NCBI GenBank assembly: GCA_903865435.1
Contig: CAIPJS010000077.1
Location: 20,526-84,525 of the forward strand
Length of the DNA: 64,000 bases
Direction: 5' to 3'
Source: an uncultured Bacteroidota bacterium
Lineage (GTDB): Bacteria > Bacteroidota > Bacteroidia > Chitinophagales > Chitinophagaceae
The position numbers were made by a program, and so were the translations under genes. Under the pieces are notes generated by a model. That model did not search any database. It was not told the origin of the DNA and saw only the letters and a list, made by a program, of their open reading frames with translations. Shown piece after piece: positions 1 to 64,000 of the stretch (position 1 is the first letter of the stretch; each line of letters opens with the position of its first letter).

Positions 1-81
1 TTATAAAATAGAAGCATTATCACTGTATTAGTCAGGAAACAATTTTAATTTTGACATACAAAACATAAAAAATAAATAAAA

Positions 82-555
82 ATGAGCAATTTAACAGGCA
101 AACCAGCCCCAGCATTCACACTTTTTGATACCGATAAAAAAGCAACCAATTTGGCCGATTTCAAAGGACAAAATGTTGTGGTATTGTTTTTTCCTTTGGC
201 TTTTACAGGTGTATGTACTGCCGAACTTTGTAGCATTAGAGACAATATCGCTACTTACAATACAGCGAATGCACAAGTATTGGCTATTTCTGTAGACTCC
301 TTGTTTACTCTAGGCAAATTCAAAGAGGAGCAAAAATTAAATTTCCCTTTATTAAGTGATTTTAATAAATCTGCAATTACCGCTTATGGTGTTAAGTATG
401 ATGTATTCCCTGCTTTTGAAATGCAAGGAGTAAGCAAACGCGCTGCTTTTGTTATAGATAAAGAAGGGGTGGTTCAATACGAAGAAATTTGTGCCACTCC
501 AGGTGATTTGCCAAACTTTGAAGCCATTCAAACTACTTTGAATAAATTGAACTGA
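82..555 (+). CDS. Peroxiredoxin (AhpC/TSA-redoxin family)
   Basis: ORF with thioredoxin-fold redoxin pattern and peroxidatic motif FTGVCTAELC. Confidence 0.9.
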   Translation: MSNLTGKPAPAFTLFDTDKKATNLADFKGQNVVVLFFPLAFTGVCTAELCSIRDNIATYNTANAQVLAISVDSLFTLGKFKEEQKLNFPLLSDFNKSAITAYGVKYDVFPAFEMQGVSKRAAFVIDKEGVVQYEEICATPGDLPNFEAIQTTLNKLN

Positions 556-566
556 AATGTCGCTAG

Positions 567-860
567 TTGTTAGGGCTTTATAAAATATAAGCCCTAACAA
601 CTATGACCTCTAATGATTTTTAAAAAGGGTTCCAATAAAATGGAACCCTTTTTCGTAATTTTTATATAATATAAAATTAACATTCCGCTCTCTAATGATT
701 TTTAAAGCCCCGCAATTTATCGCGGGGCTTTTTGCTAATTGTTAGGGCTTTATAAAATATAAGCCCTAACAACTATGACCTCTAATGATTTTTAAAAAGG
801 GTTCCAATACATTGGGGCCCTTTTTGGTGCTTGAAATTTTTTATAGAATATAAAATTAAT
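567..860. repeat. Tandemly duplicated hairpin/terminator array between convergent genes
   Basis: Perfect 71-bp direct repeat 567-637 = 739-809. CTCTAATGATTTTTAAA occurs three times (608-624, 690-706, 780-796), each followed by a GC hairpin and T-tract. Confidence 0.85.
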
Positions 861-877
861 TACAATAGTATTAATTT

Positions 878-2053
878 TTATCGATCGCAAACTTCAACAA
901 TCAAAAACTTTAAGTAGTGGGTGTTTTCCATGCCCCAAATAATAGGGTGGTCACTGGATTGTGTTTGATAAGTAACTTGACGTATTCTTTTTTTCGCATC
1001 CCAAGCAGCCATTTGTATGGTATCCAAAAATAATTCAGGACTCACTAAGTTGGTACAACTGGAAGTAACTAAAAATCCTCCGTTACGAATCATTTGCATT
1101 CCTCTCAAATTAATTTCTTTGTAACCTGTTACTGCTTTATCAATACTGTTTCTGCTTTTTGTAAAGGCAGGTGGATCCAGCATTACCACATCATACTTCT
1201 GTCCTTCTTTGCCCCATTTTTTTAAAACATCAAATGCATTCATGGCTTCAAATTGCACAATATGCTCTAGTTTATTTAAGGCTGCATTTTTATTGGCCTG
1301 TGCTACTGCGCTTTCTGAAATGTCAATCCCTAAAACAGATTTTGCTCCATAATGTGCTGCATGAATTTCAAAAGTACCTGTATAGGTAAATGCCCCTAAA
1401 ACATCTGCACCTTGTACAATATTTTTAATGGCTTTGCGATTGTCTTGTTGGTCTAAAAAATAACCAGTCTTTTGCCCGTTTTCAATATCTACATAAAATT
1501 GTAAATCATTTTCTTGTATGATAATTTCAGTTGCAAATGGTTCAGATAAAAATCCTTTTTGCTGAACCATGCCTTCTAATTCTCTAACCGGCACATCGTT
1601 TCTTTCATAAATACCCTTGGGTTTAAAAATTTCATTAATGGCGGCAACTATTGATTCTTTCCATTTTTCAATACCAAGGGATAAAGTTTGAAGCACAAAA
1701 TAATCGTTGAATTTATCAATGATTAAAGCGGGAATGCCATCGGCTTCTCCAAATACCAAACGGCAATTTTCAACGTAACCCATTTTTTGACGATAGGCCC
1801 AAGCTTCTTTAATTTTTTTATGAAAAAAAGCAGGGTCAATTTCTTCTCTTTTTCTTGTCAATAAACGAATGATGATTTGAGAGTTTGGGTTGATGTATCC
1901 ACGACCTGCTAATTGCCCATCAAAAAAGTACACTTCCACGATATCTCCGGGTTCAATAGGCCCTGCAATACGGTCCACTTCGTTGTTGTAAATCCAAGGG
2001 TGGCCTTGGGCAATTCTGGGGTTGATCTTTTTATTTAAATACACCTTTGTCAT
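878..2053 (-). CDS. Class I SAM-dependent rRNA methyltransferase, RlmI-like (PUA + methyltransferase)
   Basis: N-terminal PUA-like GHPWIYNNEV; SAM motif DVLGAFTYTGTFEIHAA; catalytic VVMLDPPAFTKS. Confidence 0.88.
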   Translation of the reverse strand: MTKVYLNKKINPRIAQGHPWIYNNEVDRIAGPIEPGDIVEVYFFDGQLAGRGYINPNSQIIIRLLTRKREEIDPAFFHKKIKEAWAYRQKMGYVENCRLVFGEADGIPALIIDKFNDYFVLQTLSLGIEKWKESIVAAINEIFKPKGIYERNDVPVRELEGMVQQKGFLSEPFATEIIIQENDLQFYVDIENGQKTGYFLDQQDNRKAIKNIVQGADVLGAFTYTGTFEIHAAHYGAKSVLGIDISESAVAQANKNAALNKLEHIVQFEAMNAFDVLKKWGKEGQKYDVVMLDPPAFTKSRNSIDKAVTGYKEINLRGMQMIRNGGFLVTSSCTNLVSPELFLDTIQMAAWDAKKRIRQVTYQTQSSDHPIIWGMENTHYLKFLIVEVCDR

Positions 2054-2167
2054 GGCACAAATATACTCCCCAAATTAGTGACAAGTTGTGCCTATTTTTG
2101 AGGGTTTTATGTCAATTTTGCCTTAATTATTGCTTTGGCAATATTTTTGGGAGATATTTGTAACAAT

Positions 2168-2725
2168 ATGAAAACTATGGAAGACAAAGACATTGATAGA
2201 ACAGAACAGGTCCTACCAGCTCAAAATGAGGGGGAAAATAACGCCGAAACAGCTCCTGAGGAACAAGCTCCATTGAGTGAGACGGATCAATTGAAGGCAG
2301 ATTTGGCCGACCAAAAGGACAAATATTTGAGGTTGATGGCCGAATTTGAAAACTTCAGAAGAAGGACGGCTAAGGAAAGATTGGAATTGATTCAAACTGC
2401 TGGAAAAGATGTAATCGTTTCCCTGTTAGAAGTAATGGATGATTGTGATAGAGCAGAAAAGCAATTAAACAGTTCCGATGACATTGCACTGCAAAAAGAA
2501 GGCATTCAGTTGGTTTTTAATAAAGTTCGTTCCACTTTACAATCAAAAGGAGTTACGGCTATGGAAAGTTTAGGTAAAGATTTTAATGTAGAATTGCATG
2601 AAGCCATTACAGAAGTTCCAGTATCAGACGCATCTAAAAAAGGGAAAGTGGTTGATGAAATAACAAAAGGCTATTTATTAAATGATAAAATTATCCGCTT
2701 TGCAAAAGTGGTAGTTGGAAAATAA
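2168..2725 (+). CDS. grpE: Nucleotide exchange factor GrpE
   Basis: AEFENFRRRTAKE and C-terminal beta domain; immediately upstream of dnaJ. The ORF track begins at a TTG (2135); ATG 2168 is preferred. Confidence 0.93.
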   Translation: MKTMEDKDIDRTEQVLPAQNEGENNAETAPEEQAPLSETDQLKADLADQKDKYLRLMAEFENFRRRTAKERLELIQTAGKDVIVSLLEVMDDCDRAEKQLNSSDDIALQKEGIQLVFNKVRSTLQSKGVTAMESLGKDFNVELHEAITEVPVSDASKKGKVVDEITKGYLLNDKIIRFAKVVVGK

Positions 2726-2734
2726 ATCTACACT

Positions 2735-3904
2735 ATGTCAAAGAGAGATTATTACGAAGTACTAGGCGTTACAAAATCGGCTTCTACAGAAGAGATAAAA
2801 AAAGCGTATCGAAAAGTAGCCATGCAATATCATCCTGATAGAAATCCAGGAGATAAAGCAGCAGAAGAAAAATTTAAAGAAGCAGCTTCGGCCTATGAGA
2901 TATTAAGTGATGCTGATAAAAAAGCAAAGTATGATCGTTTTGGACATGCTGCATTTAGCCCAGGCGCTGGTGGTGGTGGAGGTTTTAGCGGCGGTGGTAT
3001 GGATATGAATGATATTTTTAGTCAGTTTGGTGATGTATTTGGAGAAGATGTTTTTGGAAGCTTTTTTGGAGGTGGCGGTGGAAGCCGTTCTCGTGCATCT
3101 AGATCAAGAGGTCAAAGAGGAAGCAATTTGAGAATTAAACTTAAGATGAATTTTGAGGAAATCGCCAATGGTGCCCATAAACAAGTAAAAGTGAAAAAAC
3201 ATGTTTTGTGTACCACATGTGGAGGCAATGGCGCGAAAGATAAAAATAGTGTACAAACCTGTGGTACTTGTAATGGTTCTGGTCAAGTTAAAAGAGTGAC
3301 CAATACTTTTTTAGGTCAAATGCAAACGGTGAATACTTGTCCTACTTGTAATGGAGAAGGCAACACCGTTACTGCAAAATGTACGCCTTGTAAAGGGGAG
3401 GGTCGTGTGTATGGAGAAGAAACCATTTCTATAGATATTCCTGGGGGTGTGCAAGATGGTATGCAGTTGAGTATGTCGGGCAAGGGCAATGCGGGAGAAA
3501 GAGGGGGCAGTCCAGGTGATTTGATAATTATGATTGAAGAAGAAGCACATGAAAGCTTGCATAGAGATGGTTTGAATGTTGCTTACGATTTATACATAAC
3601 TATTCCTGATGCTATATTTGGCACCAGTGTGGAAGTACCTACCATTGATGGACGTGCTAAAATTAAAATACCACCAGGCACTCAAGGTGGTAAAATATTC
3701 AGATTAAAAGGAAAAGGTTTTCCCGAAGTGCAAGGTTATGGCAAGGGGGATCAATTGATTAATGTAAATGTTTGGACCCCTCAACAAGTAAGTGCTGAAG
3801 AGAAAGCGGAGTTGGAGAAAATGCAGTTAAGCCCTAATTTTCAACCCAAACCTATTAAAGGAGACAAGAGTTTTTACGATCGAGTAAAGGAAGCGTTTAA
3901 ATAA
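2735..3904 (+). CDS. dnaJ: Molecular chaperone DnaJ
   Basis: J domain with HPD, G/F region, four CxxCxGxG-type zinc motifs. Confidence 0.97.
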
Positions 3905-3940
3905 CAGAAAGGGGCAATAAAATTTGCCCCTTTCTGTTAT
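3901..3940. terminator. Intrinsic terminator after dnaJ
   Basis: Perfect 17-bp inverted repeat ATAACAGAAAGGGGCAA (3901-3917) / TTGCCCCTTTCTGTTAT (3924-3940), 6-nt loop; overlaps the dnaJ stop codon. Confidence 0.85.
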
Positions 3941-4020
3941 TTATATCTAATGATTTATTTAATTTCTGTTAGAATTAAAATTAAATATCAGAGGAAAGTA
4001 AAAGGTTATTTTTTAATCCT

Positions 4021-4554
4021 TTACTTTAACTGATAAATATGTTTTGAATTTCTGCCTAAGCCATCGTAATCCAATCCATAACCCACTACAAATTTGTTGG
4101 GAATCTCAAAGCACTCGTAGTCCACTTTTACAGGAAATTGCAACGCTTCTTTTTTGTTTAGTAAAACAGCAATCTTAACTGAAGCAGGGCCGCTGGATAT
4201 TAATTGAGGCAAGTAATGATGCAATGTTTTTCCTGTATCAATAATGTCTTCCATTATAACAATATGTCTGCCAGTTACATTGGCTTCTAATCCAATGGCA
4301 GTAATCACATTGCCCGATGAACTCATGCCTTTATATGAAGCTAATTTAATAAAACAAACCTCCGCTTCAATGGTTATTTGTTTGAATAAGTCGGCAGTAA
4401 ATAAGAAGGAGCCATTTAAAATAGAAAGAAAAATTGGTTTTTTACCTTCATAATCTTTATTCAGTTGGATGGCAAGTGCGGTAATTTTTTCTTGAATCTC
4501 TTTTTCACTTAAATAAGGTACAAATTCTTTGTCGTGTATTTTGATCGAATGCAT
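4021..4554 (-). CDS. hpt: Hypoxanthine phosphoribosyltransferase
   Basis: PRTase signature IVIMEDIIDTGKTL. Confidence 0.92.
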   Translation of the reverse strand: MHSIKIHDKEFVPYLSEKEIQEKITALAIQLNKDYEGKKPIFLSILNGSFLFTADLFKQITIEAEVCFIKLASYKGMSSSGNVITAIGLEANVTGRHIVIMEDIIDTGKTLHHYLPQLISSGPASVKIAVLLNKKEALQFPVKVDYECFEIPNKFVVGYGLDYDGLGRNSKHIYQLK

Positions 4555-4575
4555 AGCGTACTTTTTATTTGAAAA

Positions 4576-5973
4576 TTAACTTTTGTTTTTCTTAAAGAGA
4601 TTCAATTTTTTTATAAAATCCAATTTGCTTTTTGAATTAGGTATGTTTTTTGAAGCAGCACTATCTTTAGCCATTTCAGCTACCTTAATCTGGGGCTTTA
4701 CTTGAGCAATCGGTTTTGGAGTAGAGCTGGCTATTGGTGTGAAAGCATCCAGAAATTTATTGGTGCTTTTGGGTGCATCAAAAGGTTTGAATAAAAATAA
4801 AAAATCACCTTCTTTTAAATTATCATCTTTAGCTTTTGGATTGTATTCTTTTAAGAAATTTAATTGAATGGCCTCGGATTGACTTATGTCATACAAAGTT
4901 TCTTCTGCTTTTAAAGTATGCACTTTTTTAGGAATTTCTTTTTTCTTAGGCGCTAAAAAAACCAGTTGATCATTGGTCAATACATCCGCGGCTTGAATTT
5001 CGTTGTATTCGTATAATCTAAATAAAGGAACTCTTTCATTATTTGCAATGGCCAAATAGGAGCTTCCGGCTTTGGCCCAAACTACGGGTACATCATTAAT
5101 TCTAAATCTAATGCTTGGGTAATTTGTTTTATTTTTATTTGTTTTTTTAGACACAGTGTCCATGCGTTGAACGGTATCAAGTTTAGGTACAGTTTTTAGT
5201 TCATTGATAGGCTGAATGGCATTGGGTGTATTGGGACTTGTATTGACGACAGCAACGGTACCACTAATTCCTCTAACTGGAGAAAGTTGAACGCTATCAG
5301 TAGTTAGGATTATTACTTTTTTGACCACCACCGCAGTATCCTTAGCAATGGTATCTTTTCTAATTGCCTCTATTTTTACAACAGCGCTATCCACTTTTGA
5401 AATCTGTATAGCATCTTTGTCTATTGTTTTTTTATTGGCTGCTTCAAGCGAATCTTCTTTGGCTAGCTCTGGGAAATTATATTGTGAAAGTTCAAAGTCG
5501 GCAATGACTTTTATTAATTTTCTTGGATAATCTGTTGCAGTGGCGTAGCCTGCTTTTTTTAATCCATAAGCCCAAGCAGAGTCATCCACTGGATCTAATT
5601 CAAAAAGTGGCGCATAATTGGGTCTGTTTTTTAAAAAATCTGAATGATCAATAAAGGAACGAGCAGCAGTTGGGTATACTCTAAAACATTCTTGTTTTGC
5701 ATCATCATCTTGATAAGTGGTTTCACCCTGCCAATCCGATTTGCATTTAATGCCAAAATGATTCTTGAAATTTAAAGCTAAATTGCTTTGACCGCTATTG
5801 GATTCAATAATGCCTTGGGCCAAAGTAATGGAAGCTGGAATGCCTGTGCGCTTCATTTCTTTCACTGCAATGTCTTTGTATTGATCGATGTATATTAAAG
5901 TAGCTGTTTTTTGAGCCAGTAAGCAATGAGGAATTAAAAAGACAAGCAATAAGGCAATAATGCTTTGTTTCAT
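4576..5973 (-). CDS. Secreted glucosaminidase-domain protein with LysM-like C-terminal region
   Basis: Signal peptide; GIPASITLAQGIIESNSGQSNLA...HFGIKCKSDW glucosaminidase pattern; HTLKAEETLYDISQ LysM-like. Confidence 0.82.
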   Translation of the reverse strand: MKQSIIALLLVFLIPHCLLAQKTATLIYIDQYKDIAVKEMKRTGIPASITLAQGIIESNSGQSNLALNFKNHFGIKCKSDWQGETTYQDDDAKQECFRVYPTAARSFIDHSDFLKNRPNYAPLFELDPVDDSAWAYGLKKAGYATATDYPRKLIKVIADFELSQYNFPELAKEDSLEAANKKTIDKDAIQISKVDSAVVKIEAIRKDTIAKDTAVVVKKVIILTTDSVQLSPVRGISGTVAVVNTSPNTPNAIQPINELKTVPKLDTVQRMDTVSKKTNKNKTNYPSIRFRINDVPVVWAKAGSSYLAIANNERVPLFRLYEYNEIQAADVLTNDQLVFLAPKKKEIPKKVHTLKAEETLYDISQSEAIQLNFLKEYNPKAKDDNLKEGDFLFLFKPFDAPKSTNKFLDAFTPIASSTPKPIAQVKPQIKVAEMAKDSAASKNIPNSKSKLDFIKKLNLFKKNKS

Positions 5974-5974
5974 T

Positions 5975-6616
5975 TTATTGTATTTTTCTAATCAAAGTTA
6001 AGCCATCTCTAATTGTTAATAGCACTTGTTCGGTTTTTTGATCTTGTAAAACATATTCGTTAAATGCCTGAATGGCTTTGGCGCTTTTCCCTTGAATGTT
6101 GGTTTCTAGTACATCACCATGAAAAAGTACATTGTCTACCATCATCATTCCATTTTCACTTAATTGGGGCAGTACTAAATTATAGTAGTCGATATAGCTG
6201 GTTTTATCTGCATCTATAAATACAAGGTCCCAATTTTTATCTAGGGTTGGAATAATTTCTTTGGCATCACCTATATGCATTTTGATTTGATGACTTTTGG
6301 CACTCGTTGAAAAAGCAGCCATCGCTTTTTTGGCATCATCTGCTCTTAACTCAATGGTATGTAATTCGCCATTTGCTTTTAAGCCCTCGGCCAAACACAA
6401 GGCGCTAAAGCCAGTAAAGCTGCCAATTTCTAAAATAAATTTTGGCTGCAATAATTTACTCATAAAACTTAAAAACCCGCCTTGAGTCCAGCTGCTTTGT
6501 AAATGCGCATGTGCATGGTTTGTCAAAGTGTCTTCATAGAGACTCTTTAAATAGCTTGGAGTAATATTGCTATACTTTTGAGCATACTCATTTGCAAGAG
6601 GGTGTATAAATTCCAT
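5975..6616 (-). CDS. O-methyltransferase (class I SAM, CCoAOMT-like)
   Basis: ILEIGSFTGFSALCLAEGL, WDLVFIDADKTSYIDYY. Confidence 0.87.
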   Translation of the reverse strand: MEFIHPLANEYAQKYSNITPSYLKSLYEDTLTNHAHAHLQSSWTQGGFLSFMSKLLQPKFILEIGSFTGFSALCLAEGLKANGELHTIELRADDAKKAMAAFSTSAKSHQIKMHIGDAKEIIPTLDKNWDLVFIDADKTSYIDYYNLVLPQLSENGMMMVDNVLFHGDVLETNIQGKSAKAIQAFNEYVLQDQKTEQVLLTIRDGLTLIRKIQ

Positions 6617-6627
6617 GGAACAAATGT

Positions 6628-8082
6628 CTATCTTTTTTCTCTATTTGGGGTTGAAATCAGCCAAAGACCCACAAAAGTAAGTAGTCCATTAATAATCAAT
6701 AGCTCCTGTCCAATTCTAAAATTGCCAAACAGATAAGGTTGAAGGTAATCAAGTGCCAAACACAATAGGGGGGCTAAAAAGCAGGGGAGAAAGGCCCATT
6801 TGTCTTTTAAGTTCCTTTTGGTTAATATGCCAAAGGCAAATAAGCCTAAAAGTGGCCCATAGGTATATGAGGCTATTTTTAAAAGTAAATCAATGATGCT
6901 TTTATTATCAATCCATTTAAAAACAAGTACTATAATGAAAAATAAAAATGCAAAACACAAATGCACCCTTTGTCTAATTTTTTTCTTTTTGGCTTCTTCC
7001 CAATTGACATTTCTTTGCATGCCTAATAAATCAATACAAAAACTTGAAGTAAGCGCAGTGATGGCGCCATCTGCACTTGGAAATAACGCAGAAATTAAGG
7101 CAAGAATAAAAATGATGGAGATATATGGAGGCATATGAAACAAAGCAAGTGTAGGAAACAAATCATCGCCTACAGCCTGAATATTATTTTGCGCTGCATA
7201 TAAATTTAATAAGCCACCTAGGTATAAGAATAAACTAATCACAAATAACATGCTAAAACCTATAGTGACCATATTCTTTTGAGCATCTTTTAATGTTTTT
7301 ACTGAAATATTTTTCTGCATCATTTCTTGATCTAGCCCTGTCATGGTTAAAGTAATAAAAGCACCACCAACGATTTGTTTTAGAAAAAATGATTTACTAT
7401 TTACATCTGTATTAAAGACAGTAGACAAGCCTTTAACCTGCATGGCGTCTAATCCTTCGGCAAAAGAATAGTGCATATTTTTTAAAATATAGTAGCTGCA
7501 AATTACCAAGCCGGTAAGCATGCCAGAAGTTTGAAGGGTATCTGTATATACAATGGTTTTAACACCTCCTTCATAGGTATACAAAAGAATCATAATTAAG
7601 ATGACCAGGGTAGTAGCCCAAAAAGGCACACCCATGGTATCTAAAATAAACACTTGCAAAATTTTCACCACTAAATAAAGTCTTGCGGTAGCACCTAAAG
7701 TTCTGGATAGCACAAAAAAAGAAGCCCCTGTTTTATACGCGTTAAAACCCAATCGTTGTTCTAGATAATGGTAGATAGAAGTTAGGTTCAATTTATAGTA
7801 AATGGGAAGCAATACATAAGCAATGGCTAAGTAGCCGATCAAATAACCAAGGGTAATTTGCAAATAATGAAAGGAATCCTTGCCCACCGCGCCTGGCACA
7901 CTAACAAAGGTTACACCACTCAAAGAAGTGCCAATCATGCCAAAAGCCACCAGCATCCAATGGCTGTTTTTATTGCCAATAAAGAAAGACATATTGTTGC
8001 TGTTCTTACCTGTAATTTTTGCCACACCCAACAGAATGATGAAATAGATAATTACAAATAAAAATAATAAAGGAGCGCTCAT
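6628..8082 (-). CDS. Sodium:solute symporter (SSS family)
   Basis: Multi-TM protein with SSS-type motifs. Confidence 0.85.
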   Translation of the reverse strand: MSAPLLFLFVIIYFIILLGVAKITGKNSNNMSFFIGNKNSHWMLVAFGMIGTSLSGVTFVSVPGAVGKDSFHYLQITLGYLIGYLAIAYVLLPIYYKLNLTSIYHYLEQRLGFNAYKTGASFFVLSRTLGATARLYLVVKILQVFILDTMGVPFWATTLVILIMILLYTYEGGVKTIVYTDTLQTSGMLTGLVICSYYILKNMHYSFAEGLDAMQVKGLSTVFNTDVNSKSFFLKQIVGGAFITLTMTGLDQEMMQKNISVKTLKDAQKNMVTIGFSMLFVISLFLYLGGLLNLYAAQNNIQAVGDDLFPTLALFHMPPYISIIFILALISALFPSADGAITALTSSFCIDLLGMQRNVNWEEAKKKKIRQRVHLCFAFLFFIIVLVFKWIDNKSIIDLLLKIASYTYGPLLGLFAFGILTKRNLKDKWAFLPCFLAPLLCLALDYLQPYLFGNFRIGQELLIINGLLTFVGLWLISTPNREKR

Positions 8083-8172
8083 ATTTTTTTCATTATTGAA
8101 TAGGCAAAGTAATAAGAATCTTTGAAATTAATGGTAAATTTGTTGCTATATTGAAGCATTAAAACCCTTTTC

Positions 8173-8712
8173 ATGAAAATAAAGTCACTCACCGTTTTTT
8201 GCGGATCCAAACCGGGTAAAAAACCAGCCAATATTTTAGAAGCTGCCGCCTTGGGTGAGTGGTTGGCATTGAATGAAGTTGATTTGATCTATGGAGGAGG
8301 AAATAAAGGTGTGATGGGTGCAGTAGCCAATGCCTGCTTAGACAATGGAGGAAAAGTAATTGGCATCATACCTAAATTATTATTGGAATGGGAGGCGCAA
8401 CATACAGGATTAACCGAATTGATTATAACAGACGACATGCATGATCGAAAAAAATTATTGTATGAAAAATGTGATGCGGCCATGGTTTTGCCTGGGGGTA
8501 TTGGCACCATGGACGAGTTGTTTGAAATGCTTACTTGGAACAACTTAAAAATACACAATAAAAAATTATACATTTTAAATGTAGCAGGCTATTACAATGC
8601 CCTAATTGAATTGCTTGAAAATTTCGATACAGAAGAATTTATGTATCAGGATTGGAAGGAAAAATTGGTTGTAATTCATTCAACAGCTGAACTTAGTTCT
8701 CTTTTTTCTTAG
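8173..8712 (+). CDS. LOG family (TIGR00730-type) protein / cytokinin riboside 5'-monophosphate phosphoribohydrolase-like
   Basis: VFCGS, GGGNKGVMG, and PGGIGTMDELFE motif. Confidence 0.9.
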   Translation: MKIKSLTVFCGSKPGKKPANILEAAALGEWLALNEVDLIYGGGNKGVMGAVANACLDNGGKVIGIIPKLLLEWEAQHTGLTELIITDDMHDRKKLLYEKCDAAMVLPGGIGTMDELFEMLTWNNLKIHNKKLYILNVAGYYNALIELLENFDTEEFMYQDWKEKLVVIHSTAELSSLFS

Positions 8713-9301
8713 ACGTAAAAATTGGAAAGCCAACCCCTGCTCTTAAAATAGGCTGAGCAGTCAATTGTCCCATTCGGTAAGGTGATTGTAAAGAATTGAC
8801 CAAGTCAAACATTACAGAGAAATACGTAAATCCATGTTCATTTCTTTTGCCATAACCAATACCCGCTAAAACACTTGGTGCACTCACATTAGAACTTCCA
8901 GTACTTCCATTAATATAACTTTTTGCATTGGTAAAAGTCCAATTGTATTCGGGTTGCACTTGAATAAAAAATTGTTCAATAGGCCAGGCTCTTAAAAAAC
9001 CACCTAATCCAAATTGTGTATTGTTGGATCTAGCATCAATATTGCCATTCATATCCATTAGCTTGTAAGAGCTATAATATAAATTCATTGCAAGCCCAAG
9101 ATCGATGTATTGATTGTAGCTTTTAACCAATTCTGGATTCAATCCCATTTGAAAAGATCCTGACCCACCTCCTAAAACGATACCACCCCCAAAATAAATT
9201 GGAGTAGGTGCTACTATATTGTTGGTTTGAATAGTGTTTTGTGCAACTAAGGATAAATTAAGAAATATAAAAGCGGTGGTAATTAAATATTTGAACGACA
9301 T
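8693..9301 (-). CDS. Hypothetical secreted/outer-membrane beta-barrel-like protein
   Basis: Signal peptide and Gly/aromatic-rich alternating pattern; no specific family recognised. Confidence 0.6.
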   Translation of the reverse strand: MSFKYLITTAFIFLNLSLVAQNTIQTNNIVAPTPIYFGGGIVLGGGSGSFQMGLNPELVKSYNQYIDLGLAMNLYYSSYKLMDMNGNIDARSNNTQFGLGGFLRAWPIEQFFIQVQPEYNWTFTNAKSYINGSTGSSNVSAPSVLAGIGYGKRNEHGFTYFSVMFDLVNSLQSPYRMGQLTAQPILRAGVGFPIFTSKKKEN

Positions 9302-9323
9302 AAGTGTATTGGTTTTTTTAATT

Positions 9324-10727
9324 TTATTTTAAATCGAATATTTTACCCGCATTTAAAATATGATTAGGGTCAAATGTTTTTTTAATGCCGCGCATGATTT
9401 CCATGGTCACCTTATCAAATAATACAGGCATAAAAGATTTTTGAATCAAGCCAATACCATGTTCTCCGCTAATGGTACCTCCAAGAGATTTAACCAATTC
9501 GAATATTTTAATCAGTATGTATTGTATCTCTTCATTTTCATAACTCTTTTTGTACTTAGGGTGGTTAATTCTGATATGTAAATTCCCATCTCCTGCATGT
9601 CCATAAGAAACTACTTTAAATCCATGCTCAACTGCTAATGCTTTCACACCTTTTATTAAACGGGGTAGCTCAGCTCTCGGCACTACGGTATCTTCTTCAA
9701 TGGTATATCCTGCAGCTACAGCTGCTTCATTGGCCTTTCTGCGTATTTTCCAAAGTTCATTTTTTTGTTGTGCATCATCGGCAAAATACAATTCACCTAC
9801 TTCAAAGTTCCCTAATACTTCAGCAATGGCTTCCATTTCCTTCATTAAAACATCCATATCATTGCCATCTACTTCAATAATTAGATGTGCGGCTAAATCT
9901 TCTGTTAGCGCAATTGCGGTGCTCTCACAAATTTTACTTGCTAATTGAATAGATTCAATTTCCATGAGCTCCATAGCGCTGGGTGTAATGCCTGCTCTAA
10001 ATATGGCGCTCACTGCTTCACTCGCTTTTTCTACACTATTGAATGGAGCCAACATCAATAAATCAAACTTCGGATGGGGAATTAATCTTAATACTATTTT
10101 AGTAACAATACCTAATGTACCCTCGCTACCTACAATTAGTTGTGTTAGGTTATAACCTGTTGCATTTTTTAAAACATTCGAACCTGTCCAAATAATTTCA
10201 CCAGTAGGTAAAACTATTTCTAAGTTTAAAACATAATCTTTTACTACTCCATATTTCACAGCTTTAGGGCCGCCAGAATTTTCAGCTATATTGCCTCCAA
10301 TAAAACAACTTCCCTTGCTGGCAGGGTCGGGAGGATAGAACAAACCTTTTTCTTTTACAGTATTTTGTAAAACTTCTGTAATCACCCCAGGCTCTGTAGT
10401 GACTTGTAAATTTCTTTCATCAATTTCTAAAATTGTATTAAAACGTTCCATGGAAATAACCAAACCTCCTAAATGTGGCAAGGCGCCACCTGTGAGTCCT
10501 GTTCCTGCACCTCTTGGTGTAACAGGGACTAAATATTGATTGCAAATTTTTAAAAGTGCTGCGATCTCTTCGGCTTTTCTTGGCTTCACTACTACCTGTG
10601 GTGCGTAATGCAATTTTTCGGTTTCATCGCTGCCATATTTAGCAAAACTTTCTTCGTCAGTAAAAAAGTAATCAGTTCCTACAACAGATTTTATTTCTTC
10701 TAATAGGGAAGGGGTAATATTGTTCAT
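9324..10727 (-). CDS. FAD-binding oxidoreductase (GlcD/D-lactate dehydrogenase-like)
   Basis: VTPRGAGTGLTGGALP, GTLGIVTKIVLRL, C-terminal GEHGIGLIQK. Confidence 0.9.
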   Translation of the reverse strand: MNNITPSLLEEIKSVVGTDYFFTDEESFAKYGSDETEKLHYAPQVVVKPRKAEEIAALLKICNQYLVPVTPRGAGTGLTGGALPHLGGLVISMERFNTILEIDERNLQVTTEPGVITEVLQNTVKEKGLFYPPDPASKGSCFIGGNIAENSGGPKAVKYGVVKDYVLNLEIVLPTGEIIWTGSNVLKNATGYNLTQLIVGSEGTLGIVTKIVLRLIPHPKFDLLMLAPFNSVEKASEAVSAIFRAGITPSAMELMEIESIQLASKICESTAIALTEDLAAHLIIEVDGNDMDVLMKEMEAIAEVLGNFEVGELYFADDAQQKNELWKIRRKANEAAVAAGYTIEEDTVVPRAELPRLIKGVKALAVEHGFKVVSYGHAGDGNLHIRINHPKYKKSYENEEIQYILIKIFELVKSLGGTISGEHGIGLIQKSFMPVLFDKVTMEIMRGIKKTFDPNHILNAGKIFDLK

Positions 10728-10742
10728 TCCAGTAAACTAATT

Positions 10743-11390
10743 TTAGACCAAGTGTTTAAAAAGGCCGTATAACATGCCATCCACCTTGCTAATGATTTCG
10801 CCTAAATCTTCTTCCGATTCGCCGAATTTATTTTTATCGCAGTCAATAATCAATAATGGCCCTTCTTTGTAACCTTCAATCCATTTATTGTAGTACTCGT
10901 TTAATTTTTTTAAATAATCCAAACGAATATTTTCCTCGTATTCTCTTCCTCTTTTTTGAATTTGAGAAACCAAGGTAGGTACAGATGCTTTTAAGTAAAT
11001 TAATAAGTCTGGAGGTTGTACCATTGTTTTGATTGTACTAAAAAATCCGAAATAATTATCAAAATCTCTTTTGCTCATTAGTCCCATCTCGTGTAAGTTG
11101 GGGGCAAAAATATTGGCATCTTCATAAATGGTTCTATCTTGAATCACCGTTTCTGTTCCTCTTTGAATTTCTAAGATTTGATTTAAGCGACCATGTAAAA
11201 AATATATTTGAAGGTTGAAGCTCCAGCGCGTCATGTCGTCATAAAAATCCATCAAGTAGGGGTTATGGTCTACGTCCTCAAATTGAGGTATCCAACGATA
11301 ATGTTTGCTTAACATCTCGGTTAAAGTAGTTTTACCCGCTCCAATGTTTCCTGCAATTGCAACGTGTTTTGGTTTTTTAGCTTTTGCCAT
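10743..11390 (-). CDS. Deoxynucleoside kinase
   Basis: P-loop GNIGAGKTT; DRTIYEDANIFA. Confidence 0.88.
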   Translation of the reverse strand: MAKAKKPKHVAIAGNIGAGKTTLTEMLSKHYRWIPQFEDVDHNPYLMDFYDDMTRWSFNLQIYFLHGRLNQILEIQRGTETVIQDRTIYEDANIFAPNLHEMGLMSKRDFDNYFGFFSTIKTMVQPPDLLIYLKASVPTLVSQIQKRGREYEENIRLDYLKKLNEYYNKWIEGYKEGPLLIIDCDKNKFGESEEDLGEIISKVDGMLYGLFKHLV

Positions 11391-11453
11391 GTTCGTGAAA
11401 ATACAAAATAGTTTAGTACTATTTATCTATTGTTAATAATTAATTTATCTTGT

Positions 11454-12464
11454 TTAATAATCCATTCCAACGGCCTTTCTTACAATGGACAAGGTTTGTG
11501 AAGCGCTTGCTCTGGCTTTGTCTGCACCCTGTCTAATGATTTTGGTAAGTAAGTCTTTGTTGTTTTGTAAATCAAGCGCCTGAGTACGAATCGGTTGAAT
11601 AAACTTAACCATATCCTCTGCCAATTGCTTTTTCATATCTCCGTATCTGATGATACAATTCCCCTCGCTGCTATTGTTAAAATCTTCTTCAAATTTATTA
11701 ACAGTATCGCCCTTGCTTACCAATTTCATTAAAGTAAATAAGTTTTCAATATAATCTGGTTTCACTGAATTCGGTGTAAGTGGCCCTTGATCGGTTGTTG
11801 CTTTTTTTATTTTATTACGAATGGCATCATCTTCATCAGCCAAAAATAAAGTGGTGTTCTGATTTTCACTCTTGCTCATTTTACCATTGCCGTCTAAGCC
11901 CAATATTTTTACCAGTTCACTATTATAATTAAAGGCATAAGGTAATGGAAATGTTTCACCGTATCTGTAATTAAAACGCTCCGCAAAATTACGGGCCATC
12001 TCTAAATTTTGTTCTTGGTCTTTGCCCACAGGCACTTTCACCGCACGGTGTATTAAAATATCGGCTGCTTGCAATACAGGGTAGGTAAGCAATCCTGCAT
12101 TCACATTTTCGGGCTGCATGCGCACTTTATCTTTAAAAGAAGTAGTCTTTTCTAATTCCCCTTTATAAGCCAACATATTTAAATACAAATACAATTCTGC
12201 AATTTCAGGTACATCGCTTTGGACATATAAAGACACTTTCTCAGGATCTAAGCCACAAGCTATATTTTCAGCGACTACTCTTAGAACGCTTTCTTTTAAA
12301 GTTTTAGTATCAGGATGTGTAGTTAGACTATGCCAGTTGGCTACGAAAAAATAACAGTTGTATTCGTCTTGCATACGTACATAATTACGTAGGGCGCCAA
12401 AATAATTGCCTAGGTGCAAGAAGCCCGTTGGTCTAATTCCGCTTAATACAATTTCCTTTTCCAT
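11454..12464 (-). CDS. trpS: Tryptophan--tRNA ligase
   Basis: SGIRPTGFLHLGNYFGA; KMSKS motif; start at internal Met (MEKEIVLSG) preferred over the ORF start at 12506. Confidence 0.95.
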   Translation of the reverse strand: MEKEIVLSGIRPTGFLHLGNYFGALRNYVRMQDEYNCYFFVANWHSLTTHPDTKTLKESVLRVVAENIACGLDPEKVSLYVQSDVPEIAELYLYLNMLAYKGELEKTTSFKDKVRMQPENVNAGLLTYPVLQAADILIHRAVKVPVGKDQEQNLEMARNFAERFNYRYGETFPLPYAFNYNSELVKILGLDGNGKMSKSENQNTTLFLADEDDAIRNKIKKATTDQGPLTPNSVKPDYIENLFTLMKLVSKGDTVNKFEEDFNNSSEGNCIIRYGDMKKQLAEDMVKFIQPIRTQALDLQNNKDLLTKIIRQGADKARASASQTLSIVRKAVGMDY

Positions 12465-12544
12465 AGAACTGCGAAGATAATGAATCAGGAACCCATTTTT
12501 TGCCATCTTTTTGGGATATTTGTACAGAAATTAAAAAAAATAGA

Positions 12545-14647
12545 TTGAGCACTACTACTTTACTATCCAGCCCGATTGAATACCTGAAAGGAGTAGGTCC
12601 TTTGAGGGCGGATATGCTTAAAAAAGAGCTTAGTTTATTCACTTTTAATGACCTATTGCATCATTTTCCGCATCGCCATATCGATAAAACCAAGGTGGGT
12701 ACCATTGCCTCTATCACCCCAGATCAGGATTTTGTACAGCTTAAAGGAGTCTTACAAGGCATTGACCTCATTGGGGTAAAGCGCGCCAAACGTTTGGTGA
12801 CCCAATTAAAAGATGAAACGGGCACAATCGAATTGGCCTGGTTTCAAGGAATTACTTGGGTACAAAAAAATATTATAGAGGGTCAGGCTTATTTAGTTTT
12901 TGGCAGGGTAAGTTTTTTTAATGGAAAAGCACAAATGGTGCATCCGGAAATTGAACCTTATGTAGCTCAAGCCATGGCGCAAAAATCTTTATTAGAGCCG
13001 GTGTATTCTAGCACAGAAAAACTAAAAGCACGCGGACTCAATGCCAAACAAATTGGAAAATTAACCCAAACCTTATTCCAACAAATAAGTGAAAGAGATG
13101 TTCCGGAAAATTTACCAGCGCATTTGTTGGAGAATAGAATGGCCAGATGGGAAGCCTATAGACAAATACATTTTCCTACATCGCAGGGGCATTATAAAAA
13201 AGCAGTAGACCGATTAATTTTCGAAGAATTGTTTGTAGCCCAAGTAAGATTAAATTTGATAAAAATTGATCGACATAAAAATAGTAAGGGACATTTATTT
13301 GAAAAAGTAGGCGACTATTTTAATAATTTTTACAATAAATATTTACCCTTTGAATTAACAGGTGCACAAAAAAGGGTCATCAAAGAAATTAGACAAGATG
13401 TAGGCAAGGGGTATCAAATGAATCGATTGTTACAAGGTGATGTAGGTAGTGGAAAAACCATGATAGCCTTAATGGCCATGTTGATTGCGGCAGACAATGG
13501 GTATCAAAGTTGTTTGATGGCACCAACCGAAATTTTAGCAGCACAACATTATGAAAGTTTGACAGAGTTGTTAAAAGAAATGCCCATTGAAATTGCATTG
13601 TTAACAGGCAGTACTAAAATTGGGGAGCGCAGAAGAATTTTAAAAGGATTATTGGAAGATGACATACATTTTGTAGTAGGTACGCATGCCATTATTGAAG
13701 ACATTGTACAATTTAAAAATTTAGGCTTGGCAGTGATAGATGAGCAACACCGATTTGGTGTGGCGCAAAGAGCAAGACTTTGGAAAAAATCAAGTATCTC
13801 TCCGCATGTGTTGGTGATGACGGCAACACCTATTCCAAGAACATTGGCCATGACAGCATTTGGCGATTTGGATTACAGTGTGATGGATGAATTGCCGCCC
13901 GGCAGACAGCCCATTAAAACAGTACACCGATACGAAACTTCAAGAGCCAGCGTGATGGATTTTGTAAAAACAGAAATTGTAAAAGGAAGGCAGGCTTATT
14001 ATGTGTATCCTTTAATTGAAGAGAGTGAAAAATTAAGTTATGAAGACTTGATGCAAGGTTATGAGCAAGTAAAAAGTTTTTTCCCAGAGCCTACTTACAA
14101 AATTAGCATGGTGCATGGCAGACAAAATAGCAAGGAGAAAGAAACCAATATGCAAAGATTTAAAACGGGCGATACACAAATATTGGTGGGAACAACCGTG
14201 ATAGAAGTGGGTGTGAATGTGCCCAATGCTTCTGTTATGGTGATAGAAAGTGCGGAAAAATTTGGGTTGTCACAATTGCATCAATTAAGAGGTCGGGTAG
14301 GAAGAGGTATGGAACAGAGTTATTGTATTTTATTAAGTAGTGTGAAGATTGGAAGAGAAGCCAAAGAGCGTTTAAAAGTAATGTGTAGTACCAATGATGG
14401 ATTTGTAATTGCCGAAAAAGACTTGGAATTAAGAGGGCCTGGAGACATTGATGGCACCCGACAAAGTGGGGCACTCAATTTTAAATTGGCCAATATTATC
14501 AATGATAAAGCCACATTAGAAACAGCCAAAGAAGCCGCTTTTTTACTATGTGAAAAGGATCCAAGTTTAACGGCCCCTGAAAATGCGCAGTTGAGATCCT
14601 ATTTAATCGCTCAAAAAGCAAAAATTGGTTGGGGCAAGATCGCTTAA
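12545..14647 (+). CDS. recG: ATP-dependent DNA helicase RecG
   Basis: GDVGSGKT, DEQHRFGV, MTATPIPRTLA. The ORF track start is 12500, but that segment carries promoter-like GATATTTG (12515-12522); TTG at 12545 is a plausible start. Exact start uncertain. Confidence 0.92.
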   Translation: MSTTTLLSSPIEYLKGVGPLRADMLKKELSLFTFNDLLHHFPHRHIDKTKVGTIASITPDQDFVQLKGVLQGIDLIGVKRAKRLVTQLKDETGTIELAWFQGITWVQKNIIEGQAYLVFGRVSFFNGKAQMVHPEIEPYVAQAMAQKSLLEPVYSSTEKLKARGLNAKQIGKLTQTLFQQISERDVPENLPAHLLENRMARWEAYRQIHFPTSQGHYKKAVDRLIFEELFVAQVRLNLIKIDRHKNSKGHLFEKVGDYFNNFYNKYLPFELTGAQKRVIKEIRQDVGKGYQMNRLLQGDVGSGKTMIALMAMLIAADNGYQSCLMAPTEILAAQHYESLTELLKEMPIEIALLTGSTKIGERRRILKGLLEDDIHFVVGTHAIIEDIVQFKNLGLAVIDEQHRFGVAQRARLWKKSSISPHVLVMTATPIPRTLAMTAFGDLDYSVMDELPPGRQPIKTVHRYETSRASVMDFVKTEIVKGRQAYYVYPLIEESEKLSYEDLMQGYEQVKSFFPEPTYKISMVHGRQNSKEKETNMQRFKTGDTQILVGTTVIEVGVNVPNASVMVIESAEKFGLSQLHQLRGRVGRGMEQSYCILLSSVKIGREAKERLKVMCSTNDGFVIAEKDLELRGPGDIDGTRQSGALNFKLANIINDKATLETAKEAAFLLCEKDPSLTAPENAQLRSYLIAQKAKIGWGKIA

Positions 14648-14699
14648 AGCAGGCCTTTTTTAATTAACTTGCCCTTGGTTATCCAAAAAGAAATTTTAT

Positions 14700-15998
14700 A
14701 TGAAATACAAAGCACTCGATTCGCAAATTTTTATACAAAACAGAAATCGTTTTGTAGCCAAAATGCAAAAAAATAGCATTGCCATTATTGTAAGCAACGA
14801 TGAGTATCCGTTAAATGGAGATGCTTTACATGGTTTCAAACAAAACACAGAATTATTTTGGTTGACCGGAATAGAGCAAGAAGGATCGATGGTAATTTTG
14901 TATCCAGACAATCCCGATCCAAAATACAGAGAAGTGCTGGTTTTGGTAAGGCCACAAGAATTAAAAGAAATTTGGGATGGTAAAAGATTAAGAGCCAACG
15001 AGGCCACAGCTATTTCTGGAATGAAAACCATAGTTTGGTTAGATGTGCTAGATGCGCCATTGCAACAATGGGTTCATTTAGCCGATTCCATTTATTTAGA
15101 TTCAAACGAGAACGATCGAAAAAATACTTTATTAAGAACCAATGAATATCGTTTTATAGATGAAATGAAAGCGCGTTTTCCTTTACATACTTATTTACGC
15201 GCAGCAAAATTGATGAAAGAATTGCGTGCAGTAAAAACTAAAGAAGAAGTGGCGGTGATACAAAAAGCCATTGACATCACCGAAGTGGCTTTTAGAAGGT
15301 TGTTGCAATTTATCAAACCAGGCGTGCATGAATATGAAATTGAAGCAGAAATTTATCATTCATTTTTAAGTCAACGCGCTACGGGCGTTGCTTACCATAG
15401 CATTATTGCAAGTGGTGACAATGCAAGAACCTTGCATTATGTAAGTAACAATAATGTATGCAAAGATGGAGAATTGGTGCTGATGGACTTTGGTGCAGAA
15501 TATGGTGGTTTTTGCGCCGATTTAACTAGAACTGTTCCTGTAAATGGTAAGTTTTCAAAAAGACAAAAACAAGTTTACAATGCATGTTTGCATTTACATA
15601 ATTATGCAAAATCAATTTTAAAACCAGGCATCAGTATTTTAAATTATACGGATAAGGTAGGCGAGGAAGCCACCAAACAATTTTTAAAAATTGGCTTACT
15701 TGGTAAGTCGGATGTGAAAAATGAAGATGCAGAAAATAGAGCATACAGAAAATATTTATACCATGGCATTTCTCATCATTTAGGTTTGGATGTGCATGAT
15801 TTAGGTACAAGAACTGCACCCATTAGTGCAGGTATGGTCTTTACCATCGAGCCAGGTATTTATATCAAAGAAGAAAAAATGGGCGTACGTATAGAAAACA
15901 ATGTTTGGATTACGAAAACGGGGAACCAGGATTTAATGAAAACCATGCCAATCAATGCCGAAGAAATTGAAGCATTGATGCGCGTAATAAAGAAGTAG
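14700..15998 (+). CDS. Aminopeptidase P family (Xaa-Pro aminopeptidase)
   Basis: M24 metallopeptidase fold: MDFGAEYGGFCADLTRT, HGISHHLGLDVHD, FTIEPGIYI. Confidence 0.92.
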   Translation: MKYKALDSQIFIQNRNRFVAKMQKNSIAIIVSNDEYPLNGDALHGFKQNTELFWLTGIEQEGSMVILYPDNPDPKYREVLVLVRPQELKEIWDGKRLRANEATAISGMKTIVWLDVLDAPLQQWVHLADSIYLDSNENDRKNTLLRTNEYRFIDEMKARFPLHTYLRAAKLMKELRAVKTKEEVAVIQKAIDITEVAFRRLLQFIKPGVHEYEIEAEIYHSFLSQRATGVAYHSIIASGDNARTLHYVSNNNVCKDGELVLMDFGAEYGGFCADLTRTVPVNGKFSKRQKQVYNACLHLHNYAKSILKPGISILNYTDKVGEEATKQFLKIGLLGKSDVKNEDAENRAYRKYLYHGISHHLGLDVHDLGTRTAPISAGMVFTIEPGIYIKEEKMGVRIENNVWITKTGNQDLMKTMPINAEEIEALMRVIKK

Positions 15999-16016
15999 TC
16001 ATTAATAAAATCAAGT

Positions 16017-16793
16017 ATGAAAAAACACATTCCTAATTTATTTACTTTAATGAACCTATTTTTTGGTTGTTGTGCCATTGTAGCTACTTTTCAATCAGGC
16101 ACGATGGCAACCATAGATGAATCGGGGGGAATGCTTATAGAAATACCAGAACCCATTTTTTATGCAAGTTTGTTTATTGCATTAGCAGGAGTTATGGATT
16201 TTTTTGATGGATTTGTTGCAAGATGGTTAAAAGTAGATGCTGAATTGGGCAAACAATTGGATTCATTAGCCGACGTAGTAAGTTTTGGCGTAGCGCCCTC
16301 TTTCATCGTTTTTCAATTTTTAAGATTGTCATTGGCAACAGATGCCAATGCTTTAAATCATAGCACCTTATTGATGGCGCCAGCATTTATTATTGCTATG
16401 GCAGGGGCTTATCGTTTGGCCAAATTTAATATTGATACAGAACAATCTAATTATTTTAAAGGAGTGCCTATCCCAATGATAGGAATTTTAACGGCTGCCT
16501 TCCCACTTATTTATTGGCAGTCACCCATTGCATTTATTTCAAAGTTAATGTTGAGTCCAATTTTTTGGTACCTATATATTGCATTGGTGGCCTACTTAAT
16601 GGTGATGAATGTGCCTATGCTGGCTTTAAAAAGTTTGGGAAAAAATAAAAAATTAATGGTTCCTTTATTCATATTGGCTGCGGATGTTATCTTATCGGCC
16701 CTATTTTTTAAATGGTTGGCCATTCCATTTGGCTTTATTGGCTATTGCTTAGTATCTTTGTTTTATAAAAATACCATCACACAATTAAAATAG
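16017..16793 (+). CDS. pssA: CDP-diacylglycerol--serine O-phosphatidyltransferase
   Basis: CDP-alcohol phosphatidyltransferase motif variant MDFFDGFVARWLKVDAELGKQLDSLAD. Confidence 0.88.
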   Translation: MKKHIPNLFTLMNLFFGCCAIVATFQSGTMATIDESGGMLIEIPEPIFYASLFIALAGVMDFFDGFVARWLKVDAELGKQLDSLADVVSFGVAPSFIVFQFLRLSLATDANALNHSTLLMAPAFIIAMAGAYRLAKFNIDTEQSNYFKGVPIPMIGILTAAFPLIYWQSPIAFISKLMLSPIFWYLYIALVAYLMVMNVPMLALKSLGKNKKLMVPLFILAADVILSALFFKWLAIPFGFIGYCLVSLFYKNTITQLK

Positions 16794-16794
16794 T

Positions 16795-17043
16795 ATGACA
16801 TTTCAAGTACAAATTAAGGTAATGCCCTTAAACGATTTATTAGATCCTCAAGGAAAAGCAGTTTTGGGCGGATTACACAATTTAGGTTTAACAGGGGTGC
16901 AAGATGTTCGTGTAGGTAAACACATTACTTTAAAAATAGAAGCAGCCAACCAAGCGGCCGCTAAAGAAATGGCCGAAACTGCAGCAAAAAAATTATTGGC
17001 CAATGCAGTAATGGAATATTTTGAGATTGAATTTGTGCAATAG
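16795..17043 (+). CDS. purS: Phosphoribosylformylglycinamidine synthase subunit PurS
   Basis: Short ORF with PurS pattern (VMPLNDLLDPQGKAV..GLHNLGLTGVQDVRVGKHI). Confidence 0.88.
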   Translation: MTFQVQIKVMPLNDLLDPQGKAVLGGLHNLGLTGVQDVRVGKHITLKIEAANQAAAKEMAETAAKKLLANAVMEYFEIEFVQ

Positions 17044-17075
17044 GATTTTATTTTTTACTAGTTACAATTATTTCA

Positions 17076-17741
17076 ATGCTTTATATCGTTCCCACACCCA
17101 TTGGAAATTTAAAAGATTTTACTTTCAGATCTATTGAAGTATTGCAATCCGTAGATTTTATTTTGTGTGAGGATACTAGGACTTCCTCAAAATTGCTTCA
17201 GCATTATCATATTAATAAACCATTGACGCCTTATCATCAACACAATGAGCATAAGGTAGTAGATCATTTGGTGCAACAATTACAAGCAGGTAAAAACATT
17301 GCTTTGATTACGGATGCTGGAACCCCGGGCATTTCTGACCCAGCATTTTTATTGGTGCGCGCTTGCAAAGCAGCTGGAGTTGCAGTAAGTAGTTTGCCAG
17401 GTGCCACGGCATTTGTACCGGCACTGGTAAATAGTGGATTACCAGCGACACGTTTTATATTTGAAGGATTTATTCCTTTAAAAAAAGGCAGAAAAACACT
17501 AATGGAATCTTTAGCAAATGAAGCGCGTACGATGATATTTTATGAAAGCCCTATGCGTTTGGTAAAAACATTAGAACTATTTGCCACACATTTTGGCACC
17601 GACAGACAAGCTTCAGTGAGTAGAGAGCTAACTAAGATTTACGAAGAAAACATTACCGACTCTTTAGCCAACTTGATTACTTATTTTTCTTCCAAGCAAG
17701 TAAAAGGGGAGATTGTGATTGTAGTGGACGGAAAGCAATAG
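17076..17741 (+). CDS. rsmI: 16S rRNA (cytidine(1402)-2'-O)-methyltransferase
   Basis: LYIVPTPIGNLKD, CEDTRTSSKLL, ALITDAGTPGISDPAF. Confidence 0.95.
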   Translation: MLYIVPTPIGNLKDFTFRSIEVLQSVDFILCEDTRTSSKLLQHYHINKPLTPYHQHNEHKVVDHLVQQLQAGKNIALITDAGTPGISDPAFLLVRACKAAGVAVSSLPGATAFVPALVNSGLPATRFIFEGFIPLKKGRKTLMESLANEARTMIFYESPMRLVKTLELFATHFGTDRQASVSRELTKIYEENITDSLANLITYFSSKQVKGEIVIVVDGKQ

Positions 17742-17810
17742 CAGCTAAAGCCTTATTTTAATTAGAAATTTTGCAGTTAATGAATTAAATTAGCTTCTTA
17801 ATTTAGTCCT

Positions 17811-19751
17811 ATGAAAAAGAAGCCATCCCTATTATTTATTGTTTTTATTGCTTTTGCAAATTTAGTAATTGCGCAAGCCGATCGTTGGCAACAACACATC
17901 GATTATAAAATAAATGCAGCTTTAGATGTTGCTACCAATATTGTGAAAGGTTCAGAAGAATTAGTTTATACCAACAATTCACCCGACACTTTGCATAAAG
18001 TTTATTTCCATATGTATTGGAATGCTTTTACGCCTAATTCAGCTATGGACATTAGAAGCAGAGAGTTGGGTAAAAATTATTTAAGTGTTCGTAGAGGAGC
18101 GCCTATTACTTCTGCATCTACTATGACAGGTCAAGACAATGTACAGGATTGGGACAAAAGGGTAAAAGACCGCATTCAAAAATTAAATGCAACCGATCTT
18201 GGTTATCAAAAAGTAAGCCAAATTTTAATCAATGGCAAAGCCCAAAATTTAATCGAGCATGAAACCATTTTAGAAGTTCAATTAACGCAAGCCATTGCGC
18301 CCAAAACTTCTATAAAAATGTCTTTGCAATTTGAAGCGCAAGTGCCTGTTCAAATAAGACGATCTGGGAGAGACAATGCCGAAGGGGTTCGTTATTCCAT
18401 GAGTCAATGGTATCCTAAAATGGTCGAATATGATTATCAAGGATGGAATACCAATCCTTACATTGCACGTGAGTTTTATGGCGTTTGGGGTAATTACGAT
18501 GTTACCATTCAGGTAGATAAAAATTATATGGTAGCGGCTACTGGCGTATTGCAAAATCCAACAGCTTTAGGCAATGCAGCAGGTATAAAATCTTGGAATT
18601 TTAAAGGAAGCAATATTCACGATTTTGTTTGGGCGGCTGATGATCATTTCAAACATATATCCAAAGAAGTTCGTAAGGGATTAACACTACATGTTTATTA
18701 TAAACAAAAAACGGCTGCTGAAGACAGTGCTTGGGCCAATGTTTTGTGGGCTGCTGAAAAAGCATTGCCTTATATGGAGAAAAATTTTGGCGCTTATCCT
18801 TATCCTCAATATTCTTTTATACAAGGGGGTGATGGCGGTATGGAATATGCCATGGCCACTTTAATCAAAGGGCCAGGTTTGGGTACCGTATTTCACGAAT
18901 GGATGCACAATTGGTATCAACACATATTAGGGTCTAATGAAAGTTTATATCCCTGGATGGACGAAGGTTTTGCCAGCTTTGCCGAAGACGATATTTCTTT
19001 TTGGTATGAACAAAACATAGCAATACAATCTCCATTTATTAGTGAAGCTGCCAAAAAACAATTGCAAGCAAATAATGAAAAGGCTAAAACTTATTTGCCC
19101 TATATACAATATGGTAATTATGGAGGCTACTTAGCATTGGCTAAAAGTAGTTTAGAGGAACCTATGTCCACGCATTCAGATCATTACAATACCAACTACG
19201 CTTATAGCAGTGCTGCATATAGTAAAGGGGCTACTTTGTTAGGGTATCTTGGATATGTGATGGGCGATTCCTTACGCAATCTTACTTTATTAAACTATTA
19301 CAATACTTGGAAATTCAAACATCCCAATGCCAACGACTTTTTCCGTGTGGCTGAAAAAACGAGCGGCATTCAATTGCAATGGTTAAAAGAATATTGGGTG
19401 AATTCTACCAAGACGATTGATTATGGATTAAATGACATTCAAGCCAAGGACAATACGGCCATTATTAGTATTCAACGTTATGGGAAAATGCCCGCACCTA
19501 TCGAAGTATTGGTTACTTATAAAGATGGCAGTACCGAACTACATTATATTCCATTGGATTTAATGTTGGCAAATAAAGTTTCAGAAACCACACAAAATAG
19601 AATTGTACATCCCGAATGGAAATGGGTGCAGCCAACATATACTTTTGAAACTACCAAGCCCATTACTTCTTTAAAAACAATCGAGATTGATCCAAGTCAG
19701 CGTATGCCGGACATCAATAGAAGTAATAATAAATTAGAGATACCTAAGTAA
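17811..19751 (+). CDS. M1 family metallopeptidase, secreted
   Basis: Signal peptide; zinc motif HEWMHNWYQHILGSNESLYPWMDEGFASFAED. Confidence 0.88.
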   Translation: MKKKPSLLFIVFIAFANLVIAQADRWQQHIDYKINAALDVATNIVKGSEELVYTNNSPDTLHKVYFHMYWNAFTPNSAMDIRSRELGKNYLSVRRGAPITSASTMTGQDNVQDWDKRVKDRIQKLNATDLGYQKVSQILINGKAQNLIEHETILEVQLTQAIAPKTSIKMSLQFEAQVPVQIRRSGRDNAEGVRYSMSQWYPKMVEYDYQGWNTNPYIAREFYGVWGNYDVTIQVDKNYMVAATGVLQNPTALGNAAGIKSWNFKGSNIHDFVWAADDHFKHISKEVRKGLTLHVYYKQKTAAEDSAWANVLWAAEKALPYMEKNFGAYPYPQYSFIQGGDGGMEYAMATLIKGPGLGTVFHEWMHNWYQHILGSNESLYPWMDEGFASFAEDDISFWYEQNIAIQSPFISEAAKKQLQANNEKAKTYLPYIQYGNYGGYLALAKSSLEEPMSTHSDHYNTNYAYSSAAYSKGATLLGYLGYVMGDSLRNLTLLNYYNTWKFKHPNANDFFRVAEKTSGIQLQWLKEYWVNSTKTIDYGLNDIQAKDNTAIISIQRYGKMPAPIEVLVTYKDGSTELHYIPLDLMLANKVSETTQNRIVHPEWKWVQPTYTFETTKPITSLKTIEIDPSQRMPDINRSNNKLEIPK

Positions 19752-19778
19752 GATCTATTTTCATCAATATAAATATAA

Positions 19779-20420
19779 CTAAGGCTTCTTCACCTGAATG
19801 ATAAACTTCTCTTCAAAGTAAGTTTCGGGAAAGATGTCATGAATGGACATCATTTTAGGGCGTACGCCACTTTCGAAAATTTCTTGATGTAGGTCGCCTC
19901 CTTTTAAACAAATCAATGAATTGGGTTGATCGGGCTTTTTATTTAAAATAGGTCCTGCCCATCTCCATAAATCTTTCAAAGGAGCAACCGCTCGGCTAAT
20001 GGCGTAATCAAACTTTTTATTTTTAATTTCTTCTACACGCGTGTGTTGCGTTTTAATGTTGTTAATCCCTACCATTTCGCAAACAGCATCTACTACTTTT
20101 AATTTTTTAGCAATACTATCTACTGCTAAAAATTGAACCTCGGGAAAAAAGATGGCCAAAGGCACGCAGGGAAAACCGCCGCCGCAACCAATATCTATTA
20201 CCTGTGTTCCTTTTTCCCATTCTGCAATGGCTGCGATGCTCAAGGAGTGAAGTACATGGTGCAAGTAGATATGATCTATATCTTTTCGAGAGATCACATT
20301 AATTTGACTGTTCCACTCTTTGTAAGCGGGTTCCAATGCCGTGAATTGACTTAATTGCTTGGGTGTGAATTCGGCAAAGTACTTGGTAATTAATTCCAAT
20401 TTTTCTGTGGGGCTTTCCAT
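19779..20420 (-). CDS. rsmG: 16S rRNA (guanine(527)-N7)-methyltransferase RsmG
   Basis: VIDIGCGGGFPCVPLAIFFP; AISRAVAPL. Confidence 0.93.
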   Translation of the reverse strand: MESPTEKLELITKYFAEFTPKQLSQFTALEPAYKEWNSQINVISRKDIDHIYLHHVLHSLSIAAIAEWEKGTQVIDIGCGGGFPCVPLAIFFPEVQFLAVDSIAKKLKVVDAVCEMVGINNIKTQHTRVEEIKNKKFDYAISRAVAPLKDLWRWAGPILNKKPDQPNSLICLKGGDLHQEIFESGVRPKMMSIHDIFPETYFEEKFIIQVKKP

Positions 20421-21517
20421 ACACTAGGCAAGGTAAATAAATAATAGAAGATAGACCACATATCAAATAAAATAAACCAAGGCCAAAGGTCTAATTCATT
20501 TAGTTTTTTCATGGTACTTCTTAAAATAGATCCTTGAACAAACATACGCAGCGTCCAAAGGCTTCCAAGTAAAATGTATTGATGAGATAAAATCAAAGCT
20601 GCAATTAAAATAGGGTAAACTAAAAATTGACTAATGGCATAAGTGCCCAATAAACCTGCGTGAAGGGTTTTGTAATATTTGCTGGTCGTGTAATGACGAT
20701 ATTTTTGATTCATCCAATCGTGCAAATTTGTTTTAGGTTCGCTAAGGGTATGTGCATCATGATCAATGACAATGGCTGTATTGTTTTTATTGGCCACTTG
20801 ATTGATGAATAAATCGTCATCTCCGCTTGGCATCTGATTGATCGAAGAAAATCCTTTGTTGCGCATAAACACATCTTTTTTATAGGACAAATTTCTGCCC
20901 ACGCCCATATAAGGTAAGCCTGCCAATGCATATGAAAAGTATTGTAAGGCAGTTTGAAAAGTTTCAAAACGAATCAATTTGTTTAAGATGCCAGGCTTTT
21001 TGCGGTAAGCGCCATAACCCAATACAATTTCAATGTCATCATCATAGCCATCTTGCATCAATTGCATCCAATGTTCACTAGCAGGAACGCAATCGGCATC
21101 CGTAAGTAGTAAAGTCTCATTTTTGGCCGATTTAATGCCAATAGATAAAGGAAATTTTTTCCCATTGATCATTTTAGCTTCTTGTGAAAGCAAAATGGGG
21201 TTTAAATTCTTGAATGATTTTTTAAATTCTTCCAATAAATACTTTGTTTCATCTTCAGAATTATCATTCACCAAAATAACTTCATGGGTGGTGTTGTAAT
21301 CTTGTACCAAAACACCCGGCAAATTGTTGGCTAAATTGGCAGCTTCGTCGCGCGCGCAAATGATGACCGAAATGGGGTGCTCGACATGTTCCGATTTAGA
21401 AGGCTTTTTATATACTGCCAATCTTAAGAAAAAGTATAAGTAATAAAACAGCTGTGTTATTATAATGCCAATAAAAGTGCCTATCAAAATAGTAGACAGC
21501 GGTAGGTTAGTTAACAT
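20390..21517 (-). CDS. Family 2 glycosyltransferase, membrane-anchored
   Basis: SVIICARDEAANL, DADCVPA, C-terminal TM segments. ORF track start 21535 overlaps a perfect TACTTTTG box; ATG 21517 preferred. Confidence 0.87.
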   Translation of the reverse strand: MLTNLPLSTILIGTFIGIIITQLFYYLYFFLRLAVYKKPSKSEHVEHPISVIICARDEAANLANNLPGVLVQDYNTTHEVILVNDNSEDETKYLLEEFKKSFKNLNPILLSQEAKMINGKKFPLSIGIKSAKNETLLLTDADCVPASEHWMQLMQDGYDDDIEIVLGYGAYRKKPGILNKLIRFETFQTALQYFSYALAGLPYMGVGRNLSYKKDVFMRNKGFSSINQMPSGDDDLFINQVANKNNTAIVIDHDAHTLSEPKTNLHDWMNQKYRHYTTSKYYKTLHAGLLGTYAISQFLVYPILIAALILSHQYILLGSLWTLRMFVQGSILRSTMKKLNELDLWPWFILFDMWSIFYYLFTLPSVWKAPQKNWN

Positions 21518-21603
21518 GTCACAAAAGTAAAGCATGCTGCTTCAGCTATTTCAGGCCTAGATTGAATGTGGAAAAATAGACCATTTGACCTTACCTTTGG
21601 GCC

Positions 21604-22743
21604 ATGGCTGCATTAGCATTTAACTTGGAATTTGAAAGTAAACAAGGGGCCTCAAGAGCAGGTACCATTTCCACCGATCATGGGGTAATTCAAACCCCTA
21701 TATTTATGCCTGTGGGCACTATTGGTTCTGTAAAAGCAGTTACCCAACAGCAACTAAAAAAGGACGTCCATGCGCAAATTATTTTAGGCAATACTTATCA
21801 TCTTTATCTACGTCCAGGAACTGAAGTAATGGAGGCTGCTGGTGGTTTGCATCGTTTTATGGGTTGGGATAGACCTATTTTGACAGACAGTGGAGGCTAC
21901 CAAGTTTTTTCATTGGCATCCAATCGAAAAATAAAACCAGAGGGGGTATTGTTTCAATCGCATATTGATGGGAGTAAGCATTTGTTTAGCCCTGAAAAAG
22001 TAATGGATATTCAAAGAAGTATTGGGGCAGATATCATCATGGCATTTGACGAATGTCCGCCTTATCCAAGTGAATATGAATATGTGCAAAAGAGCATGAA
22101 TTTGACACATTTATGGTTGGATAAATGTTTTGGAAGGTTGGCTGAGACCCCCGATTTGTATGGCCACACCCAAAATTTATTTCCAATTGTGCAGGGCGGA
22201 ACCTATGCCGATTTAAGAAAAGCATCTTGCGAATACATAAGTTCAAAAAATGCAGTGGGCAATGCTATTGGTGGATTGAGTGTGGGAGAGTCTGAACAAG
22301 AATTATATGATTTCACACAATTATGTTGTGAAAATTTACCAGTAAATAAGCCAAGGTATTTAATGGGTGTGGGTACCCCTTGGAATATTTTAGAAGCCAT
22401 TGATTTAGGTGTAGATATGTTTGATTGTGTAATGCCCACGCGCAATGGACGCAATGGAATGGTTTTTACTACACAAGGCGTTATCAATATAAAGAATAAG
22501 CAATGGGCCAATGATTTTACTCCATTAGATCCAGGATTGCCCAATGAGATGAGTCGGTATTATACCAAGGCTTATATGCGTCATTTGTTTGTCGCCGATG
22601 AAATATTAGGTTTGCAATTGGCAAGTATTCAGAATCTATCTTTTTATCTTTGGTTGGTAGGGCAGGCAAGGGAGCACATCATTGCAGGCGATTATTCTAG
22701 TTGGAAAAAAACAATGGTAGTACAAATAAGCAAACGATTATAA
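21604..22743 (+). CDS. tgt: Queuine tRNA-ribosyltransferase
   Basis: LTDSGGYQVFSL, GGLSVGE, MGVGTPWNILEA. Confidence 0.96.
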   Translation: MAALAFNLEFESKQGASRAGTISTDHGVIQTPIFMPVGTIGSVKAVTQQQLKKDVHAQIILGNTYHLYLRPGTEVMEAAGGLHRFMGWDRPILTDSGGYQVFSLASNRKIKPEGVLFQSHIDGSKHLFSPEKVMDIQRSIGADIIMAFDECPPYPSEYEYVQKSMNLTHLWLDKCFGRLAETPDLYGHTQNLFPIVQGGTYADLRKASCEYISSKNAVGNAIGGLSVGESEQELYDFTQLCCENLPVNKPRYLMGVGTPWNILEAIDLGVDMFDCVMPTRNGRNGMVFTTQGVINIKNKQWANDFTPLDPGLPNEMSRYYTKAYMRHLFVADEILGLQLASIQNLSFYLWLVGQAREHIIAGDYSSWKKTMVVQISKRL

Positions 22744-22765
22744 AGCACTTAATTAATAAGGTCAT

Positions 22766-23857
22766 TTGAAAAAATTAGATTGGTACATATTAAAAAAGTT
22801 TTTGACTGTATTTTTTTTCTCCATCTTTTTATTTGCAGTAATAGCTGTTGTAATTGATGTGAGTGAAAAAACAGACGACTTTGTGCGCTCTGGTTTTTCA
22901 GCAGGTGAAATCTTCACGCATTATTATATTGGCTTTATTCCGCACATTATTGCACTCCTATTTCCATTGTTTGTTTTTATAGCAGTAATTTTCTTTACAT
23001 CAAAAATGGCTGGACAAACCGAGATCATTGCCATTTTGGCTAGCGGCATTACTTATAATAGGTGGTTAAGACCTTATTGGATAGGCGGCGCTTTATTAGG
23101 GGTGCTTTTATGGATTTCAAATTTTTGGTTTATTCCCAAAGCCAATACCATACGTGGCAGTTTTGAAGCAGCCTATGTAGATGCACATTCTAGTTACAAT
23201 GCATTGGTGCGTGGTTCCACTGATATTTATTTCAGAATTGATTCCTCCACTTATGCTGGTATTTATTCCTATGATACTTCTTCAAAAAGAGGCAATAGTT
23301 TTTTTGCTTATCAAATGGCTAAAGATAAATTGATTTACAATATAAGATCTGGAGAGATTGTATGGGATCCAGCATCAAGAAGTTGGGTGCTTTCCAATGT
23401 ATTAGAAAGAAAAGTGTCCGATGACAAAGAGGTGGTTACTTACATTCCAAAATTATATAGGAAATTTGCATTTAAACCAGCAGATTTAGAAAAAGACAAA
23501 TACACTAAGGACAAGCTTACTACGCCAGAATTAATCAAGCAAATAAATTTAGAAGCATTAAGAGGATCTGAAGGATTGAATGAATTAAAAATTGAACGAT
23601 ACCGAAGAGATGCCACCCCTTTTACAGTACTTTTATTGACTTTAATTGGAGGCATTATTGCAGGCCGCAAGATTCGTGGGGGGAGCGGGTCGCATTTGGC
23701 CATGGGCTTTATGATTGCGGCCGTTTTCATCATTACCGATAGGTTCTCCACTATCTTCTCTACCAAGGGCAATTTACCTCCCTTATTAGCTGCCTGGATA
23801 CCCAATATTATTTTTGTATGGGTGGTATATTATTTGTACAAAAAAGCAGCTAAGTAA
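22766..23857 (+). CDS. LptF/LptG family permease (LPS export)
   Basis: N-terminal LDWYILKKFLTVF and YjgP/YjgQ TM architecture; TTG start. Confidence 0.87.
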   Translation: MKKLDWYILKKFLTVFFFSIFLFAVIAVVIDVSEKTDDFVRSGFSAGEIFTHYYIGFIPHIIALLFPLFVFIAVIFFTSKMAGQTEIIAILASGITYNRWLRPYWIGGALLGVLLWISNFWFIPKANTIRGSFEAAYVDAHSSYNALVRGSTDIYFRIDSSTYAGIYSYDTSSKRGNSFFAYQMAKDKLIYNIRSGEIVWDPASRSWVLSNVLERKVSDDKEVVTYIPKLYRKFAFKPADLEKDKYTKDKLTTPELIKQINLEALRGSEGLNELKIERYRRDATPFTVLLLTLIGGIIAGRKIRGGSGSHLAMGFMIAAVFIITDRFSTIFSTKGNLPPLLAAWIPNIIFVWVVYYLYKKAAK

Positions 23858-23919
23858 ACCTTTTTTTGAGTTAACTTTGTGCCGAAATTTAAACGGTTTT
23901 CAATCACAATATTTTGGTT

Positions 23920-25236
23920 ATGGAAGAAATTAAAGACAGGTTTAGCGCTAAAGCTATTGCAGCTGGTTTAGAGATTAAAGAATTAATCAAAGAACATGGC
24001 GATAAAAAAATTGGTGAAGTAACCTTAGCACAAGCCTACCAAGGTATGCGTGGTATTACGGGTCTTGTTACAGAGACTAGTTTATTAGATGCGCAGGAAG
24101 GAATTCGTTTCAGAGGTTTTACCATTCCAGAATTACAAGCCAAATTACCTAAAGCACCTAAAGGGGATGAACCTTTACCAGAGGGTTTGTTTTATTTAAT
24201 GATGATTGGTGAAATTCCCAATGAAGAAGATGTACATGCTATTACCAACAATTGGCAAAGAAGAAGTCATGTGCCTTCACATGTATTTGATGTGATTGAT
24301 GCATTCCCATTAAATAGTCATCCCATGACTATGTATGTATCAGCAGTAATGGCTTTACAAACAGAATCTAAATTTTCGCAAGAGTATGCGAAAGGAATGA
24401 ATAAAAAAGATTACTGGCAATATACTTACGACGACTCAATGGATTTAATTGCGCGTTTACCAAGAATTGCTGCATATATCTACAGAAGAAAATATAAAAA
24501 CAACGAACATATTCATCCGAACGGATTATTAGACTGGGCAGGTAATCTTGCCTACATGATGGGCTTTGAAGATGAAAGCACTAAAGAATTAATGCGTTTA
24601 TACATGACCATTCATGCCGACCATGAAGGCGGTAATGTATCTGCACATACTACACACTTAGTAGGTTCTGCATTAAGCGATCCTTATTTAAGTTATGCAG
24701 CAGGTATGAATGGATTAGCAGGTCCTTTACACGGATTAGCGAATCAAGAAGTGATCAAATGGATTTTTGAAATGCAAGAAGCTTTAGGAACCGATGATCC
24801 AACAGCTGCTCAAATTGCAGACTATGTTCAAAAAACTTTAGCAGCAGGAAAAGTAGTACCAGGTTATGGTCACGCAGTATTAAGAAAAACCGATCCTCGT
24901 TTCACCGCTCAAATGGCATTTGGTAAAAAACATTTAGCCGACGATAAATTAGTGAACACCGTTTGGAAAATTTATGAAACAGTGCCACCTATTTTAGAGT
25001 CTTTAGGAAAAGTAAAAAATCCTTGGCCCAATGTGGATGCACACAGTGGTGCTTTATTAGTACATTATGGTATTGTTGAATATGAATTTTACACCGTTTT
25101 ATTTGCGGTAAGTAGAGCCTTAGGGGTTTTGGCAAGTTTAACATGGGACAGAGCATTAGGTTTCCCATTAGAGCGTCCAAAATCTGTAACCACTGAAGCC
25201 GTTAAACTTTGGTTGGATGGCAAAGGGGAGATTTAA
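23920..25236 (+). CDS. gltA: Citrate (Si)-synthase
   Basis: HADHEGGNVSAHTTHLVGSALSDPYLS; PGYGHAVLRKTDPR. ORF track start is an upstream TTG; ATG at 23920 preferred. Confidence 0.94.
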   Translation: MEEIKDRFSAKAIAAGLEIKELIKEHGDKKIGEVTLAQAYQGMRGITGLVTETSLLDAQEGIRFRGFTIPELQAKLPKAPKGDEPLPEGLFYLMMIGEIPNEEDVHAITNNWQRRSHVPSHVFDVIDAFPLNSHPMTMYVSAVMALQTESKFSQEYAKGMNKKDYWQYTYDDSMDLIARLPRIAAYIYRRKYKNNEHIHPNGLLDWAGNLAYMMGFEDESTKELMRLYMTIHADHEGGNVSAHTTHLVGSALSDPYLSYAAGMNGLAGPLHGLANQEVIKWIFEMQEALGTDDPTAAQIADYVQKTLAAGKVVPGYGHAVLRKTDPRFTAQMAFGKKHLADDKLVNTVWKIYETVPPILESLGKVKNPWPNVDAHSGALLVHYGIVEYEFYTVLFAVSRALGVLASLTWDRALGFPLERPKSVTTEAVKLWLDGKGEI

Positions 25237-25255
25237 TTTCAAGCAAATTGAAATT

Positions 25256-25328
<73 letters not shown>

Positions 25329-25344
25329 CATATTATATTATTTA

Positions 25345-27744
25345 ATGCCTTCAATTTTCAGGCTTTCGCTTATTTTACTGTTTTCAAGTTTCACCCTCCT
25401 TTCATTCGCACAACCAACTTCTATTTTAATTAAAGTAGTGGACGCAAAAAATTATCCCATAGGTTTTGCAAATATTTTAGTAGTCAATAAATCTGACACG
25501 ACTAAAAGAATCAATTCTATTTCAGATAGCATTGGGCTTGCTAAAATCAGTTTAACTACAAAAAATTCCTATCAAATTAAAGTTTCGGCCATCGGCTATA
25601 AAAAATTCATCAAGGATTATGCCTTGAATGAACAAAGTTCCATTGCCATTAAACTTGTAGAAGATCCCAATCAATTAAAAGAAGTAGTGGTAAAATCATC
25701 GAAGCCGCTTATAAGGCAAGAAGATGATAAGTCGGTGGTGGATCCAGAACCTTTGGCAGCAAGTTCTACCAATGCTTATGAAACCGTAGAAAAAGTGCCA
25801 GGTATTTTTATAGACCAAGATGGCAATATTTATTTAAATGGTTTGACGCCTGCAGGGGTACAAATCAATGGGCGCGATTTAAAAATGAGCACAGCAGATG
25901 TGGCTATTTTATTAAAAAGTTTACCGCCCAATGCCATACAAAAAATTGAATTGATTAGAACACCTTCTGCTAAATACGATGCTTCGGGTGGAGGAGGATT
26001 GGTAAATATTATTTTAATGAAAGGCGTAAAATTAGGAGTGAATGGATCTGTCAATAGTGGATTTGCCCAAGGAAAATATGGCAATCAATTCATTGGTTTT
26101 AATTTAAACAACAACAACGATAAATTAAGTTCTTATATTAATGCACAGTACAGCAAAAACGATGGCTATACCATTACCAATACTGATAGAACCATCACCC
26201 TTGATTCTGTATTGAGACAACAAGCCAATGCTGTTTCGCCCAATACTTCTGTAAACATGGGTTATGGTTTTGGTAAGACCCTTAAAGACAAATGGGACTT
26301 AAATTATGATGGAAGAATGAGTCAGAATAAATTTGACAATACCAGTAATAGCGAATCTTTCTTGCACCAAATTTCAACCAATCAAAACAGTGGGAATTTA
26401 AAATCTTATGTTGATAATAAAGGCAAAAATAATTTTATCAATCAATCTTTTAGAGCAAAATTAAAATTGGATACCGTGGGAGGTGAATGGATCAATGATG
26501 TTTCTTTTAATTTTTCCAATAGCATTACCGATCAAAACTATAATAATGTATTGGTGAGCAATAATTCTAATACAGGTGGTAATGGCAATTATGGCAATGA
26601 TAGAAATTATTTCACCTTTCAATCCGACTTTAAGAAAAAGGCGCTGGGTTTGAATATAGAATCTGGATTTAAAACTTCTGTGTTAAATTTTAACAATCAT
26701 TCTGATTATACAAAAAATGTGTTAGGGCAAACTTTAGCCGATCCTTTTCGTACCAGTAGTTTTAAATATACCGAGCAAATTAATGCAGGTTATCTGCAAG
26801 CTTCAAAAACCTGGGGTCCAGTTATTTTAAAAGTAGGTTCGAGAGTCGAACAAACCATTATGCAGGGACATCAACTTATTCCAAAGGATACTACATTTTC
26901 GGTGAATAGGGCAGATGCATTTCCTTATGTGTATTTAAGTAGAAAGATCATCATGATTATGAATTATGAATTGCGTGGATTTTTAGTGTATCGAAAATCT
27001 ATCAGCAGACCCTCTTATGATTATCTTAATCCATTTGCGAAATATGTAGATCCATTTTTATACGAAGTGGGAAATCCAAAATTGAAACCTCAGTTTACTA
27101 CCAATTACGAAGCCAATATAAGTGTGGATGATAAACCGTTGTTTGCATATGGCGTCAATGAAACTACAGATATCTTTACCAATGTGGTGTATCAATCTCC
27201 TACCAACAAACAAGTAAGTTATAGAACTTATGATAATTTAGGAAAGAGTAGGGAAACTTATTTTAGAATTATTGGTGTGATTCCTCCAGGTAAAAAATAT
27301 TTTGCGGTATTGGGTACGCAATACAATCGAAATGATTATACTGGTTTTTACGAGGGCAAGCCCATTTCTTTTAACAGAGGCACATGGTCTATATTTTCAT
27401 TTCATTCTTATAAAATAGATGGATTGTCCACAATCACTTTTAATGGATTCTGGAGATTCAAAGGCCAACAACAATTTTATGAGTTGTCTGATTTTGGCAC
27501 ATTAAATACTTCAATCAATAGGCAATTTTTAAAGAAAAAATTAGTGGTCACAGCCAGCTACAACGATTTTTTATTTACCAACAACAATCATTTCGAATTG
27601 CATCAAGGCTCACAAAATGCAATTGGCTATAGAGAAACCGATTCAAGAAGATTTGGTATTTCCTTACGTTATAATTTTGGTTTCAAACCCAAAGAAAATA
27701 AATTGGAAATGTTAGATCAGGGGGGTGGTCCTGAAAAAAATTAG
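25345..27744 (+). CDS. Outer-membrane TonB-dependent receptor-like beta-barrel (carboxypeptidase-regulatory-like + plug + barrel)
   Basis: Signal peptide, N-terminal Ig-like domain, plug pattern (VPGIFIDQDGNIYLNGLTPAGVQINGR), barrel. Confidence 0.82.
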   Translation: MPSIFRLSLILLFSSFTLLSFAQPTSILIKVVDAKNYPIGFANILVVNKSDTTKRINSISDSIGLAKISLTTKNSYQIKVSAIGYKKFIKDYALNEQSSIAIKLVEDPNQLKEVVVKSSKPLIRQEDDKSVVDPEPLAASSTNAYETVEKVPGIFIDQDGNIYLNGLTPAGVQINGRDLKMSTADVAILLKSLPPNAIQKIELIRTPSAKYDASGGGGLVNIILMKGVKLGVNGSVNSGFAQGKYGNQFIGFNLNNNNDKLSSYINAQYSKNDGYTITNTDRTITLDSVLRQQANAVSPNTSVNMGYGFGKTLKDKWDLNYDGRMSQNKFDNTSNSESFLHQISTNQNSGNLKSYVDNKGKNNFINQSFRAKLKLDTVGGEWINDVSFNFSNSITDQNYNNVLVSNNSNTGGNGNYGNDRNYFTFQSDFKKKALGLNIESGFKTSVLNFNNHSDYTKNVLGQTLADPFRTSSFKYTEQINAGYLQASKTWGPVILKVGSRVEQTIMQGHQLIPKDTTFSVNRADAFPYVYLSRKIIMIMNYELRGFLVYRKSISRPSYDYLNPFAKYVDPFLYEVGNPKLKPQFTTNYEANISVDDKPLFAYGVNETTDIFTNVVYQSPTNKQVSYRTYDNLGKSRETYFRIIGVIPPGKKYFAVLGTQYNRNDYTGFYEGKPISFNRGTWSIFSFHSYKIDGLSTITFNGFWRFKGQQQFYELSDFGTLNTSINRQFLKKKLVVTASYNDFLFTNNNHFELHQGSQNAIGYRETDSRRFGISLRYNFGFKPKENKLEMLDQGGGPEKN

Positions 27745-27760
27745 TAATAACTTTAGATAC

Positions 27761-28969
27761 TTATAATTGTTGAGTCAATGCCAATACACTCATCGTTCCC
27801 ATCATTACTACGACCATCCAGCCCATGGCCTCAATCCAAATAGGATATTTGTATTGTTTTAAGATGGGTAATTTTCTGCCAGCAATGAGCATAATAGAAA
27901 GTGCAAAAGGTAAAATAAATCCATTCACGAGTCCTGCCATCAACAACAATTCTTTAGGCTTGCCTAAGAAAATAAAAATACTTGTAGAAATTACAATAAA
28001 AGCAGTAATGCATTTACGTTCGTTTTGTAAAATTTTAATTTTTAAATTTTTAATAAAACTATAAGAAGTATAAGAAGAGCCAATTACCGAAGAAATGGCT
28101 GCACTCCAAAGTACAATACCAAAAATAAATAAGCCCCATCTTCCACCCGCCGATTCAAATACAGTGGCGGCTGGATTGTTCTTATCTAAATGAATGCCTT
28201 GGCTTACCACACCTACTGCTGCAAGAAATAAAATAAAACGCATTAAAGAGGAAATTAAAATGCCTGTGGTAGCACTTTTAGTGACAAACTTGATGTGTTC
28301 AGTTCCTGAAATACCCGCATCTATTAATCGGTGTGCGCCCGAAAAAGTAATGTAACCACCCACTGTTCCGCCTACAATGGTTACAATGGCCAGTAAAGAA
28401 ATTTTTTCTGGAATAAAAGTATGATGTACTGCTTCTAAAATAGGAGGGTGTGCTGCGTATACAATGAGTAAGGTCAATCCTATTTTTAAAATGCCTAAAA
28501 TTTTAGTGAGTTGATCTAAGACTTTTCCAATTTCATCTACCCAAAAAATAACAATGGCCACGATGCCACTTAGCATGGCCCCTTTGGCAAAGGAAATACC
28601 TGTTAAAATATTTAATGCCAATCCGCAGCCTGCAATATTGCCAATATTAAAAGCGAAGCCACCTAGTACTACTAATAAAGAAAGTAAATGACCTAAACCA
28701 GGAAACAATTCATTGGCAATTTCTTGCGCGCGCATTCCACTTAAAGTAATGGCACGCCAAATATTTATCTGTGCGCCAAAATCTAAAATGATAGAAAGTA
28801 AAATTACAAAACCAAAACTGGTAATGAGTTGTTCGGTATAAAATGATGTTTGTGTCAAAAATCCAGGACCGATGGATGAATTGGCCATTAAAAATGCAGC
28901 GCCTAAACTTAGGCCAGTCATGGATTTTAAAGGGCTGCTAGTTTTAGACATATTTAATTGGGATGGCAT
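27761..28969 (-). CDS. NRAMP-family divalent metal cation transporter-like
   Basis: Multi-TM; SIGPGFLTQTSFYT; synteny with pxpA. Confidence 0.75.
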   Translation of the reverse strand: MPSQLNMSKTSSPLKSMTGLSLGAAFLMANSSIGPGFLTQTSFYTEQLITSFGFVILLSIILDFGAQINIWRAITLSGMRAQEIANELFPGLGHLLSLLVVLGGFAFNIGNIAGCGLALNILTGISFAKGAMLSGIVAIVIFWVDEIGKVLDQLTKILGILKIGLTLLIVYAAHPPILEAVHHTFIPEKISLLAIVTIVGGTVGGYITFSGAHRLIDAGISGTEHIKFVTKSATTGILISSLMRFILFLAAVGVVSQGIHLDKNNPAATVFESAGGRWGLFIFGIVLWSAAISSVIGSSYTSYSFIKNLKIKILQNERKCITAFIVISTSIFIFLGKPKELLLMAGLVNGFILPFALSIMLIAGRKLPILKQYKYPIWIEAMGWMVVVMMGTMSVLALTQQL

Positions 28970-29726
28970 TATTTTTTAAACTTTCATGCAAAGCACTTAC
29001 AATTTCAAATGCATGAGGCCCATCTCCATGCACACAAACAGTATTGGCTTCAATATCAATAGGCGTGCCATGCGCCGTAGCTACTTTTTTATCAAAAATA
29101 ATTGTAAGCACTTGCGAGCAAGCTTCTTGGGCATCATCAATCATAGCGTGATCTAGGTATCTTGGTGTTAAAGAACCATCTTGTTGATAGGTTCTATCCG
29201 CAAAAACTTCATTCGCAAAAGGTTGTCCCAATATTTTTGCTTGGGTAATGGTATGACTTCCACTTAATCCATAAATAATTAAATCTGGATCTATGGCTTG
29301 AATGGTTTGAATAAAAATTTTGCTAAGTGCTGCATCTTTCGCACAATCGTTGTACAAAGCGCCATGCAATTTAACATGATGTAAACTGACACCTAAGGGT
29401 AAGGCAATTCTTTCAAACACATACATTTGCTCTGCTATGAGTTCGGCCATCTCCAACAATGAAACCATCTGTGAAACTCTTCCAAAATTGATTTTATCAT
29501 CATAACCAGGATGCGCGCCTATCGCCACATTGTTTTTCAATGCAAGCTCAATTGTTTTTTTGATAGAATCGGTATTGCCTGCATGGTAACCACATGAAAT
29601 ATTCGCACTACTAATCAAAGGCATTATTTCGGCTTCATTACCCATGCCTTCGCCCATATCACAATTCAGGTCAATGGATAAACCCTTTTTGAATTTGTTG
29701 GTATAGTTGATGTGCGGTGTTGACAT
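28944..29726 (-). CDS. pxpA: 5-oxoprolinase subunit PxpA (LamB/YcsF family)
   Basis: SIDLNCDMGEGMGNEAEIMPLISSANISCGYHAG; VCVHGDGPHA. Confidence 0.94.
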   Translation of the reverse strand: MSTPHINYTNKFKKGLSIDLNCDMGEGMGNEAEIMPLISSANISCGYHAGNTDSIKKTIELALKNNVAIGAHPGYDDKINFGRVSQMVSLLEMAELIAEQMYVFERIALPLGVSLHHVKLHGALYNDCAKDAALSKIFIQTIQAIDPDLIIYGLSGSHTITQAKILGQPFANEVFADRTYQQDGSLTPRYLDHAMIDDAQEACSQVLTIIFDKKVATAHGTPIDIEANTVCVHGDGPHAFEIVSALHESLKNNAIPIKYV

Positions 29727-30579
29727 TGGTTAAACTAAAATGAAAGGCTGTATCATTTTTTAATTGAGCAAATCTTGGTAAATCTACCAAAATAATTTGA
29801 CCCAAATTCGCATAACCGCCAATGGTTTGGTGATCGGCCATCAATACCGTCACAGAACCATTGGGTAAAAGTTGCAAGGTACCTCTGGTTACCCCAGCAG
29901 ATAAATATTGATTGGGCCTGTTTAAATCTAACAATGGTCCTTTTAATAAATAACCCATTCTATTGCTTTGCAAAGTGGATTGAAAAGGTTTTGATAATAA
30001 TTGATTCAAAGCTGCATCAGTTAAATGCTCCCAAGCTGGACCAGGTAGTATTCTAATAGATGATTGATTGTGAATCAATTGTGCCCATTCTTGTGAGCGG
30101 GCAAGGATGGCTGCTTTGGCTGGCCCTTGCTCATTTGTAATTGGTTTGAAAGGGTAGATAGCTCCTTTTTGTAAGCGCCCATCCAAATGGCTATAGCTAT
30201 CTAGCCAAGCTTCCTTTTCTAAATGGCCTTCAATAGCCAAATAAGCCACTTTGCCAGTTAATGGTTTTACAAATGTAAGCACATCATTTGGGTGCACTTG
30301 AATGGGCTCATTCAATGTAATGACCGCTTTGTTAATTGTTGGAACAAAATTTGCACCAGTGATACAAATTTTATAAGCCGCATTAAATAAAAAACTGCTT
30401 GCAGGAAAATGCAACTCAAAAACAGGTTGATCTAATTTATTATTTAAAATATAATTACTTAATTGTGCAGAAAAAAAATCTAATGCGCCATGGGGTTGTA
30501 TGCCAAGATGCTGAAACCCATACCTGCCTTTGTCTTGAAGTGAGTCTGCAATTCCTGCTTTTATAATTTCAATGGACAT
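29671..30579 (-). CDS. pxpC: 5-oxoprolinase subunit PxpC (biotin-dependent carboxyltransferase family)
   Basis: GIADSLQDKGRYGFQHLGIQPHGALD; RILPGPAWE; SNRMGYLLKG. Confidence 0.93.
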   Translation of the reverse strand: MSIEIIKAGIADSLQDKGRYGFQHLGIQPHGALDFFSAQLSNYILNNKLDQPVFELHFPASSFLFNAAYKICITGANFVPTINKAVITLNEPIQVHPNDVLTFVKPLTGKVAYLAIEGHLEKEAWLDSYSHLDGRLQKGAIYPFKPITNEQGPAKAAILARSQEWAQLIHNQSSIRILPGPAWEHLTDAALNQLLSKPFQSTLQSNRMGYLLKGPLLDLNRPNQYLSAGVTRGTLQLLPNGSVTVLMADHQTIGGYANLGQIILVDLPRFAQLKNDTAFHFSLTNVNTAHQLYQQIQKGFIH

Positions 30580-30989
30580 TTATTATTTTTTTCTTTGAAA
30601 GCATCTAAATTATTTTTTTATTTTCTAGAAAAAATATTTCCATTGCCAATATTAAACAAAACTAATTTAGTAATACAATAATGAAAAGTTGAAGTTTGAT
30701 TTTTTAGCGAATCATTTTCTTCTTTTGTAGGGGTTTTCGTTAAAGTTGGAAAAAAACGCAGAAACCTCTCAAAAATCCACTTTTTTAGGCTAAAAGCTAA
30801 TTTTGTTGAAGCTTTAGGCCAAAAATGGCTTAAAAAGTACTTAGAACTAATTCTTGTATGTGTAGTTTTTACACATTGATGTGCAATAAATTTTTAAAAA
30901 AAACTTGATAATCAGTTGTTCTTGTTAAGTAATTGTTATATAATTGTTATGCTAAACCTAATAAAATTTTTAAATCAAACCCGAATACT

Positions 30990-33900
30990 ATGCAAAAATT
31001 CCTACGTTTAATTACGGTTCCTTTGTTACTATGGGGTCTTGTTGCGACTGCGCAAACAAGAACTATAAAAGGACAAGTAGTTTCAGCTACAGACGGTAAA
31101 GCCGTTGCTGGTGCTACAATTTCAGTTAATGGACAAAAAGTCGCTGCAATCGCAAGCGAAGATGGTTCATTCGCTGTAACGGTTTCTGGCAATGTTACTT
31201 TATCAGTAAAATCCGTTGGATTTTCTAATAAAACTGTAGCAGTTGCAGGAAGTCAAAATACTATCAAGATTACTCTTAACGAGGAATCATCTCAATTAAA
31301 TGAGATCGTTGTAACTGGTTATACCGCTCAAAAGAGAAAAGAAATTACTGGTGCGGTATCAGTTGTAAACGTAAAAGACATGAAATCAGTTCCTTCAGGT
31401 ACTGCAGAGCAAATGTTACAAGGCCAGGCTTCTGGTGTAACAATCATTGGTTCTGGTAGCCCAGGAGAAAACAGTAACGTGTTTGTACGTGGTATTACTT
31501 CATTTGGTAACTCAACTCCACTTATTATCGTTGACGGAGTTCAATCAGCTCCTGGTGATATGACGATGTTGCATGACTTAAATGCAAACGACATTGAATC
31601 AGTTCAAGTATTGAAAGATGGTCAAGCTGCGATATACGGTGCTCGTGGATCTGCTGGTGTTATCATTGTTACAACTAAGAAAGGAAGAGGCAAACCAACT
31701 ATCACTTATGATGGTTATACTGGTATGCAAGTTCCAAAATCTGGTAACGTATGGAACAAATTAGATCCTCAAGGTATGGCTGATTTATATTTCTTAGCTG
31801 CAAAGAACTCAGGTCAAGTAGATGCTAACGGTAACGTTGTATCTGGACAATATGGTACAGGTAAAACTCCAGTTTTGCCAGACTTTATTAAGGCTGGTTC
31901 TAAATCTGGTGTTTCTGCTTCAGATCCTGCAACTAACTTAGCTCTTTATAATAATAGCTATTCTAAAGGCAATATCTACTTAATCGTTCCAGCTAATAAG
32001 CAAGGTACTGATTGGTGGGGTGAGTTGTTCAAAACAGCTCCAATGTCTAGCCATAGCGTAACTGCTACAGGTGGTACAGACAAATCAACTTACTTATTCT
32101 CATTAAACTATTTCGATCAACAAGGTACTTTGTTGAATACTTATTTAAAGCGTTACTCTGCAAGGGTGAACACTACTTGGAATCCAAAAAGCAATATTCG
32201 TATTGGTGAAAACTTAGCTGTTTTCTACAAAGACAACCCAAAAATTGGTAACAACCAAGAAGGTAATGCGGTAAACCTTACTGCATGGGAGCAACCAATC
32301 ATCCCTAAATTAGATGCAGGTGGTGGATATGGTGGTACAGCTGGTTCTGAGTTAGGAAACTCTTCTAACCCTTATGCGAACCAAATGCGTGCTAAAGACA
32401 ATAAAAACAACGACTGGCAAATTCAAGGTAATGTGTTTGCTGAAGTTGATTTGGCTAAGCACTTAACTGCTAAAACAGTATTTGGTGGTAACTTAGATAA
32501 CTATTATGGTTTCTATCATAACTACCGTACTTATGAGAATGCTGAAAATGGAGCATCTAATGGATATGGTGAGTACAGTGGTTTCAACAACAACTGGAAC
32601 TTCACAAATACATTAAGTTATTCTAACATCTTCAAGCAAGACCATAGTGTTAAGTTAATGGCTGGTTATGAGTCATTAAAAGTATCTGGTCGTCAAGTGG
32701 GTGGTTCTAGAGTGAACTACTATTCTGATAACGTAGATTACTTAAGTTTAAATACAGGTTCTCCAATTGGACAAAACAACTATAGTAACTATTACAATAC
32801 TACTGGTACATCAATCTTAGCTAAAGTAGATTATGCTTACAAAGACAAATACTTAGTTGGTTTGAATGGTCGTCGTGATGGTAGTTCAGTTTTTGGACCA
32901 AATACACGTTATGGTAATTTCTGGTCAGCTTCTGCTGGTTGGATGGTATCTAACGAAGATTTCTTTAAAAATGTAAAATTTGTCAATTCACTTAAAGTAC
33001 GTGGTAGCTATGGTATCTTAGGATCTATCTCTAACGTAGGTGCATTGAACCAATATACTACTTATGGTGGTAGTGGTGGATCTTCTTATTATGACTTAAA
33101 CGGTACTTCTAATTCAACTGTTTTAGGATTCTATGCAACTAACTTGGGTAACTTAAGTACAGGTTGGGAGCAAGATAAAATCTTAGATTTCGGTGTGGAT
33201 GCGACTGTTTTAAACAATAAATTAGATATCACTTTTGATTGGTACAAAAAAACAATCAATGGTTTGTTATTCCAAGACCAAGCTCCTGCTGTAATTGGAG
33301 TAGGTTCTAATTTACCTCAGGTGAATATTGGTGATATGCAAAACACTGGTATTGATTTAGGTTTAACTTACCGCGGAAAAATTAACAATGATGTAAGCTA
33401 TACTGTAGGTGCTAATTTAGGTGCGTACAAAAGTACCATCTTAAATATCCCAGGTTCTGCTGGTTTCTTTGAAGCTGCAGGAACACACAATACAGGTAAT
33501 CAAGTAAGAGATCAAATTGGACATCCAGTAGGTTCTTTCTTTGGTTATAAAATTGCTGGAATTTATCAATCAGCTGCTGATGTAGCTGCTTCACCTACAG
33601 AAACAGATGCTGCTCCAGGTCGTTTCAAATATGTGGATGTGAACCATGATGGTAAAATCGATGACAACGATAGAACTTTCTTTGGTAATCCAAACCCAGC
33701 GTTCACTTTAGGTTTAAATTTAGGACTTACTTACAAGCGCTTTGATTTCTCTACTGTGCTTTATGGATCTTTCGGAAACGATATCATGAACTACACTCGT
33801 TACTTCCAAGATTTCTATCCTCAGTTCCAGAACTCAAAAAGTATTCCTTTGTTAACTCAATCTTGGTTGCCTACCAGAACTAATACTAAGTATCCAATTG

Positions 33901-34196
33901 TTGAAAACGGATCTTACTTTAGTACCAATGGTGTAATTAACAACTTCTATGTTGAAGATGGCTCTTTTGTAAGAGTTAAACAATTAAGTGTTGGTTATAC
34001 AATTGATCCAGTAGCTTTAAAAAGATATGGTATCGAAAAAGCGCGTATTTATTTACAAGGTGCTAACTTATTCACCTTTACTAAATACTCAGGTTTAGAT
34101 CCAGAAATTAGTGGTAGCTCAGTTTCTTTTGGAGTTGACTACGGTAACTATCCTCCTTCTAAGACTTTTAACATTGGAGTAAGCCTTACTTTTTAA
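30990..34196 (+). CDS. SusC/RagA family TonB-linked outer membrane protein
   Basis: Signal peptide, carboxypeptidase-D regulatory-like domain, IVVTGYTAQKRKEITGAVSVV, long barrel ending LTF. ATG at 30990 preferred. Confidence 0.96.
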   Translation: MQKFLRLITVPLLLWGLVATAQTRTIKGQVVSATDGKAVAGATISVNGQKVAAIASEDGSFAVTVSGNVTLSVKSVGFSNKTVAVAGSQNTIKITLNEESSQLNEIVVTGYTAQKRKEITGAVSVVNVKDMKSVPSGTAEQMLQGQASGVTIIGSGSPGENSNVFVRGITSFGNSTPLIIVDGVQSAPGDMTMLHDLNANDIESVQVLKDGQAAIYGARGSAGVIIVTTKKGRGKPTITYDGYTGMQVPKSGNVWNKLDPQGMADLYFLAAKNSGQVDANGNVVSGQYGTGKTPVLPDFIKAGSKSGVSASDPATNLALYNNSYSKGNIYLIVPANKQGTDWWGELFKTAPMSSHSVTATGGTDKSTYLFSLNYFDQQGTLLNTYLKRYSARVNTTWNPKSNIRIGENLAVFYKDNPKIGNNQEGNAVNLTAWEQPIIPKLDAGGGYGGTAGSELGNSSNPYANQMRAKDNKNNDWQIQGNVFAEVDLAKHLTAKTVFGGNLDNYYGFYHNYRTYENAENGASNGYGEYSGFNNNWNFTNTLSYSNIFKQDHSVKLMAGYESLKVSGRQVGGSRVNYYSDNVDYLSLNTGSPIGQNNYSNYYNTTGTSILAKVDYAYKDKYLVGLNGRRDGSSVFGPNTRYGNFWSASAGWMVSNEDFFKNVKFVNSLKVRGSYGILGSISNVGALNQYTTYGGSGGSSYYDLNGTSNSTVLGFYATNLGNLSTGWEQDKILDFGVDATVLNNKLDITFDWYKKTINGLLFQDQAPAVIGVGSNLPQVNIGDMQNTGIDLGLTYRGKINNDVSYTVGANLGAYKSTILNIPGSAGFFEAAGTHNTGNQVRDQIGHPVGSFFGYKIAGIYQSAADVAASPTETDAAPGRFKYVDVNHDGKIDDNDRTFFGNPNPAFTLGLNLGLTYKRFDFSTVLYGSFGNDIMNYTRYFQDFYPQFQNSKSIPLLTQSWLPTRTNTKYPIVENGSYFSTNGVINNFYVEDGSFVRVKQLSVGYTIDPVALKRYGIEKARIYLQGANLFTFTKYSGLDPEISGSSVSFGVDYGNYPPSKTFNIGVSLTF

Positions 34197-34215
34197 ATTT
34201 TAAATTAATTATAAA

Positions 34216-35961
34216 ATGAAAAAATACAATTTTAAACATATAATGCCATTGGTGCTTTCTTTCGTGGTTATTTTATATGCTTGTAATAAAAACTACCTAG
34301 ATGTTCCAGCCGCTGGTGCGTTAAGCCAGGATGTGTTGGCGAACAAAGTAGGTGTTGAAGCCCTTTTAGTAGGTGCTTATTCTTTATTGGATGGAGAAGG
34401 TAGTAATGCCGGTACAGGAAATGGTCCTTGGGCAACTTCTTCAAGTAACTGGGTATATGGTTCAATTCCAGGAGGGGACGCTCATAAAGGTTCTGATCCA
34501 GGTGACCAAAACTTAATTACTCCAATCGAACAATGGAATGCTACAGCTGCTAACGGATATCTTGATCAATTGTGGCAACAACGTTATGATGGTGTTGCTC
34601 GTTCAAATGAGACTTTAAGAATTCTTAAATTAGCTAAAGACGTAACTGCTGCTGACGTATCTCGTATTACTGCAGAAGCAAGATTTTTACGTGGACATTA
34701 CCATTTCGAATTGGCTAAGAACTTCAACAATATTCCTTACATAGATGAGTCTATCACTTATGTTGCTGGAAACTATTTAGTTGCAAACGGACCAGCTTTG
34801 GCTAAAATTGAAGCTGATTTCGCTTATGCTTATGCAAACTTGCCTGAGACTATGTCTTCAGTAGGTCGTGCTAACAAATGGGCTGCTGCAGCTTACTTAG
34901 CTAAAGTGTATATGTACGAGAAAAAATTCTCTGATGCTAAAGCTTTGTTTACTACAATCATCGCCAATGGTAAAACATCATTAGGCGTTAAATATGCGTT
35001 GATGGACAAATTTGCTGATGTATTTAATCCAGCAAAAAAGAATGGTGCTGAAGACGTATTTACAGTTCAAATGACTGCGAATGATGGTACTGGTGCTGCA
35101 AATGCAAACGCTGGTGACGCCTTAAACTTCCCTTATGGTGGAGAAACAGGATGTTGCGGATTTTTCCAACCTTCATTTGGTTTAGCGAATTCTTTCAAAG
35201 TTGATGCGAATGGCCTTCCTTTATTAGACGGATCATATTACAGCAATCCATTGAAAACAGATATGGGTGTATCTGCTGATAAAGCTTACAGTCCAGATGC
35301 AACAACTCCATTAGATCCTCGTATCGACTGGACAGTGGGTCGTCGTGGTATTCCTTTCTTAGATTGGGGTTTAATGCCAGGTTCTACTTGGGTTCGTAAT
35401 CAAGCTGCTGCTGGTCCTTATGAACCAATTAAGCACTTGTTCTACAAGTCTCAAGAAGGTGTATTTACTGATGGATCTTCATGGACTAATGGATTTACTG
35501 CAAACAACTACCATATTATTCGTTTTGCTGATGTGCTTTTAATGGCTGCTGAAGCAGAAGTATTAGGTGGTGGTTCTCTAACTCAAGCTTTAACTTATGT
35601 TAACTTAGTTCGTGCTCGTGCAGCTAACAAAGCTGGTTATGTTCAAGGATCTGTTGCCAATTATCAAATTGGTTTGTATAAATCTTTCCCAGATGCTACT
35701 TATGCGACTAACGCTATTCGTTTTGAGCGTAAAATTGAATTAGCAATGGAAGGACATCGTTTCTACGATTTAACTCGTTGGGGCGGTGCAAAAGCAGAGT
35801 TAGATGCTTATGCTAAATTTGAAGCTTCTCAAGGTTATTTATCAATGACTGGTGTTACTTATACTACCGGAAAATCTGAATACTTGCCTTTACCACAAGC
35901 TCAAATTGACAAAACTCAAAAAGACGGCAAATCTCTTTTAACTCAAAATCCGGGTTACTAA
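34216..35961 (+). CDS. RagB/SusD family nutrient uptake lipoprotein
   Basis: Lipobox ILYACNKNYLD; SusD TPR region ARFLRGHYHFELAKNF; C-terminal RFYDLTRWG, YLPLPQAQID. Confidence 0.96.
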   Translation: MKKYNFKHIMPLVLSFVVILYACNKNYLDVPAAGALSQDVLANKVGVEALLVGAYSLLDGEGSNAGTGNGPWATSSSNWVYGSIPGGDAHKGSDPGDQNLITPIEQWNATAANGYLDQLWQQRYDGVARSNETLRILKLAKDVTAADVSRITAEARFLRGHYHFELAKNFNNIPYIDESITYVAGNYLVANGPALAKIEADFAYAYANLPETMSSVGRANKWAAAAYLAKVYMYEKKFSDAKALFTTIIANGKTSLGVKYALMDKFADVFNPAKKNGAEDVFTVQMTANDGTGAANANAGDALNFPYGGETGCCGFFQPSFGLANSFKVDANGLPLLDGSYYSNPLKTDMGVSADKAYSPDATTPLDPRIDWTVGRRGIPFLDWGLMPGSTWVRNQAAAGPYEPIKHLFYKSQEGVFTDGSSWTNGFTANNYHIIRFADVLLMAAEAEVLGGGSLTQALTYVNLVRARAANKAGYVQGSVANYQIGLYKSFPDATYATNAIRFERKIELAMEGHRFYDLTRWGGAKAELDAYAKFEASQGYLSMTGVTYTTGKSEYLPLPQAQIDKTQKDGKSLLTQNPGY

Positions 35962-35988
35962 TTGATTTAGTTTAGTTGAATTTTATAC

Positions 35989-36024
35989 AAAGACCCTTGT
36001 TCCTTATGGAGCAAGGGTCTTTTT
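35989..36024 (+). terminator. Intrinsic terminator after susC-susD pair
   Basis: AAAGACCCTTGTTCC..GGAGCAAGGGTCTTTTTTT hairpin with T-tract. Confidence 0.85.
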
Positions 36025-36102
36025 TTATGTGGTTAATAGTAAAACAATTTCTGTTGTATCTTTATATACTCATTAAAACTCCTATAATTCTAAACTTTTT
36101 TT

Positions 36103-39100
36103 ATGTTAAGACAATTCTTTTATTTTGCTTTTATTGGTTTAACAATTAGTTCCTGTAATCTCAAAAAGCCCTTATTTGAGTTGGTAAAATCCAGCCATTC
36201 TGGGATTGATTTTAATAACCAAGTTATAGAAACGGACTCCTTAAATGTTTTAGACGTTTCAAATATTTACAATGGAGGCGGAGTGGGCATTGGCGATTTT
36301 AATAAAGATGGCTTACCCGATATCTATTTTACAGGCAATAGAGTGTCTAACAAATTATACTTAAACAAAGGCGATTTTAAATTCAATGACATCACTAAAG
36401 AGGCGGGTGTAACAGGGGAAGGCAAGTGGAGCAGGGGGGTGTCGGTGATTGATATCAACAACGATGGTTGGCCTGATATTTATGTAAGTGTTACTTTAGA
36501 AAAAGATAGTAACAGAAGAAAAAATATTCTTTACATCAATCAAGGATTGGATAAGAAAGGAGTGCCTCATTTTAAAGATATGGCAGCAGAATATGGACTA
36601 GCAGATACTTCATTTTCTACCATGGCTACTTTTTTTGATTACGACAACGATGGTGATTTAGATATGTTTTTAGTAGTCAATGAAATTAAAGATCCAAGAA
36701 CTCCCAATATCTATCATCCGCGCAATCAAGATCCTTCAACTTTTAGTTCTTGTAAATTGTTTCAAAACAATTGGGACCCCATTTTAAAACATCCTGTATT
36801 TAAAGATGTTTCTGCAAAAGCCGGTATTGTAAGAGAAGGCTATGGACACAATGCAGTCATTACGGATATCAATAAAGATGGCTGGCCTGATATCTATGTG
36901 ACCAACGATTATTTACCCAATGATTATTTATGGATCAACAACCATGATGGCACATTTACCGATCAATTAAGCGTTTATTTTAAACATAGTTCTGTCAATG
37001 CGATGGGCATTGATGTGGCAGACATTAACAATGACGGTTTAATGGATTTTTGTACCCTAGACATGAATCCGCGCGATAACTACCGAAAAAAAATGATGAT
37101 GAATGCCAATAGTTATCAAACATTTCAAAACAATGATTTGTATGGCTATAGTTATCAATACGTGCGCAATACACTTCAAATTAATCAAGGTCCTAGGGTC
37201 AATCAAAACGATTCTATTGGGGCGCCTATCTTTAGTGAAATTGGATTTTTATCGGGCATTGCAGAAACCGATTGGAGTTGGACCCCTCTGTTGGCCGATT
37301 TTGACAATGATGGCCATAGAGATCTGATTGTGACCAACGGTTTCCCCAAAGATGTTACTGATCATGATTTTATTACCTATCGAAATAAGGCCTTTAGTGT
37401 CGCTACAAAATCACAATTATTAATGGCTATCCCCGAAGTTAAAATTCATAATTATGCATTTAAAAATAATGCCAATTTAACTTTTACAGATGTGTCAAGC
37501 AGCTGGGGTTTGAATACGCCTAGTTTTTCAAACGGTGCTGTATATGTAGATTTAAACAATGATGGGGCATTGGATTTAGTTGTAAACAATATCAATGATG
37601 TGGCTTCAATTTATAAAAACACTCAAGCCCAACAAAATAAAACACCGCAACATTATTTAGAAGTCAAATTAATAGGGGATACGTTAAATATAAATGGACT
37701 TGGAGCATCAGTAACCATTTTTTATGATCACAATAAAAAACAAATTTGGGAAAATTCACCTTATAGGGGTTATTTATCTACAGTGCAGGATAGGGCACAT
37801 TTTGGGCTAGGTGCAATCAATAACATTGATTCTTTATTGGTTCAATGGCAAGGCGGAAAAATTGAGGTACAAAAAAACATTGCGGCGAATCAATTGCTTT
37901 TTATCAAGAAATCAAATGCGAAAGACGCTACGCCAACAGCTGCGCCTGTATTTGCTGAAAAATCTTTATTTAAAGAAGTAACTCGTTCTTTGGGTGTGCA
38001 ATACATGCATCAACAAAATGATTTTGTCGATTTTAACATTCAAAAATTATTACCACATAAATTTTCTGAATACGGTCCGGCCATTGCCGTGGGAGATATT
38101 GATGGCAATGGATTGGATGATATGATATTAGGTGGAGCAAGCAATTATAGTCCGCAAATATTTTTACAACAAGCCAATGGCAAGTTTATACAATCTGCTT
38201 TATTACCCAAAGTAAACTACAATAAACCCAATAGTGATTTAGGCTTATTGTTATTAGATGTGGACGGAGACGGTGATTTAGACTTGTATATTAGTAGTGG
38301 AGGTTTTGAGCATACTTCGGGCGATGTTTCTTATCAAGATCAGTTGTACATCAATGATGGTAAAGCTAAATTTACACTAAGTGCTGATGCCATACCAACC
38401 AATCATACAAGCAAATTATGTGTTCGTGCCATAGATTATGATAAGGATGGAGATTTGGATTTATTTGTATCTGGAAGGGTAGATCCTTGGAATTATCCAA
38501 AAGCCGTATCTAGTTATATTTATAGAAATGACAGTAAAGATGGTGTAGTAAAATACACAGATGTAACCAAGTTTGTAGCAAAAGATTTAGTAAATATTGG
38601 TTTGGTTTGCGATGCCTTATTTACCGATTTTGACAATGATGGTTGGCCCGATTTAATTTTAACGGGTGAATGGATGCCTATTACTTTTTTGAAAAATGAG
38701 CATGGTATTTTCAAAAATGTATCTGCTACTTCTGGAATCAACAATCAAGTAGGCTGGTGGAATTCTATTACGGCTGGAGATTTTGACAATGATGGCAAAA
38801 TGGATTACATCATAGGCAATATGGGATTGAATTCTTTTTACAGAGCAAGTGAACCATATCCTGTTTCTATTTATGCCAAGGATTTTGACAACAATGGAAG
38901 TTATGACGCATTCCCAACTTTATATTTACCCAGTAGCGATATAGATACTGTCAAAAAAGAATATCCTGCACAAGTAAGAGAGGATATTGTGAAGCAAATG
39001 ATTGGCATGCGTTCTATTTTCCAAAACTATAAAACCTTTGCAAAGGCAGACATCAATCAGGTGTTGACCAAGGAGCAATTAAAAGGCGCGCAAATTTTAA

Positions 39101-39687
39101 AAGCGAATAATTTTAATTCGGTTTACCTTAAAAATAAAGGAGACGGAAAGTTTGAACTGATGCCACTTCCTATACAAGCTCAATTTTCAACTTTAAATGG
39201 GATGGTAGTGGATGATTTTGATGGAGATGGCAATTTGGATGTACTCATCAATGGGAACGACTTTGGTACTGAGGTTTCCGTAGGTAGGTATGATGCCTTA
39301 AATGGGCTATTGTTAAAAGGAAATGGCCAAGGTGGGGCTAATGGGTTTACGCCCTTATCCATCTTAGAAAGTGGCATTTTTATCCCAGGAAATGGAAAGG
39401 CATTGGTAAAATTAAGAGGGGCCAATGGGAAGTATTTATTGGCAGCATCTCAAAACAAGGGGGCTTTAAAGATATTTGAATTAAAAAATAAGGGTACTAT
39501 TTTACCTGTTGGCCCGAATGATGCTTCGGCCACCATCGAATATAAAAATGGGAAAAAAAGAAAACAAGAATTCTATTATGGGAATTCGTTTTTGTCACAA
39601 TCAGCCAGATTCATCAATAGCAATGAGGCTATTAAAATGATTACAATCATAAACCAAAAAGGGGCAAGTAGAACAATTAATTATTAA
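36103..39687 (+). CDS. VCBS/FG-GAP repeat lipoprotein with internal ASPIC/UnbV domain
   Basis: Lipobox LTISSCN; about 14 DxDxDG-type loops (DFNKDGLPD, DINNDGWPD, DYDNDGDLD, DFDGDGNLD etc.); UnbV-like GLGASVTIFYD...GYLSTVQDRAHFGLG. Confidence 0.93.
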   Translation: MLRQFFYFAFIGLTISSCNLKKPLFELVKSSHSGIDFNNQVIETDSLNVLDVSNIYNGGGVGIGDFNKDGLPDIYFTGNRVSNKLYLNKGDFKFNDITKEAGVTGEGKWSRGVSVIDINNDGWPDIYVSVTLEKDSNRRKNILYINQGLDKKGVPHFKDMAAEYGLADTSFSTMATFFDYDNDGDLDMFLVVNEIKDPRTPNIYHPRNQDPSTFSSCKLFQNNWDPILKHPVFKDVSAKAGIVREGYGHNAVITDINKDGWPDIYVTNDYLPNDYLWINNHDGTFTDQLSVYFKHSSVNAMGIDVADINNDGLMDFCTLDMNPRDNYRKKMMMNANSYQTFQNNDLYGYSYQYVRNTLQINQGPRVNQNDSIGAPIFSEIGFLSGIAETDWSWTPLLADFDNDGHRDLIVTNGFPKDVTDHDFITYRNKAFSVATKSQLLMAIPEVKIHNYAFKNNANLTFTDVSSSWGLNTPSFSNGAVYVDLNNDGALDLVVNNINDVASIYKNTQAQQNKTPQHYLEVKLIGDTLNINGLGASVTIFYDHNKKQIWENSPYRGYLSTVQDRAHFGLGAINNIDSLLVQWQGGKIEVQKNIAANQLLFIKKSNAKDATPTAAPVFAEKSLFKEVTRSLGVQYMHQQNDFVDFNIQKLLPHKFSEYGPAIAVGDIDGNGLDDMILGGASNYSPQIFLQQANGKFIQSALLPKVNYNKPNSDLGLLLLDVDGDGDLDLYISSGGFEHTSGDVSYQDQLYINDGKAKFTLSADAIPTNHTSKLCVRAIDYDKDGDLDLFVSGRVDPWNYPKAVSSYIYRNDSKDGVVKYTDVTKFVAKDLVNIGLVCDALFTDFDNDGWPDLILTGEWMPITFLKNEHGIFKNVSATSGINNQVGWWNSITAGDFDNDGKMDYIIGNMGLNSFYRASEPYPVSIYAKDFDNNGSYDAFPTLYLPSSDIDTVKKEYPAQVREDIVKQMIGMRSIFQNYKTFAKADINQVLTKEQLKGAQILKANNFNSVYLKNKGDGKFELMPLPIQAQFSTLNGMVVDDFDGDGNLDVLINGNDFGTEVSVGRYDALNGLLLKGNGQGGANGFTPLSILESGIFIPGNGKALVKLRGANGKYLLAASQNKGALKIFELKNKGTILPVGPNDASATIEYKNGKKRKQEFYYGNSFLSQSARFINSNEAIKMITIINQKGASRTINY

Positions 39688-39719
39688 ATTGTGACTACAT
39701 CAAAAGCAAATAAAGTAAA

Positions 39720-41042
39720 ATGAAACATTATTTAAAATCATACGCACAACTTGCATTCCTACTTCTTTTATTCGCTTCCTGTTCACATATGAAACCTGCT
39801 AAATTGGTGGATGTTGATGTGTTAAGAAACAACGAAGATCAATTGACGCAAGTTATTATTTACGATGTTTTCACGCCCCCCGTGGCAAGCAGAATTTATG
39901 TGTATTCTTCGATTGCTTCTTATGAAGCCATTCGATTTAGCAAAGAAGGGTCTGTTTCAATAGCCGAAAAATTATATGGATTTGGTACCATGCCCACACC
40001 GGAGAAAGGTAAAAATTACAATTTCACATTAGCCGCTACCAAAGCATTTTTTAAAGTGGCAAGAAATGTAAAGGTGTTTTCGGTAGATTCTTTAACCAAG
40101 TATGAAGCATCTGTTTATTCTAATTATAAAGAAAACTTGGACGAAACAACTTATGCCAATTCAGTTGCCTTTGGTGATTCAGTGGCATCGGTAGTTTTGG
40201 CAAGAGCAAAAACGGATGGCTATGCAAAATCTAGAGGAAAACAAAAATATTTGGGTAGCAACGAGCCTGGGAAATGGCGTCCTACCCCTCCCGATTATAT
40301 GGATGGTGTTGAATGGTGTTGGAATACCATGAAGCCATTGGTATTGGATTCGGCATCACAGTTCATTCCCAATCGCCCACCAGTGTATGATACCAAACCA
40401 GGTTCAGTGTATTATAATATGATGAAAGAAGTGTACATCATTAATAAAAATTTAACTGATGAGCAAAAGCTGATTGCAAAATATTGGGATGACAATCCAT
40501 TTGTATTAGAACATAGCGGACATATGATGTTTGGCAATAAAAAAATCACTCCAGGTGGACATTGGATGGGTATAGCCGCACAAATTATAGATCAAAAAAA
40601 AGCAGATCCAGTAAAAGCAGCCCAAACCTTTGCATTAACCTCTATTGCTTTGTTTGATGGATTTATTTCTTGTTGGGATGAGAAATACAGAAGTAGTTAT
40701 GTACGTCCAGGTACTGCCATCAATGAATTGGTTGATAAAAATTGGGCAACTTTATTACAAACGCCCCCTTTTCCAGAATATCCAAGCGGACATAGTACGA
40801 TTACTGCTTCAGCAGCCACAGTATTGACCAAATTGTATGGAGACAACATCGCATTTGAAGACTCTAGCGATTTCCAATATATAGGTTTGAAAAGAAAATT
40901 TAATTCATTCCATCAAGCAGCTGCAGAATGCTCGATGAGTAGGGTATATGGTGGCATTCACTATGTATTGAGTGTGAATACAGGTGCTGATATGGGAAAA
41001 CAAGTGGGAAATTTGGTTGTGAGTAAATTACTAAAGGAATAA
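39720..41042 (+). CDS. Vanadium-dependent haloperoxidase / PAP2-superfamily lipoprotein
   Basis: Lipobox LLFASCS; KYRSSYVRP (KX6RP), EYPSGHST, SRVYGGIHY (SRX5H) active-site signature. Confidence 0.9.
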   Translation: MKHYLKSYAQLAFLLLLFASCSHMKPAKLVDVDVLRNNEDQLTQVIIYDVFTPPVASRIYVYSSIASYEAIRFSKEGSVSIAEKLYGFGTMPTPEKGKNYNFTLAATKAFFKVARNVKVFSVDSLTKYEASVYSNYKENLDETTYANSVAFGDSVASVVLARAKTDGYAKSRGKQKYLGSNEPGKWRPTPPDYMDGVEWCWNTMKPLVLDSASQFIPNRPPVYDTKPGSVYYNMMKEVYIINKNLTDEQKLIAKYWDDNPFVLEHSGHMMFGNKKITPGGHWMGIAAQIIDQKKADPVKAAQTFALTSIALFDGFISCWDEKYRSSYVRPGTAINELVDKNWATLLQTPPFPEYPSGHSTITASAATVLTKLYGDNIAFEDSSDFQYIGLKRKFNSFHQAAAECSMSRVYGGIHYVLSVNTGADMGKQVGNLVVSKLLKE

Positions 41043-41089
41043 AAATTAAATTCTAAATAAAATAGAGGGTTGCTTTATACAGTGACCCT

Positions 41090-41842
41090 TTATTTTTTAA
41101 ATAGCATCAACAAGGAACCTAAAAGAGTTAATACAATAATTAGTTTTCGGAAATGGGCTTCTTTTACTTTGTTAACTATTTTCAATCCCAAGAAAAATCC
41201 TATTATCAGGGTAGGCAATAAGAAGGCATCAATCTTTATACTTTCTAGGGTAATGTTTTTCCAAAAAAATATTTGGAAAGGCAGCTTGAATAAGTTCATG
41301 AATAAAAATATCCATGCGGCTGTTCCAATAAAGTCATTTTTTTCTAATCGCATAGCCAAAAAATATAAATTTGAAAACGCTCCCGCTAAATTGCCTAGCA
41401 TGGTGGTAATGCCCGAAGCAAGGCCCGTGCTGGCTACAAAGAAAGGGTGGGTAGGTACTTTTTTGGATTTTCGCAATTCCATAAAAATAATAATGACGAT
41501 TGTCATCAATATAATCACAGCCATTATTTTTCTAAAAACTATTTCATTCAGGTCTTTCCCAACATACATGCCAATTAAAATACCTGCCATCATCCAAGGA
41601 ACAATTTTCCAAAAATGGATCCATTGTGCATGTCGATGGTAATAGATTACTGCAGCAATATCAGCTATACACAATAGGGGCAGGATAATACCCGTAGAGG
41701 CTTTGCTACCAAATGCAAAAGCCATGATTGTTACACTAAGCATATCAATTCCCTTAAGTCCTGCTTTTCCAAGTCCTGTAAAAAAGGAAGCCAATAAAAT
41801 AAAGCCCCAGGTAGATAAAGAATAGAGTGCGATGGTGTTCAT
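41090..41842 (-). CDS. TSUP (TauE/SafE) family membrane transporter
   Basis: Two-fold TM repeat architecture with FTGLGKAGLKG and TTMLGNLAGAFSNLYFL motifs. Confidence 0.82.
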   Translation of the reverse strand: MNTIALYSLSTWGFILLASFFTGLGKAGLKGIDMLSVTIMAFAFGSKASTGIILPLLCIADIAAVIYYHRHAQWIHFWKIVPWMMAGILIGMYVGKDLNEIVFRKIMAVIILMTIVIIIFMELRKSKKVPTHPFFVASTGLASGITTMLGNLAGAFSNLYFLAMRLEKNDFIGTAAWIFLFMNLFKLPFQIFFWKNITLESIKIDAFLLPTLIIGFFLGLKIVNKVKEAHFRKLIIVLTLLGSLLMLFKK

Positions 41843-42612
41843 TTTATTTTTATAAATATTGAGTAGTCGTAAATATTTTTGCTTTCCATTTTTTCAAATA
41901 AAGCTTTATCAATCGAATAAAATTGTACTTGATCACCCACTTTAAACAAAGCTAATTTTGAAGGATTGTGATCAAAGATTTGAAGCGGGGTTCGGCCAAT
42001 AATTTGCCATCCACCAGGAGAATTTTTTGGATAAATTCCTGTCTGTGACCCAGCAATACCAACGCTTCCTGCCATTACATTTTGTCGAGGGGTAGCTTGT
42101 CTAGGCACTTGTATTTGATCATTTACATTGCCCATATAAGCAAAGCCTGGCATAAATCCCAAACAAAAAACATTGTATACTTCTTGGGTATGTATTTCAA
42201 CAATACTTTCAATAGATAGGTTTTTTAATTGTGCAATGGCTTCTAGATCTATTCCATATTCCAATTCGTAACAAACAGGCACTTTGATAATTTTATTTAC
42301 TGCAACATCTAGTTTTAAGTTTGTTGCTGCTATAATGGGGGGTAATTTATTTTGTACAAAACTTAAAGGGTCGATTTTTTCTGATCTATAAAATATTTCT
42401 ATATCATAAACAAGGGTTATGGTCTGATAAGCCGGTATAATATCTTTAATCCAACTATGAACGCTTTTTAATTCATGGCAGGCAGCAGTAATTTTCTTAA
42501 TATAAAGAATTGATTCTTTGGAAGGAGGCTCCAATATAGACAGCAAAATGGCATGGTCACCCAGATAATTCATTTGAAGTACTGTGCCTTTAAAAGCTGA
42601 TTCAGATTGCAT
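41839..42612 (-). CDS. pxpB: 5-oxoprolinase subunit PxpB (allophanate hydrolase subunit 1 family)
   Basis: VCYELEYGIDLEAIA, CLGFMPGFAYMG, SPGGWQIIGRTPLQIFD. Confidence 0.93.
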   Translation of the reverse strand: MQSESAFKGTVLQMNYLGDHAILLSILEPPSKESILYIKKITAACHELKSVHSWIKDIIPAYQTITLVYDIEIFYRSEKIDPLSFVQNKLPPIIAATNLKLDVAVNKIIKVPVCYELEYGIDLEAIAQLKNLSIESIVEIHTQEVYNVFCLGFMPGFAYMGNVNDQIQVPRQATPRQNVMAGSVGIAGSQTGIYPKNSPGGWQIIGRTPLQIFDHNPSKLALFKVGDQVQFYSIDKALFEKMESKNIYDYSIFIKIK

Positions 42613-42788
42613 GCCAAAAGGTAATAATATTTACGCTATTTATAAAAAAAAGCTCTTTTTTGGACGTTCAACACTTTATAAAACAAGCTAAAAAAGGTAT
42701 ATTTGAAATGATTAAAAACCGACCATAGCTGCTTTTAAACACTAAAGTTATCTTTAGATTTTTCTACTAGATTGATCAAAAACACAAA

Positions 42789-44177
42789 ATGAAAAACACA
42801 ATCAAGCGCCTACTGCTATTCCTTTCTTTTTTCATTTCAATTCAATTGCAATCGCAAGTTTTTACTACAAGCGCTAATGGCATTTTAAAATTTGAACAAA
42901 GTTCTTTTTCTAAAAGTCCCATTGCAACTTCTGAAAAAAATAACATTGCAACCATTACAGTAAAAGCGAATACTCAATTTCAGACCATCGAAGGATTTGG
43001 CTATGCTTTAACAGGTGGTGCTGCTCAATTAATAGATCAGTTGCCTGTTATCAAAAAAAATGCATTATTAAAAGAAATTTTTGGTAAAGGTCCAAAGGAT
43101 ATGGGCATAAGCTATATTAGAGTGAGCATGGGGGCCTCCGATTTAGATGCACATGTATTTAGTTATTGTGATTTGCTACAAGGAGCTACCGATAGTGCTT
43201 TATCGCATTTTTCATTGTCAGAAGATACTTTACATTTAATCCCTATTTTAAAAAGGGTATTGGCCATTCAACCTAATTTAAAAATAATGGCATCTCCATG
43301 GAGTCCTCCAATTTGGATGAAATCTAATTTAAATTCAATGGGCGGGTCTTTGCAAAAAAAATACTATGCTACTTATGCTAATTATTTTGTCAAGTATATT
43401 AGAACAATGCAGGAGCAGGGCATACCCATTTGTTCTATTACCATGCAAAATGAGCCAGAACATGGAGGCAACAATCCTAGCCTATTGATGAATGCACAGG
43501 AGCAAAAAGAATTTTTAAGAGATTTTCTAGGCCCTCTTTTCCAAAAAGAAAATATAAAAACTGAAATTGTTTTGTTTGATCACAATGCCGATCATCCCAA
43601 TTATCCCATTTCTATCTTAGATGATGCAAAAGCAAAATCTTATGCAGCAGCCACTGCTTTTCATTTGTATTTAGGCACAGAGGCGGCTCTCTCAGAAGTG
43701 CATGCAAAACATCCCGATAAAAAAATATATTTTACAGAACAATGGACAGGAGCCAAAAGTGATTTTGATGGTGATTTTATGTGGCATTTAGAACATATTG
43801 TTTTAGGTACCATTCAAAACTGGAGCAGCGTTGTTTTAGAATGGAATTTAGCCAATGATGCTAAGTATGCACCCCATACACCCGGTGGTTGTACCGAATG
43901 TAAAGGTGCTTTCACGATACAAGATGCATCAATTAACAGGAATGTGAGTTATTATATTATTGCACAAATTTCAAAATACATTGAACCTGGTGCAGTGAGA
44001 ACCGAAAGCATATCTGATGATGCGGCAATTAAAACAGTAAGCTTTAATTTAAAGAATGGCAAGAAAGCTTTGTTGGTATTAAATAAATCGGCGGCGAAGA
44101 AGATAGTGGTGCAAGAGGGGTCTATTCATTTAAACTTTACAATGCCTGAAAAGTCGGCTGCTACAATAATTTGGTAA
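42789..44177 (+). CDS. Glycoside hydrolase family 30 protein
   Basis: FQTIEGFGYALTGGAA; acid/base ITMQNEPEHGG; nucleophile region IYFTEQWTG; signal peptide. Confidence 0.92.
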   Translation: MKNTIKRLLLFLSFFISIQLQSQVFTTSANGILKFEQSSFSKSPIATSEKNNIATITVKANTQFQTIEGFGYALTGGAAQLIDQLPVIKKNALLKEIFGKGPKDMGISYIRVSMGASDLDAHVFSYCDLLQGATDSALSHFSLSEDTLHLIPILKRVLAIQPNLKIMASPWSPPIWMKSNLNSMGGSLQKKYYATYANYFVKYIRTMQEQGIPICSITMQNEPEHGGNNPSLLMNAQEQKEFLRDFLGPLFQKENIKTEIVLFDHNADHPNYPISILDDAKAKSYAAATAFHLYLGTEAALSEVHAKHPDKKIYFTEQWTGAKSDFDGDFMWHLEHIVLGTIQNWSSVVLEWNLANDAKYAPHTPGGCTECKGAFTIQDASINRNVSYYIIAQISKYIEPGAVRTESISDDAAIKTVSFNLKNGKKALLVLNKSAAKKIVVQEGSIHLNFTMPEKSAATIIW

Positions 44178-44208
44178 AATATTTGTGAACTATATAAAAA
44201 TTGATGGT

Positions 44209-46485
44209 ATGAAAAATAAAATGTTGATGGTGTTTACTTTATTGATGGTTAATTATTCATTTGCACAAATCAGTAAACAAGCAACCATGCATGCATTTGT
44301 AAACCAATTGCTTGCTAAAATGACTTTGGAAGAAAAATTAGGACAATTAAACCTACCTGCATCAAGTGATTTTGTAACGGGTGCGGTGAGTAGTTCTGAT
44401 ATTGCACAAAAAGTGAAAGATGGTAAAGTGGGTGGCGTTTTTAATATCAGATCTGTGACTAAAATTAAAGAGTTACAAGAGTATGCTGTTAAAAATACAA
44501 GACTGCACATCCCATTGTTATTTGGCATGGATGTGATTCATGGTTACAAAACAATTTTTCCTATTCCTTTAGGGATGTCAGCAACCTGGGACATGTCATT
44601 GATTGAGCGCTCGGCTCGAATTGCGGCAAGCGAAGCCAGCGCTGATGGTATTATGTGGACTTTTTCACCCATGGTTGATTTAACTCGAGATCCACGTTGG
44701 GGTAGAACTTCAGAGGGGAATGGTGAAGATGCTTTTTTAAGTTCTGCTATTGCTAAAGCTATGGTGCATGGGTATCAGGGTGATGATTTGTCTTTGAAAA
44801 ATACCATCATGTCCTGCGTGAAACATTATGCATTGTATGGTGCAGCCGAAGGTGGCCGTGATTACAATACTACGGATATGAGTCGCATCAGAATGTACAA
44901 TGAATATTTTCCTCCTTATAAAGCAGCAGTGGATGCAGGCGTGAAATCTGTTATGGTTTCATTTAATGAAATTGATGGCGTACCCGCATCTGGTAACAAA
45001 TGGTTGGTAGATGATGTGCTGCGTAAGCAATGGAAATTCAATGGATTTGTGGTTTCAGATTATACGGGCATTCCCGAAATGGTGAACCATGGTATAGGTG
45101 ATTTTAAAACAGTAAATGAAAAAGCATTATTGGCAGGTGTGGATATGGACATGGTAGGTGAAGGCTTTTTAAATATGTTTAAAAAATCTTTAAAAGAAGG
45201 AAAAATTACACAAGCGCAGATTGATAAAGCTTGCGAGCGCATTTTAATTTCTAAATATGAATTGGGGTTGTTTGATGATCCCTATAGATACTGTGATGAA
45301 AAAAGGTCTGCAACAGAAGTATTTACTCCCAAAAACAGAATGGATGCTAGAGAGATTGCAGCGCAAAGTTTTGTATTGCTAAAGAACAATAATAATTTAT
45401 TGCCACTTGCCAAAGGTAAAAAAATTGCTTTGGTGGGGCCGTTAGCCAATGCTAAAGAAAACATGACAGGTACTTGGAGTGTGGGTGCCGACAATTCAAA
45501 GTCTATTTCTTTATTACAAGGTTTGACTGAAGTTGTAGGTAGTTATGGCAAAGTTTCTTATGCTGCAGGATCCAACTTGGAAGATGATGCTGAATTACAA
45601 AAGCGTGAAACCATGTTTGGAAAAGAAATGGCAAGAGACAATAGAACTGCCGAACAATTACTTCAAGAAGCAGTAACAGTAAGTGCAGATGCAGATGTGA
45701 TTGTTGCTGCTTTAGGAGAAGGTGCAGAGAGTAGTGGAGAGAGCGCTTCTCGTTCTAATTTAGATTTGCCAGCAGTGCAACAAAAATTATTAAAAGCTTT
45801 ATTGGCAACAGGTAAGCCAGTAGTATTGGTTTTATTCAATGGCCGTCCACTTACTTTAACTTGGGAAGATGCCAATGTTCCAGCAATTTTAGATGTATGG
45901 TTTGGTGGTTCTGAAGCAGGCTATGCCATTGCAGATGTATTAATGGGTAAAGTAAATCCTTCAGGTAAATTAAGTATGAGCTTCCCACAAAATGTAGGTC
46001 AAATACCATTGTATTACAACCATAAAAATACAGGCCGTCCTTTAGGCAAATGGTTTTCTAAGTTTCAATCTAATTATTTAGATGTAAGCAATGAACCCTT
46101 GTATTCTTTTGGATATGGTTTAAGCTATTCAAAATTCGAATACAGTCATTTTGCAGTATCTGATACGCTATTAAAAGGCAATAAGAAATTAACAGCTACA
46201 GTGGAAGTGAAAAACACAAGTAACACAGCAGGTAAGGAAGTGGTGCAAATGTATATAAGAGATGTAGTAGGATCGGTGACTAGACCTGTTGAAGAATTAA
46301 AGGGTTTTCAAAAAATAGACCTGGCTTCAGGGGAAACAAAAAAAGTGATTTTTGAAATTACGCCTGAGTTATTGAAATTTTATAACACGGATTTAAAATA
46401 TGATTGGGAGTCGGGAGATTTTCAAATCATGGTAGGCCCTAATTCAAGAGAAGTACAAAAGCTTAAAATAAATTGGACGAAATAG
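44209..46485 (+). CDS. Glycoside hydrolase family 3 (BglX-like beta-glucosidase)
   Basis: Signal peptide; KHYALYGAAEGGRDYN; nucleophile GFVVSDYTG; C-terminal FnIII-like domain. Confidence 0.94.
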   Translation: MKNKMLMVFTLLMVNYSFAQISKQATMHAFVNQLLAKMTLEEKLGQLNLPASSDFVTGAVSSSDIAQKVKDGKVGGVFNIRSVTKIKELQEYAVKNTRLHIPLLFGMDVIHGYKTIFPIPLGMSATWDMSLIERSARIAASEASADGIMWTFSPMVDLTRDPRWGRTSEGNGEDAFLSSAIAKAMVHGYQGDDLSLKNTIMSCVKHYALYGAAEGGRDYNTTDMSRIRMYNEYFPPYKAAVDAGVKSVMVSFNEIDGVPASGNKWLVDDVLRKQWKFNGFVVSDYTGIPEMVNHGIGDFKTVNEKALLAGVDMDMVGEGFLNMFKKSLKEGKITQAQIDKACERILISKYELGLFDDPYRYCDEKRSATEVFTPKNRMDAREIAAQSFVLLKNNNNLLPLAKGKKIALVGPLANAKENMTGTWSVGADNSKSISLLQGLTEVVGSYGKVSYAAGSNLEDDAELQKRETMFGKEMARDNRTAEQLLQEAVTVSADADVIVAALGEGAESSGESASRSNLDLPAVQQKLLKALLATGKPVVLVLFNGRPLTLTWEDANVPAILDVWFGGSEAGYAIADVLMGKVNPSGKLSMSFPQNVGQIPLYYNHKNTGRPLGKWFSKFQSNYLDVSNEPLYSFGYGLSYSKFEYSHFAVSDTLLKGNKKLTATVEVKNTSNTAGKEVVQMYIRDVVGSVTRPVEELKGFQKIDLASGETKKVIFEITPELLKFYNTDLKYDWESGDFQIMVGPNSREVQKLKINWTK

Positions 46486-46615
46486 GTAAATTATATTAGA
46501 AATTAATTTACCAGGAACCATACAAATAAATATCTATGATATTTATTTGATAAATATTTAGAGGTATGGTTCTGGGTAAATTATATTAGAAATTAATTTA
46601 CCAGGAACCATACAA
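46485..46615. repeat. 41-bp perfect direct repeat plus an inverted degenerate copy between bglX and Nudix gene
   Basis: 46485-46525 = 46575-46615; an inverted ~20-bp copy (GTATGGTTCTGGGTAAATTA) overlaps the left side of copy 2. Confidence 0.9.
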
Positions 46616-47389
46616 GCCCTCTTTTAATGCCTTTTGATATTTCTTATCATTGAAAGTGTATAAAAAGGGGGATTTGTGTGCACCGCCTTTTCTAGCTTCA
46701 TTTAATTTATTTAAAATTCCAAAGCCCAACATTTTTCTTTGAAAATTGCGGCGGTCTAGGGGTTTGTTTAAAATGGTCTCGTATAATTTCTGCAATTCCG
46801 GCATGGTAAATTTCTTAGGCAGTAAGTTTTTACCAATAGGTAGATAAGCTAATTGTGTTCTAAGGCTTTCCAATGCTTTTTGAATAATTGCACCATGATC
46901 ATGTTCAATGGGAAGATGCTTGACCTGCTCAATACCTTTCCAATCATACACAGAATTAATAGGATCATTTTGAATAGAGAAGTTGGTATAATCAATTAAG
47001 GCAAAATAACCTACGGAAACGAATCTTTGTATCATACAATGGTCCTTGGGTATTTTAGATCCATACTGCTCAAAAGTGGTCTTATGTACTGAGGCATCGG
47101 TTCTATTAGGTTGACCAAAAACATCAAATTGTTTAAGGTATATATCATTCAATCCTGTTCTTTCAAGTAAGACGCGATAAGCTGCATCATTTATATCTTC
47201 AGATTTAAGCACAAAGCCCCCAGGGAGGGTCCATTTGTTGCTTTTGGCACTATCTAATAAAAGTAGCTTCAGTGTATTTTCATGGAATCCAAAAATGACG
47301 CAATCGATGGAAATGCCTGGCAAGAAGAGTTCATTCCCTTTGACAAGGAATTGCTTAAGGCTGGCTGGAAGGGCAGGGGTTTTGGACAT
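46598..47389 (-). CDS. Nudix-domain protein with C-terminal winged-helix-like region (predicted transcriptional regulator)
   Basis: WTLPGGFVLKSEDINDAAYRVLLERTGL (Nudix box degraded) and C-terminal FTMPELQKLYETILNKPLDRRNFQRKML. Confidence 0.85.
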   Translation of the reverse strand: MSKTPALPASLKQFLVKGNELFLPGISIDCVIFGFHENTLKLLLLDSAKSNKWTLPGGFVLKSEDINDAAYRVLLERTGLNDIYLKQFDVFGQPNRTDASVHKTTFEQYGSKIPKDHCMIQRFVSVGYFALIDYTNFSIQNDPINSVYDWKGIEQVKHLPIEHDHGAIIQKALESLRTQLAYLPIGKNLLPKKFTMPELQKLYETILNKPLDRRNFQRKMLGFGILNKLNEARKGGAHKSPFLYTFNDKKYQKALKEGLYGSW

Positions 47390-47507
47390 GGTTTAAAGAT
47401 AGAAAAATTAGGCAATTTGAACCAATTTATTTAGATTGTGTCTGTGTAACGCAATGATGAACTGAATCATCAGCTATCATTATCAATTTTATCTTTAATT
47501 ATATACT

Positions 47508-48437
47508 ATGAATACTAGAAGAAAATTTTTACAACAAGCTGCTACCTTATCCATTGGAGGAACTTTATTAAGCCATTCAAGTTGGGCGAATGCATTTGCA
47601 GGACCTAATTTACCTGCACCAGGTATACAATTATTCACTTTATTTAATGAAATGGATATAGATACGGTGGGTGCTTTGCAAAAAGTGGCTGCAGCGGGCT
47701 ATAAAAATATTGAGTCTGCTTTTAGTAAGCAGTCTGGTTTCTATGGTAAAAAACCTAAAGAGTTTAAAAGTTTATTAAAGGATATGGGTATGGATTGGCG
47801 TTCGCATCATGTGGTAGGTGCTCCATTGCGTTTACCGCCAGGGTACAAATTACCCTTGGGTCCTGATGGGCAACCCGTCAAGTTTCCAGTAATGAAAAAT
47901 TTGAGAGACAATAGTCAAGAGTTGGTGGATATGGTAGCAGAAGCAGGAATTGAATATATTGTATGTGCTAATATCCCAATTAATTCTGCTGATGAAATTA
48001 AAGAGGCTGCAGCTATCTTGCAAAAAGCAGGGGAGCAGGCGAAAAAAGCGGGTTTGCAATTAGTGTATCATAACCATGCTACAGAATTTAATACAACCGA
48101 CGGAATTGTTTCTTATGATTATTTTTTAACCCAAATAACTGCTGACATTTTAAAAATGGAATTGGATTTAGGATGGGTATTTAAAGCCAAAAAAAATCCG
48201 GTGGATATATTTAAAAATAATAAAGGTCGTTTCCCATTACTACATGTAAAAGATATGGATGCTGCTGGCAATATTGTTCCTTTTGGTACTGGCTCATATG
48301 ATTTCAAAGAAACCTTTAAAAATGTAGATATAGCTGGAATGAAGTATTATTTCTTAGAGCAAGATTTCCCTAAAAATCCGTTTGAAGATATTAAAACAAG
48401 TATTGATAAGTTTGAAATTTTCAAGAAAACTTTATAA
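47508..48437 (+). CDS. Tat-exported sugar phosphate isomerase/epimerase (xylose isomerase-like TIM barrel)
   Basis: Twin-Arg leader MNTRRKFLQQAA; GIQLFTL, YHNHATEF, LDLGWV motifs. Confidence 0.9.
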   Translation: MNTRRKFLQQAATLSIGGTLLSHSSWANAFAGPNLPAPGIQLFTLFNEMDIDTVGALQKVAAAGYKNIESAFSKQSGFYGKKPKEFKSLLKDMGMDWRSHHVVGAPLRLPPGYKLPLGPDGQPVKFPVMKNLRDNSQELVDMVAEAGIEYIVCANIPINSADEIKEAAAILQKAGEQAKKAGLQLVYHNHATEFNTTDGIVSYDYFLTQITADILKMELDLGWVFKAKKNPVDIFKNNKGRFPLLHVKDMDAAGNIVPFGTGSYDFKETFKNVDIAGMKYYFLEQDFPKNPFEDIKTSIDKFEIFKKTL

Positions 48438-48514
48438 GAATTAGAATAAGTAAAATGATAAAAATACAATAGATAGTACAATTGTCCCCCAAAGCATACT
48501 TCTGTGGGTATTAA

Positions 48515-48543
48515 AAAAGCACTCCTCAAAAGGGAGTGCTTTT
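48515..48543. terminator. Intrinsic terminator
   Basis: AAAAGCACTCC / GGGAGTGCTTTT hairpin. Confidence 0.75.
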
Positions 48544-48573
48544 ATTGTATAAGTATTTTTGAATTCAGTTAGA

Positions 48574-48608
48574 TTGAATTGAAGTGAATTGAATTGAATT
48601 GAAGTGAA
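48574..48608. repeat. Pentanucleotide microsatellite (TTGAA/GTGAA)x7
   Basis: TTGAA TTGAA GTGAA TTGAA TTGAA TTGAA GTGAA. Confidence 0.9.
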
Positions 48609-48635
48609 TCAATAATTCCTTCAATAACATAATCA

Positions 48636-49826
48636 CTAATCAATCACCTGCTCTGTAATCTTTCCTGTGGTCTTATTTTTTAAGATTAGTTTCTTTGTAC
48701 CATAGTGGGTCATTTCTTCTTTAATTAAATAATGATCCTTATCGTACTCTACTAAATGACTTTCTTTAGATAAACCTGTTTTTCCTCTCCAAATATCTAA
48801 TTTAACGGGCTCCCATAATTTAGATTTAGCAGAACGGTAAGCAGCATCTAATACACAGTTTACAATATAACCATCGTAAAAAGTTTCTTTAGGGGCTTGG
48901 CCTTTTTCCATAGAGTTAAACATATCCATGAACATATGGTTATAACCTAATTCATTTAATTCATCACCCACTGGGAATAACCAACCACTATTACTTTCCG
49001 ATTTTTCTGAAATATAATCTCCGCCTTTTCCTGTAGTGAACATTTCAAAACCTGTTCTTAAAAAACTATTAATCCAAATAGTGCCCTCTGTTCCCATTAC
49101 TTCATCTCTTAAATCCAAACCACCCCTAAATGTCCAGCTTACTTCAAACTGACCAATAGCGCCATTCTCATACTTAACTAGTCCAATAGCATGGTCTTCT
49201 GCATCAATAGGTTTTACTTGCGTATCTGCCCAACACATTACCTCTACTGGTTTAATATCTTTTCCAATATATGATCTTGAAATTTCTACGCAATGGCAGC
49301 CTAGGTCTAAAATACAACCACCACCTGCTTGTTCAATATCCCAGAACCAATCACTATGTGGGCCAGGATGTGTTTCACGAGACTTCGCCCATAAAATTCT
49401 TCCTACTGCACCTTCCTTCACAGATTGGTTGGCTTTAATAAATTTAGGAGTATATACCAAGTCTTCTAAATAACCATTGAATATGCCTGCTTCTTCCACA
49501 GCAACTAACATTCTTTTTGCTTCTTCACCATTACGACCTAATGGTTTAGTAGTCATCACTGCTTTTTTATGTTTGCAACATAACATCACGGCTATCTCAT
49601 GAATATTATTGGGAAGGGCAATACATACCACATCCACATCGGGGTGGGAGATAGCTGCTTCCATATCGGTAGTCCAATGAGCACAACCATAATCTGCAGC
49701 AAACTTTGTGGCAGACTCTTCACGTCGAGCATAAATACTTACTACTTTATCTTTACTTCTATAACCTTGTAAAGCATCGGCGTAAAAACGCCCAATAAAT
49801 CCTGCTCCTAACATTGCAATACGCAT
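48636..49826 (-). CDS. Gfo/Idh/MocA family oxidoreductase
   Basis: N-terminal Rossmann MLGAGFIGRFYADAL; TTKPLGRNGEEAKRM; GGGCILDLGCHCVEI. Confidence 0.92.
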   Translation of the reverse strand: MRIAMLGAGFIGRFYADALQGYRSKDKVVSIYARREESATKFAADYGCAHWTTDMEAAISHPDVDVVCIALPNNIHEIAVMLCCKHKKAVMTTKPLGRNGEEAKRMLVAVEEAGIFNGYLEDLVYTPKFIKANQSVKEGAVGRILWAKSRETHPGPHSDWFWDIEQAGGGCILDLGCHCVEISRSYIGKDIKPVEVMCWADTQVKPIDAEDHAIGLVKYENGAIGQFEVSWTFRGGLDLRDEVMGTEGTIWINSFLRTGFEMFTTGKGGDYISEKSESNSGWLFPVGDELNELGYNHMFMDMFNSMEKGQAPKETFYDGYIVNCVLDAAYRSAKSKLWEPVKLDIWRGKTGLSKESHLVEYDKDHYLIKEEMTHYGTKKLILKNKTTGKITEQVID

Positions 49827-49908
49827 CTTTAATAAATTTTAGTTTTTATAATTGTTTTTTGTTTAAATACGATTTAGATTTTCCTTGTTTAGTTTATTAT
49901 TAAAAATA

Positions 49909-51120
49909 TTAGGAAACAACTGCGGTTTCTTTTTTCTCTTTAAAAAATAAAATAAAGGCAATTAATACAGCGCCTGCAATGGCTGCAGGAACTAACCATA
50001 TACTTTGCCAATTGTGCTGGCTTGCAGCACCCGCTGCAGTGGCCACTTTATATTGGTCCACCACATGGCCACTATACAAGGTACCTATATACATACCTAC
50101 CCCATAAGTAGCGAAGGTAAATAAGCCTTGTGCTGCATTTTTAATTTTTTCACCCGCTTTTTTCTCGGTGTACATATAGCCTGTTACAAAAAAGAAATCG
50201 TAACAAACGCCGTGTAAAATAATACCTGCATATAACATCCAGCTATGTTCCATATTGCCATAAGCAAAAAATACATAACGGAGTAACCAAGCACTAATGC
50301 CTAATATGAGCATATTTTTTACACCTACTCGATTAAACATAAAAGGAATGGCTAGAATGAATAAGGCCTCTGACATTTGACCCATGGTCATTTTACTAGC
50401 TGCGTTTTCTAAACCTACTTCATTTAAAAAGGGATTCGCGAATCCGTAATAAAATGAAAGAGGGATACAAATTAAAATAGCTGATACGAAGAATATAAAA
50501 AACGATCTTGATTTAAATAATACAAAGGCGTCGGTGCCTAAGATAGAACCCATAGTTACTTTTTCTGCTTGTGCTTTAGGAGGTGTATTAGGAAGTGCGA
50601 AGCTTAATAGTCCTAAGAAAGCAGATACTGCAGCAGCTACATAAAATGTGCCCTCTGTTTTCTCAATACCTAATTGACCAATAACAATACCTGCCGCTAT
50701 CCAACCTAAGGTACCAAAAACGCGTATCCAAGGGAATTGTTTTCCAGGGTCGGTCATTTGAGCAAAGGCTACACTATTACTTAATGCAATAGTAGGCATG
50801 TACAATAAAGCGTATACTAAAATAACCCAGTAAAAACTTTGGTTATTGGCTTTAGTAGCATAAAAAAGTAAGGCAGCGCCTACAAAATGTAAAACCCCCA
50901 TAATTTTTTGTGCTGCAAAAAAACGATCGGCAATCATGCCTACAAAAAAGGGACTAAAAATAGTGGCAATGGCTACCGCACTATAGGCAGCTCCAATATC
51001 AAGCCCTGTTGATTTTAAAATTTCACCCATATAAGTACCCATTGTCACATACCATGCGCCCCAAATATAATATTGTAGGAACATCATGGAGGATAGCATT
51101 ACGCTAATTTTTGTTTTCAT
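49909..51120 (-). CDS. MFS transporter (nucleoside/sugar permease, NupG-like)
   Basis: 12-TM pattern; MFLQYYIWGAWYVTMGTYMGEIL; FAQMTDPGKQFPWIRVFGTLGWIAAG. Confidence 0.85.
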   Translation of the reverse strand: MKTKISVMLSSMMFLQYYIWGAWYVTMGTYMGEILKSTGLDIGAAYSAVAIATIFSPFFVGMIADRFFAAQKIMGVLHFVGAALLFYATKANNQSFYWVILVYALLYMPTIALSNSVAFAQMTDPGKQFPWIRVFGTLGWIAAGIVIGQLGIEKTEGTFYVAAAVSAFLGLLSFALPNTPPKAQAEKVTMGSILGTDAFVLFKSRSFFIFFVSAILICIPLSFYYGFANPFLNEVGLENAASKMTMGQMSEALFILAIPFMFNRVGVKNMLILGISAWLLRYVFFAYGNMEHSWMLYAGIILHGVCYDFFFVTGYMYTEKKAGEKIKNAAQGLFTFATYGVGMYIGTLYSGHVVDQYKVATAAGAASQHNWQSIWLVPAAIAGAVLIAFILFFKEKKETAVVS

Positions 51121-51225
51121 ATATCGAGCTGTTTTTAAGCGTATTCAATATACTCAAAAAATTGGAAAATTGCCTTTTAGCGCAAGAAAAAATGATGAAA
51201 AACCAATTAAAAAATAGATAGTTTT

Positions 51226-52392
51226 TTAAGCTTCTAAAGCCTGTAGTATATCGGCTACAATATCTTCTTTATGTTCAAGGCCCACCGATATTCTAATTAA
51301 GCCATCGCTAATACTTACCGCATCTCTTTCTGCTGGTGAGAGTTTTGAATGCGTGGTGCTAGCAGGGTGAGATGCTATACTTCTTGTGTCACCTAAATTA
51401 GCTGTAAGCGATAACATTTTTAAATGGTTTAAAAAATGTCGGCCTGCTTCAAGTCCTCCTTTTATTTCAAAACAAACTATACCTCCACCATTTTTCATTT
51501 GCTTTTTAGCAATAGCATAATGAGGGTGCGATGTTAACAATGGATATTTTACAAAATTAATTTTTGAATGACCTTCTAATTTTTCAGCAACAAATAAGGC
51601 ATTGCTGCAATGTCTTTCCATTCTCACTTCTAAAGTTTCTAGACTTTTACTTAATACCCATGCATTGAATGGAGATAAAGAAGGACCAGTAGCGCGACAG
51701 AATAAATACATTTCATGGATTAAGTCCTTGCGACCTACAACGGCACCACCTAAAACACGTCCTTGTCCATCTATCCATTTAGTAGCTGAATGAATCACTA
51801 AGTCGGCACCTAAATCTATTGGAGTTTGACCAATAGGAGTGGCAAAACAATTATCTACATTTAAAATAATATTATGCTTTTTTGCAATGGTACTTACCAT
51901 GGCAATATCAATCACTTCTAATCCAGGATTAGTAGGGGTTTCTAAATAAATCATTTTGGTTTGCGGCGTAATGGCTGCTTCCCATTGAGCAGCAGTGGCA
52001 TTGGCACTTACATAACTAAAATCAATCCCGTATTTAGGTAAGTACTTAGAAATAACGTTACGCGTACTTCCAAAAACTGAATCACATGATAAAAGATGAT
52101 CTCCTTTTTTTAATAAGGCCATAAAAGAACCAAACACTGCACTCATTCCAGTAGCAGTAGCAAAACCTGCTTCTGCATTTTCTAAAATACATAAACGGTC
52201 TACAAATTCTTGCACATTTGGGTTAGAAAAACGACTATAAATATTTACATCTGTTTCATCGGCAAAAGCAGCGCGCATATCTTCTGCATTATCAAAAGTA
52301 AAACTACTTGTTAGATATAGGGGGCTCGCATGTTCTCCTTCTGCCGTTCTAGGAATCTGCTTTCTTATTAATTTCGATTGCGTATGCTTCAT
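51226..52392 (-). CDS. PLP-dependent trans-sulfuration enzyme (O-acetyl/O-succinylhomoserine sulfhydrylase-like)
   Basis: VIHSATKWIDGQGRVLGGAVVG PLP-lysine motif; opposite strand to metX. Confidence 0.9.
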   Translation of the reverse strand: MKHTQSKLIRKQIPRTAEGEHASPLYLTSSFTFDNAEDMRAAFADETDVNIYSRFSNPNVQEFVDRLCILENAEAGFATATGMSAVFGSFMALLKKGDHLLSCDSVFGSTRNVISKYLPKYGIDFSYVSANATAAQWEAAITPQTKMIYLETPTNPGLEVIDIAMVSTIAKKHNIILNVDNCFATPIGQTPIDLGADLVIHSATKWIDGQGRVLGGAVVGRKDLIHEMYLFCRATGPSLSPFNAWVLSKSLETLEVRMERHCSNALFVAEKLEGHSKINFVKYPLLTSHPHYAIAKKQMKNGGGIVCFEIKGGLEAGRHFLNHLKMLSLTANLGDTRSIASHPASTTHSKLSPAERDAVSISDGLIRISVGLEHKEDIVADILQALEA

Positions 52393-52436
52393 ACAAATAA
52401 TTTTATGTGCTTAATCTTTTTCAATTTATTTCTATC

Positions 52437-52856
52437 TTATCCTAGCTCCACTTCCCAAGTAATCACAGCACCTGCTGCGCTTAGGGTAGCTGCTACAGAA
52501 CAATATTTATCTATGGACAAAGCGCAAGCTTTTTCTGCTTTCTCTTTGGTCATTGTGCCTTTGAATTTGAAAATAATATGAATGGTCTTCCACAAAGCAG
52601 GCTCTTTGCCTGTTTCACGTTCACCATCAATAACCATTTCAAAAAATTCTATGGTTTCTTTTTGTTTGTTTAATATCATCACAATGTCCACACCACTGCA
52701 TGCACCCAATGCACTCAATAAAGTTTGCATAGGTCTTAGTCCTGTGCCATGGCCTCCTTGGTCTACAGGAATGTCCAAGCGCATCGTATTATGGGCTTCA
52801 TCTACCGCATTAAAAGCAAATCCATCGTTCATCCTGGTCACGATCATCCTAGCCAT
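52437..52856 (-). CDS. OsmC family protein
   Basis: QTLLSALGACSGVDIVMIL; AL(S)IDKYCSVAATLS. Confidence 0.9.
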   Translation of the reverse strand: MARMIVTRMNDGFAFNAVDEAHNTMRLDIPVDQGGHGTGLRPMQTLLSALGACSGVDIVMILNKQKETIEFFEMVIDGERETGKEPALWKTIHIIFKFKGTMTKEKAEKACALSIDKYCSVAATLSAAGAVITWEVELG

Positions 52857-52951
52857 ACATTAATAATTGTTAGTTAATGGAAATATAAATTCCAATGAAT
52901 ATGCAAATGTAATTCAAATAGATAGTTACTTTGCACTACAATTCGAAAAAA

Positions 52952-53974
52952 ATGGAACCATTGGTCTATCAATATGATACCCCTTTTACGCTGGAATGTG
53001 GGGTGAGCCTGCCGCAATTGAAGATTGCTTATCATACTTATGGCAGTGATGCATCAGGTAAAAAAGTAGCATGGGTATGTCATGCGCTTACCGCTAATTC
53101 GGATGCGGCCGATTGGTGGAAGGGACTTATTGGGCCTGGGTCTTTAATTAATCCTGACGATTATTTTATTGTATGTGCGAATATCATTGGTTCATGTTAT
53201 GGATCTACTGGTCCATTGAGCAGTGAAATTGTGGGCACTTCCATTGGATTTGAGCAATTTCCAACTGTAACCATTCGAGATATGGTGCAAGCACATATTT
53301 TATTGCGTCAACATTTAGGCATCCATCAAATTGATTTGTTGTTGGGTGGAAGTATGGGTGGTTACCAAGCATTGGAGTGGGCGATATTTGAACCCACTGT
53401 TATTAAAAAAATGTTTTTGATTGCAACTTCACCTTCTGAAAGTGCATGGGGTGTTGCCGTACATACGGCACAAAGATTGGCCATTGAAGCAGATTGTACT
53501 TGGAACGAACCAACACCCAATGCTGGTGCGAAGGGATTAAAAGCGGCGCGTGCAATTGGTATGTTAACCTACCGCAACTACGGCATCTTTCAAGAAAAAC
53601 AAACCGATGAGGATCCTGAAAAAATTGACAATTTTAAAGCCTCTTCTTATATCAATTACCAAGGAGATAAATTGGTAAAAAGATTCAATGCTTATAGTTA
53701 TTGGTTATTGACCAAGTCTATGGACAGTCATCACTTGGCAAGAAAAAGAGGCGGAGATTTAATAGCCACTTTACAATCCATTCAAATTCCTACATTTATC
53801 ATTGGTGTAAGTAGTGATATTTTATGTCCTTTAGATGAACAAAGGTTTATGGAACAACATATGCCCAATGCTACCCTGGTGGCGATTGATTCGGTGTATG
53901 GGCATGATGGTTTTATTATTGAATCGGTGCAAATTTCGGCACATTTAAAAGCCTGGTTGGCCAAACAAGCTTAA
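52952..53974 (+). CDS. metX: Homoserine O-acetyltransferase
   Basis: Alpha/beta hydrolase, LLLGGSMGGYQALEWA; DILCPLDEQ; YGHDGFI. ORF track begins at a TTG within a promoter-like segment; ATG 52952 preferred. Confidence 0.92.
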   Translation: MEPLVYQYDTPFTLECGVSLPQLKIAYHTYGSDASGKKVAWVCHALTANSDAADWWKGLIGPGSLINPDDYFIVCANIIGSCYGSTGPLSSEIVGTSIGFEQFPTVTIRDMVQAHILLRQHLGIHQIDLLLGGSMGGYQALEWAIFEPTVIKKMFLIATSPSESAWGVAVHTAQRLAIEADCTWNEPTPNAGAKGLKAARAIGMLTYRNYGIFQEKQTDEDPEKIDNFKASSYINYQGDKLVKRFNAYSYWLLTKSMDSHHLARKRGGDLIATLQSIQIPTFIIGVSSDILCPLDEQRFMEQHMPNATLVAIDSVYGHDGFIIESVQISAHLKAWLAKQA

Positions 53975-54002
53975 TTAATATTAATTTTACTAAAAGACAC
54001 CT

Positions 54003-54182
54003 ATGAAATTTTTAAGACAAATTGGGGAGTACTTATTTATTGTAAAACGCGATCCAAATCAAGAAAGATCAGGAATGATGAAAGCCATGCATGGCATGAA
54101 TCGCATTTCCTTAATGATGTTTTTGATCGGACTTCTGGTGATGCTTTTTAGATTTGTAATTCTGCCTTATTTTAGGCATTAA
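54003..54182 (+). CDS. Small (59 aa) predicted single-TM membrane protein
   Basis: MKFLRQIGEYLFIVKRDPNQERSGMMKAMHGMNRISLMMFLIGLLVMLFRFVILPYFRH*; complete ORF below the ORF-track length cutoff. Confidence 0.65.
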   Translation: MKFLRQIGEYLFIVKRDPNQERSGMMKAMHGMNRISLMMFLIGLLVMLFRFVILPYFRH

Positions 54183-54183
54183 A

Positions 54184-55299
54184 TTATTTGTGCTGCAAGG
54201 TTTGTAAAATAATATCAGCAGCTACTTCACTTGCCTTTTCTCCAGAATACAATTTATTTTTTAACGCAAGATAATCGGCTTGTATATTTTTTTGTGTGGT
54301 AGGATCTTCTAATAATTTAGTGAGCTCGTCTACTAAATTATCGGTATTTAAATTTTCTTGAATCAATTCTTTCACCACTTCTTTTTCCATAATTAAATTT
54401 ACTAGTGCAATAAATTTAATTTTCACAAAACGCTTTGCCAATGCCAAAGTAATGGAATTGCCTTTGTAACATACTACCTCAGGCACCCCTAATAATGCAG
54501 TTTCTAAAGTAGCCGTTCCACTGGTCACCAGTGCTGCTTGACTGTATTGTAAAAGCGCATAGGTGCTCGCTTTGACCACATGTACATTGGGTTGATGTGG
54601 AATTAAAGAGGCAAACCAATCATCATCCAATCCAGGCGCTTGCGCCACTACAAAATGATGGCCAGGAAAGTGAATGGCCACGCTTAACATGATGGGTAAT
54701 TTTTTTTCAATCTCTTGCTTCCTACTGCCAGGCAATAAAGCAATCATGGGCTCGTCTTTAAATTGAGGCAGAGGATGGGCTAGATTTTGTTGGGCAGCAA
54801 TTACTTCCATTAAAGGATGTCCCACATAATCTACTTCCCAGTCCCATCTATCTTTAAAATATTTTTGCTCAAAAGGTAAAATACATAATAATTTATCAAT
54901 GCTGGCACGCATGGCAGGGACTCTGTTTTCTTTCCAGGCCCAAACCTGTGGTGCAATAAAATAAATCACTTTTAAATTTTCTTGCTTCGCCCATTTGGCA
55001 ATTCTTAAATTAAAGCCAGGATAATCAATACATATTAAAACATCAGGTGCAAATGCTTTGATGTCTTTTTTACAAAAACGAATATTCTTAACAATAGTAG
55101 TTAAATTAAAAAGCACTTCTACCAAGCCCATAAAAGCTAGGTCTCTATAATGTTTCACCAATTTACCGCCAGCAGCTTGCATTAAATCGCCACCCCAACA
55201 TTGCACTACTGCATTGTTGTCCATGTTTTTGAGCGCTTTAATTAAATTGGCGCCATGTAAATCTCCGCTGGCTTCACCAGCTATGATGTAATATTTCAT
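54184..55299 (-). CDS. lpxB: Lipid-A-disaccharide synthase
   Basis: YYIIAGEASGDLHGA; ALLPGSRKQEI; TSGTATLETAL. Confidence 0.95.
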   Translation of the reverse strand: MKYYIIAGEASGDLHGANLIKALKNMDNNAVVQCWGGDLMQAAGGKLVKHYRDLAFMGLVEVLFNLTTIVKNIRFCKKDIKAFAPDVLICIDYPGFNLRIAKWAKQENLKVIYFIAPQVWAWKENRVPAMRASIDKLLCILPFEQKYFKDRWDWEVDYVGHPLMEVIAAQQNLAHPLPQFKDEPMIALLPGSRKQEIEKKLPIMLSVAIHFPGHHFVVAQAPGLDDDWFASLIPHQPNVHVVKASTYALLQYSQAALVTSGTATLETALLGVPEVVCYKGNSITLALAKRFVKIKFIALVNLIMEKEVVKELIQENLNTDNLVDELTKLLEDPTTQKNIQADYLALKNKLYSGEKASEVAADIILQTLQHK

Positions 55300-55596
55300 T
55301 TATAAAAACCATTTACACGCAATGGCAATGACTGCGTAAATACAAGTCGTAAAAAATATGCCTTTGGCTATTTTGTCTTTTTGTTTTTGAAAGAAGATGG
55401 TGAGCATCACTCCGTTGATAAGCAAAGAGATGCTTATCATGGCCGATAAAATAGATTTTTGACGATTCAATAAATCTAAAAATTCATTTATTCCAAATGC
55501 ATTAAATCTCCATTCATAAAAAATGAGAAAGCCTAAGAAAGGCATCAGTAAGCCTACCATGACGCCAACAATATAATTGTCTTTTACCATTTCCAT
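55300..55596 (-). CDS. Hypothetical membrane protein between surE and lpxB
   Basis: 98-aa ORF with three predicted TM stretches, directly adjoining lpxB and overlapping surE. Confidence 0.75.
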   Translation of the reverse strand: MEMVKDNYIVGVMVGLLMPFLGFLIFYEWRFNAFGINEFLDLLNRQKSILSAMISISLLINGVMLTIFFQKQKDKIAKGIFFTTCIYAVIAIACKWFL

Positions 55597-56369
55597 TTTT
55601 TACTTAATTTCTCTTTAATTACATGGTTGGTCAAATCAAATTGCACAGGTACCACACTCACATAATTATTTTTTAAAGCCCATACATCGGTGTCTTTGGA
55701 TTTATCAAAATTTACAAACTCACCTGTAAGCCAATAATATTTTTTACCATGAGGATCGGTTCTTTCAACAAATTTCTCATCATATTTAGCATAAGATTGT
55801 TTGCAAATTTTAATGCCTTTAATTAAATCGGTGGCTACTTTTGGAATATTTACATTCAAACAAAGATGTTTGTCCAAGTGCTTGTCTGCCAATAATTTTT
55901 TTACAATAATTCGAGCATAATGCTGGGCAGCTGTAAAATCGGCATCAATGCTTAGGTCCAAAAGACTAAATCCAATACTTGGAATACTTTCAATAGAGGC
56001 TTCTAAAGCAGCCGACATGGTGCCTGAATAAATTACATTGATGGAATGATTCGCTCCATGATTGATGCCACTTAAACAAATTGAAGGCTTGCGGTGCAAT
56101 ACTTTATCTACCGCTAATTTTACACAATCCACTGGAGTACCACTACAAGTATAGGCTTCTACGCCATCTACAATAGGTGCTTTTTGTAATCTTAAATGTT
56201 GTCCTAGAGTAATGGCATGTCCCATACCGCTTTGGGGTTTGTCTGGGGCGACCACCACCACTTTACCAAGATCTTTGACAGCTTCCACCAAAGCCTTTAT
56301 GCCTGGGGCACTGATACTGTCGTCATTGGTAATTAAAATAACTGGTTTTTCTTCTTTCTTCTTTACCAT
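55584..56369 (-). CDS. surE: 5'/3'-nucleotidase SurE
   Basis: ILITNDDSISAPGIKAL, SGINHGANHSINVIYSGTMSAALE. ORF track start at 56402; internal MVKKK preferred. Confidence 0.93.
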   Translation of the reverse strand: MVKKKEEKPVILITNDDSISAPGIKALVEAVKDLGKVVVVAPDKPQSGMGHAITLGQHLRLQKAPIVDGVEAYTCSGTPVDCVKLAVDKVLHRKPSICLSGINHGANHSINVIYSGTMSAALEASIESIPSIGFSLLDLSIDADFTAAQHYARIIVKKLLADKHLDKHLCLNVNIPKVATDLIKGIKICKQSYAKYDEKFVERTDPHGKKYYWLTGEFVNFDKSKDTDVWALKNNYVSVVPVQFDLTNHVIKEKLSKKWKW

Positions 56370-56412
56370 AATGCAAGTTACCAAGATAGGCCCGCGCAAC
56401 AAAATAAAGAAA

Positions 56413-56471
56413 ATACTAAAAAATATTTGGTAATACTAATATATTTAGTATATTGCACTAAAATCATTAGT
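56413..56471 (+). promoter_or_regulatory. Tandem dyad operator candidate upstream of XRE/S24 regulator
   Basis: ACTAA-N5-TTAGT at 56435-56449 and again at 56457-56471 (22-bp phase); extra ATACTAA half-site at 56413-56419. Confidence 0.6.
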
Positions 56472-56472
56472 T

Positions 56473-57276
56473 ATGTCATACGCAGGAAAAAATTTAAAGT
56501 ACATCAGAAAGCAGCGCGAATGGACACAAGAAGAAATGGCCAATCAACTTCAAATCAAGCGTTCCTTGGTAGGAGCTTATGAAGAAGAAAGAGCCGAGCC
56601 CCGCTTGGAAGTAATGGAAACCATTTGTGCAAAATTCTCCATTAGTTTGGAGGAATTTTTATTCCAAGATTTGGCCTTATTAAGTGCCAATGGGGAAGAT
56701 TCAAGTGGCTCTAATAATAGCTATATGGAGCGTCGTAGAGCCTTGAAATCGGATAAGTCCATTTCATTGGCATCTATGGTCACATTTGTACCGGTAAAGG
56801 CAGCAGCAGGTTATTTGGCTGGTTACGCCGATCCTGAATTTCTAGACGAATTAAATACCTTCACTTTGCCTATGTTGGCGCCAGGGGACTACCGCGCTTT
56901 TGAAATTTTAGGGGATAGCATGTTGCCTACGCCAAGTGGTAGTGTCATTGTGGGAGAGAAGGTAGGAAGCTTTAAAGAGGTAAAAAACAGCAATACTTAT
57001 ATTGTAGTTTCCAATGCGGATGGGGTAGTTTATAAGCGTATTATTACGAATGATGATCGTTCAAATACTGGGAAAGAGGATAAGCTTACTTTGTTGAGCG
57101 ACAATCCTTTATACGAGCCATATCAAGTAAATGCAACCGATATTGTAGAAATATGGAAAGCTGTTTATATCATACACAAAGCAGGGGCACAACCTATGTG
57201 GAATGTGGATCAATTAGCCGGTGTAGTGAATAATCTACAGGATCAAATTACAAGTTTAAAGAAAAAATTGAATTAG
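56473..57276 (+). CDS. XRE-family transcriptional regulator with S24/LexA-like C-terminal domain
   Basis: HTH: NLKYIRKQREWTQEEMANQLQIKRSLVGAYEEERAEP; S24-like FEILGDSMLPT and VVYKRI. Confidence 0.9.
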   Translation: MSYAGKNLKYIRKQREWTQEEMANQLQIKRSLVGAYEEERAEPRLEVMETICAKFSISLEEFLFQDLALLSANGEDSSGSNNSYMERRRALKSDKSISLASMVTFVPVKAAAGYLAGYADPEFLDELNTFTLPMLAPGDYRAFEILGDSMLPTPSGSVIVGEKVGSFKEVKNSNTYIVVSNADGVVYKRIITNDDRSNTGKEDKLTLLSDNPLYEPYQVNATDIVEIWKAVYIIHKAGAQPMWNVDQLAGVVNNLQDQITSLKKKLN

Positions 57277-57351
57277 TCTATTTTAATAAATTGAATATCA
57301 TTGTATTACAACAATATATTTAAATAAAAATAGCTGAATTTAATATTCATC

Positions 57352-58887
57352 TTATTCCCACTCTATGGTGGCGGGGGGTTTACTACTTATATCATAGACC
57401 ACTCTGTTGATGCCTCGAACTTCATTGATAATGGCATTGCTTACATGCGCCAAAAACTCATAAGGTAGGTGTGCCCAATCGGCGGTCATTCCATCTACCG
57501 AGGTAACAGCTCTCAATGCAATGGTGAATTCATAAGTACGTTCGTCACCCATTACGCCCACACTTTTTACTGGCAATAAAATAGTTCCAGCCTGCCATAC
57601 TTTGGTATACAGGTCAAACTCTTGTAAGGCATTCATGTAGATATGATCGGCTGCTTGTAAAAGGGCCACTTTCTCTGGAGTGATATCGCCCAATATTCTA
57701 ATGGCCAATCCTGGTCCTGGAAAAGGATGTCTATTAATTAAGTTGGCAGGGATGCCCAATTCTAAACCTACTTTTCTTACCTCGTCTTTAAATAAATACC
57801 TAAGCGGCTCCACCAATTTAAGGTGCATGGTATCAGGTAAGCCACCCACATTGTGGTGTGATTTAATGGTTTGAGAGGGACCATGAACACTTACGCTTTC
57901 AATCACATCTGGATAAATTGTTCCTTGACCTAAGAATTTGGCTTCCAATACTTTAGATGCTTCTATTTGAAATACATCTATAAATAGTTTTCCAATAATT
58001 TTTCGTTTTTCTTCGGGCTCAGACTTGCCTACAAGGGCATCATAAAACATTTGCTTCGCATCAATACCTGTTACATTTAAGCCAATGGATTTATAGATGT
58101 CTAATACGTCTTGGAACTCATTTTTTCGAAGTACGCCGTTGTCTACAAAGATGCCATGCAATCTGTCTCCAATGGCTCTATGAATGAGGGTAGCGGCTAC
58201 CGTACTGTCCACGCCACCACTTAAAGCCATAATCACATGACTGTCTCCAATCTGCGCTTTTAACTTGTCCACAGTTTCTTGTACAAAGGATGAAGGGGTC
58301 CAATTTTGATGGCAACCACAAATTTCTACCAGAAAGTTCTGGATCAATATTTTACCCTCTGTGGAATGATATACCTCGGGATGAAACTGAAATCCATGTA
58401 ATGGGTTGCCGGCGTCTTGTTTTTTTCTAAAAGCAGCTACTGGAATACTGTCTGTATCGGCCAAGAGTTCAAAATCTGCTGGTAGCTGTGTAATGGAATC
58501 GCTATGGCTCATCCAAACCTGGCTATTGTTGGCTATATTTTTAAATATAAGGTCGTCCTTTTGAATGCGCAATTGGGCACGACCGTATTCTCTTTTGTTT
58601 GATTTTTCTACTTTTCCACCAAAGTTTTTGGCACTTAATTGGGCACCATAACATATGGTTAAAACAGGTAGTTTGTCTAGAATGGCTTTGATGTCCACAT
58701 TGGGTGCATCGGCTTCATTCACACTTGCGGGCGAACCGCTTAAAATGACTCCTTTTAAGGTGGAATCAAACTCTATTTTGCTATTAAAAGGCTTTATCTC
58801 GCAATAAACGTTGGCTTCTCTTACCGCACGGGCAATAAGCTGTGTATACTGGCTTCCAAAGTCAAGGATGAGTATCTTTTCAGTCAT
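57352..58887 (-). CDS. guaA: GMP synthase (glutamine-hydrolysing)
   Basis: GATase motif [23 protein letters not shown]-terminal dimerisation [12 protein letters not shown] start 58902 overlaps a promoter-like box; ATG 58887 preferred. Confidence 0.96.
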
Positions 58888-58903
58888 AGCGCGAAGATAC
58901 ATA

Positions 58904-58937
58904 AAAAAAATCCCGCCTCGATTACTCGGAGCGGGAT
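58904..58937 (-). terminator. Intrinsic terminator downstream of rpsT
   Basis: On minus strand ATCCCGC..GCGGGAT followed by a T-run. Confidence 0.8.
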
Positions 58938-58981
58938 GGGTATAATTGATTAGTTAATCTTAATTATCGAAAAAGCATTCA

Positions 58982-59242
58982 CTAAGCAGTTGCTTTAACA
59001 GCAACGTGTTTGGCCAATTTGCTTTTTAAATTAGCAGCTTTGTTTTTGTGGATAATGCCACGTTTTGCTAATTTGTCAATTTGAGAAATGATATTAGGTA
59101 ATTTTTCATTGTAGACCTTTTGATCGTCTGCAGTTTTTAATTCACGAATAGCGTTACGGGTAGTTTTACCATAATAACGGTTGCTGTCGCGACGTTTTGT
59201 TGCTTGTCTAATATCTTTTTTAGTTGCCGAGTGATTTGCCAT
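58982..59242 (-). CDS. rpsT: 30S ribosomal protein S20
   Basis: MANHSATKKDIRQATKRRDSNRYYGKTTRNAIRELK; KNKAANLKSKLAKHV. Confidence 0.95.
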   Translation of the reverse strand: MANHSATKKDIRQATKRRDSNRYYGKTTRNAIRELKTADDQKVYNEKLPNIISQIDKLAKRGIIHKNKAANLKSKLAKHVAVKATA

Positions 59243-59466
59243 GTATTATTTAATTTTCAGGAGGGCAAAGGTAAGGTACTTAAACAAATAATTAAAATTA
59301 AAAATGAAAAAAAAGCAATTTCTATATAAATAATTGATTATCAATATTTTATATATATTTTACGATCTAGCATTACTGCCTTCATTGCTTTATTCTTTTG
59401 AAGGCTTAATTAGCAGTTTTAAACGGATATTTGCACCACCAGAAAACAAAGCGCACGCTCTAGAAA

Positions 59467-60477
59467 ATGACAATTGACAAATACCACAACTCGCATCAGA
59501 ACGTAGCAGACAAATTGGTGAGAGAATACGAGGGGCCCATGCCTTTTTCCCTTTATTTGAAAAACTACTTCGCTGCCAATAAAAAACATGGAAGTAAAGA
59601 TCGTAAAAGTATCAGTGCCATATGTTATGAATATTTTAGAAAATTAAGTGCACATTTCCCTTTGCAAAGTTTTATTTCTCCTTTTATAGATATTCCAAAA
59701 TTTACCGCTTCACATTTACAACAACCTTTACTGTTTATACGTGCAAGGCCAGGTAAAAAAGAACTGGTAAAAGCAACCTTGGAAAAAGCAGGCTTGTTTT
59801 TTGAGTGTATGAATGAAATGACATTTGCATTGCCTAATACAAGTTCGCTTCAAAATATTATGGTATTGAATAAAGAGGCAGTGATTCAGGATTTAAATTC
59901 ACAAGCCCTTGTTTCTTTATTACAATTAATTCCAGTTACAGAAAAACCATTGGTTTGTTGGGATGCTTGTGCAGCAAGTGGAGGAAAATCTATTTTAATT
60001 AAAGATTGTATTCCCAATGCACAATTGCATGTTTCTGATATTAGAGCAAATATTTTATTCAATTGTGAAAAGCGTTTAAAAGAAGCAGGCATTCAACCAG
60101 CTTCCCTGCAAGTAGTGGACATTACTTTGCCCTTTGCTATTAAAAAACAATTTGATTTTATTTTTGCCGACCTGCCTTGCTCTGGAAGTGGTACTTGGGG
60201 ACGTACACCCGAAAACTTAGTGGGCTTTACGGAAAATCAATTGGAAGGGTTTACAACATTACAAGCTAAAATGTTGCAACATTTAACACCTGCATTAAAA
60301 GTAGGAGGGCATTTATTAGCTGCAACATGCTCTGTGTATCAAAATGAAAACGAAGCGCAAATTGAAAAATTATTGACCACTGGCAAATTCAAATTGGTTG
60401 CACAGCAATATTTTATTGGCTATGAAAAGCAAGCTGACACGCTGTTTGGAGCCTTGCTACAAAAAATTTCAGACTAA
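59467..60477 (+). CDS. RsmB/NOP-family RNA (cytosine-5) methyltransferase-like
   Basis: CWDACAASGGKSILIKD; FADLPCSGSGTWGRTPE; ATCSVYQNENEAQI. Confidence 0.9.
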   Translation: MTIDKYHNSHQNVADKLVREYEGPMPFSLYLKNYFAANKKHGSKDRKSISAICYEYFRKLSAHFPLQSFISPFIDIPKFTASHLQQPLLFIRARPGKKELVKATLEKAGLFFECMNEMTFALPNTSSLQNIMVLNKEAVIQDLNSQALVSLLQLIPVTEKPLVCWDACAASGGKSILIKDCIPNAQLHVSDIRANILFNCEKRLKEAGIQPASLQVVDITLPFAIKKQFDFIFADLPCSGSGTWGRTPENLVGFTENQLEGFTTLQAKMLQHLTPALKVGGHLLAATCSVYQNENEAQIEKLLTTGKFKLVAQQYFIGYEKQADTLFGALLQKISD

Positions 60478-60497
60478 ATTATAAGAATCAGACTGGC

Positions 60498-61622
60498 TTA
60501 TACAAGTGGCGAGAAGCTTGGAATTAAGTGACCACTTTGAATGATACCTCCTGCCACTACATCATCGCCCTCGTAAAAAACGGCACTTTGCCCAGGCGCA
60601 ATGCTTTTTACATTTTCGTAAAATCTTGCTTGTATGCCATTATTGGTATTGGATAAAGTACATAGGGCACCTTCATCTTTGTATCTAATTTTAGCCATCA
60701 GTTCCATCTCATCCGCTACATGATCGTATTTGATCCAATTTAATTTAGCAACCATCATGTCATTTTGGTCCAAATCATTTTCATCTCCAATCACTACTTC
60801 ATTTTTTATTGGATCGATAGATACTACATAAGCGGGTTTGCCCAATGCAATCTCTAAACCTTTTCTTTGTCCAATCGTATAAAATGGGTAGCCCTTGTGT
60901 TTGCCCAATCTTTTTCCCTTGGTGTCTAAGAACCATCCTCCATTTACTTTTTCTTCCAATCCATCCACACGTCTTTTTAAAAATCCACGGTAATCATTGT
61001 CAGGCACAAAACAAATTTCATAGCTCTCGCTTTTTTTAGCCAGCTCGGGATAGCCCATATCAATCGCCATTTGTTTGATGTCTTTTTTATGCATGCCACC
61101 TAATGGTAAAATTGTTCTACTTAATAAATCCTGATCCACGCCCCATAAAACATAACTCTGATCCTTGGTGCTGTCCAAACCTTTAGAAATTACATAACGG
61201 CCATTGGTATGTTGACGCACTTTAGCATAATGCCCTGTGGCAATATAATCACAACCCAATGCGTCCGCTCTTTTTAATAAGGCCCTCCATTTAATATGCG
61301 TATTGCACATCACACAGGGATTGGGCGTGCGGCCTGCTAAATATTCTTCTACAAAATTTTCAATGACAAAGTCACCGAATTCATCTCTTATGTCTAAAAT
61401 ATAATGTGGGAAGCCATTGTTTACTGCCGCCAAACGGGCATCATTGAAAGAATCAATATTGCAACAACCAGTTTCTTTTCCGTTGGCATTGCTGGTAGCA
61501 TAATCCCAGGTTTTCATGGTAATGCCTATTACTTCGTAGCCTTCGTTGTGTAGCATTAAAGCTGCTACAGTGCTATCGATACCGCCGCTCATTGCGACTA
61601 AAACCTTTCCTTTCTTGCTCAT
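60498..61622 (-). CDS. mnmA: tRNA 2-thiouridine(34) synthase
   Basis: VLVAMSGGIDSTVAALML; GRTPNPCVMCNTHIKW; GHYAKV. ORF start 61667 contains a perfect TACTTTTG box; Met at 61622 preferred. Confidence 0.95.
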   Translation of the reverse strand: MSKKGKVLVAMSGGIDSTVAALMLHNEGYEVIGITMKTWDYATSNANGKETGCCNIDSFNDARLAAVNNGFPHYILDIRDEFGDFVIENFVEEYLAGRTPNPCVMCNTHIKWRALLKRADALGCDYIATGHYAKVRQHTNGRYVISKGLDSTKDQSYVLWGVDQDLLSRTILPLGGMHKKDIKQMAIDMGYPELAKKSESYEICFVPDNDYRGFLKRRVDGLEEKVNGGWFLDTKGKRLGKHKGYPFYTIGQRKGLEIALGKPAYVVSIDPIKNEVVIGDENDLDQNDMMVAKLNWIKYDHVADEMELMAKIRYKDEGALCTLSNTNNGIQARFYENVKSIAPGQSAVFYEGDDVVAGGIIQSGHLIPSFSPLV

Positions 61623-61782
61623 AGTGTTTGGCCAGTTAAAAGTTGGCTTGGCACAAAAGTAATTCATCTTTACTAAATGGCAGAATGTTCATAAAATGAG
61701 TCAGGCTTTTCAGTTCAAAATTCTAAAAAATACTATCTTCACTTTCAAACAATGATTCAATAAAACGACTAAAACACAGAAA

Positions 61783-62226
61783 ATGATCAAGCTACAAGTA
61801 ATCGGAAATTTGGGTAAAGATGCCCTAGTGAACAATGTAAATGGCAAAACTGTCATTAATTTTAATGTCGCCCACACAGAACGTTATAAAGATGCGCAAG
61901 GCAATCAAAAAGATAGAACTACTTGGGTGGATTGTTCTTATTGGACCGATCGCACAGCGGTTGCTCCTTATTTAAAAAAAGGAACTCAAGTATATGTAGA
62001 AGGAACGCCAGATGTAAGATCTTACACCACTGCTGATGGAAGAAATGGTGCTTCATTAACATTACGTATTGTTTCTGTGCAATTGTTAGGTGCTAAACCT
62101 TCAGGAACTGGAAGCAATGATGCAGCTGGAAATCCAGCAGATCAAAATACAGGTAACAGTTACAATCCTTCTGCAGCAAGCGCAGGGGGGAACGATGAAG
62201 CTGCTGTAGATGATTTGCCATTTTAG
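61783..62226 (+). CDS. ssb: Single-stranded DNA-binding protein
   Basis: OB fold (VIGNLGKDA, NFNVAHTERY, VDCSYW) and acidic tip VDDLPF. Confidence 0.95.
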   Translation: MIKLQVIGNLGKDALVNNVNGKTVINFNVAHTERYKDAQGNQKDRTTWVDCSYWTDRTAVAPYLKKGTQVYVEGTPDVRSYTTADGRNGASLTLRIVSVQLLGAKPSGTGSNDAAGNPADQNTGNSYNPSAASAGGNDEAAVDDLPF

Positions 62227-62342
62227 ATTCCTACTCAATCAATAGACTAACATTAGTTTGCAATTAGTTTTTAAAATAAGGGCATTTAATTGCCCTATTT
62301 TACTATTGCCTATTTACCTTTGAGCCTTGAAAAAAAAGTGCA

Positions 62343-63662
62343 ATGAAAATAATGAAGTTTGGGGGAACAAGTGTGGGCAAGCCTGGGCGCATGCATCAAG
62401 TTTCTCAATTAATTACTAGAGATAATGAACCAACTATTGTAGTACTAAGTGCATTAAGTGGTACAACCAATGCATTAGTAGAAATAAGTAAGAGCCTAGG
62501 GTCAGCTGATAAAAAAGCAGCTACAGAAAAAGTAGAAGTACTAGAGAAACAATATCGTGCTTTTATACTTGAATTACTTTCTGGAGAAGCATTGCGCGAA
62601 AAGGCCAATGAAATTATTACGGAGCATTTTGAATTTTTAAAGATTACACAGAAGATTTCTTTAAGCGATGCATTGAATAAAGATATTTTGGCGCAAGGGG
62701 AATTAATGAGTACCAAACTTTTTTCTTTGTATTTAGAACAAGAAAAAATTGAGCACGCATTATTGCCTGCATTAGATTTTATGCAATTGGATTTGAATGA
62801 TGAACCCGATTTAGTGGCCATCGCAGAAAAAATAAAAAAAGTTTTAGCAGCACATCCTACTTCTAATTTATTTATAACGCAGGGTTATATTTGTCGCAAT
62901 GCAAAAGGCGAAGTGGACAATTTAAAAAGAGGAGGCAGTGATTATACTGCTTCACTTATTGCTGCAGCTGTTCATGCAAGTGTTTGTGAAATTTGGACTG
63001 ACATTGATGGCATGCATAATAATGATCCTAGAGTGGTAGAGAAGACAGTGGCCATTGAGCAATTAAGCTTTGATGAAGCTGCGGAGTTGGCCTATTTTGG
63101 TGCTAAAATTTTACATCCTACTTGTATTTGGCCTGCTCAACAAGAAAACATTCCAGTTCGATTGTTAAATACCATGGAACCAACTGCCGCAGGAACCGTA
63201 ATTAAAAAAGAAGCGGGTAGTGTGGGCGTAAAAGCAGTGGCTGCCAAAGACAATATCATTGCTATAAAAATTAAAAGTAGTAGAATGTTATTGGCTTATG
63301 GGTTTTTAAGAAAAATATTTGAAGTATTTGAGAAGTATAAGACACCCATTGATATGATTACTACTTCGGAAGTAGCGGTTTCTGTTACGATTGATACAGA
63401 TGTACATCTTCATGAAATTATTGCAGAGCTGAACTTAATTGCTTTAGTAGAAGTAGAGAAAAATCAAACTATTGTTTCTATTGTAGGAAATGAAATTGCA
63501 CAAACAGAATCGGTGCTTAAAAAATTATTTGATGCCATCGATGAAGTACCTGTGACGATGGTAAGTTATGGAGGAAGCCATCATAATATTAGTTTATTAG
63601 TTCCAAGCGCTTACAAGACTAAAACATTGCAATTGGTCAATAAGGGGCTGTTTAATTTATAG
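62343..63662 (+). CDS. lysC: Aspartate kinase
   Basis: MKFGGTSVGKP; GSDYTASLIAAA; C-terminal ACT domains. Confidence 0.95.
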   Translation: MKIMKFGGTSVGKPGRMHQVSQLITRDNEPTIVVLSALSGTTNALVEISKSLGSADKKAATEKVEVLEKQYRAFILELLSGEALREKANEIITEHFEFLKITQKISLSDALNKDILAQGELMSTKLFSLYLEQEKIEHALLPALDFMQLDLNDEPDLVAIAEKIKKVLAAHPTSNLFITQGYICRNAKGEVDNLKRGGSDYTASLIAAAVHASVCEIWTDIDGMHNNDPRVVEKTVAIEQLSFDEAAELAYFGAKILHPTCIWPAQQENIPVRLLNTMEPTAAGTVIKKEAGSVGVKAVAAKDNIIAIKIKSSRMLLAYGFLRKIFEVFEKYKTPIDMITTSEVAVSVTIDTDVHLHEIIAELNLIALVEVEKNQTIVSIVGNEIAQTESVLKKLFDAIDEVPVTMVSYGGSHHNISLLVPSAYKTKTLQLVNKGLFNL

Positions 63663-63709
63663 TAGATTACTTATAGAAGCTAATGTAATTAGATTACGCT
63701 CGCTCTCCG

Positions 63710-63798
63710 CTGTGCATGACGCTAAAAACGACTAAGTTCATCTAAAATTGTGAACTCGCTTCGCTCAAACATGCACAATTTTTTAACGCTATGCACAG
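63710..63798. repeat. Nested imperfect palindrome (long hairpin) downstream of lysC
   Basis: CTGTGCAT (63710-63717) pairs with ATGCACAG (63791-63798) with further partial pairing; inner AAAATTGTG (63744-63752) / CACAATTTT (63774-63782). Confidence 0.7.
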
Positions 63799-63826
63799 AT
63801 GGTCGCGATGAATTAATATAGGCTAC

Positions 63827-63863
63827 AAAAAAACCCCCTCGAGAGAATCGGGGGGCTTTTTTA
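63827..63863. terminator. Intrinsic terminator
   Basis: AAAAAACCCCCTCGAGAGAATCGGGGGGCTTTTTT. Confidence 0.85.
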
Positions 63864-63886
63864 TATAGTTCACTTAAAAAAATCAA

Positions 63887-64000
63887 TTAGATAAATAGTG
63901 GAAAAATCATTAGAGTGTTATTTATTTAATCCTATTTTTAAAATATGGATTAAATAAATAGTAAAAAAATCTTAAGCGTATTATTTATTTAAATTTATAT
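63887..64000. repeat. Imperfect tandem repeat, ~63-bp period, truncated by window end
   Basis: TTAGATAAATAGTGGAAAAATCATTAGAGTGTTATTTATTTAA and TTAAATAAATAGTAAAAAAATCTTAAGCGTATTATTTATTTAA. Confidence 0.7.

Follow-up and report, generated by a model that had tools for sequence, protein, structure and literature searches.

A vanadium-haloperoxidase-family lipoprotein genetically linked to a VCBS/ASPIC lipoprotein in a putative PUL-like locus of Bacteroidota

Introduction

Studies of vanadium haloperoxidases (VHPOs) have dealt chiefly with enzymes of halogenation in the sea and in algae; the bacterial ones are known mostly from natural-product pathways. The closest characterised enzyme to the VHPO described here is ZgVIPO1 of Zobellia galactanivorans (PDB 4cit, 4usz), which resembles it in homology over the full length (~40-42% identity), in fold and in the vanadate site. 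The ZgVIPO1 gene also lies directly after VCBS/ASPIC genes (locus L164), as does the VHPO gene of our window, by which we mean the whole stretch of 64,000 nt that was analysed. The Zobellia enzyme differs in coming from a marine flavobacterium, in following three tandem VCBS genes, in having Thr before its SGH motif where the window enzyme has Pro, and in the absence of SusCD within the 20 kb examined. The PAP2 acid phosphatases of the PhoN/PhoC class share the KX6RP-PSGH-SRX5H core with the window VHPO, but only this core aligns, and the VHPO lacks the Asp of their HxxxD motif.

For the other genes, the nearest counterparts are the CRTAC1 and ASPIC-UnbV proteins and the beta-1,6-glucan polysaccharide utilization locus (PUL) with the BT3312 GH30 and a GH3. 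The former, of which murine CRTAC1 (PDB 9etn) is nearest, combine FG-GAP repeats with an ASPIC domain, whereas the window VCBS protein is a bacterial lipoprotein of about twice the length (1194 aa against 551 resolved residues). The latter shares with the window a SusC/SusD pair, a BT3312-type GH30 and a GH3. Unlike this PUL, the window carries two non-CAZyme lipoproteins (VCBS and VHPO) inside the locus and antisense pxpB/TauE genes before the glycoside hydrolases, and no SusR, HTCS or ECF-type regulator was recognised among the annotated neighbours, the nearest regulator being NrtR/AraR-like (46598-47389). In the open-access papers searched, haloperoxidase was not joined with SusD or FG-GAP, and haloperoxidase and VCBS were found together only in an unrelated Rhizobium genome paper.

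Results

Layout of the locus

The SusC, SusD, VCBS and VHPO genes are consecutive in the ORF list of the window, all on the + strand (30990-41042), with gaps of 19, 141 and 32 nt in order, so that both ORF coordinates and family matches bear out the four-gene block of the first-pass annotation. The SusC/RagA-type TonB-dependent outer-membrane transporter (30990-34196; TIGR04056, E 2.4e-230, 1-981/981; Plug and CarbopepD_reg_2 domains) has an ORF starting at 30933 or 30990, and the ATG at 30990 was taken. It is followed by a SusD/RagB lipoprotein (34216-35961; SusD_RagB E 6.5e-40, SusD-like_3 E 1.7e-19), by a CRTAC1-like FG-GAP/VCBS multi-propeller lipoprotein with a UnbV_ASPIC domain (36103-39687) and by a VHPO-family lipoprotein of the Zobellia iodoperoxidase type (39720-41042). 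The three lipoboxes noted earlier were found as described, namely ILYA-C23 in SusD, TISS-C18 in VCBS and LFAS-C21 in VHPO, with C18 invariant and C21 nearly invariant among relatives. The +2 to +7 residues after the Cys of SusD, VCBS, VHPO, CytVCBS and DUF1573 proteins held no decisive or shared acidic export signal.

Between susD and the VCBS gene lies a terminator-like hairpin (35989-36022, + strand; 15-bp stem, 4-nt loop, U run; z = -4.86), which is kept in position in 30 of 37 loci, the window included, against 0 expected in shuffles. With this hairpin in between, expression of SusCD may be uncoupled from that of VCBS-VHPO. The Bacteroidota promoter pattern TTTG-N18-22-TAnnTTTG is absent ahead of SusC and not overrepresented in the window, and a sigma-70-type scan performed no better than on shuffles.

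Outside the module, on the - strand, are NRAMP, pxpA and pxpC upstream (27761-30579) and a TauE/SafE permease with pxpB, a 5-oxoprolinase subunit, downstream (41090-42612). The window locus is visibly rearranged: the 5-oxoprolinase set is split and a GMC oxidoreductase gene is displaced.

The VHPO and VCBS proteins

The VHPO has domain matches to PAP2 (E 1.1e-9) and VCPO_2nd (E 4.6e-8), and its entire length matches the Zobellia iodoperoxidase of known crystal structure (phmmer E 5e-111 to 4cit; profile E 1.5e-185). Its AlphaFold2 (AF2) model shares the fold of 4usz/4cit (Foldseek TM 0.92, 2.3 A), whereas the match to acid phosphatases reached TM <= 0.33 when normalised by query length. The complete vanadate signature claimed by the first-pass annotation can be read from K322 to H414 (K322-X6-R329-P330, P355-S-G-H358, S407-R408-X5-H414), and in an alignment of 119 homologues the vanadate ligands and the second-sphere W319 are identical in essentially all. 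The phosphatase HxxxD Asp, four residues past the catalytic His, is absent in 116 of the 119; its position is S418 in the window and Ala, Ser or Gly in most homologues. The residue preceding SGH is usually Thr across the family. The choice between halide oxidation and phosphatase activity, which the first-pass annotation could not make from sequence alone, now leans clearly to a VHPO because of the full-length 4cit match, the poor phosphatase match and the missing HxxxD Asp, and a phosphatase no longer seems an equal alternative. It is well supported by sequence and model that the window enzyme is of the haloperoxidase type, VIPO kind. It would be expected to load vanadate and to oxidise halide, with iodide, bromide or a similar anion as the candidate substrate.

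The VCBS protein (1194 aa) contains FG-GAP_3 (E 3.7e-76, 7 repeats) and UnbV_ASPIC (E 9e-20) domains. Its AF2 model (pLDDT 89.5) found murine CRTAC1 as best PDB match (E 2e-26), which was also the top PDB match by profile (E 7.8e-27).

Linkage of VCBS and VHPO

In 43 of 46 close homologues, 30 of 63 more distant ones, 17 of 20 flavobacterial loci and 30 of 40 loci from across the phylum, one operon holds a VCBS gene upstream of the VHPO gene; the first three counts are slightly conservative, since a VHPO gene lying under a longer antisense ORF could be missed. The neighbourhood is therefore kept beyond the source strain, and the first-pass annotation was right that such genes adjoin each other in other Bacteroidota. 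The flavobacterial loci include that of the Zobellia iodoperoxidase, whose gene follows the last VCBS gene after a 7-nt gap. Since the window's genome has a single VHPO and a single VCBS homologue, and these are neighbours, their adjacency exceeds chance; in each of the other genomes that were checked, VCBS genes number 3-11.

The order SusC-SusD-VCBS-VHPO recurs in several families. SusCD is missing from the same-strand run in a third of close homologues, and this partner is exchangeable, at times divergent or absent, with VCBS-VHPO also found without it. The distance correlation is weaker for VHPO-SusC (0.28) than for VHPO-VCBS (0.54) or SusC-SusD (0.86). VCBS-VHPO is a tight core to which SusCD is more loosely joined. 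Of the earlier proposal of one surface module, the lipoboxes in SusD, VCBS and VHPO stand; the four genes are not equal partners, given the tight VCBS-VHPO pair, the exchangeable SusCD and the hairpin between. VIPO-type enzymes were found in 127 of 249 sampled genomes of the window's family, in 151 of 351 of one flavobacterial family and in 71 of 393 species across the phylum Bacteroidota.

Glycan context

The tandem SusC/SusD pair characteristic of a PUL is present in the window. A GH30 endo-beta-1,6-glucanase-like gene of the BT3312 type (42789-44177, +; NF053856 E 2.9e-115, under the equivalog cut-off) and a GH3 beta-glucosidase-like gene (44185-46485, +) lie 1.7 kb downstream of the block on the same strand, behind the two antisense genes, and both are syntenic with relatives. 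In the Sediminibacterium relatives (L072-L079, L097) the block continues straight into GMC-GH30-GH3 where the contig reaches, L073 being rearranged. In the window, pxpB and TauE occupy the place of the GMC gene, whose counterpart in this genome is on another contig and is 93% identical to the relatives' gene. Other homologues are accompanied by GH20 and GH92, by GH65, or by GH13, GH97, an AGE epimerase, an FGGY kinase and an SSS symporter, so that the glycan partners vary by clade (beta-glucan, alpha-glucan, chito-type, xylose-type). The suggestion of a possibly non-glycan substrate, made along with the remark that no GH or PL gene lay inside the block, is not favoured: GH genes or sugar kinases adjoin homologues, and the neighbourhoods give it no support.

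Discussion

We conclude that VCBS-VHPO is a conserved, previously undescribed accessory module of glycan-uptake loci. As a whole explanation, we propose that the four genes form the core of a PUL-like glycan-uptake locus with an accessory two-lipoprotein oxidation module, and consider the chances of this being right to be evenly balanced. SusC and SusD would bind and import oligosaccharides, most likely beta-1,6-glucan fragments freed by the neighbouring GH30 and GH3. The VCBS/ASPIC protein would be a rigid CRTAC1-like multi-propeller at the cell envelope that keeps a partner, a ligand or a glycan of the matrix close to the cell, and the VHPO an envelope-tethered vanadate enzyme that oxidises the halide with H2O2. 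Turnover to hypohalous oxidant would remove peroxide that arises close to sugar-oxidising enzymes or that comes from algae or plants, and the oxidant could modify glycan-matrix substituents ahead of import. The surface location, a physical partnership of VCBS with VHPO, a benefit to glycan use, and the substrate and role of the module are what we infer. Several points count against this proposal. Sediminibacterium is a freshwater group, and iodide and bromide are scarce there. No gene of the window accounts for an H2O2 source; the relatives' GMC gene is on another contig in this genome, and GMC-type enzymes may act as dehydrogenases instead of yielding H2O2 as oxidases. The hairpin between SusD and VCBS, the third of close homologues with no SusCD in the same-strand run, and the side phosphatase activity that apo-haloperoxidases can have weigh the same way.

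The main competitor is that the VCBS-VHPO pair has a general role in envelope stress or defence, for peroxide removal or anti-competitor hypohalite, and only hitch-hikes next to glycan loci, SusCD-VCBS units being widespread. The differing glycan partners among clades, the weaker VHPO-SusC correlation and the occurrence of the pair without SusCD would fit; some sugar genes nevertheless recur next to it in many clades, and the four-gene order is repeated in several families, so we regard this as possible though on the unlikely side. Less probable again is that the VHPO is a PAP2-type phosphatase that frees organophosphates or phosphorylated glycans of their phosphate before they are taken up. 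PAP2 is its best Pfam match, the tripartite motif is common to both enzyme types, and apo-haloperoxidases can show side phosphatase activity, going by the title of PDB entry 3bb0; against this stand the full-length haloperoxidase fold, the missing HxxxD Asp, a family in which Thr rather than Pro usually precedes SGH, and the absence of phosphate-starvation genes nearby.

The module might instead act on halogenated or aromatic compounds and not on glycans, whether by scavenging organohalides or iodine, by dehalogenation or by halogenation. This is suggested by the iodide oxidation described for the Zobellia relative and by papers that connect the VHPOs of Zobellia with iodine accumulation and with halogenated compounds of algae (PMC9296495, PMC8490876). 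With glycan genes nearby, where no dehalogenase or aromatic-catabolism gene was found, and a freshwater host, it seems very unlikely. The rearranged state of the window locus could point to chance adjacency or local rearrangement with no functional tie among the four genes, which is scarcely credible given order and strand conserved across families and few VCBS genes per genome; for VCBS-VHPO these observations refute chance.

Returning to the accessory oxidation module, a wider and more doubtful generalisation is that Bacteroidota glycan-uptake loci of freshwater, soil and marine lineages widely carry a dedicated extracellular arm for oxidising halides with H2O2. Its vanadium peroxidase would be anchored by lipid and scaffolded by a propeller protein, in some loci with a cytochrome c-propeller lipoprotein as well, and would serve to detoxify peroxide or to condition glycans while these are being attacked. 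A VIPO-type enzyme with genetic ties to VCBS/ASPIC lipoproteins and, in many cases, to SusCD gives a testable physiological context both for the haloperoxidase and for the VCBS/ASPIC proteins, whose function is obscure. If the VHPO oxidises halides, a link of glycan turnover to halogen chemistry outside the sea would become testable. The VCBS-VHPO linkage across Bacteroidota may point to an oxidation step, so far unstudied, that is connected with the use of glycans.

The VHPO enzyme and its gene block

The four genes that the first-pass annotation had read as one surface module were borne out by re-annotation in their positions, single strand, domains, lipoboxes and vanadate signature. On the plus strand these are SusC (30990-34196, with its ATG start codon at 30990), SusD (34216-35961), the 1194-aa FG-GAP/UnbV_ASPIC lipoprotein VCBS (36103-39687) and the vanadium-haloperoxidase-family lipoprotein VHPO (39720-41042), separated by gaps of 19, 141 and 32 nt. 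The host is a Sediminibacterium-like genome of 2.33 Mb in which a homologue search found one VHPO and one VCBS gene, adjacent to each other, and the nearest relatives of its VHPO (75-83% identity) are mostly from Sediminibacterium and freshwater Bacteroidetes MAGs.

The window VHPO gave a full-length alignment to the Zobellia vanadium iodoperoxidase of crystal structure 4cit (E 5e-111; profile E 1.5e-185). Its AlphaFold2 model (pLDDT 88) matched 4usz/4cit with a TM of 0.92 target-normalised and 0.87 query-normalised; acid phosphatases reached at most 0.33 by query length. Among 119 VHPO homologues, K322, R329-P330, H358 and W319 do not vary, nor do R408 and H414 save for one undetermined residue, and the phosphatase HxxxD aspartate is absent in 116. 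Because of this full-length match, the shared fold, the conserved site residues and the missing aspartate, we place the protein in the VHPO family, with halide oxidation as its putative activity, and consider the enzyme type very probably correct.

Conservation of the VCBS-VHPO pair

The co-occurrence of VHPO with VCBS and SusCD across Bacteroidota, which the first-pass annotation had suggested counting, proved to be conserved, more loosely for SusCD. For a non-redundant set of 119 VHPO sequences, those of the window and 4cit among them, operon-aware neighbourhoods placed VCBS upstream in the VHPO operon in 43 of the 46 loci at >=52% identity, with SusC, SusD and VCBS all upstream in 31 of them; for more distant homologues VCBS was upstream in 30/63. 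The enzyme was present in 151/351 genomes of a flavobacterial family, where VCBS preceded VHPO in the same run in 17 of 20 sampled loci and was nearby in a further two. In one genome three VCBS genes stand in a row before VHPO (VCBS-VCBS-VCBS-VHPO, 7-nt gap); its enzyme shares 99% identity with the crystallised iodoperoxidase, which marks the genome as Z. galactanivorans or a close relative. When genomes were sampled evenly across the phylum, 71 of 393 carried the enzyme, and of 40 loci taken from this sample 30 had VCBS upstream of VHPO and 15 had SusC-SusD-VCBS. Since the 12 other genomes checked carry only 3-11 VCBS genes each, chance adjacency would be rare.

VCBS and VHPO are a tight pair, given their short gaps and correlated distance matrices (rho 0.54, 0/500 permutations). 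The VHPO-SusC correlation was weak (0.28) and that of SusC-SusD strong (0.86). SusCD is absent from many distant VHPO loci and is divergent from VCBS-VHPO in three Chitinophaga neighbourhoods (L090, L091, L093). Between SusD and VCBS lies a terminator-like hairpin (35989-36022; 15-bp stem then a U run; folding z -4.86). Such hairpins, differing in sequence, occupy this position in 30/37 loci versus 0.00 expected from mononucleotide shuffling; across Chitinophagaceae the position is kept while the sequence has diverged. From this conserved hairpin we infer that SusCD and VCBS-VHPO are expressed at differing levels or transcribed separately.

Glycan-gene context

The nearest relatives (L072-L079, L097) carry SusC-SusD-VCBS-VHPO, GMC oxidoreductase(s), GH30 and GH3 in one run, as far as contigs reach, except that L073 has a TonB-receptor cassette between VCBS and VHPO. 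This insertion (L073:2522-9731) comprises four minus-strand genes, one of them TonB-receptor-like, and parts VHPO from VCBS and the cytochrome-FG-GAP gene. The 5-oxoprolinase genes pxpC-pxpB lie upstream of SusC in several of these relatives, adjacent to each other in L075, L076, L077 and L079. In the window the 10-kb block splits a minus-strand 5-oxoprolinase gene set into pxpC-pxpA-NRAMP upstream (27761-30579) and TauE-pxpB between VHPO and GH30 (41090-42612), the latter an arrangement shared with L073. The host GMC gene, 93% identical to that of a relative, is on another contig. The window GH30 resembles the endo-beta-1,6-glucanase BT3312. Set against the contiguous order of the relatives, the window therefore carries a glycan locus, with a BT3312-like GH30, whose genes have been rearranged.

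Other loci have GH20 and GH92 beside VHPO homologues, as read from sequence, and further neighbours include GH65, GH13, GH97, GlcNAc-2-epimerase family, FGGY kinase and SSS symporter genes. We regard a glycan link of the block as reasonably likely. After GH3, the window carries a run that is largely syntenic in relatives (46598-52856: NUDIX/NrtR-AraR-like regulator, sugar isomerase-like, Gfo/Idh/MocA, nucleoside-H+ symporter, Cys/Met PLP enzyme and OsmC). Elsewhere, a cluster on contig C37 of genome G000 (L190) with a GMC oxidoreductase, a Tat-signal small subunit and sugar isomerase-like, Gfo/Idh-like and 3-keto-disaccharide-hydrolase-like proteins looks like a putative 3-keto-glycoside pathway, as read from sequence.

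Additional partners and other VHPO clades

In Chitinophagaceae the module is often accompanied by two more lipoproteins, one a DUF1573 protein and the other combining FG-GAP with a CxxCH haem motif; the latter is present in 15/46 close loci. They often lie between VCBS and VHPO (L085:7884-9961, L045:10649-12845). The CxxCH protein is possibly a cytochrome c partner of the module. In another VHPO clade (L061, L062, L065, L066, L071, L143, L151) the enzyme adjoins VCBS genes together with a protein that is GH65-like or of similar size (675-705 aa), the GH65 assignment being a Pfam match for L061 and L143 only. In Aquirufa and relatives (L110, L111, L115, L121, L128), VHPO occurs without VCBS and adjoins flavin amine-oxidase-like and globin-like proteins, both called by Pfam on L110 only; the former is a possible H2O2 source.

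Discussion

All parts of the block are members of known families. In a limited search of the open-access literature we found no description of VCBS and VHPO as a conserved pair, of that pair's place within glycan loci or of the SusD-VCBS hairpin. The AlphaFold model of VCBS is confident (pLDDT 89.5, pTM 0.89) and mostly beta-strand, as a propeller-type repeat protein, and its top solved relative by both profile and fold is murine CRTAC1 (9etn). Since the VCBS-type lectin PVL is also among the fold matches, at a far lower rank (43), VCBS may plausibly bind glycans or matrix.

We propose that SusCD would most likely import glycan fragments, that VCBS would most likely hold a ligand or partner at the envelope, and that VHPO would most likely carry out H2O2-dependent halide oxidation there. 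What the VCBS-VHPO module specifically brings to the cell is a guess, and the benefit may be peroxide removal, modification of the glycan matrix, or both.
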